A stretch of DNA of 51,180 nt, taken from NCBI GenBank assembly GCA_947627215.1, contig CANQVD010000028.1:1-51180 (forward strand), given 5' to 3'. The notes under the pieces were generated by a model. That model ran no database searches. It was not told the DNA's origin and saw only the letters and a program-made list of their open reading frames with translations. The DNA is from an uncultured Eisenbergiella sp. Lineage in GTDB: Bacteria > Bacillota > Clostridia > Lachnospirales > Lachnospiraceae. Within the stretch, counting starts at the first letter, position 1. Each line of letters starts with the position of its first letter. Made by a program: the position numbers and the translations under genes. Positions 1-51,180 of this stretch are shown here, piece after piece.

Positions 1-68
1 GGAAAGGGACTCGAACCCTCGACCTACTGATTACGAATCAGTTGCGCTACCGACTGCGCTATCCCGGC
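1..68 (-). tRNA. tRNA-Thr(CGU), cut by the left window edge
   Basis: The minus strand reads as a tRNA from its 5' acceptor strand GCCGGGA at 68 leftwards. It has a D arm, an anticodon stem ACTGA/TCAGT around loop TTCGTAA (anticodon CGU, decoding ACG), and a T arm GAGGG/CCCTT with loop TTCGAGT. Only TCC of the 3' acceptor strand lies in the window, so the last residues are outside. The anticodon reading is clear. Confidence 0.93.
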
Positions 69-86
69 AAAACCTCAACACTGGAT

Positions 87-115
87 ATTATAATAGGTAA
101 ACCTTCTTTTGGCAA
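87..115 (-). promoter_or_regulatory. Promoter of tRNA-Thr
   Basis: On the minus strand TTGCCA (115-110) is followed after 17 bases by a perfect TATAAT (92-87), which places transcription start just ahead of the tRNA. Spacing and -10 match a housekeeping sigma-A promoter. Confidence 0.75.
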
Positions 116-154
116 GCTCTTTTTTTAAAACTTTTGTTTATTTCAGCACATGAT

Positions 155-223
155 CTTGGCGAGGTATTTTCGAGCCTAGGACCACTGCTCTTTTCTCCGA
201 GCGCGAGCGTGTCCGGAAAAGGA
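155..223 (-). repeat. Partial copy of a palindromic repeat family (copy A)
   Basis: Read on the minus strand, 223 to 155 matches about 69 bases of the core of the large palindrome at 20937-21165 at roughly 90% identity. The match covers the CCGGACACGCT segment, the GAGAAAAG segment, GTGGTCCTAGGCTCG and the AAAATACCTCGCCAAG loop. The matching right arm is missing, so this copy cannot form the full hairpin. It starts 45 bases past the mscS stop codon, the same kind of operon-end position as the two complete copies. No gene is seen between 116 and 267. Confidence 0.7.
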
Positions 224-267
224 ATGCCCGAGGACGGCAGGCGGGCGGCGTTTCACGGCGCAAAATC

Positions 268-1194
268 TCACCGCTCGTCCGAGACCACATGCACGTCTAA
301 CTGATTGAAGGGAATCGTGATCCCGGCCTCGTCGAAGGCGGTTTTGACCTGCTCCATCATCTCACACCGGGCCTGCCAGAAATTCTCCTTCAGGGCCCAG
401 AAACGGATGCCTAACACCACGCTGCTGTCCCCGAAATGATCCACATAGACGGAGCCCGCCGGGTCGTCCAGCACCAGCGGATGGGCCGCCGCCAGCTCCT
501 CCACCGCCTTCCGCGCCTGAGCAATGCCGGCGCTGTAGGCGATGCCGATCGTGAAATCCACCCGGCGCATGGGCGCGTCGGTTACATTTGTCAGGCTGGT
601 ATTGGCCAGGGTGCCGTTGGGCACATAAATGACCTTGTTGTCCAGCGTGGACAGCTTCGTGTAAAAAATGCTGATCTGCTGCACCACGCCCTCATTTTTC
701 TGCGTATCCTCTATGATATAGTCTCCCACCTTGAAGGGCTTCAGGGTCAAAAGCAGGATGCCGCCGATACAGTTGCTCAGGCTGCCCTGGATGGCGAGGC
801 CGACGGTGACGCCCACGGAACCGATCACCGTGGCGATGCTGGCCGCCTGCAGCCCGAAGATCTGAAGGATCGAAAATACGAGGATCACGTACAGCACCGC
901 GCGGATCGCCGAATCCAGAAACTGCACGGCCGTCTCGGAGGCGTTCGCCTTCTGCAGCGCCCGCCGGACGAAGCCGCGCAGAAATGCGATGACGCGGGTA
1001 CCGATGATAAACATCACCAGCGCCATCACCACGTGCGCACACAAAAGGATCAGCTTATCGGGCATCGTCGCCACATAGCGCTGCAGCGCGCCGATCTGGT
1101 GCTCCACATCCTCCATGGCCTTCTCCACGCTCTCGGAGGCGATCTGCTCCACATCATCCGCCGCCGTCAACAATATGATCGTCCGCGCATTCAT
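268..1194 (-). CDS. mscS: Small-conductance mechanosensitive channel, MscS family
   Basis: 308 residues. The product is an inner-membrane channel that opens under membrane tension during hypo-osmotic shock and releases solutes. An amphipathic N-terminus (about 1-45) precedes membrane segments near residues 50-70 and 90-115. The glycine/alanine-rich pore helix and the conserved stretch GSVGVTVGLAIQG followed by LKPFKVGDYI, the hallmark of MscS TM3 and the start of its beta domain, come next. The C-terminal half is the soluble vestibule. Length is close to E. coli MscS (286). The ATG overlaps the glgB stop by four bases (ATGA), so translation is probably coupled. It is the last gene of the DUF1015-glgB-mscS operon. 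Confidence 0.93.
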   Translation of the reverse strand: MNARTIILLTAADDVEQIASESVEKAMEDVEHQIGALQRYVATMPDKLILLCAHVVMALVMFIIGTRVIAFLRGFVRRALQKANASETAVQFLDSAIRAVLYVILVFSILQIFGLQAASIATVIGSVGVTVGLAIQGSLSNCIGGILLLTLKPFKVGDYIIEDTQKNEGVVQQISIFYTKLSTLDNKVIYVPNGTLANTSLTNVTDAPMRRVDFTIGIAYSAGIAQARKAVEELAAAHPLVLDDPAGSVYVDHFGDSSVVLGIRFWALKENFWQARCEMMEQVKTAFDEAGITIPFNQLDVHVVSDER

Positions 1195-3635
1195 TCCGAT
1201 TTCTTCCCTTTCGACCGCTTCCCGGTCACCTTCAGCGGTCGTTCCTTCTCAACTCCGGATGAGATCGCCGCATCCGCCTGATCCACCCTGGCCTTCAGTT
1301 CCTCCTTCAGGCTCCGCTTCCCTGCGGTATCCGGTTTTATTTTCCGGCCGCCTGCCGTCTTCGCAGCCTTCAATGCTGCCTTTTTCTGCGCCTTTTCCTC
1401 CGCGGTACGCCGAAATGCAGCCAGCTCTTCCTCCGTATAGGGCGTGCAGGAGAAAATACTGATGGAGAGCGGGGCCTGACGGATCTTGATGGAATGCTCC
1501 CGTCCGTCGCATTCCTTCTGCACGCTGGCCTTCACTGCCGCGTTCACCCTGCCTTCCCCGCCGTATTTCTTATCGTCCGAATTGAGAATCTCTTTATATT
1601 TTCCCGCGAAGGGAACGCCGATGGAATACCCCCTGCGCTCTACATTGGCAAAATTGACGCTGACCAGAAGCGTTTCCTCCGGCTTATCGGTCTTTCGCAG
1701 CCAGGACAGCGTGCATTCGTCGGAATCCATACAACTGATCCACTCAAAGCCCTCCCAGCTCGTATCCTTTTCATAGAGGGCGGGACAGCTCCGGTAAAGC
1801 TCGTTCAGCCGCTTCACAAAGAGCCGCACCCCGTCATGCTTCTTTTCCTTCAGCAGCTCCCATTCCACGCTGCGCTCTTCGTTCCATTCGTCGTACTCGC
1901 CGATGTCCTGTCCCATGAACAGGAGCTTTTTGCCCGGATGCGCCATCATATAGCCGTAGCTGGCCCGCAGATTGGCGAAGCGCTCCGGCTCCTCTCCCGG
2001 CATCTTCCCCAGCATGGTCGCCTTGCCGTGCACCACCTCGTCATGGGAAAACACCAGCATGAACTTCTCACTGTAGGCGTAAACCATGGAGAAGGTCAGC
2101 TCATTGTGATGGTAGGAGCGGAAATAGGGATCGTTGCGGATATAGCCCAGAAAATCGTTCATCCAGCCCATATTCCATTTGAAGGAAAATCCCAGGCCGT
2201 CCTCGTCCAGCACTCCCGTGACCCTGGGCCATGCCGTGGACTCCTCCGCGATGGACAGAGCACCCCTGCCCCGCTTTTCGATCATGCTGTTGACATGCTT
2301 CAAAAACTCCACAGCCTCCAGATTTTCATTGCCGCCGTACATATTGGCGACCCACTGGCCGTCGCTCTTCCCGTAGTCCAGATAGAGCATGGAGGCCACC
2401 GCGTCCATGCGGATGCCGTCCGCATGATACTGCTCGATCCAGTACAGCGCGTTGGCGATCAGATAATTGCGTACCTCCGGCCGCCCGTAATTGTAGATCA
2501 GCGTCCCCCAGTGAGGATGCACGCCCTGTCTGGGATCCTTATGTTCATACAGACAGGTCCCGTCAAAGGCGGCCAGTCCCCAGGTGTCTCTCGGAAAATG
2601 AGCGGGCACCCAGTCCAGGATTACGCCGATTCCGGCCTTATGCAGCTCGTTGATGAAATACATAAAATCCTGCGGCGTTCCGTACCGGGCGGTGGGCGCA
2701 TAGTACCCGATGACCTGATAACCCCAGGAGCCGTCCAGCGGATGCTCCATCACCGGCATCAGCTCCACATGGGTATAGCCCATCTCCTTCACATAAGAGA
2801 TCACCTTCGGCGCCAGCTCCCGGTAGTTGTAATAATAGCGGCCGTCCTCCGGTTTGGCAAAGGAGCCCAAATACATCTCGTAGACGCTGACAGGCTGCTT
2901 CGCATAATCCGTCTGCTCCCGCTTCCCGATCCAGTCCCCGTCCTCCCAGGGAAAACCGTCGATGGAGCGCACCACGGAGGCCGTATCCGGCCGAAGCTGC
3001 TGTCCGAAGGCGTAGGGATCCGCCTTCAGATAGGTCAGGCCGCCTTTCACCTTCAGTTCAAACTTATAGTTCACGCCCTCTTCCACGCCGGGCACAAAGA
3101 TCTCGAAGATACCGGAATCCCAGAGGCGGCGCATCTGATGAATGCGGCCGTCCCAGTTATTGAAATCGCCTACCACAGACACCCGCATGGCGTTCGGCGC
3201 CCAGACCGCGAAATGCACGCCCGCCACGCCGTCCGCCGTCATCAGGTGAGCGCCCAGCATCCGGTATGCCTCGTAATGGATCCCGGCGGAAAAACGCGCG
3301 GTCTCCTCTTTGGTGATGATGGGAGCAAAACGGTAGGGATCCTCGATCTCCCGCACGCTGCCGTCCGCGCAGGTGATCCGCAGCTTATAGCGCACCGGCT
3401 TATTGCCGGGAAAGAGAACCGCGAAAAACCCGGCCTCGTCCGCCTGCTCCATTTCCAGTTCCCGCTTGCCCTCCCGCAGCAGCCGGATCGATCTGGCCCC
3501 GGGCCAGAACGCCTGCAATAATGTGGAACTTCCTTCCGGGTGCGGCCCCAGGAGTCTGTGCGGGTTATCCTCCTCCGAATAAACGATCGCCTCGATCCCG
3601 GGCCAGTTCATCAGTCTGTACAGCCTGTTGTTCAT
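1191..3635 (-). CDS. glgB: 1,4-alpha-glucan branching enzyme (GH13) with lysine-rich tail
   Basis: 814 residues from ATG 3635, which has AAGGAGGGG just upstream. An upstream in-frame ATG at 3662 would place that Shine-Dalgarno inside the gene. The enzyme makes alpha-1,6 branches in glycogen in the cytoplasm. Domain order: an E. coli-type N1 beta domain (about 1-105), CBM48 (about 115-215, with WAPNA and GDFNNW), then the GH13 barrel. Expected catalytic residues are Asp411 in GIRMDAV, Glu464/465 in IAEEST and Asp532 in SHDEV. The last 75 or so residues after the barrel and beta domain are rich in Lys, Ala and Glu and are not part of the usual enzyme. No other glycogen gene is in the window. 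Confidence 0.95.
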   Translation of the reverse strand: MNNRLYRLMNWPGIEAIVYSEEDNPHRLLGPHPEGSSTLLQAFWPGARSIRLLREGKRELEMEQADEAGFFAVLFPGNKPVRYKLRITCADGSVREIEDPYRFAPIITKEETARFSAGIHYEAYRMLGAHLMTADGVAGVHFAVWAPNAMRVSVVGDFNNWDGRIHQMRRLWDSGIFEIFVPGVEEGVNYKFELKVKGGLTYLKADPYAFGQQLRPDTASVVRSIDGFPWEDGDWIGKREQTDYAKQPVSVYEMYLGSFAKPEDGRYYYNYRELAPKVISYVKEMGYTHVELMPVMEHPLDGSWGYQVIGYYAPTARYGTPQDFMYFINELHKAGIGVILDWVPAHFPRDTWGLAAFDGTCLYEHKDPRQGVHPHWGTLIYNYGRPEVRNYLIANALYWIEQYHADGIRMDAVASMLYLDYGKSDGQWVANMYGGNENLEAVEFLKHVNSMIEKRGRGALSIAEESTAWPRVTGVLDEDGLGFSFKWNMGWMNDFLGYIRNDPYFRSYHHNELTFSMVYAYSEKFMLVFSHDEVVHGKATMLGKMPGEEPERFANLRASYGYMMAHPGKKLLFMGQDIGEYDEWNEERSVEWELLKEKKHDGVRLFVKRLNELYRSCPALYEKDTSWEGFEWISCMDSDECTLSWLRKTDKPEETLLVSVNFANVERRGYSIGVPFAGKYKEILNSDDKKYGGEGRVNAAVKASVQKECDGREHSIKIRQAPLSISIFSCTPYTEEELAAFRRTAEEKAQKKAALKAAKTAGGRKIKPDTAGKRSLKEELKARVDQADAAISSGVEKERPLKVTGKRSKGKKSE

Positions 3636-3693
3636 GCGCTTCCCCTCCTTTTTCTCTATCATCTGCGGCTCTGTGTCCCTCTTTTTTGCTGTT

Positions 3694-4926
3694 TTATTCG
3701 CCCTCGAAGCTGCTGATCAGAAAGCCGCTGCGCAGCTTCGGCTCAAACCAGGTGGACTTGGGGGGCATCAGCCTGCCCGCGTCCGCCACGGCGAACAACT
3801 CACCGATGGCCGTCGGATACATCAGAAACGCGACACCGCCTTCCCGGTCCACCCGCTCTTTGAGTTCTCCGCATCCGCGGATGCCGCCCACAAAGGAGAT
3901 CCTGCGATCCGTCCGCGGCTGTGCAATGCCCAGCACCGGGGCCAGCACCAGATCCTGCAGGAGCGATACGTCCAGCCCCTCCACCGGATCGTCCTTGGCG
4001 AAGCCGTCCCGAAGCTTCAGCGCATACCAGCCGTCCGGCAGATACATGCCGATCTCACCCTTATGCGCCGGATGCGGCACCGTTTCTCCCATGTGCCGGA
4101 TCTCAAACGCCGCGCCGACCCGTTCCAGAAATTCCTCCTGAGACAGGCCGTTCAGATCCTTCACCACACGGTTGTAATCCAGGATCTTCAGCTCATCGTC
4201 CGGGAATGCCACCGACAGGATGAAATTCCAGGGGGCCTGGCGGTCATAGTCAGGATCCTTTTCCCTTCTGCGCACCGCACAGGCCACGGCGGCCGCACAG
4301 CGATGATGTCCGTCGGCAATATACAGGGTGTCCACCGCCTCAAAGGCGTCATAAAACGCTTCCAGCTCCTCCTCGTCCGCCACGCGCCAGATCCGGTGCT
4401 GCACGCCGTCCGTTCCGGTCACATCGAAAAGGGGCGCTTCTCCACCTTTCACCTGCTCCGTGAGCGCCCGGATCTCCTCCTTCGCCCGGTAGGCCAGAAA
4501 GATTGGGCCGGTCTGGGCCCGACAGCCCTCCACATGGGCAATCCGATCCGCCTCCTTGTCCGCGCGGGTATTCTCATGACGGCGGATCGTCCCGTTCAGG
4601 TAATCGTCCACCCGCGCCAGCGCGCCGATGCCGGTCTGGGTGCGCCCGTCCATCGTCAGTTCATAAATATAATAACAGGGTGTCTCCTCCTGTACGAAAT
4701 ATCCCGCTTCCATCCGCTCCCGGAGCAGGCTTCCGGCCTTCTGTGCCAGATCCTCTCCCGCCTGCGCCGCCGTTTCCGGCAAATCCACCGCCAGAAAGGA
4801 CAGCGGCTCTCTGGCCACCTCGGCCCGCGCCTCTTCCAGGGAATATACATCATAGGGTAAAGCCGCGATCCTGGCCGCATATTTTTCCTGCGGCCTGACG
4901 GCCCGAAACGGTCTCAATTCTGCCAT
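3694..4926 (-). CDS. DUF1015 family protein, possibly linked to serine metabolism
   Basis: 410 residues from ATG 4926, which has GGAG seven bases upstream. A GTG two codons earlier would be too close to that site. The protein matches DUF1015 by its start (LRPFRAVRP, PYDVYS), HENTRADKEADRI near residue 100, and IADGHHRCAAA in the middle. The GHHR segment recalls the phosphate-binding motif of ParB-fold serine kinases, but that likeness is my inference. serC and serA lie a few kb away and no serB-like phosphatase is in the window. It is the first gene of an operon with glgB (58-base gap) and mscS, from the promoter at 4972-5000. Family assignment is firm; function is not. Confidence 0.85.
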   Translation of the reverse strand: MAELRPFRAVRPQEKYAARIAALPYDVYSLEEARAEVAREPLSFLAVDLPETAAQAGEDLAQKAGSLLRERMEAGYFVQEETPCYYIYELTMDGRTQTGIGALARVDDYLNGTIRRHENTRADKEADRIAHVEGCRAQTGPIFLAYRAKEEIRALTEQVKGGEAPLFDVTGTDGVQHRIWRVADEEELEAFYDAFEAVDTLYIADGHHRCAAAVACAVRRREKDPDYDRQAPWNFILSVAFPDDELKILDYNRVVKDLNGLSQEEFLERVGAAFEIRHMGETVPHPAHKGEIGMYLPDGWYALKLRDGFAKDDPVEGLDVSLLQDLVLAPVLGIAQPRTDRRISFVGGIRGCGELKERVDREGGVAFLMYPTAIGELFAVADAGRLMPPKSTWFEPKLRSGFLISSFEGE

Positions 4927-4971
4927 ACACACGCTCCGTCTTCCGCGCCCTCCGGCGCTGTTCTTTTCTCT

Positions 4972-5000
4972 ATTTTACATTTTGACAGGATAATGCGCAA
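4972..5000 (-). promoter_or_regulatory. Leftward promoter of DUF1015-glgB-mscS
   Basis: The minus strand reads TTGCGC (5000-4995), 17 bases, TAAAAT (4977-4972). It lies interleaved with the rightward promoter at 4982-5010, so polymerase can probably occupy only one of the two at a time. Confidence 0.65.
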
Positions 5001-5010
5001 GTGCTAAAAT
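4982..5010 (+). promoter_or_regulatory. Rightward promoter of the 5123 gene
   Basis: A consensus TTGACA (4982-4987), a 17-base spacer and TAAAAT (5005-5010) predict a start near 5017. It overlaps the divergent promoter by almost its whole length. Confidence 0.8.
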
Positions 5011-5016
5011 GGCATT

Positions 5017-5122
5017 AAAAAAGAAACCGCCCCTTCGGGGCGCGGCCCGCAGCATAAAAGCCGAACAGGCCGCGGTCCGAAAGAGCCCGGCTGCCCGCTG
5101 CGCAGGGCCGAAAGGAGGAACC
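5017..5122 (+). other. Structured 5' leader of the 5123 gene
   Basis: The predicted transcript starts about 105 bases before the ATG. Near its 5' end is a tight hairpin, CGCCCC-TTC-GGGGCG (5028-5042), followed by a possible GCGGCC/GGCCGC pairing (5042-5047 with 5068-5073). The leader ends in AAAGGAGG before ATG 5123. On the minus strand the first hairpin runs into a T-rich stretch, but no leftward gene needs a terminator there. A 5' stabilising hairpin or a regulatory leader are both possible. Confidence 0.4.
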
Positions 5123-5407
5123 ATGGCACTTTCCATGAAAGATAAAGCGTTTCTGGACCGCATCACCGCCTACGCCAACGAAGCGATGCCCGATCTGGAC
5201 CCGCAGAAGACACAGGTATCTGTACAGCTCGAAAAAATGATGCCCATTTTTCAGACCGTCGCAAAAGAAGAAGGCTGCGCGGTGGAGGATGTTTTCATCC
5301 GCTATATGGACCTGGCCAATGAGGCTTTCGTCGCCAGCGACAAAAAACTCCGGGACGCGCTGGACGATCCGGACGAAAACGGTCCCATCTTCCGTTTCGA
5401 CAGATAA
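5123..5407 (+). CDS. Small conserved-looking protein of unknown function
   Basis: 94 residues from ATG 5123, which sits six bases after AAAGGAGG. I do not recognise the family. The sequence is acidic, mostly helical in appearance, with no signal peptide, membrane segment or cysteine pair. It begins MALSMKDKAFLDRI and ends GPIFRFDR. A strong promoter at 4982-5010 and a good ribosome binding site argue that it is a real, well-expressed gene. The ferritin-like gene follows 67 bases downstream and is probably co-transcribed. Confidence 0.75.
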   Translation: MALSMKDKAFLDRITAYANEAMPDLDPQKTQVSVQLEKMMPIFQTVAKEEGCAVEDVFIRYMDLANEAFVASDKKLRDALDDPDENGPIFRFDR

Positions 5408-5474
5408 TCGCAAAATCTCTGTTTCAAAAAGTCTCCTCCTGCATACACTAATGGTAAAAAGGAGGAGATTTTCT

Positions 5475-6800
5475 ATGTCTTTCAATCCATTCAAAGAAAA
5501 GGCGGTCCCCATAGAGCAGACCTTCATGGACTGGAACACCATGTCCCCGAAGCCCTACTGCAAGGAAACCGCCGATCCCTACACCAAATGCCGCATCATC
5601 CTGATGAACGGCACCGAATTTGAGGCCCAGTGGTTTTCCCGCAATCTTTCCCGGCACTGCTGCGACAACGAACTGCGCCGGGAGCTGGCCATGACGCGCC
5701 GCACGGAACAGCAGCAGCAGAAACGCATCAGTTGCTTAAAGCCCCGGGACGAGACTATTCTGGAGCACACCATCGCCTACGAACAACTGGCCGTGGACCT
5801 GACCTGCGTGCTGGCGAAGCAGGAAACGGACTGCAATGTGATCAACGCCCTGAACCTGGCCCTGCTGGAGGACTTCGACCATCTGTACCGCTATTCCAAT
5901 CTGCTGAACCTGGAATATGGGATCTATCCGGAAAAGCTGGTGGGCGGCTATACGGAGATCACGCCAGGACGCCCCACCGTCAGCGAGCACCGCTATCCCA
6001 AAGACAGCATCTTCCGCGATATCGACTGCAAGGCGGCCCTGCAGACCAAGCTGAACGTGGGCATCATCACGGCGGCCGAGCAGCAGACGATGAACTATTA
6101 TATGAACGTGGCGAACCTCTACAACGTTTCCGACCTGGGCCGCAGAATGTATCAGGAAATCGGCATGATCGAGGAACAGCATGTCAGCGAGTACGAAAGC
6201 CTGATCGACACCCATATGACATGGCTGGAAAACCTGCTCCTGCACGAGTATACCGAGTGCTATCTGTACTACTCCTGCATGATGACGGAATGCGATCCCT
6301 ATATCCGGCAGATCTGGGAGGAATGTCTGGCGCAGGAGATCGCGCATCTGCATAAGGCGAAAGAACTGCTCTGGAAATACGAGAAGAAAGAATACGAACA
6401 GATCGTGGGGGACGGCGAGCTGCCCTCCGTCCTGCGCCTGCGTCCCAATATCGAGTACGTGCGCAAGGTTCAGGAGACCACCGTCGGCAATACCGAGAAG
6501 CAGGAATGCGTGGTGCCGCTGGGCGAGCTGAAGGACGACGATCCCTTCTTCCGCTATCAGGAAAAAGTGAACCGTTCAACGGAAAGCGTTTCCACGCACC
6601 GCGTCATCGAGCAGCACATCAAAAACTGCGGCACGGACTACCGCTATGAGGTCGCGCCCAATCCCGTGGCACAGCTTCAGGACCGCCGCTGCGACAACAC
6701 CGTGCTGGGCCGGGTCCAGGATCAGACGCCCGCCTGCTATAGCCGCTGCGGCACCACCGCGGACGGCTGCGCCTGCGGGCTCACCGGGATCAAAGACTGA
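5475..6800 (+). CDS. Ferritin-like (rubrerythrin-type) four-helix protein with Cys-rich tail
   Basis: 441 residues from ATG 5475, with AAAAGGAGGAG just upstream. Four helices carry candidate metal ligands: E97 with Y102/E103 in the first, EDFDH near 132-136 in the second, IEEQH near 232-236 with E258/E261 in the third region, and EECLAQEIAH (282-291) in the fourth. This is the Glu/ExxH pattern of ferritin-like di-iron proteins. The C-terminal 40 residues contain five cysteines (CYSRCGTT, CACG), which rubrerythrins lack in this form. There is no signal peptide. An oxidative-stress or iron-handling role is plausible from the fold only. The gene is convergent with serA across the palindrome at 6804-7006. 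Confidence 0.7.
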   Translation: MSFNPFKEKAVPIEQTFMDWNTMSPKPYCKETADPYTKCRIILMNGTEFEAQWFSRNLSRHCCDNELRRELAMTRRTEQQQQKRISCLKPRDETILEHTIAYEQLAVDLTCVLAKQETDCNVINALNLALLEDFDHLYRYSNLLNLEYGIYPEKLVGGYTEITPGRPTVSEHRYPKDSIFRDIDCKAALQTKLNVGIITAAEQQTMNYYMNVANLYNVSDLGRRMYQEIGMIEEQHVSEYESLIDTHMTWLENLLLHEYTECYLYYSCMMTECDPYIRQIWEECLAQEIAHLHKAKELLWKYEKKEYEQIVGDGELPSVLRLRPNIEYVRKVQETTVGNTEKQECVVPLGELKDDDPFFRYQEKVNRSTESVSTHRVIEQHIKNCGTDYRYEVAPNPVAQLQDRRCDNTVLGRVQDQTPACYSRCGTTADGCACGLTGIKD

Positions 6801-6803
6801 GCC

Positions 6804-7006
6804 ATCGTTCCGTCCGCGGGTTTCCGGGAAGCGCAGGCCGCCCCCGGCATACTTCTCATGAGGAGCGTAGAAAAGCGCCGGTACTTAGGCCGCGTCCTTT
6901 GCGGCCTTATGTACCGCTGCGCTTTTCTTTCGAGCGAAAGCGTATCCGAATGAGAATGTATGCCGGGGGCGGCCTGCGCTTCCCGGAAACCCGCGGGCGG
7001 AACGAT
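6804..7006. repeat. 203 bp composite palindrome (copy B)
   Basis: The outer arms 6804-6859 and 6950-7006 are inverted copies differing by one substitution and one indel over 57 bases. Inside, 6869-6928 is a second palindrome in which AGAAAAGCGC pairs with GCGCTTTTCT and AGGCCGC with GCGGCCT. It fills the gap between the convergent ferritin-like gene and serA, starting 22 bases after the serA stop. No gene is seen in the gap. Its minus-strand core shares CGGATACGCTTTCGCTCGAA and GAAAAGCGCAG with copy C. It could end transcription from both sides or protect the 3' end of the serA operon mRNA. Confidence 0.85.
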
Positions 7007-7028
7007 CGCACAGCCGGACGGGGGCCGA

Positions 7029-8192
7029 TCACTTCACCACGCGCACCCGGAACACCCCGTCGATGGTGCGCAACTGGGTGATGATGCTGTCGTTGGCGCA
7101 GGATTCCAGATCCAGCAGCGTATAGGCCACGTCGCCCCTGGACTTGTTGGTCATGTTGACGATGTTGATGTTGTTCCAGCCCATGACCGACGTGAACTTC
7201 GCGATCATGTTGGCGATATTCTTGTGGAAGATCGCGACCCGACTGGCATACTGGCAGATGCCCAGATCGCAGTCCGGATAGTTGACGCTGTGCTGGATCG
7301 TGCCGTTCTCCAGATATTCCTTCATTTCCCGTACGGCCATCACCGCGCAGTTTTCCTCCGATTCCTCCGTGGACGCGCCCAGATGCGGGATCACGATGCA
7401 GTCCGGCTGACCAGCGGTCACCGGATTCGGAAAATCGGAAACATATTTGCGGATCTTGCCCGCGGCGATGCCCTCCAGCACGGCGGCCTCGTCCACCAGC
7501 AGATCCCTGGCAAAGTTCAAAAGGATCACGCCGTCCTTCATGCGCCCGATTGCCTCCGCATTCACCATCCCTCTGGTGGCCTCCATCAGCGGCACATGGA
7601 TCGTGATGAAATCGCACTGGTCATAGATCTCGTTCACGTCCATGACATGCTTCACGTCCCGGCTCAGGCTCCAGGCCGCCGCCACGGAAACATAGGGGTC
7701 ATAGCCATACACCTCCATGCCCAGATGTCTGGCCACATTGGCCACCTTGACGCCGATGGCCCCCAGGCCGATGATGCCCAGCTTCTTGCCCATCACCTCC
7801 GTACCGGCAAATTTCTTCTTTTCCTTCTCCGCCGCCTTCGCCACATTGGGGTCGTCCTTGTTCTCCCGGACCCAGTTGATGCCGTCCACCACATCCCGGC
7901 TGGCCAGGAGCATGCCGGCGATCACCAGCTCCTTAACGCCGTTGGCGTTGGCGCCGGGGGTGTTGAACACCACAATGCCCTTTTGCGCACACTTATCCAG
8001 TGGGATGTTGTTGACGCCCGCTCCTGCCCTGGCGATAGCCAGCAGATTGTCGGGCAGCTCCATCTCGTGCATGGACGCGCTCCTGACCAGAACGCCGTCC
8101 GCCTGCGCGATATCCTCGGTTTTTTCATATTCTCCCGTAAAATTGTCCAGTCCGGTCTGGGCGATGGGATTCAGACACAGATAACGATACAT
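7029..8192 (-). CDS. serA: D-3-phosphoglycerate dehydrogenase
   Basis: 387 residues from ATG 8192, with GAGGAG upstream. It oxidises 3-phosphoglycerate to 3-phosphohydroxypyruvate, the first step of serine synthesis, using NAD. The Rossmann motif IGLGAIGVKVANVA lies near 145-160. The catalytic-domain motif with PHLGASTEESEENC near 285 follows, and a C-terminal ACT domain (about 315-387) could bind serine as feedback inhibitor. It is the last gene of the leuB-ilvD-ilvB-serC-serA operon, 94 bases after serC, and is followed at once by the palindrome at 6804-7006. Confidence 0.95.
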   Translation of the reverse strand: MYRYLCLNPIAQTGLDNFTGEYEKTEDIAQADGVLVRSASMHEMELPDNLLAIARAGAGVNNIPLDKCAQKGIVVFNTPGANANGVKELVIAGMLLASRDVVDGINWVRENKDDPNVAKAAEKEKKKFAGTEVMGKKLGIIGLGAIGVKVANVARHLGMEVYGYDPYVSVAAAWSLSRDVKHVMDVNEIYDQCDFITIHVPLMEATRGMVNAEAIGRMKDGVILLNFARDLLVDEAAVLEGIAAGKIRKYVSDFPNPVTAGQPDCIVIPHLGASTEESEENCAVMAVREMKEYLENGTIQHSVNYPDCDLGICQYASRVAIFHKNIANMIAKFTSVMGWNNINIVNMTNKSRGDVAYTLLDLESCANDSIITQLRTIDGVFRVRVVK

Positions 8193-8286
8193 GATTTTTC
8201 TCCTCATTCTCCGGGCGCGGCCCCTGCTTCAGACGCCGCCCGCTCCTTTGGCCGCGCTTTTTCCCGACGCGGCCGTCCGCCTTTTT

Positions 8287-9369
8287 TCAGATATGCTTCG
8301 CTTCGAAGTCCCGCATGAAAGCCGCCAGCGCTTCCACGCCCTCGATGGGCATGGCGTTGTAAATGCTGGCGCGCATGCCGCCCACGGTGCGGTGTCCCTT
8401 CAGGTTCTCAAACCCGGCCGCTTTCGCCTCCTTGACGAATCCGGCATCCAGCTCCGCGTCGCCGGTGACAAAAGGCACGTTCATCAGCGAACGGTCCTCC
8501 TTCCGAACGGTTCCTTTAAACAGCCTGCTCCCGTCCAGGAAGTCGTAGAGGATCTTCGCCTTCTTTTCATTGTATTCCTTCATGACCGCCAGACCGCCCC
8601 GGGCCTTGAGCCACTTGAACACCTTGCCGCAGATATAGATGCCGTAGGCGGGAGGCGTATTGTACAGAGAGCCCGCGTCCGCATGGGTCTTATAGCGCAG
8701 CATGGTGGGCGTGCCGGGCAGCACATCCTCCGTGATCAGATCCTCCCGGATGATCACGATGACCACGCCGGCCGGGCCGATGTTCTTCTGGACGCCGCCG
8801 TAGATCAGGCCGTATTTCGTCACGTCGACGGGCTCTGACAGGAAGCAGGAGGACACGTCGGACACCAGAGTCTTTCCCTTGGTATTGGGCAGAGTCTTAT
8901 ACTTCGTGCCGTAGATCGTGTTGTTCTCGCAGATATAGACATAGTCCGCGTTCTCGTCGATAGGCAGATCGGAACAGTCCGGGATATAGGAAAAGGTCTT
9001 GTCCGCGGAGGACGCCACCGCCTTCGCGTCGCCGTACAGACAGGCCTCCTGCCAGGCCTTTTTCGCCCACTGGCCGGTGATGATGTAATCCGCCACCCCG
9101 TTCTTCATCAGGTTCATGGGGATCATGGCGAACTGCTGGCTGGCGCCGCCCTGCAGAAACAGCACCTTATAATTGGCGGGAATGTTCATCAGCTCCCGCA
9201 GATCGGCCTCCGCCTCCTGGATGATCGTCTCGAACATTTTGGAGCGGTGGCTCATCTCCATGACGGACATGCCGCAGCCGCGGTAATCCAGCATTTCCGC
9301 CGCAGCCTCCTTAAGGACCTCCTCCGGCAGCACTGCCGGACCGGCTGAAAAATTATAGACTCTGGACAT
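8287..9369 (-). CDS. serC: Phosphoserine aminotransferase
   Basis: 360 residues, ATG 9369 with GAAGGAGG upstream. This PLP enzyme converts 3-phosphohydroxypyruvate and glutamate to phosphoserine. It begins with the family signature YNFSAGPAVLPEEVL. It carries LFLQGGASQQFAM near 70 and DVSSCFLSEPVD near 175, and the PLP-binding lysine should lie in GGVQKNIGPAG near residue 195. Length is standard. It starts two bases after the ilvB stop, so translation is probably coupled, and is followed by serA. Together they supply the first two steps of serine synthesis. Confidence 0.96.
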   Translation of the reverse strand: MSRVYNFSAGPAVLPEEVLKEAAAEMLDYRGCGMSVMEMSHRSKMFETIIQEAEADLRELMNIPANYKVLFLQGGASQQFAMIPMNLMKNGVADYIITGQWAKKAWQEACLYGDAKAVASSADKTFSYIPDCSDLPIDENADYVYICENNTIYGTKYKTLPNTKGKTLVSDVSSCFLSEPVDVTKYGLIYGGVQKNIGPAGVVIVIIREDLITEDVLPGTPTMLRYKTHADAGSLYNTPPAYGIYICGKVFKWLKARGGLAVMKEYNEKKAKILYDFLDGSRLFKGTVRKEDRSLMNVPFVTGDAELDAGFVKEAKAAGFENLKGHRTVGGMRASIYNAMPIEGVEALAAFMRDFEAKHI

Positions 9370-9371
9370 TT

Positions 9372-11054
9372 TTATGCCTCCTTCTTCGCAAGATCGTCCC
9401 CGTCGAACACCTCGCTGATGGCCGCGCCCGCGGGCACCATGGGGAACACCTTATCGTCCTTCGGGATCACGCATTCGATCACGACAGGACCTTTTGCGCC
9501 GATGGCCTCTTTCAGGGCGGGCGCAACCTCTTCCTTCTTCGTCACGCGGATGGCCTTACAGCCCAGCCCCTCGGACACCTTACAGAAATCCACCGCATCC
9601 TCCAGCACCGTCTGGGAATACCGTTTCCCGTAAAACAGGGTCTGCCACTGGCGCACCATCCCCAGCACATGGTTGTTGATGATGATCTGGATGATGGGGA
9701 TCTGATACCGGCTGGCCGTCGCCAGCTCGTTCATATTCATACGGAAACAGCCGTCTCCCGCAATGTTGATGCAGATCTTTTCGGGACGGCCCATCTTCGC
9801 GCCGATGCAGGCCCCCAGCCCGTAGCCCATGGTGCCCAGGCCGCCGGAGGAAAGGAAGGTGCGGGGCTTCGTATAATGGTAAAACTGCGCCGCCCATATC
9901 TGATGCTGTCCCACATCCGTGGTGATCAGCGCCTCTCCCTTCGTGATCCGGTCCAGCTCCTCCATGATATACGGACAGCTCAACTGACTGTCATCATATT
10001 TGAGCGGATATTTTTCCTTCAGCTCCAGGATGTGCGCCGTCCACTCCGGATGCTTTTTCTCCTCCATTTTATCGACCAGTTCGGTCAAAATCTGCTTCAG
10101 ATCTCCCACCACGGCCACGTTCGCCTTGATGTTTTTATTGATCTCCGCGGCGTCGATATCGATGTGCAGCACCCTGGCCCCGGCCGCGAATTTCGCGGCG
10201 TTCCCGACCACACGGTCGGAGAATCGCGCGCCCAGCGCGATCAGCAGATCGCATTCGCTGACGCCCAGATTGGAAGCCTTGGTACCGTGCATGCCGATCA
10301 TCCCGGTATAGAGCGGATCATAGCTGTCATAAGCGCCCTTGCCCATCAGCGTATCGCAGACCGGCGCGTCCAGCTTTTTCGCGAAAGCGCGCACCTCATC
10401 GGAGGCGCCGGAAAGGATCGCGCCGCCGCCCAGATAGATGTAGGGCCTTTTCGCCTCCTTTAAAAGCGCCAGCGCCGCTTCGATGTCCGCCTGCGTGTAT
10501 TTGCTGATCCGCTCCGGCTCCGGGGGCGTCATCGGCTCGAATTCACAGGTGTTGGCCGTCACATCCTTGGTCACGTCCACCAGCACCGGGCCGGGACGGC
10601 CGGACCGGGCGATCTGAAACGCCTTGCGCAGCGTCTTCGCCAGAATGTTCACGTCCTTCACGATATAGCCGTGCTTGGTGATGGGCATGGTCACGCCCGC
10701 GATATCCACCTCCTGGAACGTATCCTTGCCCAGCAGGGGCAGATTCACGTTGGCCGTGATCGCCACCATGGGCACGCTGTCCATATAGGCGGTGGCGATG
10801 CCGGTCACCAGATTGGTGGCGCCGGGGCCGCTGGTCGCCATGCAGACGCCCACCTTCCCGGTGGCCCTCGCATAGCCGTCCGCGGCGTGGGCCGCGCCCT
10901 GTTCATGAGAAGTCAAAACATGGAAAATCTCATCGCTGTGCTTGTAAAGCGCGTCGTAAACGTTCAGGATGGTGCCGCCCGGATAGCCGAACACCGTATC
11001 CACACCCTGTTCCTTCAGACACTCGACGATGATCTCCGCACCTGTCAATACCAT
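9372..11054 (-). CDS. ilvB: Acetolactate synthase, large catalytic subunit
   Basis: 560 residues, ATG 11054 with AGGAG upstream. This ThDP enzyme condenses two pyruvates, or pyruvate with 2-oxobutyrate, in valine, leucine and isoleucine synthesis. It shows the N-terminal GYPGGTILNVYDAL motif, the conserved Glu in SHEQGAAHAADGYAR, and the ThDP/Mg motif GDGCFRMNMNEL...NNHVLGMV. No regulatory subunit gene (ilvN) follows; serC comes next instead. The small subunit may be encoded elsewhere. Biosynthetic context (leuB, ilvD) argues against a purely catabolic AlsS role. Confidence 0.94.
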   Translation of the reverse strand: MVLTGAEIIVECLKEQGVDTVFGYPGGTILNVYDALYKHSDEIFHVLTSHEQGAAHAADGYARATGKVGVCMATSGPGATNLVTGIATAYMDSVPMVAITANVNLPLLGKDTFQEVDIAGVTMPITKHGYIVKDVNILAKTLRKAFQIARSGRPGPVLVDVTKDVTANTCEFEPMTPPEPERISKYTQADIEAALALLKEAKRPYIYLGGGAILSGASDEVRAFAKKLDAPVCDTLMGKGAYDSYDPLYTGMIGMHGTKASNLGVSECDLLIALGARFSDRVVGNAAKFAAGARVLHIDIDAAEINKNIKANVAVVGDLKQILTELVDKMEEKKHPEWTAHILELKEKYPLKYDDSQLSCPYIMEELDRITKGEALITTDVGQHQIWAAQFYHYTKPRTFLSSGGLGTMGYGLGACIGAKMGRPEKICINIAGDGCFRMNMNELATASRYQIPIIQIIINNHVLGMVRQWQTLFYGKRYSQTVLEDAVDFCKVSEGLGCKAIRVTKKEEVAPALKEAIGAKGPVVIECVIPKDDKVFPMVPAGAAISEVFDGDDLAKKEA

Positions 11055-11093
11055 ATGTGCACTCTCCTGTCATTGTGATTGTTCAATGCTGCT

Positions 11094-12761
11094 CTATTTC
11101 CGGATCTCCAGGATCGCTCCCCGGTTGCCGCTGGTGACCATTTCCCGATACCGGGCCAGATAGCCGGTCGTCACCTTCGGTTCTCTGGGCTGCCACTTCG
11201 CGCGCCGCGCCGCCAGCTCTTCCTCGGACACCCTGACATCCAGCCGGTTCTCCGGGATATTGATGCTGATGATATCGCCTTCCTCCACCAGCGCGATGGG
11301 GCCGCCCACCGCCGCCTCCGGAGAAATATGACCGATGGATGCGCCTCTGGAGGCGCCGGAAAAACGGCCGTCCGTGATCAGCGCCACGCTGGAGCCCAGC
11401 CCCATGCCCGCGATGGCGGAGGTAGGATTGAGCATTTCCCGCATGCCGGGGCCGCCCTTGGGACCCTCATAACGGATCACCACCACGTCGCCGGCCACGA
11501 TCCTCCCGCCCTTGATCGCTTCAATGGCGTCCTCCTCGCAGTCGAACACCCGGGCCGGTCCCTCATGGACCATCATCTCCGGCACCACCGCGGAGCGCTT
11601 CACCACGCCCGTATCGGGGGCCAGATTGCCCTTCAGCACCGCGATGCCGCCGGTCTGGGAATAAGGGTTCTCCACCGGACGGATGACCTGGGGATTTTTA
11701 TTCACGCAGCCGGAAATATTCTCGCCCACGGTCTTTCCCGTCGCCGTGATCAGATCCGTGTAAAGCAGTCCTTTCTTATTTAATTCATTCATCACCGCAT
11801 AGACGCCGCCCGCCTCATTCAGATCCTCCATGTAGGTGGGACCCGCCGGGGCCAGATGGCACAGATTGGGCGTCCGGGCGGAAAGCTCGTTGGCAATCTC
11901 CATGTTCAACTCCACGCCTGCCTCATGGGCGATGGCGGGCAGATGCAGCATGGAATTGGTGGAACAGCCCAGCGCCATGTCCACGGTCAGCGCGTTCAGG
12001 AACGCCTTCTCGCTCATGATATCCCGGGGGCGGATATTCTTCTCCACCAGCTCCATGATCTTCATGCCGGCGTGCTTGGCCAGACGGATCCGCTCGGAAT
12101 AGACGGCCGGGATCGTGCCGTTCCCCTTCAGGCCCATGCCCAGCGCCTCGGTGAGACAGTTCATGGAATTGGCCGTGTACATGCCGGAGCAGGAGCCGCA
12201 GGTGGGACACACCTTTTCCTCAAACTCCGCCAGATCCTCCATCGTCATGGTACCGGCGGCCACGGAGCCCACCGCCTCGAACATGGAGGACAGGCTCCTC
12301 TTTTCCCCTTTGACATGGCCTGCCAGCATGGGGCCGCCGGAGACGAAGATCGTGGGGATATTCACCCGGGCCGCCGCCATCAGAAGGCCCGGTACATTTT
12401 TATCGCAGTTGGGGATACAGACCAGCCCGTCGAACTGATGGGCGATGGCCATGCACTCGGTGCTGTCGCAGATCAGATCCCGGGTCACCAGGGAATACTT
12501 CATGCCCACATGTCCCATGGCGATGCCGTCGCAGACCGCGATGGCGGGAAACACCACCGGCGTACCGCCGGCCATGGCCACGCCCATTTTCACGGCCTCC
12601 GTGATCTTGTCCAGATTCATATGGCCGGGCACAATCTCGTTATAGGAGCTCACGATGCCGATCAGAGGACGGTTCCGCTCCTCCTCGGTATAGCCCAGCG
12701 CGTTAAACAGACTTCTGTGGGGCGCCTGCTGCACGCCCTTTGTCACATTTTCACTGATCAT
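11094..12761 (-). CDS. ilvD: Dihydroxy-acid dehydratase
   Basis: 555 residues from ATG 12761 (start MISENVTKG), with AAAGGAG upstream. A longer reading to 12899 would run into leuB and lacks support. The Fe-S enzyme dehydrates 2,3-dihydroxy-isovalerate and its homologue to the 2-oxo acids of valine and isoleucine. Cluster cysteines lie in NCDKNVPG near 75 and [15 protein letters not shown] near 145, with the [10 protein letters not shown] motif in the C-terminal part. It sits between leuB and ilvB in the operon, with short gaps on both sides. Confidence 0.96.
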
Positions 12762-12844
12762 AGCTCTCCTTTCCAACATCCCGTTTCTCATAAGGTCCGC
12801 CCCGTTCTCCGGGGCCGTCTTCCTCCGCTCTTTCCAAAAAGCGC

Positions 12845-13927
12845 TCAGATCCGCTCCGCCAGGAGATCTCCCATCTGCCGGCATCCCACCAGCGTGCACC
12901 CTTTCGACATGATGTCGCCGGTGCGGTAACCGTCTTTCAGCACCTGCCGCACGGCCTCCTCCACCGCATCGGCCTCCGCGTCCAGATCGAAGGAATACCG
13001 CAGCATCATGGCGGCGCTTAAGACCGTGGCGATGGGATTCGCCACGTCCTTTCCGGCGATGTCCGGCGCGCTGCCGTGGCTGGGCTCATACAGACCGAAT
13101 TTCGTATCGTTCAGGCTGGCGGAAGAAAGCATCCCGATGGAGCCTGTCACCATACTGGCCTCATCGGAAAGAATATCCCCAAACATATTCTCCGTCAGAA
13201 TCACATCAAACTGGGCCGGATCCTTTACAAGCTGCATGGCGCAGTTGTCCACCAGCACATGCTCCAGCTTCACATCCGGATAATCCCTCGCCACCTCGTT
13301 GACCACCGCTCTCCAGAGCCGGGAGGAATCCAGCACATTGGCCTTGTCCACGCTGCTCACCTTGCCGCGGCGCTTGCGGGCGATCTCGAATCCCTTGACC
13401 GCAATGCGGCGGATTTCGTTTTCATCATAGGTCAGCGTATCGACCGCTCTGCGCACGCCGTTTTCCGTCACGGTTCTGCGTTCGCCGAAGTACAGGCCGC
13501 CGGTCAGCTCCCGCATGATCAGCATATCGAACCCGGCCCTGCTGATCTCCTCCTTCAGGGGACAGGCCGCCGCCAGCTCCGGATACAGATAGGCCGGGCG
13601 CAGATTGGCGAACAGATTCAGCGCCTTGCGGATCCCCAGAAGCCCCGCCTCGGGACGCCTGTCCGGAGGAAGCTGATACCAGGAGGATGTATTGGGATCC
13701 CCGCCGATGGAACCCATGAGCACCGCGTCCGCCGCCTTTGCCGCCGCGATGGTCTCTTCCGTCAGCGGCACGCCGTACGCGTCGATGGATGCGCCGCCCA
13801 TCAGCACGTCCTTCATATCCAGCTTATGACCGTATTTTTCGGCCACTTTATTCAAAACCTTTTTCGCCTCGGCCACGATCTCCGGGCCGATCCCGTCGCC
13901 GGGAATACAGACAATATGCAGTTCCAT
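12845..13927 (-). CDS. leuB: 3-isopropylmalate dehydrogenase
   Basis: 360 residues from ATG 13927, directly after GAGGAGGT. It oxidatively decarboxylates 3-isopropylmalate in leucine synthesis, using NAD. The start [18 protein letters not shown] is typical. The family motifs [23 protein letters not shown] and [14 protein letters not shown], and [14 protein letters not shown] with the cofactor loop, all follow in order. It is the first gene of the operon, with its own promoter at 13976-14004 and a leader of only about 40 bases. The other leucine genes (leuA, leuC, leuD) are not in the window. Confidence 0.96.
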
Positions 13928-13975
13928 TCCTGACCTCCTCATCCTGTTCCGCCCAAAGGCAGACTGATAAAGCCT

Positions 13976-14004
13976 ATTTTATCTCAAAATCTTCTTTTTT
14001 TCAA
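13976..14004 (-). promoter_or_regulatory. Promoter of the leuB-ilvD-ilvB-serC-serA operon
   Basis: The minus strand reads TTGAAA (14004-13999), 17 bases, TAAAAT (13981-13976). The start falls near 13969, leaving a leader of about 40 bases. That is too short for a T-box or peptide attenuator, so control probably acts at initiation. Confidence 0.75.
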
Positions 14005-14013
14005 CCGTGTGCG

Positions 14014-14050
14014 AAAAAAAGACCATATCCTTTCGATATGGTCTTTATAA
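14014..14050 (-). terminator. Intrinsic terminator of the hflKC operon
   Basis: On the minus strand AAAGACCATATC pairs with GATATGGTCTTT around a short loop, followed by a run of T. It lies about 105 bases after the hflC stop and just upstream of the leuB operon promoter. The stretch 14051-14154 holds nothing else I can name. Confidence 0.85.
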
Positions 14051-14154
14051 TTTCTCGGAATGGAAAGAAGCCCCATTATTCTTTGACGGCATAGAAGTGA
14101 GGAAACTGTCGGCAAATATCACCGTCCTGCTTCATCCGCCTGCGGTCTTCCCGT

Positions 14155-15027
14155 CTATTCGTATCCGTAAAACACCTGCGCCAGAGGCGAAGTCTTATCC
14201 AGGATCAGCGTATTGCCACCGCCCGTCAGGGAGACCTTGGCCGCGTCCAGCGCGCGGACGAATTCATAGAAATCCGCCTTGTCCGCATCGTTATAGGCAC
14301 GGGAAAGGATCTGCATATACTGCGCCTCGCCCTCGGCCTTGATCTTCTCCGCTTCCGCAGCCGCCTCCGACTTCATGACCGAAATCTCCTTGGAGGTATC
14401 GTTGATGATCTTCTGCGCGGAGGATTTTCCTTCCGCCGTATAGGTGGCCGCGATGTTGTCGCGCTCAGAGATCATCCGCTCATAGACGGACTGTTTGTTG
14501 TCGTCCGGCATATCCAGCGCCTTGGTCTCCACGGCGACGACCTGGATCCCGTAGCTGTCCAGGGATCCGCCGATGTTGCCGCTGATGTCCAACGCCAGCT
14601 TCCCGTCCCGGTTCTCGATGATATCCGCCTGGTCCATATTGGAGATCACGGATTTCATGGAGGAAAATACCGTGGCGTTGATGCGCGACTGGGCCTGTGC
14701 CACCTGCCCGTTCAGATGCCTGGTGAACTGCACCGGATCGGAAATCCTCCATAATACAAAAGCGTCCACGATCATGGTCTTTTTATCCTTGGTGATGACA
14801 TCCGACTTGGGGATATCATAGAGCTGAAGCTGCTTCGGGGCAGAATCCGCATCCTGTATGAACGGGATTTTCAGCGTCACGCCCGGCTCCTCGACCACGC
14901 GGACAATCTCTCCGAACTGCTTGATCAGCTTATACTCGTCCGGATAGGTGATGACCAGGGAAGAAAACAGCATGACAACAGCCGCCAGCACGATCACGAT
15001 ACCCAGAATTTTTCCCGCTCCCTTCAT
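14155..15027 (-). CDS. hflC: HflC-like SPFH/band-7 membrane protein
   Basis: 290 residues. One N-terminal membrane helix (about 6-28, rich in Val, Ile and Leu) is followed by an SPFH domain (about 30-200) and a helical region with AEGKSSAQKII and SEAAAEAEKIKAEGEAQ. In E. coli HflC pairs with HflK in a cage around the FtsH protease and tunes membrane-protein turnover. The ATG overlaps the hflK stop by four bases, so the two are made together. No ftsH is in the window. The name rests on pairing with hflK and on domain order. Confidence 0.9.
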   Translation of the reverse strand: MKGAGKILGIVIVLAAVVMLFSSLVITYPDEYKLIKQFGEIVRVVEEPGVTLKIPFIQDADSAPKQLQLYDIPKSDVITKDKKTMIVDAFVLWRISDPVQFTRHLNGQVAQAQSRINATVFSSMKSVISNMDQADIIENRDGKLALDISGNIGGSLDSYGIQVVAVETKALDMPDDNKQSVYERMISERDNIAATYTAEGKSSAQKIINDTSKEISVMKSEAAAEAEKIKAEGEAQYMQILSRAYNDADKADFYEFVRALDAAKVSLTGGGNTLILDKTSPLAQVFYGYE

Positions 15028-16196
15028 TGCGCATCCTCCTCTCCGTCTTCATTTCCGCTGCCCGTTTCTCCTGACGCCCCGTCCGCAGACGCGGTACCCG
15101 CACTGCTTCCGGAAGCAGTCGCGCCCGTCAGACCGCCGGAAGACGTTCCGCCCGCGCCGGCGGCCGCACTCTGTCCGCCCACGCCGCCGAAATCGTCCAG
15201 CGGCAGGAGCTTCTGCGTCCCGCTCTCATCCACGATGTAAATGCGCAGGCTGGGCAGCACCTCCTCCATGGTTTCGTAAAACATTCGCTGCTTGGTGATC
15301 AGCGGATATTTGGTATACTCCTCATACATCTGCTCAAAACGGGAAACCTGGCCTTCCGCCTCATTGATCCTGGCCTCCTTCTGGGCCTCGGCGTCCTTGA
15401 TAATCTGGTCGCACTCGGCCTCCGCCAGCGGGATCTGCTCATTGCGCTGTTTGTTAGCGTTATTGATGGCCGTATCCTTGCCCTGTTTGGCGTTCTCCAC
15501 GTTTTTAAAGGCGTTCAGGACCTCCGTGGTGGGCGGAAAGGCATCCTGGATCGTGATCTTTTCCACCGAGAGGCCAATGTCCTCCTGGATCATGCGCTCC
15601 GACAGCTTTTCCTGGATCTCGGACTGGATCTGTGCCTTGCCCGTGGTAATCACATCGTCCACGTTATAGGTGCCCACCGTATCGCGGATATAGGACTGCG
15701 CCAGCATTTTGAGCATCCCCTCCGGATCCTCGGAGGCGTACAGATATTTCACCGGGTCGCTGACCTTGTACTCCAGATAAAAGTCGGTATTCACGAAATT
15801 GAAATCCTTGGTGATCATCACCGATTCCTCATCGATGGACTCGCCCGTATCGATATCATACCCGATGGGCATTCCCATGATGACCTTGGACACCCGGTGT
15901 ACATGCTGGACAAAAGGCAGCTTGAAATGCAGCCCCGCCTGGGACACGGTCTCCGCCTGTCCCAGCGTGGTGACCACGGCATAATTGTCCTCATCCAGCA
16001 TATAGTAACAGTTTCCGCCCACGATCAGCACGCAGAATACGATCACGGCGATCATGACGATCCGGAGAGGAAATTTCCCTTTCACACGCCGGCCGTTGGA
16101 ACCGAAGTGCTCCGGCTGGCCCTGATTCTGCTGCTCCTCCCTGTTTTTCCCGGAAAAACTGCTGAAGGGATTGGTTCCTCCATATCGCTGTTCCAT
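15024..16196 (-). CDS. hflK: HflK-like SPFH/band-7 membrane protein
   Basis: 390 residues from ATG 16196, with GGGAGGAAAG upstream. A Gly/Asn/Gln-rich N-terminus (about 1-40) precedes one membrane helix (about 44-66, IVMIAVIVFCVLIVGG). The SPFH domain follows, then a charged coiled helix with NAEGQVSRFEQ. The last 70 residues are almost only Gly, Ser, Ala, Thr and acidic residues, a tail longer and simpler than I expect for HflK. It partners HflC immediately downstream and follows the GH105 gene by 53 bases. Confidence 0.9.
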   Translation of the reverse strand: MEQRYGGTNPFSSFSGKNREEQQNQGQPEHFGSNGRRVKGKFPLRIVMIAVIVFCVLIVGGNCYYMLDEDNYAVVTTLGQAETVSQAGLHFKLPFVQHVHRVSKVIMGMPIGYDIDTGESIDEESVMITKDFNFVNTDFYLEYKVSDPVKYLYASEDPEGMLKMLAQSYIRDTVGTYNVDDVITTGKAQIQSEIQEKLSERMIQEDIGLSVEKITIQDAFPPTTEVLNAFKNVENAKQGKDTAINNANKQRNEQIPLAEAECDQIIKDAEAQKEARINEAEGQVSRFEQMYEEYTKYPLITKQRMFYETMEEVLPSLRIYIVDESGTQKLLPLDDFGGVGGQSAAAGAGGTSSGGLTGATASGSSAGTASADGASGETGSGNEDGEEDAQ

Positions 16197-16249
16197 GCTC
16201 TTTCCTCCCTTTTTATAAAACGTCACGGCGTGATGGCCCGCGGACGCGC

Positions 16250-17461
16250 TTAACCGTTTTCTTTCTCCAGATAAAGCATTTCCGAATAGGCCATGAGGAA
16301 TGGGCCGCTGCCCTTGCCCTCATCCGGCAGGTAATATTCGGTCAGTTCGTAATTGTTGGTGTTGTTGGCGCTGGCCTTCAGATAAATATCCTCCAGCCCG
16401 CGGTCCGTCAGCTTCCGCTCCACCAGCGCGTTGAACGCGCGTACGGCCGCATCCCGGTATGAAACGTCCAGCCAGCCCTTGCGCACACCCTTTAAGATCG
16501 TGTAAATGAACATGGCCGTCCCGCTGGTCTCCAGCCGGTTGGTATCCGTGACAGGCCGGTCCGCCAGATTCGCCCACAGACCGCTTTCATCCTGATATTT
16601 CAGGATCCCATCCGCGAAAACCTTCAGGGCCGCCTTCCGCTTCTCCATATATGCCTCCGGCAGGCTCTCCATCACATCCACCATCGCCATGCCGTACCAG
16701 CCCATGGCGCGGGACCAGTGATACGGGCAGACATCCTCCCTGCTGTTGCAGGCATGGTAATACATGCCGTCCGGGGCCAGCATCGTGTCCGCCACCCAGT
16801 CCAGCCGCTCCTGCACCAGCGCGAGCTGGGCCGCATCCCCGATCCGTGCCGCATGATGCGCGAGAAAGGGCTGCAGCATGTAAATGCCGTCCAGCCACAC
16901 CTTATATTTGGGAGGCTGTCCGCCGGCCCAACTGTGCCAGTAATTGTGCCCCAGCGCGCTTTCCGTAAATTCCTCCGGAACGTTGTTTCCTTTGGAATTG
17001 AGATGTTCCGGATCGGTCAGGTCCCGATACAGCGCCGCCGCGATCTCCTGCCAGTCCGAAGAGGCGTCCGCCATCCGGTCCAGAAGCGCGGCCGTTTTAT
17101 AACAGTCGGCGCCGTGATGGTCCACATAGCCCGCCAGATTCCGGCTCAGCCCCTTCGTACCGTCCGCCTCTGTCACGACCATGCTGTCCAGGTATTCCTT
17201 CACGTAATCGCAGTAAACCGTTCCGGACGCCGGATCCACCTCATAAATATCGAACAGTCCCTCCATGACCACGCCGTTGTAATAGCTCCAGTCAAACAGA
17301 TACGGTTTGGCGGAGGGCGTGCGCTTTTCATTGTCCCAGGTGAAAAACCTGTGTTCATCGGACACCACCAGCCGCGGCACATTCCGGTCCGAGTTCACGG
17401 TGAGCGCGTCAATGTATGCCTTCGCCCTTTGCATGTTTTCCTTTTGCTTCAGCTCTCCCAT
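16250..17461 (-). CDS. Glycoside hydrolase family 88/105 (unsaturated rhamnogalacturonyl hydrolase-like)
   Basis: 403 residues from ATG 17461, eight bases after GGAGG. A shorter start ten codons in (MQRAKAYI) is possible. The alpha/alpha-barrel pattern of GH88/105 is visible: WSYYNGVVMEGL near 70, HHGADCYKTAALL near 115, KVWLDGIYMLQPF near 190, CPYHWSRAMGWYGMAM near 250, and ETSGTAMF. Such enzymes remove unsaturated uronic acid from pectin or glycosaminoglycan fragments. There is no signal peptide, so it should act in the cytoplasm on imported oligosaccharides. The start lies 53 bases inside the preceding methyltransferase gene. No lyase or transporter is nearby, so the substrate is open. Confidence 0.85.
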   Translation of the reverse strand: MGELKQKENMQRAKAYIDALTVNSDRNVPRLVVSDEHRFFTWDNEKRTPSAKPYLFDWSYYNGVVMEGLFDIYEVDPASGTVYCDYVKEYLDSMVVTEADGTKGLSRNLAGYVDHHGADCYKTAALLDRMADASSDWQEIAAALYRDLTDPEHLNSKGNNVPEEFTESALGHNYWHSWAGGQPPKYKVWLDGIYMLQPFLAHHAARIGDAAQLALVQERLDWVADTMLAPDGMYYHACNSREDVCPYHWSRAMGWYGMAMVDVMESLPEAYMEKRKAALKVFADGILKYQDESGLWANLADRPVTDTNRLETSGTAMFIYTILKGVRKGWLDVSYRDAAVRAFNALVERKLTDRGLEDIYLKASANNTNNYELTEYYLPDEGKGSGPFLMAYSEMLYLEKENG

Positions 17462-18662
17462 CCCGATAACCTCCGTTCCTTCTGAAATTCTTCTGTGGCT
17501 TCGCCTTCGGCTCCAGAAGACATACCGCCTCCGTACTCCCTGTCCAGGGGAACATGTCTACCGGCCAGACCTCTCTGGCCCAATAGCCCGCCTTCTCCAG
17601 AAGCCCGACATCGCGTTCCAGCGTCACGGGATCGCAGGACACGTAGACGATCCTGGACGGACGCAGCAGCGACGCGGCCTCCAGGAACTCCGGGCTGCTC
17701 CCCGCACGGGGCGGATCCAGAAACAGCACATCCACGCGCTCGCCGTCCGCCGCGCAGCTCTTCAGGAAATGCCCCGCATCGTCCCGGTAAAACCGGATAT
17801 TCTTCACCCCGTTCTCCTTCGCGTTGGCGACGGCGTCCCGCACGGCCTCCGGATTGCTCTCCACCCCCAGCACCTTTCCGGCGCGCCCCGCCGCTACGAT
17901 GCCGATGGTTCCTGTCCCGCAGTACGCGTCCACCGCGGTCTCCTTCCCGGTGAGCCCTGCCAGCTCCACCGCCTTTTCGTACAGCTTCTGAGCCTGAACG
18001 GGATTCACCTGATAAAAGGAAGCGGGCGAGATCCTGAACCGACAGCCGCAGAGGGCATCCTCGATATAGCCCTTTCCATACAGCGTCTGATACCGGTCTC
18101 CCAGGATCAGGCTGTCCGTGCGCGCGTTCACGTTCTGGACCACCGTGGTGATCTCCGGATGCGCCTTTAAAAGCGCCTCGACAAAATTGCGCCTGGACGG
18201 AAACACCGGCGACGCGGTCACAAGCACAACCATGACCTGTCCGGTAAAACGTCCGGAGCGGATCAGCACATAGCGCAGCAGCCCGCGGCCGCTGTCCTCG
18301 TCATAAACCTGGATCTTAAAGGAGCGCAGCAGTCCGCGGACCGTCTGCAGGATGGCGTCCGCCTCCGGCGCCTCGATCGCGCAGCGCTCCACCCGCACGA
18401 TGCGGTGGCTCCTTTCCTCATAGATGCCGGACACCGGGACGCCCCTTTCGTCCAGCCCGAACGCGGAGATCACCTTGTGCCGGTAATGCCAGGGCTCCTC
18501 CATGCCGATGACCGGATGCACCTTACAGTGGGACTGCATCAGTTCCCGGACCGTGCGGCGCTTTTCCTCAAGCTGCTTTTCGTAGGACAAATGCAGATAT
18601 TTACAGCCCCCGCACTGCTTATAATACGGGCAGGGGCCCGTCTGAAACCGTTCCCCCGCCAT
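17409..18662 (-). CDS. RumA/TrmA-family RNA (uracil-5-)-methyltransferase
   Basis: 417 residues. It uses S-adenosylmethionine to methylate a uridine, probably in 23S rRNA (RlmD/RlmCD type). N-terminal cysteines in CPYYKQCGGCKYLHL match the Fe-S cluster of the family, and there is no TRAM domain ahead of it. The SAM-binding motif is AVDAYCGTGTIGI (about 285). FLDPPRAGSSPEF precedes the catalytic cysteine in VYVSCDPVTLERD (about 370). The ATG overlaps the preceding nitroreductase stop (TAATG), so the two are coupled. Its tail overlaps the GH105 start. The exact target base cannot be told. Confidence 0.9.
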   Translation of the reverse strand: MAGERFQTGPCPYYKQCGGCKYLHLSYEKQLEEKRRTVRELMQSHCKVHPVIGMEEPWHYRHKVISAFGLDERGVPVSGIYEERSHRIVRVERCAIEAPEADAILQTVRGLLRSFKIQVYDEDSGRGLLRYVLIRSGRFTGQVMVVLVTASPVFPSRRNFVEALLKAHPEITTVVQNVNARTDSLILGDRYQTLYGKGYIEDALCGCRFRISPASFYQVNPVQAQKLYEKAVELAGLTGKETAVDAYCGTGTIGIVAAGRAGKVLGVESNPEAVRDAVANAKENGVKNIRFYRDDAGHFLKSCAADGERVDVLFLDPPRAGSSPEFLEAASLLRPSRIVYVSCDPVTLERDVGLLEKAGYWAREVWPVDMFPWTGSTEAVCLLEPKAKPQKNFRRNGGYRDGRAEAKGKHAKGEGIH

Positions 18663-19231
18663 TACAGAATGATATCCTCCAGTCTTCTCTTGGGAACATA
18701 GTGTACGTCGTTCTCATCCCTGTAATAAGCGGTTTTTCCGTCCTCTCCCACCTCCGTCAGGACCACCGTCTCCGCCGGCTTTCCAAACGCCACGATCAGA
18801 AGCGGGGTGAGCTCTTCTGCCAGCCCCAGCGCTTTCTTCACCGCATCCGGGCTGAAATTTCCGATCATACAGCCGCCAAGCCCCTGATCGACGGCCGCCA
18901 GCAGCATGGTCTGCGCCACGATGCCCACATCCTTTAAAAACGGTCCGGCGGCGATCTTCGTATCCTGACAGATGACGATGAACGCGGTCGGATGCATTCC
19001 CTCGTGGGGCAGGGTCAACTGCGGCAGCGCCGCCGCCCATTTCGTCATGGCCTGAATCTGATCCACCTGATCCTTCTCCCAGGCGAGATAATATTTGAAC
19101 GGCTGCTTATTCACGCTGGATGCCGTGAGCCTGGCGCAGTCCACGAACTCCAGCAGCTCCTCCTTCGTAATCTTACGGGATTCGTCAAAACCGCGGTAAC
19201 TCCGATTGCGTTTTACAAGGTCTTTAAACAT
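18662..19231 (-). CDS. Nitroreductase-family flavoprotein
   Basis: 189 residues from ATG 19231 (MFKDLVKRNRSYRGF), with AAGGAG upstream. The N-terminal RNRSYRGFD motif and the C-terminal GLGGCMIGNF near 130 are typical of small FMN-dependent nitroreductases, which reduce nitro groups or quinones with NAD(P)H. The substrate is unknown. It ends inside the start codon of the RNA methyltransferase. The upstream rplT terminator lies about 55 bases before the ATG, yet I see no good promoter in that gap, so some read-through is possible. Confidence 0.88.
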   Translation of the reverse strand: MFKDLVKRNRSYRGFDESRKITKEELLEFVDCARLTASSVNKQPFKYYLAWEKDQVDQIQAMTKWAAALPQLTLPHEGMHPTAFIVICQDTKIAAGPFLKDVGIVAQTMLLAAVDQGLGGCMIGNFSPDAVKKALGLAEELTPLLIVAFGKPAETVVLTEVGEDGKTAYYRDENDVHYVPKRRLEDIIL

Positions 19232-19285
19232 AGGTAAGAACTCCTTTCCATCCGCCGGGATTCCGTGCCGCTCCCTGCGGAAATA

Positions 19286-19341
19286 CAAAAAGCTGACTCC
19301 TTCTGTACGATCGCTTCACACAAAAGTCATCAGCTTCCTTT
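19286..19341 (-). terminator. Terminator after rplT
   Basis: On the minus strand AGCTGA and CTTTTGT pair with ACAGAAG and TCAGCT in a long hairpin that ends in five Ts. It closes the infC-rpmI-rplT operon about 55 bases past rplT. Confidence 0.75.
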
Positions 19342-19397
19342 GTTCTGCAGCATTCTTTCCCGGGTTGATGCCTTTCGGTGATCCAGGGGGAACAGAT

Positions 19398-19754
19398 TTA
19401 TGCGATTTTGGTCTTCGCCAGCTCAGCCAGCGTCGCAAAGCCTTCCGCGTCGTTCACCGCCATCTCGGCAAGCATCTTTCTGTTGATCTCCACGCCGGCC
19501 TGCTTCAGCCCGTACATGAATCTGGAATAGGACAGGCCGTTGATCCTGGCCGCCGCATTGATGCGTGCGATCCAGAGCTGCCTCATCTGGCGCTTTCTCT
19601 CCTTGCGGCCCACATAGGAAGCGGCCAGCGCCCTCATCACATACTGCTTCGCAATCCTGTACTGTGTTCTCTTCGCGCCCTTAAAGCCCTTTACGAGCTT
19701 CAATACTCTATTGTGTTTCTTTCTGGCATTCATGCCACCCTTAATTCTCGCCAT
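19398..19754 (-). CDS. rplT: Ribosomal protein L20
   Basis: 118 residues, the standard length, starting [16 protein letters not shown] and highly basic throughout. L20 binds 23S rRNA early in 50S assembly. In many Firmicutes it also represses its own operon through the infC leader. The motif [15 protein letters not shown] and the C-terminal LAKTKIA are typical. It is the third gene of infC-rpmI-rplT, 22 bases after rpmI. Confidence 0.98.
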
Positions 19755-19776
19755 CTCAAAAAATCCTCCTTACGAC

Positions 19777-19974
19777 TTATAAATACGGCATAATCTTCTT
19801 CATATTCTTAACATTGGCAGCGTCCGTAATCGTCGCTTTCCTGAGATTTCTCTTTCTCTTTGTGGATTTCTTCGTTAAGATATGGCTCTTGTAAGCTTTA
19901 TTTCTCTTTAACTTACCGTTACCGGTCAATTTGAACCGTTTCGCAGCGGACCTGCTCGTCTTCATTTTAGGCAT
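19777..19974 (-). CDS. rpmI: Ribosomal protein L35
   Basis: 65 residues, the standard length, beginning [15 protein letters not shown] with the LTGNGKLKR motif and the [14 protein letters not shown] stretch of L35. A very basic 50S subunit protein. It sits between infC and rplT, as in nearly all bacteria, with AGGAGG upstream of the ATG. Confidence 0.98.
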
Positions 19975-20047
19975 GTCTGTGATCTCCTCCTGTTACAACT
20001 TTTTCAGTCCGTTTTCCCTGAGCTCTGATACATCCAAAAAGCGAAGA

Positions 20048-20554
20048 TCAGCGTTTCTCAGTCAAAAACATTATCATGCTCCTGCCTTCCACCTTCGGGG
20101 GCTTCTCCATCACGGAAATGTCCGAAAGCATCCGGGCAAAGTCATCCAGAATGTGCTTGCTGGTTGACATATGCGCCATTTCACGACCGCGGAAACGCAG
20201 CGTGACCTTTACGCGGTTCCCCTTCTCCAGGAACTTCCGCGCCGCGTTCGCCTTGGTGTTCAAATCATTCGTATCAATGTTGGGAGACATCCGGATCTCT
20301 TTGATCTCGATGGTCTTCTGCTTCCTTCTCGCATCCTTTTCCTTGCGCGCAAGCTCATATCTGTACTTACCGTAATCCACGATCTTGCACACGGGAGGCT
20401 TGGCGGTGGGCGCGATCTTCACCAGATCCAGGCCCGCTTCCTCCGCAAGCCTCAGCGCGTCGCGCGCCGGCATGATCCCGAGCTGCTGCCCATTTTCCCC
20501 GATCAGACGGACCTCACGGTCCCTGATCTGTTCGTTGATAAATAATTCGCTAAT
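20048..20554 (-). CDS. infC: Translation initiation factor IF-3, ATT start
   Basis: 168 residues. IF-3 keeps the 30S subunit free and checks the start codon. The N-domain (INEQIRDREVRLIGENG) and C-domain (EIRMSPNIDTNDL to the end) are complete. The best start is ATT at 20554, seven bases after GGAGGG. The only nearby in-frame ATG (20569) has that Shine-Dalgarno running through it, so it cannot use it. In E. coli infC also starts with AUU, and IF-3 represses its own translation by rejecting that codon. The leader upstream also holds a terminator, giving two layers of control. Confidence 0.93.
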   Translation of the reverse strand: MSELFINEQIRDREVRLIGENGQQLGIMPARDALRLAEEAGLDLVKIAPTAKPPVCKIVDYGKYRYELARKEKDARRKQKTIEIKEIRMSPNIDTNDLNTKANAARKFLEKGNRVKVTLRFRGREMAHMSTSKHILDDFARMLSDISVMEKPPKVEGRSMIMFLTEKR

Positions 20555-20586
20555 GGCTTTTCCCTCCATAAGATGAAATAGAACAT

Positions 20587-20760
20587 AAAAAAGCGGATAC
20601 CCGCAGATATCCACTCCCGATTCCCGGCCCGTCCGTACGCTGTGCACGAACCCATCCCAATACCGCATCCGCGCACACGGTGAACCAAAAATATGAACGC
20701 CTGTCAGCCCAATCGCCACAGGGTGAGAGTGAAACTCTGCTTGTATGCCAGCGCACCAAA
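20587..20760 (-). promoter_or_regulatory. infC-rpmI-rplT leader with attenuator
   Basis: The leader between tRNA-Pro and infC ends in a clear hairpin, GTGGATA pairing with TATCCGC (20613-20594), followed by seven Ts about 33 bases before the infC start. Upstream segments such as CAGAGTTTCACTCTCACC resemble the autoregulatory infC/L20 leaders of Firmicutes, in which L20 binding favours the terminator. The family assignment is from memory; the terminator is plain in the sequence. Confidence 0.7.
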
Positions 20761-20772
20761 GAAGTGCGCCAG

Positions 20773-20845
20773 TCGGAGTGACAAGACTTGAACTTGCGGC
20801 CTCTTCGTCCCTAACGAAGCGCTCTACCACCTGAGCCACACCCCG
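20773..20845 (-). tRNA. tRNA-Pro(AGG)
   Basis: The 73-base minus-strand cloverleaf has acceptor CGGGGTG/CACTCCG with the C1-G72 pair typical of bacterial tRNA-Pro and anticodon stem CTTCG/CGAAG. The loop TTAGGGA gives anticodon AGG, reading CCU. The T arm is GCAAG/CTTGT. CCA is not encoded. An A at position 34 is uncommon in bacteria outside tRNA-Arg(ACG). It lies directly upstream of the infC leader. Confidence 0.92.
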
Positions 20846-20870
20846 ATGTCCGCATAACCGGACATTTGAT

Positions 20871-20899
20871 ATCTTACCCCAATCTCCCCTATAAGTCAA
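20871..20899 (-). promoter_or_regulatory. Promoter of tRNA-Pro, probably reading into infC
   Basis: The minus strand reads TTGACT (20899-20894), 17 bases, TAAGAT (20876-20871), placing the start about 20 bases before the tRNA. I see no T-run terminator between the tRNA and the infC leader attenuator, so this may also be the infC operon promoter. Confidence 0.7.
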
Positions 20900-20936
20900 T
20901 ACCCAATTTTCAAAAACTTTGCCCTATGTACCTCCC

Positions 20937-21165
20937 CCGCCGGGAAACAGCCAGGCCGCCGCCAGCCGGGAAGCCTGTGCCAGCCGGACCGGAACACCGT
21001 CCTTTTCCGGACACGCTTCCGCTCGAAGAAAAGCGCAGTGGTCCTAGGCTCGAAAATACCTCGCCAAGGACCAGCGCTTTTCTGACGGTCCGGGAAAATG
21101 GACGGTGTTCCGGTCCGGCTGGCACAGGCTTCCCGGCTGGCGGCGGCCTGGCTGCTTCGCGGCGG
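20937..21165. repeat. 229 bp composite palindrome (copy C)
   Basis: Outer arms of about 75 bases (20937-21010 and 21092-21165) are near-perfect inverted copies. The inner stem pairs AGAAAAGCGC with GCGCTTTTCT and GTGGTCC with GGACCA around the loop that copy A also carries (TAGGCTCGAAAATACC and on). It begins 12 bases after the stop of the DUF1540 gene. Its outer arms have little in common with those of copy B although the core is shared. No gene is seen between 20900 and 21176. Confidence 0.88.
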
Positions 21166-21176
21166 AGCGGGACGGA

Positions 21177-21494
21177 TCAGCGCTCCCTGAAGGTGGAGCA
21201 CTCGGTTTCCCGGCAGTCCTGGGCGCCGCAGCCCCGAATATCCACATGTTCCGCATAACACCGATAGTTGGTATTGTAGGTGCACTTCACTGCTTCACAG
21301 TCGATGCTGATGGTATTGCAGGGATGATCGTCCATCGAATTGCGCGCCCGTCCCTCGGGTTCCTCCCGGAAGCTCTCGCAGCAGGTCTGCCCGCTGCTGT
21401 CGGCCCGCATGCCGCCCACCATGATATCGCCCTTGCAGCAGCAGTCGCTGTTGTTGTAAAGGCAGTTTTCCACTCCGCATCTCAATTCCGCCAT
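21177..21494 (-). CDS. DUF1540 protein with two Cys-rich repeats
   Basis: 105 residues, ATG 21494 with GAAGGAGG upstream. Two copies of the roughly 40-residue DUF1540 unit are present: LRCGVENCLYNNSDCCCKGDI (about 4-45) and ISIDCEAVKCTYNTNYRCYAEHV (about 62-103). Each has four or more cysteines and ends in C-x-S/T-F. Such units are thought to bind metal and are common in spore-forming Firmicutes, but the function is unknown. It follows thrS on the same strand by 156 bases, with no clear promoter or terminator in between, and ends just before the palindrome. Confidence 0.88.
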   Translation of the reverse strand: MAELRCGVENCLYNNSDCCCKGDIMVGGMRADSSGQTCCESFREEPEGRARNSMDDHPCNTISIDCEAVKCTYNTNYRCYAEHVDIRGCGAQDCRETECSTFRER

Positions 21495-21650
21495 ACTGTC
21501 CTCCTTCTGCCGCTTCGCGCGGCCGGCTCATTTCCGCCGGGGCCCTGGCCCGCGGCCTCATTTCCTAGTCTGGACAGACGGCGCGCGGATTATGCGCCCT
21601 TTCGCCGCACATCCGCGCCTTTTGTGAACTCCCTCAAACCGATTGCGGGA

Positions 21651-23576
21651 TCACGCATCCTTTTCCGCACGGTTCGTTCTGGATGCGATCTCCTCCTGTA
21701 TCGCGCCGATAAACGCCTCCAGCGTCTTCGCGCCCTCGTCCCCGGCGAAACGGCTTCTGACCGCCACCGTATTGTTTTCTTCCTCCTTCTGGCCCACCAC
21801 AAGCATATAAGGCACCCTGGCATTCTGGGCCTCCCGGATCTTATAGCCGATCTTTTCGGAGCGCATATCCAGCTCCGCGCGCACGCCGGCCCCGTCCAGC
21901 TTCTCCTTCACCCGCTGCGCATACGCCATATATTTATCGGAGATCGGCAGCACGCGGACCTGCACCGGCGCGAGCCAGGTGGGGAACGCGCCCGCAAAAT
22001 GCTCGATCAGAATGCCGATGAACCGCTCGATGGAGCCGAACACCACGCGATGGATCATGATAGGCCTGTGCTTCTCCCCGTCCGGGCCGATGTACTCCAG
22101 ACCGAAGCGCTGCGGAAGCTGGAAATCCAGTTGAATCGTGCCGCACTGCCAGGTTCTGCCGATGCAGTCCACCAGATGGAAGTCGATCTTGGGCCCGTAA
22201 AACGCGCCGTCTCCTTCATTGATCACATAATCCAGCCCCAGCTCGTCCAGTGCGCCCTGCAGCGCCGAGGTCGCCATTTCCCAGTCCTCATCGCTTCCCA
22301 TGGAATCCTCCGGTCTGGTGGAAAGCTCCACATGATAGGGGAAGCCGAACAGGGAATACACCTCGTCGATCAATGCCACCACGCCCTTGATCTCGTCCTT
22401 GATCTGCTCCGGCGTCATGAAGATATGGGCATCGTCCTGCGTGAAGCAGCGCACCCGCATCAGACCATGAAGCTGTCCGGATTTTTCGTGCCTGTGCACG
22501 ATCCCCAGCTCTCCCATGCGCATGGGCAGATCCCGGTAGGAACGGGACTCGGAGGCATAGACCAGGACGCCGCCGGGACAGTTCATGGGCTTGATGGCAT
22601 AATCCTGCTCGTCGATCACGGTCGTGTACATGTTGTTTTTGTAATGATCCCAGTGGCCCGAGGTTTCCCAGAGACTGCGGTTCAGTATGATGGGCGTGGA
22701 GATCTCCACATACCCCGCCTTCTTATGAAGCTGCCTCCAGTAATCCAGCAGCGTGTTTTTCAAAACCATGCCCTTGGGCAGATAAAACGGGAAGCCGGGG
22801 CCGGCCTCATGCATCATGAACAGGCCCAGTTCCTTTCCCAGCTTTCTGTGATCGCGCTTCTTAGCCTCCTCCATCATGGTGATGTAGCTGTCCAGCTCTT
22901 CCTTTTTGGAAAATGCGGTGGCGTACAGCCTGGTGAGCATTTTGTTGTGCTCATCCCCTCTCCAGTACGCGCCCGCCAGGCTCATGATCTTAAAGGCCTT
23001 TCCCACATCCTTTGTGCACATCAAATGCGGGCCGGCGCACAGATCCACGAACTCGCCCTGGCGGTAAAAGCTGATCTCCGCGTCCGCGGGCAGGTCCTCG
23101 ATCAGCTCCACCTTATAGGGCTCATTGCGCTCCTTCATATAGGCGATGGCATCTTCTCTGGACTGCGTAAAGCGTTCGATCTTCAGATCTTCCTTGATGA
23201 TCTTTTTCATCTCCGCTTCGATCTTTTCAAAATCGTCGCTGGTCAGCGGGCTCTCAAAATCCATGTCATAATAAAAGCCGTCCGCGATGGAAGGGCCGAT
23301 GGCCAGCTTCACATTCGGATACAGGCGCTTCACCGCCTGGGCCATCACATGGCTGGCCGTATGGCGCAGCACCGAAAGCCCCTCCGCGTCCTTCGCGGTA
23401 AGGATGCTGACGTTCGCGTCTTCTGCCACCACGGTGCGCAGGTCGGCCACCTCGCCGTTGACCTCTCCCGCGCAGGCAGCTCTCGCCAGCCCTTCGCTGA
23501 TGTCCTTCGCGATCTCCAGCACCGACATGGGCGCCGCATATTCCTTGACGGAACCGTCCTTCAGCGTGATCTTCAT
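21651..23576 (-). CDS. thrS: Threonyl-tRNA synthetase
   Basis: 641 residues, the full family length. Domain order is TGS (about 1-62), the editing domain (about 65-225, with the HTASHVMAQAVKRLYP motif), the class II catalytic core (about 240-535) and the anticodon-binding domain (about 540-641). MNCPGGVLVY, the zinc/threonine-site motif, and the class II signatures are intact. It charges tRNA-Thr in the cytoplasm. Expression should rise on threonine starvation through the T-box leader at 23612-23985. Confidence 0.98.
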   Translation of the reverse strand: MKITLKDGSVKEYAAPMSVLEIAKDISEGLARAACAGEVNGEVADLRTVVAEDANVSILTAKDAEGLSVLRHTASHVMAQAVKRLYPNVKLAIGPSIADGFYYDMDFESPLTSDDFEKIEAEMKKIIKEDLKIERFTQSREDAIAYMKERNEPYKVELIEDLPADAEISFYRQGEFVDLCAGPHLMCTKDVGKAFKIMSLAGAYWRGDEHNKMLTRLYATAFSKKEELDSYITMMEEAKKRDHRKLGKELGLFMMHEAGPGFPFYLPKGMVLKNTLLDYWRQLHKKAGYVEISTPIILNRSLWETSGHWDHYKNNMYTTVIDEQDYAIKPMNCPGGVLVYASESRSYRDLPMRMGELGIVHRHEKSGQLHGLMRVRCFTQDDAHIFMTPEQIKDEIKGVVALIDEVYSLFGFPYHVELSTRPEDSMGSDEDWEMATSALQGALDELGLDYVINEGDGAFYGPKIDFHLVDCIGRTWQCGTIQLDFQLPQRFGLEYIGPDGEKHRPIMIHRVVFGSIERFIGILIEHFAGAFPTWLAPVQVRVLPISDKYMAYAQRVKEKLDGAGVRAELDMRSEKIGYKIREAQNARVPYMLVVGQKEEENNTVAVRSRFAGDEGAKTLEAFIGAIQEEIASRTNRAEKDA

Positions 23577-23611
23577 TTTCCTTTTCTCCTCCTGTCAAAA
23601 CAAATATACGG

Positions 23612-23985
23612 TATCATAAAAAAACGTCCCGGCACGCTCCCGCCCGCTTTGGCCCGGCGCATCGGCGCCGTCCTTCACGGTGAGATCATGTCTGGGACGT
23701 ATCGGCGCGCAGGCGCGCCTTCTGGGACAAAGCGGCCATCCGCCGCCGTCACATTCTACGCGGTTCCACCCAGTTTGCCCCTGTCCGGATCCGGACAGGA
23801 ACCACCTCGTTGGATGATGATAACGGAATCACCGGGCCGGATTGGGGCCGCTCGGAGCCGGTCTTCAGCATGGGCATCTGTCGGGCGCTTCCAGCACTGC
23901 ACCGTCTGCGGCGGCGCGGCGTCCTTCTCTGGCACAGCGGGCCCTGCCTACTGTTCTCGTCAACGCATTGTCTTTATCGGCTATA
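23612..23985 (-). promoter_or_regulatory. T-box riboswitch, threonine-specific, ahead of thrS
   Basis: The minus strand carries the T-box sequence GGGTGGAACCGCG (23771-23759). Near the 5' end is a stem I region with GACGAGAACAGTA and an AG-rich bulge. The specifier is most likely ACC (Thr) at 23862-23860 within TGAAGACCGG. The terminator pairs ACGTCCC (near 23700) with GGGACGT and ends in seven Ts (23623-23617). Uncharged tRNA-Thr should stabilise the antiterminator. The exact specifier loop was judged by eye. Confidence 0.93.
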
Positions 23986-23990
23986 GGGTC

Positions 23991-24019
23991 ATATTATCGC
24001 AAATACTTCCGGTTGTAAA
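23991..24019 (-). promoter_or_regulatory. Promoter of thrS
   Basis: TTTACA (24019-24014), 17 bases and TAATAT (23996-23991) on the minus strand place the start at the 5' end of the T-box. Confidence 0.75.
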
Positions 24020-24067
24020 GACCTTTCCTGCATTTTGGAACGAATCCGTACATTCCGGAACAGGCCC

Positions 24068-24574
24068 TTATTTATTTCTGCCGCAGCACTTTTTATACTT
24101 TTTGCCGCTGCCGCAGGGGCAGGGATCGTTGGGGTAGACCCTGGGCTCCTTGACCACCGTCGTGGAACGCTTCTGCTCCTTATAGAGCTCCTTCCGGGTC
24201 TCCTCGTCAAAAATGGCGTCCCACTCTTCCAGGTTGTACAGCCATTCCGCGTCTGCGGCCACCATATTTTTATAGAGGCGCGTCGTGTCAAATCCGAGGC
24301 TGACCGCGGTATCCTCCTCCATCTCGTCAATGGGGTTGGGCTCCACCAGGCTGTCATTGATACCGTCCAGAAACCCCGTCATGATCATGATATCGACGCC
24401 GTATTTCTCCGCCAGCTCCTTTACAGTCCCGGTAACGACCACATCCGGCTCCTTCAGGAGCTGCCTGTAGATCGCCTTTTCCTGATCAAAATAATCTGCC
24501 CAGAACTTCTGCAGCCTGCCCCGATCGGTCTCCTGATCGTACGCCATATCTCTCCATTGCTTTAATAACGCCAT
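24068..24574 (-). CDS. SEC-C motif protein
   Basis: 168 residues. The last 20 residues are a SEC-C zinc-binding motif, [15 protein letters not shown], as found at the SecA C-terminus and in many small proteins. The front part is mostly helical and acidic, with [20 protein letters not shown] and [11 protein letters not shown] cannot name a precise function. Proteins of this kind are common in clostridia. It has its own promoter (24676-24704) and is separated from thrS by the T-box promoter and leader. Confidence 0.85.
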
Positions 24575-24675
24575 CTTTCCACCTCATCCAATCGTACAGT
24601 ACGTATCCCCGCTTCGCCCTTTCCGAAGCGGCAGGGCCTCTCCCCGCGCTCCGGAAAGCGGACCCTTTTTTATAT

Positions 24676-24704
24676 AGTATAGCTCACGCCCGCGATAAGC
24701 GCAA
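24676..24704 (-). promoter_or_regulatory. Promoter of the SEC-C gene
   Basis: TTGCGC (24704-24699), 17 bases, TATACT (24681-24676). The roughly 95-base leader contains the hairpin CCGCTTCG/CGAAGCGG. The rest of the gap 24705-24816 shows only T/C-rich sequence and no gene. Confidence 0.7.
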
Positions 24705-24816
24705 GCTTTTTCGTATTCCTCCCTTTCCGGACCGCATTCCCTCTCTTTCCGGATTCCTCATTTTCTTCCCTTTTTCATTCCCCCACGGCCGTGCGCCGAA
24801 CGCCCTTCCGGCGGTC

Positions 24817-25263
24817 TCACAGATATTTCTTCAGTTCCCGGATGTTGCTTTCCTCAAAGTCCATCAGCTCCCGCGCGAGCTCCGTGGATTTTTCCCCCGC
24901 ATCCGCATTGTGGTTCATCGCCTTCCAGAGACTGGAAAGGCCGCCGCTGCTGGTCCGGATCATCATTTCCGCAAGGCGGCTGGTGGTGGTATTCAACAGC
25001 GTGTTCGCATGCAGAGAAGCGGAAAGCGCCAGCCGGCTCACCCGGTTTTCCGGCTCCGGCCGCTGGCTTGCGGCCAGGAGCTGCGCCTTCGCGCGGTCGT
25101 GCAGCTCCCCGTATTTGAAGGATTCCCTGGTGAGCATCAGCGCGAAATTATCGTCATACACCTTTTCCGTCAGATTTTCCAGCGCATGCAGGCTCATTTC
25201 CGTATTCTTCTGGATTGCCCGCAGCAGATTGATATCGTCCTTTTTGATGGCATTTTCCTTCAT
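24817..25263 (-). CDS. Helical protein of unknown function
   Basis: 148 residues, starting MKENAIKKDDINLLRA. It appears fully helical with four predicted helices: about 8-35, 42-70, 75-110 and 118-147. It has no membrane segment, cysteine or signal peptide. The layout resembles small four-helix-bundle proteins, but the conserved Glu/His pairs of ferritins are not present, and I do not recognise the family. It lies downstream of the SH3b gene on the same strand, after a hairpin at 25335-25368. Confidence 0.65.
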   Translation of the reverse strand: MKENAIKKDDINLLRAIQKNTEMSLHALENLTEKVYDDNFALMLTRESFKYGELHDRAKAQLLAASQRPEPENRVSRLALSASLHANTLLNTTTSRLAEMMIRTSSGGLSSLWKAMNHNADAGEKSTELARELMDFEESNIRELKKYL

Positions 25264-25334
25264 GTCCCATTCCCCGCCTTCCTCTCAGTCTTTTTGCAGA
25301 CCTGCCTGCAGCCCGTTTCCGGCCCGAAACAGAT

Positions 25335-25368
25335 AAAACCGGAGATACCTTTCGATACCTCCGGTTTC
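25335..25368 (-). terminator. Terminator after the SH3b gene
   Basis: On the minus strand AAACCGGAG pairs with CTCCGGTTT and TATC with GGTA around a GAAA loop, followed by TTTTAT. The U-run is short, so it may be leaky. Confidence 0.65.
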
Positions 25369-25415
25369 AGGATTCCCCGTTTTATTTCAGATCATACATG
25401 CATAAAGAGCGGGAC

Positions 25416-26693
25416 TTATTTCACGATCTTCAGCACCGCAGTCTTGACATACCCCGTTTTCCCTTCGAACTTCACCTTCGTCCAGCCATCCGCCTGCTGC
25501 ATGAGAATCTCCAGCCTGCCGCCCTGATAGCAGACGCCGATCCGCTCCGCCTTCTCATCCGGGCTTTTGCGGACATTGACCGTCTCCGCCACCATGACCG
25601 TTCCGGAAGCAGGAAGCGCCGCAGACGCGCCGGCATCCTCCCCGCCGTCTGTCCCGGAGACATCTCCCTCTCCCGCGTTTTCCAGATCTTCGCCCACAGG
25701 CTCCAGATACTCCGATTTGACAAAGCCCTCTTTTCCGTTATAATTCACCTTCGTCCAGCCGTTCGCCCGGCTCTCCAACGCTTCCAGCACATCGCCGGTC
25801 TGCAGCTTGCCGATCCGGTCCGCCTGCTCGCTGTCGGAGGCGCGGACATTCACCACTTCCGTGGCCCGTACCTCGCCCGGCCGGATCAGCGTCCCGTCCG
25901 GCTCCGCCGTTTCCGCTTCCTCAGACGCCTGCGCATCCGCCAGCGCCTCCCCCACCTCTACCTTCAGTTCCTCCGTCATCCTCGCGAGGAAATCGCTCAG
26001 ATCCTCATCCGCCGTGACCGCCTCGTTGAACTTCACCTGCACGAGGTTCATCAGATCCACCACGTCGTCCTGGGCGGACACCTCCTCCAGATAGGCGTTC
26101 ACCGCCTCTTCCACTTCGCCCTCATAAATATAGTAGCTCCCGTCTTCCCGTCCGTAAACGAGGAAAGGGCTGATGCCCGGCACAAGCGCGTCCACATCCC
26201 GGAACTTCACCTCATAGGATACGTACACCACAAAGGAATCCTCCACCGGACCCGCCTTGGTATAGCAGGTCAGATCCTGGTAGCTTTCGATATATTCGCT
26301 GCGCTTCTGCAGGTAGATCAGCATATCCTCGCTCAGAGAGTCCGCAACGGACTGCAGCGTCTCCACGTCGCCCTCCGCCGCCGCGCGGTAATACGACTCC
26401 ATCAGCGCCGTGATCTGCGGATACGCGTTCTCCTCCAGCGCCACAGCCGCGCTCTCTCCGGCGCTTTCGCTTTCCGAAGCACCGGTTTCCTCCTCTGCAG
26501 CCGCTTCCGATTCCGTCTCCTCCGAAATGCCGAGGGACGTCTGCCGGGTCCCGCTTCCGGACAGCGCGCCCGCCAGTATCACGATCAGAACGGCCAGTGC
26601 GGCGGCCGCGCCGATCACCCTGTTCCGGTTTTCCTGCAATGCCTGAAGAAGCTTTTCCTTCGCTTCCCTCTTCGGTTCTTTCGGTTCTCCCAT
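25416..26693 (-). CDS. Membrane-anchored protein with two bacterial SH3 domains
   Basis: 425 residues. A basic cytoplasmic N-terminus (1-25) and one membrane helix (about 26-45, VIGAAAALAVLIVILAGAL) place the rest outside the cell. A Glu/Ser/Ala-rich linker (about 50-90) leads to a mixed alpha/beta domain (about 95-235). Two SH3b domains, about 285-335 (VVNVRASDSEQADRIG) and 368-425 (TVNVRKSPDEKAERIG), follow, joined by an acidic linker. SH3b repeats often bind cell-wall peptides, so a wall-sensing or wall-binding role is likely but not proven. No catalytic domain is visible. Confidence 0.85.
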   Translation of the reverse strand: MGEPKEPKREAKEKLLQALQENRNRVIGAAAALAVLIVILAGALSGSGTRQTSLGISEETESEAAAEEETGASESESAGESAAVALEENAYPQITALMESYYRAAAEGDVETLQSVADSLSEDMLIYLQKRSEYIESYQDLTCYTKAGPVEDSFVVYVSYEVKFRDVDALVPGISPFLVYGREDGSYYIYEGEVEEAVNAYLEEVSAQDDVVDLMNLVQVKFNEAVTADEDLSDFLARMTEELKVEVGEALADAQASEEAETAEPDGTLIRPGEVRATEVVNVRASDSEQADRIGKLQTGDVLEALESRANGWTKVNYNGKEGFVKSEYLEPVGEDLENAGEGDVSGTDGGEDAGASAALPASGTVMVAETVNVRKSPDEKAERIGVCYQGGRLEILMQQADGWTKVKFEGKTGYVKTAVLKIVK

Positions 26694-26765
26694 GCGATCC
26701 CATCCTTTACACAGCAGCCGGCTGTACGGCTGCCCTGATTCACAGCGTCAAAGTCTCCCCCGCGC

Positions 26766-26904
26766 AAAAAAAGAGTGATGCCCGTATGCAACCGACAGGA
26801 ATCGAACCTGCATTAAAGGCGTCGGAGGCCTTCGTTCTATCCGTTAGACTACGGTTGCTTAAGGTAATATCCGAAGATATTACAGAATTATTACGCATCA
26901 CTCT
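26766..26904 (-). ncRNA. tRNA-Arg precursor whose ends pair to form the terminator
   Basis: The predicted transcript start is near 26903. Its first ten bases, AGAGTGATGC (26904-26895), are complementary to GCATCACTCT (26781-26772), which is followed by a run of Ts to 26766. Between them lie a hairpin GTAATATC-TTCG-GATATTAC (26883-26864) and the tRNA. The 5' end thus appears to close the terminator stem around the tRNA. Confidence 0.65.
26787..26858 (-). tRNA. tRNA-Arg(CCG)
   Basis: A 72-base minus-strand tRNA with acceptor GCAACCG/CGGTTGC, anticodon stem AAGGC/GCCTT and loop CTCCGAC (anticodon CCG, decoding CGG). The T arm is GCAGG/CCTGT with TTCGATT. CCA is not encoded. Its own promoter and terminator make it a single-gene unit. 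Confidence 0.94.
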
Positions 26905-26909
26905 GTCAT

Positions 26910-26938
26910 ATAGTATCACATGTTCCGGTTCTTGTCCA
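26910..26938 (-). promoter_or_regulatory. Promoter of tRNA-Arg
   Basis: TGGACA (26938-26933), 17 bases, TACTAT (26915-26910) on the minus strand. The predicted start falls on the 5' arm of the enclosing stem. Confidence 0.65.
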
Positions 26939-27013
26939 GATATTTTTTGAAAAGATTTTCTTAATTCCTGCGAACGGATACCGGACATCCATTCGAAGAC
27001 CTTCACGCCCCCT

Positions 27014-27835
27014 TCACAGAACCGAAATATCTCCGGTCCGTCTGTCAAAATAGTACACGCTGTCAGACAGATAGCTTTCCCGATCCTCCATCTGCCGGTT
27101 GGCGGACGCCACCATCCCGTACAGGAGCTCCCTGGTCTCTTCCCGCCCCTTCGGCAGAAGAATCACCTCATTCACGCTCGCGGGGAGGATGTAGCAGCTA
27201 TGTCCCGTTTCCTGTGCAAAGGACTGCAGGACATCCGGATACAAAAGGGAAACCGCGCCGTGAAACCAGGCCGTATTGCCCAGTACCCACATGGGAGAAA
27301 GCACGCCGCGCGCCCGGATCTGCCGGTCCAGCCATCCGGTCATCAAATGCGCGGCCGCGTCCAGCCGTCCTTCTGCCGCGCCGGGAAAACGGCCCTTCAA
27401 AAGGGAACGGAACATATCCCAAACAGATCCCTTTTCGCCGCTGTCCATCAGCGCGCTCATGGGACGCAGCACGGGCGGAAACAGACGCCGCATATTGTCC
27501 AGCGCATCCTGCGCAAGCTGCATCGTCCCGATTCCCCATCTGTCCTGTTCCTCCAGGGTGACGGAGCGGCACGTCCTGCCGTCCGTCTCCCGTTCTCCCG
27601 ATATCAGGCAGACAACCGCCTCAAGATCCGCCGCGCCCCTGACATGAGGCGCCTTCGCCAGAAGCTGCACCGCGGAAACACACGCCAGCCTGCAGATCAG
27701 GTGAGGCCTGGCTTCATCATAGGTCTGAAAGAAAGATTCCATAAACCGATACGCTCCCGTGACATGGCGCAGCCGCCTGCACGGCCGCATATTTCGTTCA
27801 ATATCCGCCGATCGCGCTCTCAAATCTCGAACCAT
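27014..27835 (-). CDS. DUF5688-like protein, possibly N-terminally short
   Basis: Up to 273 residues. Features recalling the DUF5688 family of Lachnospiraceae are the CRLACVSAVQLLAKAPHVRG segment, RWGI, RRLFPPV, and the C-terminal SCYILPASVNEVILLP followed by LSDSVYYFDR. Family members are usually longer at the N-terminus, and that part appears to be missing here. The start is unclear. ATG 27835 would have a leader of only about five bases from the promoter at 27847-27875. A later ATG at 27742 (MESFFQTY) follows GGGAG. Function unknown. Confidence 0.7.
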   Translation of the reverse strand: MVRDLRARSADIERNMRPCRRLRHVTGAYRFMESFFQTYDEARPHLICRLACVSAVQLLAKAPHVRGAADLEAVVCLISGERETDGRTCRSVTLEEQDRWGIGTMQLAQDALDNMRRLFPPVLRPMSALMDSGEKGSVWDMFRSLLKGRFPGAAEGRLDAAAHLMTGWLDRQIRARGVLSPMWVLGNTAWFHGAVSLLYPDVLQSFAQETGHSCYILPASVNEVILLPKGREETRELLYGMVASANRQMEDRESYLSDSVYYFDRRTGDISVL

Positions 27836-27846
27836 GTCCCGTTTTG

Positions 27847-27875
27847 ATTATAACTGCCGGTTTCCTTTTTGTCCA
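27847..27875 (-). promoter_or_regulatory. Promoter of the DUF5688-like gene
   Basis: TGGACA (27875-27870), 17 bases and a perfect TATAAT (27852-27847) on the minus strand. The start would fall at about 27840, almost on the first ATG. Confidence 0.7.
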
Positions 27876-27911
27876 GAAAAAGTTCCCGCGACAGACCGCC
27901 GGCCTTCCTTC

Positions 27912-28019
27912 TCAGCCCTCCTCCCGCATCAGCTCCAGATAATCGCTCTCATCCGCGAACAGGCGGTAGCTGCCGTCCACATAGCCCATATAACCCTCAT
28001 TCACATAGTAGCCCTTCAT
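27912..28019 (-). CDS. 35-residue protein with Gly/Tyr motif
   Basis: A short reading frame from ATG 28019, five bases after AAGGAGGT, encodes 35 residues starting MKGYYVNEGYMGYVDG and ending MREEG. The Shine-Dalgarno is among the best in the window, and the sequence is like small proteins I recall from other Lachnospiraceae (GYMGYVDG-x-Y-x-LF). The acidic and aromatic content and lack of a hydrophobic helix suggest a soluble peptide. Function unknown. It points away from the ABC-F gene and towards the DUF5688-like gene. Confidence 0.7.
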   Translation of the reverse strand: MKGYYVNEGYMGYVDGSYRLFADESDYLELMREEG

Positions 28020-28138
28020 GCCGTACCTCCTTTTCCAAACGCCGGCCTCCTTCATCTGCCGGTCGGCCCTGCCGTTTCCTTTTTCGATTTCAGTATCCCG
28101 CTTTTGGTGTCCCATAGAACGTACTTTATCTTTTCCCC

Positions 28139-28168
28139 TTGAAATCGCCCGGACTTTATGGTTATAAT
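28139..28168 (+). promoter_or_regulatory. Promoter of the ABC-F operon
   Basis: TTGAAA (28139-28144), an 18-base spacer and a perfect TATAAT (28163-28168) give a start near 28175 and a leader of about 105 bases before the ABC-F gene. Confidence 0.75.
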
Positions 28169-28279
28169 GATGGATGGCCGCATCGGGGGCTTTTCGTTTT
28201 TGTACCGGCGAAAAAGCGCCGCGATCGCCGCCCTGCCGCCCTGTGTTTTTGTCACCCTGAAAGGAAATGCGTTTTTACC

Positions 28280-29917
28280 ATGATAAGTGCGAACAATGTC
28301 ACCTTACGTCTGGGCAAGAAGGCCCTGTTTGAAGACGTGAACATCAAATTCACGGAAGGCAACTGCTACGGCATCATCGGCGCCAACGGCGCCGGGAAGT
28401 CCACCTTCCTGCGGATCCTCTCCGGCCAGCTCGAGACCACCTCCGGCGACGTGGTCATGACGCCCGGCCAGCGCATGAGCGTGCTGGAACAGGATCACTT
28501 CAAATACGACGAATTTCCCGTGATGGATGTGGTCATCATGGGCAACGCCCGCCTTTATGAAATCATGAAGGAAAAGGACGCGATTTACGCCAAAGAGGAT
28601 TTTTCCGATGAGGACGGCATCCGCGCCTCCGAGCTGGAGGCGGAATTCGCGGAGCTGGACGGCTGGAACGCGGAATCTGACGCCGCCACTCTGCTGAACG
28701 GGCTCGGCATCGACGAAGGCCTGCATAACAGCCTGATGAAGGATTTGAACGGCAGCGAAAAGGTCAAGGTCCTGCTGGCCAGGGCGCTGTTCGGCAATCC
28801 GGACATTCTGCTCCTGGACGAGCCCACCAACCACCTGGATCTGGATGCCATCGACTGGCTGGAGGAATTTCTCATCAATTTTGAAAACACGGTCATCGTG
28901 GTCTCCCACGACCGCTACTTTTTAAATAAGGTATGTACCTATACCGCGGATATCGATTACGGCAAGATCACGCTCTACGCCGGCAACTACGATTTCTGGT
29001 ACGAATCCAGTCAGCTTCTGATCCGCCAGATGAAAGAGGCCAACCGGAAAAAGGAGGAAAAGATCAAAGAGCTCCAGGAATTCATCTCCCGCTTCTCGGC
29101 CAATGCCTCCAAATCCAGGCAGGCCACGTCCCGGAAACGGGCTCTGGAAAAAATCCAGTTGGACGAGATCAGGCCCTCCAGCCGAAAGTATCCCTATATC
29201 GACTTCCGTCCGGACCGGGAGATCGGCAATGAAGTGCTCACCGTCACCAACCTGAGCAAGACCGTCAACGGAGTAAAGGTGCTGGACAACATTTCCTTCA
29301 TCGTCGGCCACGACGACAAAATCGCCTTTGTGGGCGGCAACGAACAGGCCAAAACCGTGCTGTTCTCCATCCTCGCCGGCGAAATGGAGCCGGACAAAGG
29401 CAGCTATAAATGGGGCATCACCACGTCGCAGGCCTATTTTCCCAAGGATTCCACGGCGGAATTCGACAACGACTACACCATCGCGGAATGGCTCACCGGC
29501 TACTCTCCCGTCAAGGACGTGACCTATGTCCGCGGCTTTCTGGGAAGAATGCTCTTTGCGGGCGAGGACGGCGTGAAAAAGGTTCGCGTGCTCTCCGGCG
29601 GCGAAAAGGTCCGCTGCCTGCTCTCCAAAATGATGATTTCCGGCGCCAACTGTCTGATCCTGGACGAGCCCACCAATCATCTGGACATGGAATCCATCAC
29701 CGCTCTGAACAACGGGCTGATCAAATTCCCCGGCGTGGCGCTTTTCTCCTGCCATGACCATCAGTTCGTGCAGACCACGGCCAACCGGATCATGGAAATC
29801 CTGCCGGACGGCACCCTGATCGACAAGATCACCACCTATGACGAATACCTGGCCAACGACGAAATGGCGAGAAAGCGCACGGTCTACACTGCGCACGTGG
29901 AAGAGGACGAGAATTGA
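28280..29917 (+). CDS. ABC-F family ATPase (YkpA/YbiT-like)
   Basis: 545 residues from ATG 28280; the Shine-Dalgarno AAAGGA is weak and rather distant. Two ABC ATPase domains are joined by the linker of ABC-F proteins. The first has Walker A GANGAGKS near 40 and LLLDEPTNHLDL near 180. The second has a degenerate Walker A, GGNEQAKTV, near 355, then VLSGGEKVRCLLSKMM and LILDEPTNHLDMES. There are no membrane segments. ABC-F proteins act on the ribosome, not in transport. The atypical second Walker A is seen in this subgroup. The PHP gene overlaps its stop. Confidence 0.93.
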   Translation: MISANNVTLRLGKKALFEDVNIKFTEGNCYGIIGANGAGKSTFLRILSGQLETTSGDVVMTPGQRMSVLEQDHFKYDEFPVMDVVIMGNARLYEIMKEKDAIYAKEDFSDEDGIRASELEAEFAELDGWNAESDAATLLNGLGIDEGLHNSLMKDLNGSEKVKVLLARALFGNPDILLLDEPTNHLDLDAIDWLEEFLINFENTVIVVSHDRYFLNKVCTYTADIDYGKITLYAGNYDFWYESSQLLIRQMKEANRKKEEKIKELQEFISRFSANASKSRQATSRKRALEKIQLDEIRPSSRKYPYIDFRPDREIGNEVLTVTNLSKTVNGVKVLDNISFIVGHDDKIAFVGGNEQAKTVLFSILAGEMEPDKGSYKWGITTSQAYFPKDSTAEFDNDYTIAEWLTGYSPVKDVTYVRGFLGRMLFAGEDGVKKVRVLSGGEKVRCLLSKMMISGANCLILDEPTNHLDMESITALNNGLIKFPGVALFSCHDHQFVQTTANRIMEILPDGTLIDKITTYDEYLANDEMARKRTVYTAHVEEDEN

Positions 29918-30792
29918 AAACGGTAGATCTGCATGTGCATTCCAATAAATCGGACGGCAGCTTTTCTCCCGCCGGGCTGGTGGAGCTGGCCCTGCAAAAG
30001 GGACTGAGCGCCTTCGCGCTGACGGACCATGACACCACGGCGGGACTGGAGGAGGCTGTCGCCTGCGGGGCCCAAAAGGGAATCGAGGTGATTCGCGGCA
30101 TCGAATTCTCCACCTCCTACCGCCCCGCTCCCGGCGCGGCCGAAAAGGACATCCACATCGTAGGGCTCTTCATCGACGAAAAAGCGCCCGCGTTCCGGCA
30201 GCATATCACGGAATTTGTGGAAGCCCGCGTCCGGCGCAACCGGATCATGTGTGACAGGCTGGCGGCGGCCGGCATCGATATCAGCTATGAAAAGCTGACA
30301 GATGCCTTCCCGGACTCCGTCATCACCAGAGGGCACTACTCCCGCTATCTGTATGAGCATGGCTATGTGCGCACGCTTCGGGAGGCCTTCGACAAATATC
30401 TGGGGGACCATACGCCCTATTTCGTTCCCAGGGAAAAGATCACGCCCGCGCAGGCCGTTTCCCTGATCCTGGAGGTGAAGGGAATCCCGGTGCTGGCCCA
30501 TCCCACCCTGTACCATCTGGAGGAGGGCGCGCTTACGGCGCTGATCCGGAGCCTGAAGGACATCGGGCTGGCGGCGATGGAAACCGTCTATTCCACCTAC
30601 AGCGCCGCAGAAACCGGCCAGATGCAGCAGTTGGCCGCCCGGTTCGGTCTGCTGCCCTCCGGCGGCTCGGATTTTCACGGGAAAAGCAAACCGGGGCTGG
30701 AAATGGGCACGGGCTACGGAAATCTTTTCGTTCCGGAAAGCGTTCTGACCGCGCTGAAGGAAAAACGCAGCGAGCTGTTCCGGCTCACCTGA
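29914..30792 (+). CDS. PHP-domain phosphoesterase, TTG start
   Basis: 292 residues from TTG 29914, which overlaps the TGA of the ABC-F gene (TTGA). AGAGGA lies upstream, so translation is probably coupled. Metal-binding motifs of the PHP fold are present: DLHVHSNKSDG at the start, LTDHDT near 40, GIEFS near 68, and GGSDFHGKSKPG near 250. Proteins of this class (TrpH/YciV-like) hydrolyse 3',5'-nucleoside bisphosphates or short RNA. The exact substrate is not known here. A Cof-type HAD phosphatase follows 55 bases downstream. Confidence 0.9.
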   Translation: MKTVDLHVHSNKSDGSFSPAGLVELALQKGLSAFALTDHDTTAGLEEAVACGAQKGIEVIRGIEFSTSYRPAPGAAEKDIHIVGLFIDEKAPAFRQHITEFVEARVRRNRIMCDRLAAAGIDISYEKLTDAFPDSVITRGHYSRYLYEHGYVRTLREAFDKYLGDHTPYFVPREKITPAQAVSLILEVKGIPVLAHPTLYHLEEGALTALIRSLKDIGLAAMETVYSTYSAAETGQMQQLAARFGLLPSGGSDFHGKSKPGLEMGTGYGNLFVPESVLTALKEKRSELFRLT

Positions 30793-30847
30793 CGAGGGGC
30801 CGCACAGATCGCCTTTTTACGGAGAATCAGAAGAAAGGAAAGCTTTC

Positions 30848-31663
30848 ATGTCTTACAAGATCCTGTTCACCGATATGGACGGCACGCTGCTGGACAGCGG
30901 CAAGCAGATCTCTCCCGCCCTTCTCTCCCTGCTGCAAAGGCTGACCGCTTCCGGAGGACGCCTGGTGCTTTCCACCGGCCGGACCGTCAGCAGCATCCGG
31001 AAGGTCATCGAGCGCACCGGCCTCTTCTTTCCGGAAATGCTCATCATCGCCGCCAACGGAAACGCCGTCTACGACTGGGACCGGGAACAGTATCTGGTGA
31101 ACAAAACGGTGCCGCTTTCCATGGCCGGGGAGATCGTTTCCATGGCCGACCGCTATGGTCTGCACATCCAGACCTATACGGACACCCATGCGGTCTGTCA
31201 TAAAAAAACGCCGGAATCCCTGTTTTACCACAGGGGAACCGGCATGGATTTTCTTTATGCGGACGACATCATGCGCCTTTGCGACAAGCCGCCCTGCAAG
31301 CTGTTGGCCATCGATCTGAAGGACCGTTCAAGGCTCTCCCTGCTGCAGCGGGACGTTCTGGAGCGCTTCGGCGACACGCTGACGGCCATGTTTTCCTGCG
31401 ACGAATACCTGGAAATCTTCGACAAAACCGCCGGAAAAGGCAGCGCGGTGCGTTTCGTCTGCGATCACCTGCACATTCCCGCACGGGAGACCGTGGCCGC
31501 GGGGGACGCGGAAAACGATATTTCCATGCTGCAGGCCGCCGGCATCGGCGTCGCCATGGCCAACGCCGCACCCGAAGTAAAGCGAAACGCCGATTTCATC
31601 ACACAGCAGGACAACGACCACGACGGACTGGCGGAGGTGCTGCACCGGTATTTCGGGCTGTAA
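30848..31663 (+). CDS. Cof-type HAD sugar-phosphatase-like hydrolase
   Basis: 271 residues, ATG 30848 after GAAAGGAAAG. All four HAD motifs are intact: DMDGTLLDS near 10 (two Asp), STGRT near 43, the lysine in GKGSAVRF near 200, and AGDAENDISML near 220. Cof-type members dephosphorylate sugar phosphates, flavin or PLP precursors; the substrate cannot be told from sequence. It is the third gene of the rightward ABC-F-PHP-HAD operon. The 100-base gap after it holds no clear terminator. Confidence 0.92.
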   Translation: MSYKILFTDMDGTLLDSGKQISPALLSLLQRLTASGGRLVLSTGRTVSSIRKVIERTGLFFPEMLIIAANGNAVYDWDREQYLVNKTVPLSMAGEIVSMADRYGLHIQTYTDTHAVCHKKTPESLFYHRGTGMDFLYADDIMRLCDKPPCKLLAIDLKDRSRLSLLQRDVLERFGDTLTAMFSCDEYLEIFDKTAGKGSAVRFVCDHLHIPARETVAAGDAENDISMLQAAGIGVAMANAAPEVKRNADFITQQDNDHDGLAEVLHRYFGL

Positions 31664-31762
31664 ACGGCCCGGCAAAAATCCGCCGGACACGCCGTCCGTT
31701 CCGCCGGGCAAAAGGCCTGTGCGATACAGTCCTTCGTCCGTCCCTTCCCACCGCTCCTTCGT

Positions 31763-32014
31763 CTACCCTTCCACGATCAGATACCGGCCGTCTCCCACAT
31801 CGAATACCTCCGCCGCCTCCAGGATATCGCCGCAGCCGCCCGTATCGACGCCTTCTTCCTCGAAATACGCCGCCACATCCTGCGCGGAATCCGCTACCAC
31901 CGCCATGCAGTCCTCCAGAAATTCTTCCGCTTCCTCCGGCGTGGAAGCCACGTCCTCCCGGAAAAGCTGTCCCTGTTTTTCCAGAAAACACCGCAAGACC
32001 CTTTCATCAAACAT
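31763..32014 (-). CDS. Small acidic protein of unknown function
   Basis: 83 residues, ATG 32014 after AGGGAGGC. Strongly acidic, mostly helical, with a short C-terminal segment (VFDVGDGRYLIVEG) that could form two beta strands. Two cysteines (CF near 9, DCM near 36) and a third in GGCG do not form a known motif. I do not recognise the family. It follows the GH29 gene by 43 bases on the same strand and is probably the last gene of that run. Confidence 0.7.
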   Translation of the reverse strand: MFDERVLRCFLEKQGQLFREDVASTPEEAEEFLEDCMAVVADSAQDVAAYFEEEGVDTGGCGDILEAAEVFDVGDGRYLIVEG

Positions 32015-32057
32015 GCTTCCGCCTCCCTGTGTCCCTGCGGCCCAACGCGCCGCCGGC

Positions 32058-33497
32058 TCAATATACGCCGACGAACGCCAGAACAGGCGCCACCCGCGCG
32101 TCCGTGATCCGCACGATCAGTTCCTTCGTCCGCAGGCCGTTCAGCGGCACGATCTTCCTGTGCCCGATGACCGTACAGCTCTCGAATTCGGTTTCCCCGC
32201 CCTCCGCGTTCTCATAGCTGACCGTGAAGGACTCCACCCGCTGGCTGAACCGGATCTGTTCCTTCAATACCAGATATTCCAGCTTCTGCTCCTCCTCCCA
32301 GCGCAGCCTGACGGTGAGCGCTCTCTGCCCCTCCGGATTTTCAAAATATGTATCGTAGTTTTCCAGGCGCACATTTTCGATCGTGCAGCCGTTTTTGTCC
32401 ACCGCGGGCAGAGAATCGAGCCTGGCCTGCTCCGCCAGATTCCGCGCGAAGGCCTCCCGGAGAAAAGCGCCCAGCCCGGAAAGCGCCTTCACGTCGTTTT
32501 CATGAAACAGCCCCTCCGGCGTCGGCGGGAGGTTCAGAAGCATGTTGGCATTGCCGCCCACCGTCTTTAAGTAGATCTCCTTCAGATTCTCAGGGCTTCT
32601 CACCTGGCCGTCCTCCTCCGGATGGTAAAACCAGCCGGGCCGGATGGAAAGGTCCGTCTCCGCCGGATAAAAAATCAGATCCGGCTCATTTTGCAGCTTC
32701 CGCCGGCTGCCGAGATCCAGCAGGGTGCTGTCAATGCCCCGTTCGCGGAACTTCCTGTCGTCCTCCTTCTGACTCCTGTCGGCGACCCGTTCCGCACTGG
32801 CCATGTCCGCGGGCACCACGCTCCACTCGCTGGGCCGGGTCTTTCCGGCCTCGTTGCCGCACCAGCGGATGTCCGGCCCGCAGCCGAAAATACAGGCTCC
32901 CGGCTGCAGCCTGCGCACCGTTTCAAAATACCGCTCCCAGTCGTAGCGCTGCACCTTCCCGTTGGGGCCCTCCCCGCAGGCGCCGTCCAGCCAGACCACG
33001 CAGATCTCGCCGTAGCCGGTCAGCAACTCTTCGAGCTGGCGGACATAATAATCGTCATAGGGCTTTCCCTGGCCGTACAGCGGACAGTTCCGATCCCAGG
33101 GAGACAGGTACACTCCGAACTTAAGCCCGTATTCCCGGCAGGCATCGGACACCTCCCGCACGATATCGCCCTTTCCGCCCCGATAGGGGGAATTTTTCAC
33201 ACTGTGCTCCGTGTACCGGCTGGGCCACAGACAGAAACCGTCATGGTGCTTGCAGGTCAGGATGATTCCCCGCATGCCGCCGTCCTTCGCGGCCGCGGCC
33301 CACCGCCCCGCATCCATTTTCACCGGATTGAAGATGGATTCCGATTCGTCGCCCAGCCCCCACTCCCTTCCAGTATAGGTGTTCACGGTAAAATGGACAA
33401 AACAGAGAAATTCCAGCTCCTGATAGGCGATCTGCCTGGGATGCGGCACCGCGCTGATCAGGCGCAGATCCTCCTTTATGCCCTCATACATTTCCAT
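32058..33497 (-). CDS. GH29 family alpha-L-fucosidase
   Basis: 479 residues from ATG 33497 (MEMYEGIKED), with GGGGGAG upstream. The GH29 barrel shows CKHHDGFCLWPS near 82-93 and the probable nucleophile Asp171 in VVWLDGACGE. A C-terminal beta domain covers about 340-479. There is no signal peptide, so it should hydrolyse imported fucosylated oligosaccharides in the cytoplasm. The gene lies 22 bases after the HAD-BTAD fusion gene, so the regulator and this enzyme are probably made from one transcript. No transporter or other fucose gene is seen here. Confidence 0.9.
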   Translation of the reverse strand: MEMYEGIKEDLRLISAVPHPRQIAYQELEFLCFVHFTVNTYTGREWGLGDESESIFNPVKMDAGRWAAAAKDGGMRGIILTCKHHDGFCLWPSRYTEHSVKNSPYRGGKGDIVREVSDACREYGLKFGVYLSPWDRNCPLYGQGKPYDDYYVRQLEELLTGYGEICVVWLDGACGEGPNGKVQRYDWERYFETVRRLQPGACIFGCGPDIRWCGNEAGKTRPSEWSVVPADMASAERVADRSQKEDDRKFRERGIDSTLLDLGSRRKLQNEPDLIFYPAETDLSIRPGWFYHPEEDGQVRSPENLKEIYLKTVGGNANMLLNLPPTPEGLFHENDVKALSGLGAFLREAFARNLAEQARLDSLPAVDKNGCTIENVRLENYDTYFENPEGQRALTVRLRWEEEQKLEYLVLKEQIRFSQRVESFTVSYENAEGGETEFESCTVIGHRKIVPLNGLRTKELIVRITDARVAPVLAFVGVY

Positions 33498-33519
33498 CCT
33501 TCTCCCCCGTTTTTCGCCG

Positions 33520-35496
33520 TCACCGCAGCACGGCCGTATCGTAGCGGACCCCGTTGCGGATCCCGTATTCCCGTTCCAGATAATAGGCAATCCGCTTCTG
33601 CGCGTATACGGAATTGATCAGGTCGCAGTTCACCAGCAGGATCAGGAACTGATGCTCGCTGTAGCGGGTGAAGCAGTCGCTCCTGCGCAGATTCCGGAGG
33701 ATGGCCGTCTGCAGCTTCCCGCTCAGGCTGTCCAGCTTTTTCTGGGACAACGGCACGCCCTTCTTTTCGTCCAGCATCGTGCAGAGCAGAAGCGTGGCAG
33801 GCGCCTCCCCCTCCCGGCTGTTGCGCATCATCTGGATACAGATGCCCTCAAAATTGGGCCAGGTACAGTAATAGGTTCCCTGGACGCCCAGCGCGGCGTC
33901 GGACAGCTCCTTTTGCAGATCCTCGATCTTCCCGTCCGTGTTGCGGATCCGGTCGCGCAGCAGATCGTGCCGTTCCCGCAGTTCATCCGTCAGATCGTTA
34001 TGCATTTCATCCGCGTAGAAGGACGCCATCTTGCGGTAAAAATCCTGCGCCTCCTGAAACCGCTCCAGCGCGATCAGGCAGTCCAGGCATTCCAGCTCCC
34101 ATTCCTCGTGCGGATAAAGGCGCGCCGCGTTGCTGCACACCTCCAGCATATCCTCATACCGGCCCTCCTGCTTCAGGATCGTACAGAGCTGACGCAGCGC
34201 CGTATAATACATCTCCTTATACGCCACGCGCAGCTCTCCCGCCCAGCCGTCCGCCGGCAGGCGCGGCAGGAAATCGCCCTTATACTGCGCGCACGCCTCC
34301 ATCAGATAGCGGAGCTTCTGCTTGTCCTCCTTTTCCGCGGCGGCCTGCCCCAGCGCCCGCTTGAAGCGACCTGTATCCGTATCCAGCAAAAGCTCGCCGT
34401 CCCAGTAATAATAGCTCTTCTTGATCACGATGTAGGCAGCCGGAGGCAGAATGGAGTCCTCGATCATCTTGCGCAGACGGAATACCGTCTGCTTCATATT
34501 GTTGGTCTTGTCCGTCACCTTTCCCTTGCCGTAAAGCGCTTCCTGCAGCTTCTCCCGGATCACGCCGTCCTCCTGCGCATGGAGAAGCATTTCCAGAAGC
34601 TGCATGGGCTTACTGGAGGTGCTGTTGTCCAGTGTGACCTCCATACCGTTTAAGGTAATCCGGAAATTTCCGAAAAACGTGACCTCCAGGCCGTTCTGAC
34701 GCTCCACCCGGTTCAGACGGCGCAGGATCTGCCAGACGCCCTTTTTCTCCCAGGACGGGCAGATGAAACGGGCGGCCTCCTTGACATAACGGGGCGCATC
34801 CTCCACGGCATAGCTTTCGCCGGCCGCCTGCAGCATGTCCACATCCGACGCTCCGTTGCCGAACGCCACCGTCTCCGACCGGGTGATCCCGTACTGACTC
34901 TGAAGGGCCAGCACAGCATTACCCTTACCGGCGGAAAGATCCGTAAACTCCACCCAGTTCTCCCCGTCGATACAGACGTTCAGCCGGTCCTTCCAGGTGG
35001 GGACCAGAATGGCCTCCGCCAGAGCGCGGATGCCGCTCGCCCGGTATGCCGAGACCCGCAGCGCCTGCGGCTTTTCCGACAGCACGTCCTTCATGATCCG
35101 CATCGAACAGCGATACCCGTTTCCCAAAAGGCTTAGGAAATCCCGGTCCGCGGTCTCCACAAGGCTCTCCTCCTGCGTGGAAACCACGATCTCGCAGTCC
35201 CGGAACCCCCTGAGCTGCTCCACCAGCGCGGTCACATATTCCTGCCGCATCAGCACCGTCAGAATATCCCGGTCCCGATACCGGACATGCGCGCCGTTTT
35301 CCGCGATATAAACGATCCGGTCCTCCACATCCTTAAACAGGGCCGCAATGCCCTGCTGCTGCCGGCTGCCGGCGCAGGCGAACAAAACCCCCCGGTCCGT
35401 GAGCCTCCTGATCTCCTCCGCGACCTCCGGACCGACTTCCGGTGCGGCTTCCTGAACCAGGGTCCCGTCTACATCTGTCACGATTAATTTGATCAT
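33520..35496 (-). CDS. HAD phosphatase-BTAD regulator fusion with degenerate GGDEF-like tail
   Basis: 658 residues from ATG 35496, with AGGAG upstream. Residues 1-265 form a Cof-type HAD domain: D8 and D10 in DVDGT, S44, K191 in AGKGNA, and a changed motif IV, GNGASD (214-218), where GDGxND is usual. Residues 270-505 look like a SARP/BTAD-type regulator, with a winged-helix part (LEVTFFGNFRITLNG to VIKKSYYYWD) and then a helical BTAD/TPR-like part. Residues about 540-650 resemble a GGDEF fold, but SEHQF replaces GGDEF, so no cyclase activity is expected. The frame is continuous. It precedes the fucosidase gene. Confidence 0.85.
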   Translation of the reverse strand: MIKLIVTDVDGTLVQEAAPEVGPEVAEEIRRLTDRGVLFACAGSRQQQGIAALFKDVEDRIVYIAENGAHVRYRDRDILTVLMRQEYVTALVEQLRGFRDCEIVVSTQEESLVETADRDFLSLLGNGYRCSMRIMKDVLSEKPQALRVSAYRASGIRALAEAILVPTWKDRLNVCIDGENWVEFTDLSAGKGNAVLALQSQYGITRSETVAFGNGASDVDMLQAAGESYAVEDAPRYVKEAARFICPSWEKKGVWQILRRLNRVERQNGLEVTFFGNFRITLNGMEVTLDNSTSSKPMQLLEMLLHAQEDGVIREKLQEALYGKGKVTDKTNNMKQTVFRLRKMIEDSILPPAAYIVIKKSYYYWDGELLLDTDTGRFKRALGQAAAEKEDKQKLRYLMEACAQYKGDFLPRLPADGWAGELRVAYKEMYYTALRQLCTILKQEGRYEDMLEVCSNAARLYPHEEWELECLDCLIALERFQEAQDFYRKMASFYADEMHNDLTDELRERHDLLRDRIRNTDGKIEDLQKELSDAALGVQGTYYCTWPNFEGICIQMMRNSREGEAPATLLLCTMLDEKKGVPLSQKKLDSLSGKLQTAILRNLRRSDCFTRYSEHQFLILLVNCDLINSVYAQKRIAYYLEREYGIRNGVRYDTAVLR

Positions 35497-35611
35497 TTCT
35501 CTTCTCCTGTCTGCCGTATGGCCGTGCCGGCCCCTTCTCGTTTCCTGTATCTTCCCTATAGCAAAAGCGGCTTCCGCGGCTCTGCCGTCCGGAGCATAGA
35601 TCACCGCTTTT

Positions 35612-36232
35612 TCACACCAGTTTCCTCTGATGCAGCTCCTGGTAGAGTCTGCCCACCGGCAGCCCCACCACATTGTTATAATCTCCTTCAATGCCCCGGA
35701 TGAAGGCGGCGCACCGTCCCTGAATGCCGTAAGCGCCCGCCTTGTCCATCGGCTCGCCCGTCCCCACATAGGCGGCTATCTCCCCGGCCGTCATGGGGTA
35801 GAAGTCCACACGGGTGCGCTCGTAAAAGGAAAACCGCCCTGGCCTCCCGTCCGGCTGTCCGCCCTGCCAGAGCGCCGTCACGCCGGTATAGACGAAGTGG
35901 CTTCTTCCCTGCAGAAGCGCCAGCATCCGACAGGCGTCCTCCTCTCCGGCGGGCTTTCCAAGGATCATGCCGTCACATGCGACCACCGTATCCGCGCCGA
36001 TGACCAGAAGCCCCTCGGCCGCCCCGTTCAGCCGTTCATACACCTCCGCCGCCTTCTGCGCGGAGAGCTGCTTCACCAGTTCTCCCGGTGCCGCCGCATC
36101 TGCCCTTTCCTCCCGCGTGCCCGGACATACCGCAAAGCGCAGGCCGATCTGCGCGAGCAGTTCCCGCCTTCTGGGCGACGCGGAGGCCAGCACGATCCTG
36201 TAGGCCTGCTCCATTTCTTCGTCTCCGTTCAT
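35612..36232 (-). CDS. maf: Maf-like nucleoside triphosphate pyrophosphatase
   Basis: 206 residues from ATG 36232, which overlaps the ppk stop (ATGA). A second ATG six codons on (36214, MEQAYRI) has GGAG upstream and is also possible. The signature LASASPRRRELL is at the N-terminus, with GADTVVACDG near 80 and the KAGAYGIQG motif near 165. Maf proteins hydrolyse non-canonical or UTP/CTP-type nucleotides to the monophosphate and affect cell division. The gene order ppx-ppk-maf is continuous. Confidence 0.94.
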   Translation of the reverse strand: MNGDEEMEQAYRIVLASASPRRRELLAQIGLRFAVCPGTREERADAAAPGELVKQLSAQKAAEVYERLNGAAEGLLVIGADTVVACDGMILGKPAGEEDACRMLALLQGRSHFVYTGVTALWQGGQPDGRPGRFSFYERTRVDFYPMTAGEIAAYVGTGEPMDKAGAYGIQGRCAAFIRGIEGDYNNVVGLPVGRLYQELHQRKLV

Positions 36233-38430
36233 TCTTCCGCATGGGTTTCCGGCACAAAGCGCCTCGTATCCCGAATCTCCTCTTTCCGGTTTCCCAGCCG
36301 GATGGCCTGCCGACAGAAATCCTCCTGGGCGCAGAAGGACTCCCTGCCGCGCCGGTCAACCTTTTCATAACTGCCGTCAGGCTGCAGGATATGGGCCTTG
36401 GTGTTGTCCTTCATCTGCCCCGCCAGAATATATTTCAGCTTTTCCTGCAGATCCGGATCCTCCACGGGGAACAGGATCTCCACCCGCCGCTCCAGGTTCC
36501 GGGGCATCCAGTCGGCGCTGCTGCAGTAATACTCCGGCTTCCCGTTGTTTTCAAAATAAAAGATACGGGCGTGCTCCAGAAAATTGCCCACGATGGAACG
36601 CACCGTGATATTTTCGCTCACCCCGGGAATCCCCACCTTCAGGCAGCAGATGCCGCGCACGATCAGGTCAATCTTCACGCCGTCGCAGCTCGCTCCGTAG
36701 AGCGCCGCGATCACCTCCTGATCGCAGAGAGAATTCATCTTCGCCACAATGCGGGCGTTCTTCCCCTCCCTGGCGTTCCGGGCCTCCCGGCCGATCAGAT
36801 ACAAAAACCGGTCCTTCAGCCAGAGGGGCGCCAGACTCAGACGGTTCCAGGAGCGGGGCTCCGAATAGCCGGAAAGCATGTTGAACACCGCCGTGGCGTC
36901 CTCCCCGATGGCCTCACTGGCCGTCATCAGGCCCACATCCGTATACAGCTTGGCGGTGGCGTCGTTATAATTGCCCGTGCCCAAATGCACATACCGGCGG
37001 ATCCCGTCATCCTCCCGGCGCACCACCAGCGTGATCTTGCTGTGCGTCTTCAGGCCCACCAGCCCGTAGATCACATGGCAACCGGCCTGCTCCAGCTTTC
37101 TGGCCCATACGATGTTGTTCTCCTCGTCGAACCGGGCCTTCAGCTCCACCAGCACGGATACCTGCTTGCCGTTCTCCGCAGCCTGCGCCAGCGCCGCGAT
37201 GATGGGGGAATTGCCGCTGACGCGGTACAGGGTCTGCTTGATCGCCAGCACATCGGGGTCCCGGCTGGCCTGCCGGATGAAATCCACCACCGGCGCGAAG
37301 GTCTGATAGGGATGATGCAGCAGGATATCCTTCCGGCGGATGATGTCAAAAACTGTGCCCTCCTGCAGGAACTCCGGCACCGGCTGCGGTTCATAGCGAC
37401 GACTCTTCAGCCGTTCAAAGCCGTCAAGCCCGTACACCTTCATGAGGAAGGTCAGATCCAGCGGACCGTCGATCCGGAAAATATCCTCGTCCGCCACCTG
37501 AAGCTCCTTCTTCAGCAGGCGGATCAGACGCTTATCCGCCCCCTCCTCGATCTCCAGCCGCAGCGCGCGTCCCCAGCTTCGCTTTTTGATCTGCTTTTCG
37601 ATCTCCAGAAGCAGATCCTCCGCCTCATCCTCGTCGATGGCCAGATCGGCGTTGCGCGTGATCCGGAACGGATGGGCGCAGACCACATCGTAATTCAGGA
37701 AAAGCCGGCTGATATTGCGCTCGATGATCTCCTCCAGCAGGATGACCGTCATGCCCTCCGTCTCTCCGTCGGAAGGGATCGCCACCACCCGCGGCAGCAC
37801 GGAAGGGACCTGCACGGTAGCGAAGTCCAGCGCGTCCTTCCCTTCCCTGTCCTTTTTCCCGGCCTTCTTTTCGCCCTTTTCGGAGGTCTCCCCTTTTTCC
37901 GCCTTCTCCCCCTTTTTATCCAGCAGCGCGCCGATGTTCAGAGATTTGTTGCGGATCAGCGGAAAGGGCCTGGAGGAATCCACGGCCATGGGCGTCAGCA
38001 CCGGATAGACGTTTTCCATGAAATATTCGTCCACGTACCGTCCCTGCTCCTTCGTGAGCTGCTCGTGGCGCTCCACGAAGCGCAGTCCGTTCTCCTTCAT
38101 CTGCGGCAGAAGCATCCGGCTGTAGGTGGAATATTCCAGCGCCACGAAATCGTGCAGAAGCCCCGACAGCATAGAAAGCTGTTCCTTCGGGGAAAGGCCG
38201 GCGATGTCCTTTTTCGTATAACCGGCATTCACCATATCCACCAAAGACCCGATGCGGACCATGAAAAACTCATCCAGATTGGAGGCCGTTATGCTCAGAA
38301 ATTTCAGCCGCTCAAACAGCGGAATCTGCCTGTCCCTGGCCTCCGACAGCACTCTTTTGTTGAACAGCAGCCAGCTCTCCTCCCGGTTGGTATACAGCTC
38401 GACCCTGAAAAAATCCTGATTTCCCTCCAC
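36229..38430 (-). CDS. ppk: Polyphosphate kinase 1
   Basis: 733 residues from GTG 38430, with GAGGG seven to eight bases upstream. It makes polyphosphate from ATP. The N-domain (LLFNKRVLSEARD, NLDEFFMVRIG) is clear, as is the catalytic region. That region has the histidine motifs GLKTHSKITLV, expected to be phosphorylated, and YVHLGTGNYNDATAKLY. A lysine/glutamate-rich insertion (about 165-200, with EKGETSEKGEKKAGKKD) interrupts the head domain and is unusual. It follows ppx by 26 bases and overlaps maf, so synthesis and breakdown of polyphosphate are encoded together. Confidence 0.96.
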   Translation of the reverse strand: MEGNQDFFRVELYTNREESWLLFNKRVLSEARDRQIPLFERLKFLSITASNLDEFFMVRIGSLVDMVNAGYTKKDIAGLSPKEQLSMLSGLLHDFVALEYSTYSRMLLPQMKENGLRFVERHEQLTKEQGRYVDEYFMENVYPVLTPMAVDSSRPFPLIRNKSLNIGALLDKKGEKAEKGETSEKGEKKAGKKDREGKDALDFATVQVPSVLPRVVAIPSDGETEGMTVILLEEIIERNISRLFLNYDVVCAHPFRITRNADLAIDEDEAEDLLLEIEKQIKKRSWGRALRLEIEEGADKRLIRLLKKELQVADEDIFRIDGPLDLTFLMKVYGLDGFERLKSRRYEPQPVPEFLQEGTVFDIIRRKDILLHHPYQTFAPVVDFIRQASRDPDVLAIKQTLYRVSGNSPIIAALAQAAENGKQVSVLVELKARFDEENNIVWARKLEQAGCHVIYGLVGLKTHSKITLVVRREDDGIRRYVHLGTGNYNDATAKLYTDVGLMTASEAIGEDATAVFNMLSGYSEPRSWNRLSLAPLWLKDRFLYLIGREARNAREGKNARIVAKMNSLCDQEVIAALYGASCDGVKIDLIVRGICCLKVGIPGVSENITVRSIVGNFLEHARIFYFENNGKPEYYCSSADWMPRNLERRVEILFPVEDPDLQEKLKYILAGQMKDNTKAHILQPDGSYEKVDRRGRESFCAQEDFCRQAIRLGNRKEEIRDTRRFVPETHAEE

Positions 38431-38456
38431 GGTGCGATCCCTCTTTTCCTTTTCTT

Positions 38457-39995
38457 TTACAGCGCGCGCTGCTGCCGGATGACGGGCCGCACGTTATAGA
38501 CCTCTTCAAAGAAATCGGCCCGGCGGTCGAACAGTCCCTTCTCCAGCGTGATGTCCTCCACCGCGCTCACCGTCAGCATGAGCTGCCCGTCCCTGACCGC
38601 GGCGCGGATATCCTTGCAGCGCTGCTTGTGGCTGCGGTCCAGCGCGTTGGACAGCCGCAGGATGGCGGCCAGCTTGGCGATGACCAGATATTCCTCCCGG
38701 TCCATTCTGCCGCCCCGGGCGTTCTCCATCTCATAGTCAAACTCCATATGGTTGAATTTGACCACATTGGCCACAATCTCCCGCTCCCGGTGGGACAGGC
38801 CGATGATCTCCGTGGCCATGATGATGGCGTAGGAGCACTCCGCCAGACTGAGCATGCTGATGTATTTTCCGCAGTCGTGCAGCAGCGTGGCGATCCGCAG
38901 AAGGAGCCTCTCCCGCTGCCCCATCCCGTGAATTTTCTTCATGCTGTCAAAGATCGTCAGCGCGATCTTCTCCAGCGTCTCCGCCCGGCGCTTGCTTCCC
39001 ATATACCGCTTGCTGATCCCCCTCGCGCAGGTGATGATGTCCTGTTCAAAATCGTGGGGCTGGGAAATCAGCCTGTGCTTTTCCGCATACTCGTAAGCGA
39101 TGCCGTCACACAGCGTCACCCCCGGCGCCCAGATGAGCTTTGCGTCCGTCAGCACCGCCACCTGCCGCACGATCGCAGAGGCGATCCGCAGAAGCGGCGC
39201 CTTTTCCTCCGGCAGATCGTAGCGCCGGACGATCTCCTCATCCGTATGCCCGTTCAGGAAATCCAGAAACGTATAGAAGGAGGCGCAGTCCACAAAGCCC
39301 GCATTCTGATCCGGGGAAAGCTGTTTCCGGATCAGCGCGGAAATATAGTCATCCACCACGATGATGTTTTCAATGGTCCTGTCCTTTAAATACATCTTCC
39401 GGAACACGGAAAGCTGCGCCATCAGCAGCTCCTCCAGAAGCTCCGGATACCGGGAAGGGCGCACGTTGATCCGGCGCATCTTCTCCTGCAGCCGCAGCAC
39501 GCCCAGCCGCAGATTGCAGGAGGCGGACAGCTTATCCTTGTCGAACAGCGAAAGCTGGATGCTCCCGCCGCCGATGTCCACCACCAGCGTCCCCTTTTCG
39601 ATGATCTTCGCAAAGCCTTCTCCTCTTGAGGCGATGGATTTGTAATCCAGAAAGCGCTGTTCCGAATTGCTCAGCACCTCGATCCGCACCCCGGTCCGCT
39701 GGGCGATCTGATCCAGCACCAGATCCTGGTTGCTGATCTCCCGGATGGCGCTGGTGCCGTAGGCCTTATACTCCTCCGTGCGATAGCCCTTCATGACGGA
39801 AACGAACTCCCGGAGCACGCCGCACAGCTCCTCCAGCTTTTCGTGTCCCAGCTTTCCGGTGCCGTAGGTGGAACTGCCCAGGTCCAGGCGGTTGCTGACA
39901 CAGTCCACCTCCCGGATCCCATAGGACTTCGCCATGGTAAAAATTTTCAGGGTCTGTTCATAGGACCCCACATCGATTGCGGCAAACGTTTTCAT
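38457..39995 (-). CDS. ppx: Ppx/GppA-type exopolyphosphatase with HD-like C-domain
   Basis: 512 residues. The ASKHA fold motifs are AAIDVGSY at the N-terminus, AYGTSAIREISNQ near 90 and VVDIGGGSIQLSLF near 140. The C-terminal half carries an HD-type motif, LLHDCGKYISM, near 375. It releases phosphate from polyphosphate or from pppGpp; sequence alone does not separate the two. It lies between the DUF815 ATPase (27-base gap) and ppk (26-base gap), as expected for polyphosphate turnover. Confidence 0.93.
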   Translation of the reverse strand: MKTFAAIDVGSYEQTLKIFTMAKSYGIREVDCVSNRLDLGSSTYGTGKLGHEKLEELCGVLREFVSVMKGYRTEEYKAYGTSAIREISNQDLVLDQIAQRTGVRIEVLSNSEQRFLDYKSIASRGEGFAKIIEKGTLVVDIGGGSIQLSLFDKDKLSASCNLRLGVLRLQEKMRRINVRPSRYPELLEELLMAQLSVFRKMYLKDRTIENIIVVDDYISALIRKQLSPDQNAGFVDCASFYTFLDFLNGHTDEEIVRRYDLPEEKAPLLRIASAIVRQVAVLTDAKLIWAPGVTLCDGIAYEYAEKHRLISQPHDFEQDIITCARGISKRYMGSKRRAETLEKIALTIFDSMKKIHGMGQRERLLLRIATLLHDCGKYISMLSLAECSYAIIMATEIIGLSHREREIVANVVKFNHMEFDYEMENARGGRMDREEYLVIAKLAAILRLSNALDRSHKQRCKDIRAAVRDGQLMLTVSAVEDITLEKGLFDRRADFFEEVYNVRPVIRQQRAL

Positions 39996-40022
39996 GCCGG
40001 TTCCCCCTGATTTTTCCCGCGC

Positions 40023-41315
40023 TCATGCCCTTCCGAGCAGGTGATCCACGAACTGCTGCGCCGTGCGGCCGGAAAGACCGCCGTGGGAAAGCTCCCAGCG
40101 GTTCGCCTGCAAAAGCAGCTCCTCCCGCGGCATATCGATCCCGTTTCTTTCGGCGAGACCCTCCACGATCTGTTCAAACTGCCGTTTATCCGGCGAGCCG
40201 AAATAGATGGTGACCCCGAAGCGGGAAACCAGCGAAAGCTTTTCCTGCACCGTATCGTTGGTGTGCAGCTCTTCGTCCCGCTCCTCCTTGTCCCGAAAGC
40301 TCTCCCGGATCAGGTGCCGCCTGTTGGAGGTGGCGTAAATCAACACATTCTGCGGCTTTTTCTCCAGCCCGCCCTCGATCACGGCCTTCAGATATTTATA
40401 CTCCACCTCAAATTCCTCGAAGCTCAGGTCGTCCATATAAATGATAAATTTATAATTCCGGTTCTTGATCCGGGCGATCACATCGTTCAGGCTCCTGAAC
40501 TGATGCTTATAGATCTCGATGACGCGCAGCCCCCGCTCATAATATGCGTTGGCAATGGCCTTGATGCAGGAGGATTTTCCCGTGCCGGCGTCCCCGAACA
40601 GCAGACAGTTGTTGGCCCTGCGCCCGCTCACGAAGGCCTCCGTATTCTCCAGAAGCTTCTGCTTCTGAAGCTCATAGCCGATGAGATCGGACAGCTTCAC
40701 GTGAGCAATGTTCAGGATCGGCTCAATCACCGCACCGGAACCCTCTCCGACGACCCGGAACGCCTTGTGCAGGCCGAATCTGCCCACACCGTATTCCCGG
40801 TAAAAATCCGTCAGCATGTCCTTCATCTCTTCCGGCGTGGCCGCCGTCCGGAAACGCTGCGCCAGCGCGCAGATCCGGTCCCGGATCCGGGTATTGTACA
40901 CCCGGCTCTCCTGGGCATTGCCCTCATAGGAAAGCGCCAGATCGAAATCCCGCACCTCCAGCCGGTCCGCCAGGCCCGCGAAATCATGATCGAACAGCTC
41001 CTTGAACAGAGCGATATCGTGCAGCACGGCACGGTTCACGCTGCCCTCCACCGCGCCCCGGATTTCACAGGCCCGGCTGTAGCTGTTCTCATCGTTCACC
41101 AGCAGGTCCGTCAGGTAACAATGCCAGAGGTTGCCATAAAAGCCGTATTTTCCGGCCATTTCCAGCAGGCGGTGCATACAGGAATAGAAAAGTCCCCGCA
41201 TCGCCTCCGCATCCTCCGCTTTCCCTCCCCCGCTCTCCATCAGCCTGACCATATCGTTCAGCAGGCCGCCGTCCGCAAAATCCCTGTACAGGATCAGTTC
41301 TTCCGTTTTCCTCAT
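40023..41315 (-). CDS. DUF815-type AAA+ ATPase
   Basis: 430 residues from ATG 41315 (MRKTEELILYRDF). A longer start at 41378 is possible but lacks a good ribosome binding site. The helical N-terminal half is followed by an ATPase core with Walker A GDAGTGKSS (about 250) and Walker B FIIYMDDLSFEE (about 305). The arginine-rich TSNRRHLIRESF follows, and the C-terminal lid ends with SGRTAQQFVDHLL. The function of this family is not established. It sits between pheA and ppx in the leftward run. Confidence 0.88.
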   Translation of the reverse strand: MRKTEELILYRDFADGGLLNDMVRLMESGGGKAEDAEAMRGLFYSCMHRLLEMAGKYGFYGNLWHCYLTDLLVNDENSYSRACEIRGAVEGSVNRAVLHDIALFKELFDHDFAGLADRLEVRDFDLALSYEGNAQESRVYNTRIRDRICALAQRFRTAATPEEMKDMLTDFYREYGVGRFGLHKAFRVVGEGSGAVIEPILNIAHVKLSDLIGYELQKQKLLENTEAFVSGRRANNCLLFGDAGTGKSSCIKAIANAYYERGLRVIEIYKHQFRSLNDVIARIKNRNYKFIIYMDDLSFEEFEVEYKYLKAVIEGGLEKKPQNVLIYATSNRRHLIRESFRDKEERDEELHTNDTVQEKLSLVSRFGVTIYFGSPDKRQFEQIVEGLAERNGIDMPREELLLQANRWELSHGGLSGRTAQQFVDHLLGRA

Positions 41316-41402
41316 ATCCGCAGCGTCTGTCCGCCTTTCCTTCCGTGCAAACCGCTTCCCGCCGGCGCCGGCCCGCATGGGAGCGCGCCGCCCCGGCGCT
41401 TC

Positions 41403-42527
41403 TTAATAATTGCCCAGTACCTTCAGGTTCATGGCCTCCTCGCGCAGGCCGCGCAGCGCGTTTTTCACCCCGCTGTCCGCCAGGTTGCCCTCAAATTCCA
41501 CAAAAAACCGGTATTCCCATGCGCGCCCCTCGATGGGACGGCTCTCGATCTTGGTCATGTTCAGATTGTTGTATATGATATGGGACAGCAGATGGTAAAG
41601 GGAGCCGCTTTCATGACGCACCTCAAAGCAGATGCTCACCTTTTTCGCATCCTTCCGGAAGATCTTCTGATTCGTCACGATGATGAACCGGGTGGAGTTG
41701 GAGGAAACGTTGTTCACCGGCTTCTCCAGCACCGAAAGCCCGTACACCTGCCCCGCGTACTCGCTGGCGATCGCGGCCTGATCCTTCCTGCCCTCCTGCG
41801 CCACCTTTCTGGCCGCGAACGCATTGTTGGGCATGGAAATCTGCTGCCACGCCCTCCCGCTCAGATAACGGGAGCTCTGCATCAGCGACTGGGGATGGGA
41901 ATAGACCGTGCGCACATCCGACAGCTTCGCGCCCGGCACCCCCAGCAGGCAGTGCTCGATCCGAAGGATCTGTTCCCCGACGATATAATTTTCAAATTCC
42001 ACCAAAAGATCGTAGATCTCGCTGACGATGCCGGCCGTGGAGTTTTCGATGGGCAGCACGGCGAAATCCGCGTTTCCCTCGTCGATGGCGCTCATGGCAT
42101 CCCGAAAGGTATCCACATGGACGCTCTCGATCTGCTCGCCGAAAAAGCGCACCATCGCCGCCTGGGAATAGGCGCCCTCCGCCCCCTGGAACACCACCCG
42201 CAGCTTTCCCGACTCCAGCTTCTCCACCGGCAGAAACGGCAGCCTTCCGGACCGCCCCTCCTGCGACATGAGCTGATACTGCAGCTTCCGGCTCATGGCC
42301 ATGATCTGCTCGAACAGCTCGGTGACCGCGTGACGGTTGAACGCGTCGTGCGTCATATCGCGCACGCTGGCCAGCTTCGCTTCCTCTCTGGCCCGGTCGA
42401 AAACCTTCCGGCCCGTTTCTATCTTATATTCGCCCACCTGACGGCAGATCGCCATCCGTTCCTCATAAAGCCTGACAAGCTGACCGTCGATCGCGTCCAG
42501 TTGCGCCCTGAGCTGCTCCAGATCCAT
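41403..42527 (-). CDS. pheA: Bifunctional chorismate mutase/prephenate dehydratase
   Basis: 374 residues, ATG 42527 after CGGAGG. It turns chorismate into prephenate and then phenylpyruvate in phenylalanine synthesis. Chorismate mutase occupies about 1-90 (LRAQLDAIDGQLVRLYEERM). Prephenate dehydratase spans about 108-285 (VFQGAEGAYSQAA and the SNSTRFIIV motif). The ACT domain covers about 295-374, with the ESRPIEGRAWEYRFFVE feedback-binding motif. It heads the leftward run and has the repeat-rich leader at 42556-42690. Confidence 0.95.
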   Translation of the reverse strand: MDLEQLRAQLDAIDGQLVRLYEERMAICRQVGEYKIETGRKVFDRAREEAKLASVRDMTHDAFNRHAVTELFEQIMAMSRKLQYQLMSQEGRSGRLPFLPVEKLESGKLRVVFQGAEGAYSQAAMVRFFGEQIESVHVDTFRDAMSAIDEGNADFAVLPIENSTAGIVSEIYDLLVEFENYIVGEQILRIEHCLLGVPGAKLSDVRTVYSHPQSLMQSSRYLSGRAWQQISMPNNAFAARKVAQEGRKDQAAIASEYAGQVYGLSVLEKPVNNVSSNSTRFIIVTNQKIFRKDAKKVSICFEVRHESGSLYHLLSHIIYNNLNMTKIESRPIEGRAWEYRFFVEFEGNLADSGVKNALRGLREEAMNLKVLGNY

Positions 42528-42555
42528 ACTTTCCTCCGGCGTGTTTTTTCATTCC

Positions 42556-42690
42556 GATTCTCGGGAAGCCTCGCAATTCGCTGTGCGAATCGCGAGGCAG
42601 CGGAAGATCGCTGTGCGATTCTCGGGAAGCTTCGCAATTCGCTGTGCGAATCGCGAAGCAGCGGAAGATCGCTGTGCGATCTTCCTTCAT
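42556..42690. repeat. Tandem 61 bp hairpin repeats upstream of pheA
   Basis: Unit 1 (42556-42616) and unit 2 (42617-42677) are identical except for two bases, C to T and G to A. These face each other in the stem GCCTCGC-A-ATTCGC/GCGAAT-C-GCGAGGC, so the pair is kept. A third fragment starts at 42678 and completes the hairpin GGAAGATCGC-TGT-GCGATCTTCC. A TAAAAT (about 42694-42699, minus strand) may be the -10 of pheA, which would put the repeats in its mRNA leader. Confidence 0.85.
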
Positions 42691-42737
42691 TTTAACACAG
42701 AATGTATAAAAAAAGAAGTTAGACGAATACTATTTTT

Positions 42738-43154
42738 ATGAAAAAAATTTTGAAAGATTTCGTCCGCTGCGGCGTGCTGGGATGGTGCATGGAAATCCTC
42801 GTCACTTCCTTTGAGGCGTTCCGCCGGCGGGAACCGACGCTCACCGGCCATACCTCCGTTTTCATGTTTCCCATTTACGGAAGTGCCTGCCTGCTGCGTC
42901 CCCTTTGCTGTCTGCTCTCCGGCCTGCACTGGATCGTCCGCGGCCTGATCTACATGAGCTGCATCTTCGGCGCGGAATATGCCAGCGGACGCCTGCTGGA
43001 GAAAAAAGGGCGCTGTCCGTGGCGCTATCACCGGGCCGGATGGAATGTCAGGGGCGTGATCCGGCTGGACTATGCGCCCGCCTGGTTTCTCACGGGTCTG
43101 CTGTTTGAACAGGTCATCCTGGAAAGGGGGAAATTTTTTTCAAAAAAAGATTGA
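42738..43154 (+). CDS. CmpB-like membrane protein (PF06541-type)
   Basis: 138 residues, ATG 42738; I see no strong Shine-Dalgarno. The sequence GHTSVFMFPIYGSACLLRP near 38-56 is typical of the putative ABC-transporter type IV (CmpB) family. Hydrophobic stretches lie near 10-25, 48-62, 68-85 and 115-130. The function of these proteins is not established despite the name. The tRNA-Leu promoter begins inside its last codons. It is transcribed away from pheA. Confidence 0.8.
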   Translation: MKKILKDFVRCGVLGWCMEILVTSFEAFRRREPTLTGHTSVFMFPIYGSACLLRPLCCLLSGLHWIVRGLIYMSCIFGAEYASGRLLEKKGRCPWRYHRAGWNVRGVIRLDYAPAWFLTGLLFEQVILERGKFFSKKD

Positions 43155-43179
43155 CATTCTCCGCCATATCCACTATACT
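43151..43179 (+). promoter_or_regulatory. Promoter of tRNA-Leu
   Basis: Perfect TTGACA (43151-43156), 17 bases, TATACT (43174-43179), with the start about 7 bases before the tRNA. The -35 overlaps the stop codon of the CmpB-like gene. Confidence 0.85.
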
Positions 43180-43191
43180 TTATCTTGTCGC

Positions 43192-43275
43192 GCAGGAATG
43201 GCGGAATTGGCAGACGCGTACGGTTCAGGTCCGTATGGTAGTAATACCATGAGAGTTCAAGTCTCTTTTCCTGCA
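43192..43275 (+). tRNA. tRNA-Leu(CAG)
   Basis: An 84-base tRNA with acceptor GCAGGAA/TTCCTGC, anticodon stem TACGG/CCGTA, loop TTCAGGT (anticodon CAG, decoding CUG) and a long variable arm, as class II tRNA-Leu has. CCA is not encoded. Confidence 0.96.
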
Positions 43276-43280
43276 CTTCA

Positions 43281-44432
43281 TCACAGGATCGGGAATGCCC
43301 GGTCCTGTTTTTTTGACTCCATGCGGGCGAGCTCCTGCTTCAGCGCGGCCTCCGTCACATTTCCGTAGATTTCCAGAAGCAGCCGCAGGATCTGGCGGAT
43401 GCGCCTTCTCGTCCCCTCATCCAGCCCCCGCATATACTGCACGCAGATCTTCAGATTTTTCTTCCAGTCCGCCGCGAACTCCGTCAGCGTGGCAGCGCCC
43501 GTCCTTTCGATCATCTCGAACAGGGAATCCACGAACAGCTCCCGCTCCTCCTCCGGCATGGCGAATATCCAGCGGTTTAAGACCTCGTCCATCCGTTTCC
43601 GCTTGCTCTGGATCTCCTCGGCCCTGACAAAAACACCGTCTTCGATCTGCCAGCTATAGCCGTCGTGCTGCATCATGCCGAAAGCGCTGCTTTTCACCAC
43701 CTCATAATTCTCATAATTCTGCAGAAGCATTCCCACCAGGGATGACGTGGGAAGGATCCGGCACACCCGGTCGCGGATCTTTTCATAGGCTTCCTCCTCG
43801 ATGAGCTCCGGCAGAAACCCCGGCCCGTCCAGGCTGAATACCCGCTCCACCAGATCTCTGGCAAAGGAATCCGCCCAGATCGCGGAATAGACCGCCAGAT
43901 TGCCTCCCTTGGAATGCCCGCAGACCATAAACCGTTCCCGCATCAGGCTGCTCACCTGGGTCAGATACAGCGCACTCATCCGCTGCGCCTCCACCGGACG
44001 GCTGAAGGCCAGGTGAAAATCCTCCTTCCAGCCCACGATCGTCTCGTCTGTCCCCCGGAACACCACCACCGGAAGACACCCGCGGGGGAAAAAGGTGATC
44101 GCGGAAAACTGCATCGTCTCCCCTTCCTCCAGCCTGCTCCGGCAATAGTTGCAGCCCATATCCCAAAACCGGCGGCTGCCCTTCAGCGCCGCCCACAGGC
44201 TCCGGCTCCGTTTCAGATACATCTTGTTTTCAAACACCTTCTCCGGATCCATGACGGCGTCGATCTGCGCCAGCGTCACCGCGCTCCCGTGCTCCGCGGG
44301 CGTGGGGACAAGCCCGTCAAAAGACAGATAGGAAAGCATGGCCAGCACCAGCACATCCGCCTCTCCAAAGGGACGCTCGGAAAAATCCCTGTCTCCATAC
44401 TGTTTTACATAATCCACAACATTTCCCATCAT
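43281..44432 (-). CDS. Mbeg1-like (DUF2974) alpha/beta hydrolase
   Basis: 383 residues from ATG 44432; a second ATG directly follows. The nucleophile elbow GHSKGGNLA near 185 and the preceding strand VVVFRGTDETIVGWKED near 120-136 match the lipase-like DUF2974 family, and FSLDGPGF near 220 follows. There is no signal peptide. The substrate is unknown. The 3' end of the gene doubles as the tRNA-Leu terminator. It follows the 133-residue gene by seven bases in the lacI operon. Confidence 0.85.
   Translation of the reverse strand: MMGNVVDYVKQYGDRDFSERPFGEADVLVLAMLSYLSFDGLVPTPAEHGSAVTLAQIDAVMDPEKVFENKMYLKRSRSLWAALKGSRRFWDMGCNYCRSRLEEGETMQFSAITFFPRGCLPVVVFRGTDETIVGWKEDFHLAFSRPVEAQRMSALYLTQVSSLMRERFMVCGHSKGGNLAVYSAIWADSFARDLVERVFSLDGPGFLPELIEEEAYEKIRDRVCRILPTSSLVGMLLQNYENYEVVKSSAFGMMQHDGYSWQIEDGVFVRAEEIQSKRKRMDEVLNRWIFAMPEEERELFVDSLFEMIERTGAATLTEFAADWKKNLKICVQYMRGLDEGTRRRIRQILRLLLEIYGNVTEAALKQELARMESKKQDRAFPIL
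43284..43314 (+). terminator. Terminator of tRNA-Leu inside the end of a convergent gene
   Basis: CAGGATCGGG pairs with CCCGGTCCTG around AATG (one G-T wobble), followed by seven Ts. The whole hairpin lies within the last eleven codons of the leftward Mbeg1-like gene, which ends at 43281. Confidence 0.85.
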
Positions 44433-44439
44433 CCCTGCC

Positions 44440-44841
44440 TCACAATCCGCCGTATTTTCCGGGATAATCCGTGCCCGTCTCCGCAAGCAGCCCTTCCCGG
44501 TACCGCGCCGGATCCTCCGCCAGCTTCGTCATCCTGTCAAAGGCGTAAAGAACCATTTTTTCCCTGTCCCGGTCCAGGCCGCCCCTGTCCCGGTCCATGG
44601 CCGCCTTGAAATGATCGATCTGCCAGACCAGCACATCCGCCACCGTGACGCCCGCGATCTGCGCGCGGCAGACCAGCTCTCCGCGCTCCATATAGAATAT
44701 AAATTCCCGCAAAAGATCGGTATGATGCATGAGTCCGGACCAGAACGCGTCATAAAACGCCTGATCTTCTCCCGCATACATACACAAATCGGCGGCATAA
44801 GCCGCCGCCGCGTCGATCCGTTTTCTGTCAGCCTCTCTCAT
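44440..44841 (-). CDS. Helical protein of unknown function
   Basis: 133 residues, ATG 44841 six bases after GGGAGG. The start lies 14 bases inside the lacI-type gene, so expression is coupled to it. Predicted helical, with DLCMYAGEDQAFYDAFW near 18-34, LLREFIFYMERGE near 43-55 and an acidic DRDRGGLDRDREK segment. No membrane segment or known motif is seen. I do not recognise the family. It is followed by the Mbeg1-like hydrolase. Confidence 0.7.
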   Translation of the reverse strand: MREADRKRIDAAAAYAADLCMYAGEDQAFYDAFWSGLMHHTDLLREFIFYMERGELVCRAQIAGVTVADVLVWQIDHFKAAMDRDRGGLDRDREKMVLYAFDRMTKLAEDPARYREGLLAETGTDYPGKYGGL

Positions 44842-45874
44842 GCACAGCCTCCCGCGTCAGCTCTGTCCCGTCTCCGGACGGCGCCGACGCCCCCTGTCTG
44901 GTCGTACCGCGCGGCTGTACGCGATACCCCATTTTTACCTCCTTGCCCGCCGAGCTGCCGTCCATGAGATTCAGAAGCAGCCTGGCGGCCTCCTGCCCTG
45001 CGGCCTGATAGTAAAAATGTACGCTGGACAGTCCCGGCCGGATCAGCTTGCCGATCACCAGATCTCCGATCCCGGCCACCGCCACGTTTTCCGGCACCTG
45101 CCGCCCGGATTCCAGGATCCGGGACATGGCCCCCAGGGCGATGGTATCCGTCGCGCCGAACACGGCCTGCAGCTCCGGATGCCGGTCCAGCAGCGCTTCC
45201 GCCGCAAGGTAGCCCTCCTGCGCGGAGAACCCGCATTCCCTGTACAGACTCTCATCCCAGGCGATCCCGTTCTCACGCATCACATCCAGAAATCCCTGTC
45301 TGCGCATCTGGCCCACCGCGCGGTTTTTCTGGGTGACGCCGATATATCCGATTTTTTCCGCGCCGCCGGCCAGCAGCATCTGTGCCGCCTCTCTCGCCGC
45401 ATTATAGTCATCCTGATACACACAGGAATATCCGCTCACCTGCTGTCCCAGAATCACCACGGGAACCTGCAGCGCTTTCAGCGCCCTTTTGTGCTCCGCA
45501 GTGACCGACGTGGCGAATAAAATGATGCCGTCCACCTGATTCTCGGCAAACAGCTTTAAATATTTCAGTTCCTCGCTTTCATTGTGCTCCGCATTGGCGA
45601 GAAGCATCTGGAAACCGGCCTCCCGCAGTACCACCGTAATGCCGGAGATCATCCGGCTGATGGACTCCAGATTGATCTGGGGAATGATGATCCCGACCTG
45701 CTTCGTCCGCTTCGTCCGCAGCATCTGCGCCTGCACGGAGGGCTGGTAGCGTGTCTCCTCAATGACCTTCTGGATCCGCTCTCTCTTTTCTGCGCTGACA
45801 TAACCATTGTTCAAATACCGGGAAACCGTCGCTCTCGAAACACCGGCCAGCTTCGCGATTTCATTGATATTCAT
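44828..45874 (-). CDS. LacI-family transcriptional regulator
   Basis: 348 residues. The N-terminal helix-turn-helix (MNINEIAKLAGVSRATVSRYL) and hinge lead to a periplasmic-binding-protein-like sensor domain (about 62-330), with VGIIIPQINLESISRMI and GFFGAT-like FGATDTIALGAM. The effector is probably a sugar. No sugar transport operon is nearby; it is followed by two genes of unknown role. A half-site-rich region around its own promoter could be an operator, but I cannot define a clean palindrome. Confidence 0.93.
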   Translation of the reverse strand: MNINEIAKLAGVSRATVSRYLNNGYVSAEKRERIQKVIEETRYQPSVQAQMLRTKRTKQVGIIIPQINLESISRMISGITVVLREAGFQMLLANAEHNESEELKYLKLFAENQVDGIILFATSVTAEHKRALKALQVPVVILGQQVSGYSCVYQDDYNAAREAAQMLLAGGAEKIGYIGVTQKNRAVGQMRRQGFLDVMRENGIAWDESLYRECGFSAQEGYLAAEALLDRHPELQAVFGATDTIALGAMSRILESGRQVPENVAVAGIGDLVIGKLIRPGLSSVHFYYQAAGQEAARLLLNLMDGSSAGKEVKMGYRVQPRGTTRQGASAPSGDGTELTREAVHERG

Positions 45875-45914
45875 GGTAGAAAAGCCTCTTTATCATATGG
45901 GATGTTTCGGTTTC

Positions 45915-45943
45915 AGTATAACACCGTTCCGCCGAAAGCGCAA
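45915..45943 (-). promoter_or_regulatory. Promoter of the lacI-type operon
   Basis: TTGCGC (45943-45938), 17 bases, TATACT (45920-45915). The same -35 variant with the same spacing precedes the DUF1015 and SEC-C genes. Confidence 0.7.
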
Positions 45944-46028
45944 GATGAGCGGGCCGGAATCATCGGCACAGACATACAGAAAATACATGAAAATATCATA
46001 AAAAGTACATGTATGAATGGATTCAGAG

Positions 46029-46063
46029 AAAAAGCGGACGGAATCAAACAGATCCCATCCGCT
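46029..46063 (-). terminator. Terminator overlapping the end of the GGDEF gene
   Basis: On the minus strand AGCGGATGG pairs with CCGTCCGCT, followed by TTTTTC. The upstream arm includes the last codons and the stop of the GGDEF gene. Confidence 0.75.
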
Positions 46064-46922
46064 CTTTATTCCTGCGCTTGCATGCATACATTTCCCTGTC
46101 AGCTTCTTTAATGATATCCTCCAGACGGCAGGAGCCTTTTTCGCAGTCGATCTCCACCACGCCATAGCTGAAGCTGGACGGATACCGCTCAAAATCCGAG
46201 AAAGCACACAGGGCGTTGGCCAGCTTGCTCTCCGCCAGCCCCTTCAGCCTGCCGGTCAGGACCAGGCAGAATTCATCTCCCCCGACCCTGGCGAATACAT
46301 CCGTCGTCCGGAACGCGTTCTTCACGATCTCCACGAAACGCCGGATATAAGCATCGCCCTCATTGTGGCCGAAATTATCGTTTACGTTTTTCAGGAAATC
46401 GATATCCATATAGCAGAGGGTGAAGGCGGTCTCCTGTTCCAGGAGAGAGCCCATATACTCCTCAAAAAACGCCCGGTTCCGGATATGTGTCAGCGCGTCA
46501 TAATATGCCTTGTTCGCCAGCTTTTTCCGGCTCTGGCTCTCATGCTCCCGAAGCCGCTCCACCATGAGACTGATCGCTTCGTCCAGCGTGCCGCCGCCTG
46601 TATCCGATGTGAAATCCTCTCCGGATGCTCCGAACGCCACGGCCTTCGTCCGCTTCGCCAGATCGTTCAGGCTGGCGTGCAGCGCCTTCAGGTTCTCACA
46701 CAGCGGATTATCGTCGGAAGGAACCGGCACGGACAGATCCCCCGCCGCCAGCGCTGCGGAATACTGCCGAAACTCCTCGAGCTCGTTATGCAGTTCCACC
46801 AGCTCCTCTCCCAGCGCGCGAAACGGTTCCTCCAGCTTCATCACATCCAGTCTTTCCACAGACGGATCATGGAGAAAACGCTCCAGATAATCGGAAAGGA
46901 GCCTGTTGTTCTCAACCTTCAC
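46044..46922 (-). CDS. GGDEF-domain diguanylate cyclase
   Basis: 292 residues from GTG 46922, with GGGGGA seven bases upstream; a GTG at 46976 is an alternative. The N-terminal 115 residues are helical, with AALAAGDLSVPVPSDDNP, a HAMP-like stretch but without flanking membrane helices. The cyclase domain (about 140-292) has the active site RVGGDEFCLVL, DIDFLKNVNDNFGHNEGD for metal and substrate, and the DALTHIRNR start. I see no RxxD inhibitory site just ahead of it. It should make cyclic di-GMP in the cytoplasm. It follows degV by about 80 bases. Confidence 0.92.
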   Translation of the reverse strand: MKVENNRLLSDYLERFLHDPSVERLDVMKLEEPFRALGEELVELHNELEEFRQYSAALAAGDLSVPVPSDDNPLCENLKALHASLNDLAKRTKAVAFGASGEDFTSDTGGGTLDEAISLMVERLREHESQSRKKLANKAYYDALTHIRNRAFFEEYMGSLLEQETAFTLCYMDIDFLKNVNDNFGHNEGDAYIRRFVEIVKNAFRTTDVFARVGGDEFCLVLTGRLKGLAESKLANALCAFSDFERYPSSFSYGVVEIDCEKGSCRLEDIIKEADREMYACKRRNKERMGSV

Positions 46923-47000
46923 GGTACGTTCCCCCGCACATCGGCCCGACGCCGCCGGACCCCTTGAAAGCCTCACAGATCACCCCGGCCGGGGAAGATC

Positions 47001-47888
47001 TCACAGGTATTTTTTGTAGTCCACATACCCGGTTTCCGCCACCTGCCTGGAACAGAGCACCGCCATCGATCCGGCGCCGATATGACAGGAAACGCTCAGG
47101 GAAAGGCGGTCCAGATAGACGTCATAGCCAGGAAACCGTTCTTCGATCTCCCGCGTCCACTCCGCCGCTTCCTCCTCCGTACAGGTATATGCGCCGCGGA
47201 TATACACCTTCTGCCCGGCGAAACGTCCGTTGATATCGGCCTCGATCGCATCCAGCATCTTTTTCTTCGCCTGCTTCATCCCGCGCACCTTGGCGAAAGC
47301 GTCCAGCTTGCCGCCCTGGATCTGCAGCACGGGCTTGATATTCAGCACGGTTCCGATAGAAGCGGCCGCCGGGGTTACCCGACCGCCCTTTTTCAGATAT
47401 TTCAGCGTGTCCACCGCGATATAAATGCTGGATTCCAGCGCCTCCCGCTCCAGGATCTCCCGGATCTGGCGGGCGGAATATCCTTTCCGCGCCAACTCCA
47501 TGGCATCGAGCGTAGCCTGCTTTTGACTCCAGGCAATCCGTTTGTTGTCTACCACCTGCACCCTGCCGTCATAATCGGCCGCCAGCGAAATCGCCGTTTC
47601 GCATGTGCTGCTCAGACCGCTGGACATGGGAATATGGACGATCTCGTCATACGTTTCAAGCGTCCTGTCCCAAAGATCCAGCACATCTCCCGGCGTAGGC
47701 TGAGAGGTTTTGATATCCGCATCCTGCTCCAAATAGTCATAAAACTCCGGCTGGCTTAAGGTGATATCCTCCAGATACATTTTTTCATTGATAAAAAACG
47801 GCATCGGCAGCACGGAAATCCCCAGCCTTTTCGCCTCCGCCTGGGTGATCCCGCTGTTGCTGTCCGTGATCACAGCGATCTTACTCAT
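47001..47888 (-). CDS. DegV-family fatty acid-binding protein
   Basis: 295 residues from ATG 47888 (MSKIAVITDSNSGI), with GAGGAG eleven bases upstream. The family signature includes the N-terminal VITDSNSGI, KTSQPTPGD near 65, PMSSGLSSTCETA near 92, and LKYLKKGGRVTPA near 162. DegV proteins bind fatty acids; FakB-type members present them to the FakA kinase for phosphorylation. No fakA is in the window. The gene shares a transcript with the GGDEF gene from the promoter at 48024-48053. Confidence 0.93.
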   Translation of the reverse strand: MSKIAVITDSNSGITQAEAKRLGISVLPMPFFINEKMYLEDITLSQPEFYDYLEQDADIKTSQPTPGDVLDLWDRTLETYDEIVHIPMSSGLSSTCETAISLAADYDGRVQVVDNKRIAWSQKQATLDAMELARKGYSARQIREILEREALESSIYIAVDTLKYLKKGGRVTPAAASIGTVLNIKPVLQIQGGKLDAFAKVRGMKQAKKKMLDAIEADINGRFAGQKVYIRGAYTCTEEEAAEWTREIEERFPGYDVYLDRLSLSVSCHIGAGSMAVLCSRQVAETGYVDYKKYL

Positions 47889-48023
47889 GAACAGATATAC
47901 TCCTCGTAAAAAAACAAACGGCATTCCGGTGAGTCCTTGCGCAGAAAGCGCTCCCTTTCCCGCGCGAACACATCCCGCGGAAGCGCAGAAATCCCACCTG
48001 TTTTATATGGAATAACCGTATAC

Positions 48024-48053
48024 ACTTTAGCATGGAAAAAACGATTTTGTCAA
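48024..48053 (-). promoter_or_regulatory. Promoter of degV-GGDEF
   Basis: TTGACA (48053-48048), 18 bases, TAAAGT (48029-48024), directly after the tyrS stop. The leader of about 130 bases contains a GC-rich hairpin (GCGCTTCCGCGGG with GGGAGCGC). Confidence 0.65.
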
Positions 48054-48056
48054 GCC

Positions 48057-49283
48057 TTATCCCTGCAGGATCACCTTCTTGAAGCTTTTTTTGCCGCGCC
48101 TGAGCGTAACACCGGCGCCGCGCAGCGTCTCTCCCGCAAAAAGGGTCCGGATATCGGCGATCTTCTCTCCGTCCGCCGACACGCCGCCCTGCTCCACGGC
48201 CCGGCGCGCTTCCGAACGGGAGCCACACAGACCGGCCTTCACCAGCAGGCCCAGGATGTCGATATTCCCGTCTGTCAGATCCTCCTCCGTCACAACGGCC
48301 GTGGGGATCTGCGCCTGGTCCCCGCCCGCGAACAGCGCTCTCGCGCTCTCCCTCGCCTTTTCCGCTTCCCCGGCGCCGTGCACCAGACCGGTCAGCTCAT
48401 AGGCCAGGATCTCCTTCGCGGCATTGAGCTGGCTCCCCTCCCATTTTTCCATCTCGCGGATCTGCTCGATCGGCAGGAATGTCAGCATCTTCAGACATTT
48501 CATGACGTCGTCGTCCGCCACATTTCTCCAGTACTGGTAAAAATCGTAGGGAGACGTCTTGTTGGCATCCAGCCATACCGCTCCCTTCGCCGTCTTGCCC
48601 ATCTTTTTGCCCTCGGAATTTAAGAGCAGGGTGATGGTCATGGCATAAGCGTCCTTGCCCAGCTTCCGGCGGATCAGCTCGGTGCCGCCCAGCATGTTCG
48701 ACCACTGATCGTCGCCGCCGAACTGCATGTTGCAGCCGTACTTCTGAAACAGCATCAGGAAGTCGTAGCTCTGCATGATCATGTAATTGAATTCCAGAAA
48801 GCTCAGCCCCTTCGCCATGCGCTGCTTATAGCACTCGGCCCGCAGCATGTTGTTGACGGAAAAGCACGCGCCCACCTCCCGCAAAAGCTCCACATAATTC
48901 AGCTTCATCAGCCAGTCCGCGTTGTTGACCATCATCGCCTTCCCCTCGGAAAAATCGATGAACCGACCCATCTGCTTTTTGAAGCATTCCCCGTTGTGCC
49001 GGATGGTCTCCTCCGTCATCATCTGCCGCAGATCGGTCCGTCCCGACGGATCCCCGATCATCGCCGTGCCGCCGCCGATGAGCGCGATGGGTTTATTGCC
49101 CGCCATCTGCAGCCGCTTCATCAGACAGAGCGCCATGAAATGTCCCACATGCAGGCTGTCCGCCGTGGGATCGAAGCCGATGTAAAATGTCGCCCTGCCG
49201 TTGTCCACCAGCTCCCGGATCTCATTCTCGTCCGTGAGCTGCGCCAGCAGTCCTCTTTCCTTCAGTTCTTCAAAAACCGTCAT
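48057..49283 (-). CDS. tyrS: Tyrosyl-tRNA synthetase
   Basis: 408 residues from ATG 49283 (MTVFEELKERG), with GGAAAGG upstream; longer readings run through the T-box leader. Class I motifs are DSLHVGHF (HIGH equivalent) near 45 and KMGKTAKGAVWL (KMSKS equivalent) near 230, and FGGDDQWSNML is the tyrosine/adenylate region. The C-terminal 65 or so residues form an S4-like RNA-binding domain. Control should be by the Tyr T-box at 49317-49723. Confidence 0.97.
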   Translation of the reverse strand: MTVFEELKERGLLAQLTDENEIRELVDNGRATFYIGFDPTADSLHVGHFMALCLMKRLQMAGNKPIALIGGGTAMIGDPSGRTDLRQMMTEETIRHNGECFKKQMGRFIDFSEGKAMMVNNADWLMKLNYVELLREVGACFSVNNMLRAECYKQRMAKGLSFLEFNYMIMQSYDFLMLFQKYGCNMQFGGDDQWSNMLGGTELIRRKLGKDAYAMTITLLLNSEGKKMGKTAKGAVWLDANKTSPYDFYQYWRNVADDDVMKCLKMLTFLPIEQIREMEKWEGSQLNAAKEILAYELTGLVHGAGEAEKARESARALFAGGDQAQIPTAVVTEEDLTDGNIDILGLLVKAGLCGSRSEARRAVEQGGVSADGEKIADIRTLFAGETLRGAGVTLRRGKKSFKKVILQG

Positions 49284-49316
49284 TGTCTCTTTTCCTTTCC
49301 TGGCATCCGCCGTTAT

Positions 49317-49723
49317 AAATAAAGGCCCCCATCCGTAAAGGACGAGGGCCTGCGCTTCGTGATACCACCTTTTTTCACAGACAGCTCTCACTGTCTGCCT
49401 CATGGAGTGCCGAACGGCAGAAGATCCGAACATAAGCCATACGAACCGGCTCCTTCCGACGATACTCCCGCGCGATAACGGGCGCACCCGTTGCAATCTA
49501 CTCGGAATGGCTTTCTCCCTTCTTCGGCCCGCTGTCCGCATCCGGCGAAACACCGGTCCGCCGCTGTCCTTCCTTTCGGTGCACGACTCCGGGACGTATT
49601 CGGAAAGCCTTTCCCTGCGCCTCTCATCACCCGGCCGCTTTCTGTAGCTTCCGGCAATCCTACTCTTTCCCATCACCGTCTTCTGCTGTTTGTTTCCACG
49701 CCGGATGTCCCGGCGCTTTTGAT
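49317..49723 (-). promoter_or_regulatory. T-box riboswitch, tyrosine-specific, ahead of tyrS
   Basis: The minus strand carries a T-box sequence AGGTGGTATCACG (49370-49358), a variant of the usual GGTGGNACCGCG. A terminator pairs GGCCCTCGTCC with GGATGGGGGCC and ends in TTTATTT (49350-49317). The likely specifier TAC (49598-49596) lies in CCGAATACGTCC, which fits tyrosine. Stem I elements (GATGGGAAAGAGTA and a purine bulge) precede it. Confidence 0.9.
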
Positions 49724-49729
49724 AGGGAT

Positions 49730-49758
49730 ACTTTAGCACAGCCGTTCGGATGTGTCAA
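49730..49758 (-). promoter_or_regulatory. Promoter of tyrS
   Basis: Perfect TTGACA (49758-49753), 17 bases, TAAAGT (49735-49730) on the minus strand, placing the start at the 5' end of the T-box. Confidence 0.75.
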
Positions 49759-49805
49759 GCCGGATTTCCCTCGAGTCGGACGCCGGCATCCAAAAATACA
49801 TCTGA

Positions 49806-51008
49806 TCATTCGCGCTTCTGCTCATAGCGGCGCACCTGGTCCAGAAAAGCCTCTTCACTCAGCCCAGCCTGCTTCGCGGCATCCGCCACGGTGAGCATCC
49901 GCTTCCGGACAAGATCGGACAGCGTAATAAGAACCCCTTCCTTTTTTCCGACCGCTATGCCTTCCTGTCTGCCCCTTTCCCTGCCTTCCTCAATTCCTCT
50001 CCGCAGGATCGTCTTCGCTTCGTACTCCAGGATCTTGCCTCCCATAACCGACTTCACCCCTTCCCGAACATTTGCGTATTTCGCGGCGATGCCCTCCGTC
50101 ACACGGTCGGTCATCTCCGCCAGCGTCCTTTTCGTATAGACGCTGATCTCTCCGGTTTCCTCCAGCGTCTCCAGATATTTTGCTATCCGGGCGTATTCTC
50201 GCTTCAATTGCTCCAGCTTCTCACTGTCCCGTTCGTACAGTCTGAACCTTTTTTCATGGGTAAAGATGTAGAACGGGATCAGAAACAACAGTTTCTTCGA
50301 GAAGATCTCCTCCAGCGTGTAATCCCGGACCTTCATCACACGAACCGGGAATTCCACCGTTCCTCCGGGTGTCGCCAGCTCAATCCTCATCTCCTCCGGC
50401 GTCTTCCCAGTGCTCCGCAAAAAGAGCACCGCGCTGTGCGGGATCGTCACCTTCAGGCGGTTCCCCGTCAGTTCTCCGTCATCCAGCGCAATCTGCGCGG
50501 CATATTCAAAGATCCGGATCAGAAGGCTGCTGTCCGCCGTGCTCTGACATTCAAAAAGATATTTCTTGCCCCGAACTGCGGCGCTTCCCGCATCCCGCGG
50601 CGCGGTTTCCGCTTCGGTCTCTCCGCCGCCTGCGGTTCTTCGCACATCTTTGGAGCGTTTTTCATCTTCGGAGCATTCCCCATCTTCGAAACGTTCCCCA
50701 TCTTTGGAGAGTTCCCCATCTTCGGATGCACTCTCTCCCCCAATGACGGTAAAAGCGGAATCCGTTATCCTCCGCTCTTCCTTTCCGCCCTGTCGGTTCA
50801 GATAATGCGCATTTCCGGAAAAGACAATGCGCTCCGTTCCGGAGTAATGTTCCCCGAAGATCTCATTAAGAACGGGAAGAACCAGTTCGCTGCAATCGTT
50901 CAGCAGGGTACGGAACACGTCGTCGTAGGGCGTGCCGAACGCTCTCTCCTTCGCCGGTTCCGGTTTCAGGCCGTCCAACGCCGACGGCTTATCCAGTTTT
51001 TCATTCAC
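49806..51008 (-). CDS. Rpn/PD-(D/E)XK nuclease-family protein with internal repeat insertion
   Basis: 400 residues from GTG 51008; the nearby ATG at 51004 is out of frame. The pattern FGTPYDDVFRTLLND, DSAFTV, YLFECQSTADSSLLIRIFEYAAQIAL is that of the Rpn/putative-transposase nuclease family. Catalytic Asp is in DSAF and Glu in ECQ. Between these two motifs lies an insertion of about 60 residues built on a repeated acidic unit (GELSKDG, GERFEDG, GECSEDE), which normal members lack. The C-terminus has EEGRERGRQEGIAVGKKEG, common in this family. Related proteins promote DNA recombination; a nuclease role here is inferred. Confidence 0.85.
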   Translation of the reverse strand: MNEKLDKPSALDGLKPEPAKERAFGTPYDDVFRTLLNDCSELVLPVLNEIFGEHYSGTERIVFSGNAHYLNRQGGKEERRITDSAFTVIGGESASEDGELSKDGERFEDGECSEDEKRSKDVRRTAGGGETEAETAPRDAGSAAVRGKKYLFECQSTADSSLLIRIFEYAAQIALDDGELTGNRLKVTIPHSAVLFLRSTGKTPEEMRIELATPGGTVEFPVRVMKVRDYTLEEIFSKKLLFLIPFYIFTHEKRFRLYERDSEKLEQLKREYARIAKYLETLEETGEISVYTKRTLAEMTDRVTEGIAAKYANVREGVKSVMGGKILEYEAKTILRRGIEEGRERGRQEGIAVGKKEGVLITLSDLVRKRMLTVADAAKQAGLSEEAFLDQVRRYEQKRE

Positions 51009-51062
51009 GGTACTTTTTCCCTATTTATCTCTGAAAATAGGAGCCCCATACACCGTGTAATC

Positions 51063-51091
51063 ATTTTAGCATGCCGCTGCGGATCGGGCAA
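51063..51091 (-). promoter_or_regulatory. Promoter of the Rpn-type gene
   Basis: TTGCCC (51091-51086), 17 bases, TAAAAT (51068-51063) on the minus strand. The remaining bases to 51180 show no gene. Confidence 0.65.
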
Positions 51092-51180
51092 GAGGGAATT
51101 AAACTTGAGTTTCCGCAGTTCTATCAGCAGAGCTCATATCTGGCAGTATCTGTTATAAATCCCTTAAAAATTATGCGCAA

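Follow-up and report, generated by a model that had tools for sequence, protein, structure and literature searches.

The 51,180-nucleotide stretch of DNA analysed here (hereafter the window), from an uncultured Eisenbergiella sp., carries a gene for a 658-residue protein in which an N-terminal HAD-IIB phosphatase domain precedes a SARP-type regulator. Our tentative reading, held with rather less than even confidence, is that a phosphatase was captured in one genus of Lachnospiraceae as the sensor of such a regulator, replacing the regulator's usual partner protein, and that in one sub-lineage it has become a pseudoenzyme receptor. The fusion is regarded as a variant of the SARP-type regulators which offers an instructive evolutionary series, rather than as a new kind of system.

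Gene and domain architecture

The frame lies open over 658 codons on the minus strand, with correct coordinates and a correct start (AGGAGAAGAGAA-ATG) behind a good ribosome-binding site. Its parts are as follows.

33520..35496 (-), HAD-SARP fusion gene of 658 aa, with stop codon; same 658-660 aa layout in six further genomes of the genus
34711..35496 (-), HAD-IIB domain, residues 1-262 (Pfam Hydrolase_3; NCBIfam TIGR01484; PDB 3dao)
34402..34689 (-), predicted winged-helix DNA-binding region, about residues 270-365 (Trans_reg_C and family profiles)
33964..34377 (-), BTAD domain, residues 374-511 (Pfam BTAD)
33523..33909 (-), degenerate GGDEF-like tail, about residues 530-658 (weak alone; the profile of the standalone family matches diguanylate cyclases)
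33646..33660 (-), SEHQF where GGDEF would stand, residues 613-617 (read directly)

The N-terminal part matches Pfam Hydrolase_3 at residues 5-258 (E 1.9e-36), its nearest solved structure by sequence being PDB 3dao (E 1.1e-30 across residues 1-259). Among the NCBIfam models, the fusion protein passes the cut-off for HAD-IIB (TIGR01484, 72.1 bits vs 41.8) and fails that for the Cof subfamily (TIGR00099, 100.9 bits vs 137), so that the "Cof-type HAD" of an earlier note on this DNA stands as a HAD-IIB domain and is slightly too strong in its subfamily name. The regulator part, made up of winged helix and BTAD, spans about residues 270-511, and its DNA-binding fold was assigned through sequence profiles: Trans_reg_C at residues 294-348 of the fusion protein reaches 26.0 bits, barely below the Pfam cut-off of 26.2, and BTAD at residues 374-511 passes (42.7 bits vs 22.1, E 9.4e-11). 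A full-length AlphaFold model built on six fused sequences had a mean pLDDT of 43, too poor for judging the DNA-binding fold. Only a trace of GGDEF is seen by Pfam in the fusion protein (12.4 bits, E 0.14, cut-off of 23.8 not reached), and the SEHQF previously read in its place does lie at the GGDEF position. The union of HAD and regulator-like part in a single frame, also claimed before, is borne out by the 658-aa open frame, the Pfam domains, and seven assemblies.

Distribution of the fusion and its junction

The genus, made up of Eisenbergiella-like Lachnospiraceae, was covered by 13 genomes, seven of which hold full-length matches to residues 1-658, with protein identities to the window of 100% (own genome), 82% (G407), 81% (G405), 69% (G318 and G406), 67% (G404), and 58% (G399). 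A further four genomes (G402, G403, G397, and G401) have an unfused HAD at the corresponding position; of the remaining two, G400 shows only a distant HAD and G398, an assembly 58% complete, only a weak short match. In a sample of 397 genomes of the family, the matches listed were full length only in G000 and G318, with HAD and regulator separate elsewhere; in a sample of 291 genomes of the class, searched at E up to 1e-25, the fusion appeared only in G000. No fusion outside the genus was found in these two samples of larger groups.

The earlier note had raised the question of whether the two halves are always separate in homologues, in which case an assembly or frame artefact in the window would be suspected. 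They are indeed separate genes in the other genera sampled, which favours such an artefact, but they are fused in seven separate assemblies at 58-100% protein identity, with an identical junction and no stops. An assembly artefact is thereby ruled out, and the chance of an artefact of either kind is negligible.

The junction joins two natural ends, since the four standalone HADs of the genus stop at positions matching residues 262-264 (about 275 in G403) and the regulator half aligns at full length with a family of standalone regulators (termed A3) from residue 266 onwards (hhalign: 388 columns, 33% identity, probability 100). A single chain is likely because the sole start codon near the junction shared by the six fused genes checked, ATG 298, sits within the winged helix and has no Shine-Dalgarno sequence. 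No remnant of the regulator was found beside the HAD in the four standalone-HAD genomes, the best match (E 0.002, L109) falling inside the ppk stretch.

The locus and the probable origin of the fusion

The fusion gene stands at the end of a conserved run of genes on the same strand, and a further phosphatase gene converges on it from the other side.

35612..36232 (-), maf, the co-oriented upstream neighbour (Pfam Maf, E 1.1e-60; conserved synteny)
36229-38430 (-), ppk (Pfam; synteny)
38457-39995 (-), ppx-like gene, presumably ppx from its sequence (synteny)
40023-41378 (-), DUF815 AAA ATPase (DUF815 match; synteny)
41403-42527 (-), pheA-like gene, which we take to be pheA (synteny)
30848..31663 (+), second HAD-IIB (Cof) phosphatase, converging neighbour (NCBIfam TIGR00099, 168.2 bits, above cut-off; synteny)

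The order pheA-ATPase-ppx-ppk-maf-HAD, with convergent had2-php-abc beyond, recurs in all 11 HAD loci of the genus, fused or not, apart from truncated ends. In addition, 40 stretches around the best listed HAD and regulator matches in the family were compared, 22 for the HAD and 18 for the regulator. With phmmer at E 1e-15, ppk was found near the HAD in 18 of the 22 (all except L045, L071, L076, and L077), 15 of these also having ppx and 11 maf; the ppx-ppk-maf neighbourhood is common to all seven fused genomes and to most of the standalone HAD relatives fetched. At E 1e-8, a regulator relative was present in none of the 22 HAD stretches and a HAD relative in none of the 18 regulator stretches. 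Since the ppx-ppk-maf-HAD locus is conserved and the halves are otherwise apart, the HAD is the resident and the regulator the newcomer that arrived behind it. On the simplest view, a single event within the genus would have linked the end of a complete resident HAD-IIB phosphatase to the start of a complete SARP-type regulator.

A regulator tree of 28 rows places all seven fused halves in one clade with 100/100 support, on a long stem. The HAD tree gives the within-genus order without resolution, fused G399 being closest by path to standalone G402, and the tree of neighbouring genes likewise pairs G402 with G399 (85/97); the latter does not rule out one clade of fused genomes (p 0.244), though it does not establish one either. 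These alignments are best explained by a single origin followed by loss, or by an unresolved branching order.

Co-transcription of the fusion gene with its upstream genes is likely, the gaps being short. Scans for promoters and terminators returned 5 and 11 sites against shuffled expectations of 3.3 and 9.2, none of which stands out, and no Rfam match was obtained in 28000-44000. Direct repeats of the SARP type (heptamers with an 11- or 22-bp period) were absent from a 400-base region upstream of pheA in both the window and L034, as well as from the 129 bases upstream of pheA in L035; two were counted in L032, two in L036, and one in L105, where single-base shuffles gave means of 0.5-0.6. In L033, the upstream sequence was too short for this comparison. 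Just upstream of pheA in the window, a tandem 61-bp repeat (42555-42676; two copies, 97%) with internal inverted repeats was observed.

Two further variations of the locus were seen among the related genomes. A HAD-IA-like gene lies between maf and the HAD gene at L034:7283-7981 (+) and at like places in L033, L035, L036, L106, and L109; it matches Pfam HAD_2 (L034 being the one scanned) and is absent from the window, L032, and L105, judging by their upstream sequences. Among the four fused genomes whose HAD is intact, three have a small putative helix-turn-helix gene after the fusion gene, each copy being preceded by a conserved promoter-like TGTAAC...ATAAATT stretch.

L034:10142-10369 (+), small putative helix-turn-helix gene
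L035:10053-10289 (+), small putative helix-turn-helix gene
L036:10154-10384 (+), small putative helix-turn-helix gene

The standalone regulator family and its partner protein

The assignment of the regulator half to the SARP type runs through the A3 family, because a profile built from six fused halves alone (A4) matched no AfsR or SARP structure in the PDB, its matches being to designed TPR proteins and to HslV, with weak E-values. The A3 profile matched AfsR (8hvr, E 6.6e-10), PhoB-type regulators (2.4e-5), and EmbR (2fez, E 0.0025), and its tail matched diguanylate cyclases (4urg, E 1.7e-5; 3ign, E 4.3e-5). When 16 A3 members were scanned with Pfam at E up to 0.1, BTAD was found in all 16, Trans_reg_C in 15, and GGDEF in 13. 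The GGDEF signature itself is absent from all 21 standalone regulators examined, in which YSxxQF or near forms (YNxxQF, YGKGQY, and FSPCQF) stand instead, as they do in all seven fused proteins. By these motifs, the degenerate tail is the norm of the regulator family and no mark of the fusion.

Two proteins with GGDEF were noted in passing. In G406, the product of L110:3242-4219 (-), which adjoins the standalone regulator relative, has a GGDEF domain followed by a second domain resembling the regulator tail (blastp E 2.7e-8). In the window, an intact RVGGDEF is encoded at 46044-46976 (-), 10 kb from the fusion gene, and this is the genome's only Pfam GGDEF match at E up to 0.001 in an assembly 97% complete.

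Of 21 standalone regulator loci examined, 20 from the family and one, in G406, from the genus, 18 have a conserved ORF of 150 aa beside the regulator (one copy, cut short, and that of L059 included), whereas in L061 the partner is found in frame at the C-terminus of the regulator and in L070 and L110 it is absent. The partner family carries a YRQNxTWQG motif and has members in L041, L046-L048, L051, L053, L055, L059-L061, L063, L065, L066, L068, L069, L072, L073, L013, and L016, and short copies of its second half occur in some genomes, such as G204. No clear Pfam match was obtained for it, the best being E 0.01 in two of 11 members. Type II secretion F and E proteins, an LPXTG pilin, and a VWA/SpaA surface protein are encoded near the regulators (among eight proteins scanned at four loci, one of these a fused-gene locus).

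The partner protein was found in none of the 13 genomes of the genus, nine of which are of high quality; the same model found a match in all nine control genomes, five of which had supplied rows to it. Its absence from these genomes would fit a HAD that took over whatever role the partner plays.

The HAD active site and its decay

The HAD motifs were aligned over 34 domains, 27 standalone and seven fused. D8, D10, K191, and D218 are invariant in all 34, and the motif I DxDGT and the motif III Lys are kept in 7/7 fused and 27/27 standalone domains. Two sites in the window depart from the rest.

35365..35370 (-), altered motif II, residues 43-44, GS for SG ([ST]G in 27/27 standalone, SG in 4/7 fused)
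34843..34860 (-), altered motif IV, residues 213-218, GNGASD for GDxxND (GDxxND in 27/27 standalone, 4/7 fused)

The alteration of motif IV reported in the earlier note is confirmed by this alignment, the window having FGNGASD where all 27 standalone relatives have FGDxxND. The change in motif II (GSR vs [ST]GR in the same 27) is a second active-site alteration, which that note did not contain. S/T43, D214, and N217 occur together in all 27 standalone HADs and in four of the seven fused ones. The other three form the window clade (the window, L112 of G407, and L113 of G405), in which D214 has become N and N217 has become S in all three members and S43 has become G in two. In the HAD superfamily, the motif IV Asp binds metal and the motif II Ser/Thr binds phosphate. 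These replacements make it probable that catalysis in the window clade is weakened or gone.

The fused proteins with an intact active site comprise G399, the most diverged of all, and three others. This leaves room for an active signalling enzyme, in which the HAD would hydrolyse a phosphorylated signal or dephosphorylate the regulator, turnover would set the regulatory state, and the window clade would be a derived exception. The loss of the motif IV Asp from three proteins whose regulator half is nonetheless strongly conserved speaks against it, and we consider this reading improbable.

The fate of the domain in the window clade was followed through its rate of change. Twelve intact relatives share 79 invariant HAD columns; the three window-clade proteins all keep 50 of these, and at least one of the three differs at the other 29. 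Between the window clade and an intact trio, the HAD is 56-61% identical and the regulator half 74-78%; within the intact trio, the corresponding values are 77-80% and 80-83%. On a seven-taxon tree, the branch lengths of the two halves are not proportional (2 delta lnL 66.5, 10 df, p 2e-10). The test gives p 0.006 with the six taxa other than G399 and p 0.026 with the four intact proteins alone; G399 drives part of the difference, and there it is the regulator half that is long. An acceleration of the HAD in the window clade is hence supported by these sequences, but not overwhelmingly.

Pairwise HAD dN/dS within the degraded trio, calculated with our own NG86 code, was 0.07, 0.14, and 0.27, all under 1, although nearly saturated synonymous sites (pS 0.40-0.75) make these ratios rough. 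On this measure, the HAD fold of the window clade seems still to be under selection. Set against the winged helix and BTAD, the HAD has the higher value in all three pairs (0.138 vs 0.045, 0.265 vs 0.073, and 0.070 vs 0.054), and therefore the slow loss of a useless HAD is also possible.

Such a loss belongs to a second alternative, a tethered bifunctional protein in which the HAD keeps its enzymatic job, the regulator works independently, and the fusion merely ties their expression, the enzyme of the window clade being unneeded and decaying. The intact active site in four of the seven fused proteins, the persistence of the HAD in its old locus, and its faster change with higher dN/dS in the window clade are all in keeping with this. 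It accords less well with the retention in that clade of a full-length HAD with D8, D10, K191, and D218 and a dN/dS under 1, or with the failure to find the regulator's usual partner in the genus. We regard it as unlikely, albeit as the alternative to be taken most seriously.

The fucosidase neighbour

Directly downstream of the fusion gene, as the earlier note had observed, lies a gene for a glycoside hydrolase.

32058..33497 (-), GH29 alpha-L-fucosidase (Pfam Alpha_L_fucos, E 3.8e-39; the start codon is our choice)

The gap between the two genes is 22 bases, given the ATG chosen at 33497. A dedicated switch for this fucosidase, sensing a fucose-derived phosphate, is suggested by the position of the GH29 gene just downstream on the same strand and by its occurrence at this place in all three fused genomes with a degraded HAD and in none of the four with an intact one. 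Those three genomes are a single clade, however, so the degraded HAD and the fucosidase may coincide through one event only; four of the seven fused genomes have no such neighbour; and relatives of the window fucosidase, at 59% identity, are placed elsewhere in G401 and G403. The link of the fusion to the fucosidase is accordingly weak, and the dedicated switch is very improbable. As the reason for the fusion, control of the fucosidase is not supported, the neighbourhood that the seven fused genomes have in common being ppx-ppk-maf.

Proposed mechanism and comparison with known systems

The reading which we prefer from the sequences, at about even odds, is that a SARP-type regulator acquired the HAD pocket as its input domain, probably through ligand binding rather than catalysis. 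In such a protein, a putative activator, the winged helix would bind promoter DNA and the HAD pocket would bind a phosphorylated metabolite, its open or closed state freeing or blocking the SARP unit, much as the SARP unit of AfsR is freed by ATP binding rather than hydrolysis. Hydrolysis of the ligand may persist in the four proteins with an intact HAD; the window clade, its catalysis probably weak or lost, would keep binding alone. Points on the other side are the winged-helix score just short of its cut-off, the failure of the A4 profile to match AfsR, the lack of SARP-like repeats upstream of pheA in the window, and the higher dN/dS of the HAD in the degraded trio. The phosphatase had been put forward as the sensor in the earlier note. 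A sensor role is the best-supported reading, and the sugar phosphate named there as ligand is guesswork based on membership of the HAD-IIB family.

AfsR of Streptomyces and EmbR of mycobacteria share with the fusion protein the order of winged helix (predicted in the latter) then BTAD, and the A3 profile matches both. The extra domain of EmbR is FHA. Neither of the two has the degenerate GGDEF tail, and the host here is a gut Lachnospiraceae. AfsR is the best precedent for the proposed mechanism: its SARP unit is held in check by C-terminal domains, a check lifted by the binding of ATP rather than by its hydrolysis (PMC10936776). Both proteins may have an additional domain that gates SARP activity through its ligand, a C-terminal NOD/TPR in AfsR and an N-terminal HAD-IIB phosphatase here. 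The closest comparison for the regulator half is with the A3 regulators of the Lachnospiraceae, which are homologous to it over their full length and have the same degenerate tail signature; they differ in standing alone, mostly beside the 150-aa partner and often near secretion/pilus-like or LPXTG pilus genes.

The HAD half is homologous over the whole domain to HAD-IIB sugar-phosphatase-like enzymes (3dao, 2hf2 SupH, 1rlm, and 1ymq BT4131) and keeps their nucleophile and Lys, but it is fused to a regulator and, in the window clade, altered in motifs II and IV. Eyes absent (EYA) is a eukaryotic HAD phosphatase which acts as a transcription co-activator and has no DNA-binding domain of its own; it resembles the present fusion in that a HAD phosphatase domain is built into a gene regulator, while its lineage and partners are unrelated. 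Among the titles listed in searches of an open-access library, which lacks most subscription papers, none concerned a HAD-BTAD fusion or a BTAD-GGDEF regulator. A search of viral_contigs for further relatives with which to deepen the alignment of the fusion returned none.

Implications

If the proposed reading is right, the genus presents a natural series in which an enzyme pocket turns into a regulatory sensor: unfused, fused and intact, and fused and degraded. Each of these three stages can still be found at this locus among living relatives, which would let the change of function be traced stepwise, and the output of the regulator would report whatever the HAD of the ppx-ppk-maf locus binds. 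The fusion also points to a little-known SARP-type family of the gut Lachnospiraceae, with a degenerate GGDEF tail, a partner protein, and pilus-type genes nearby.
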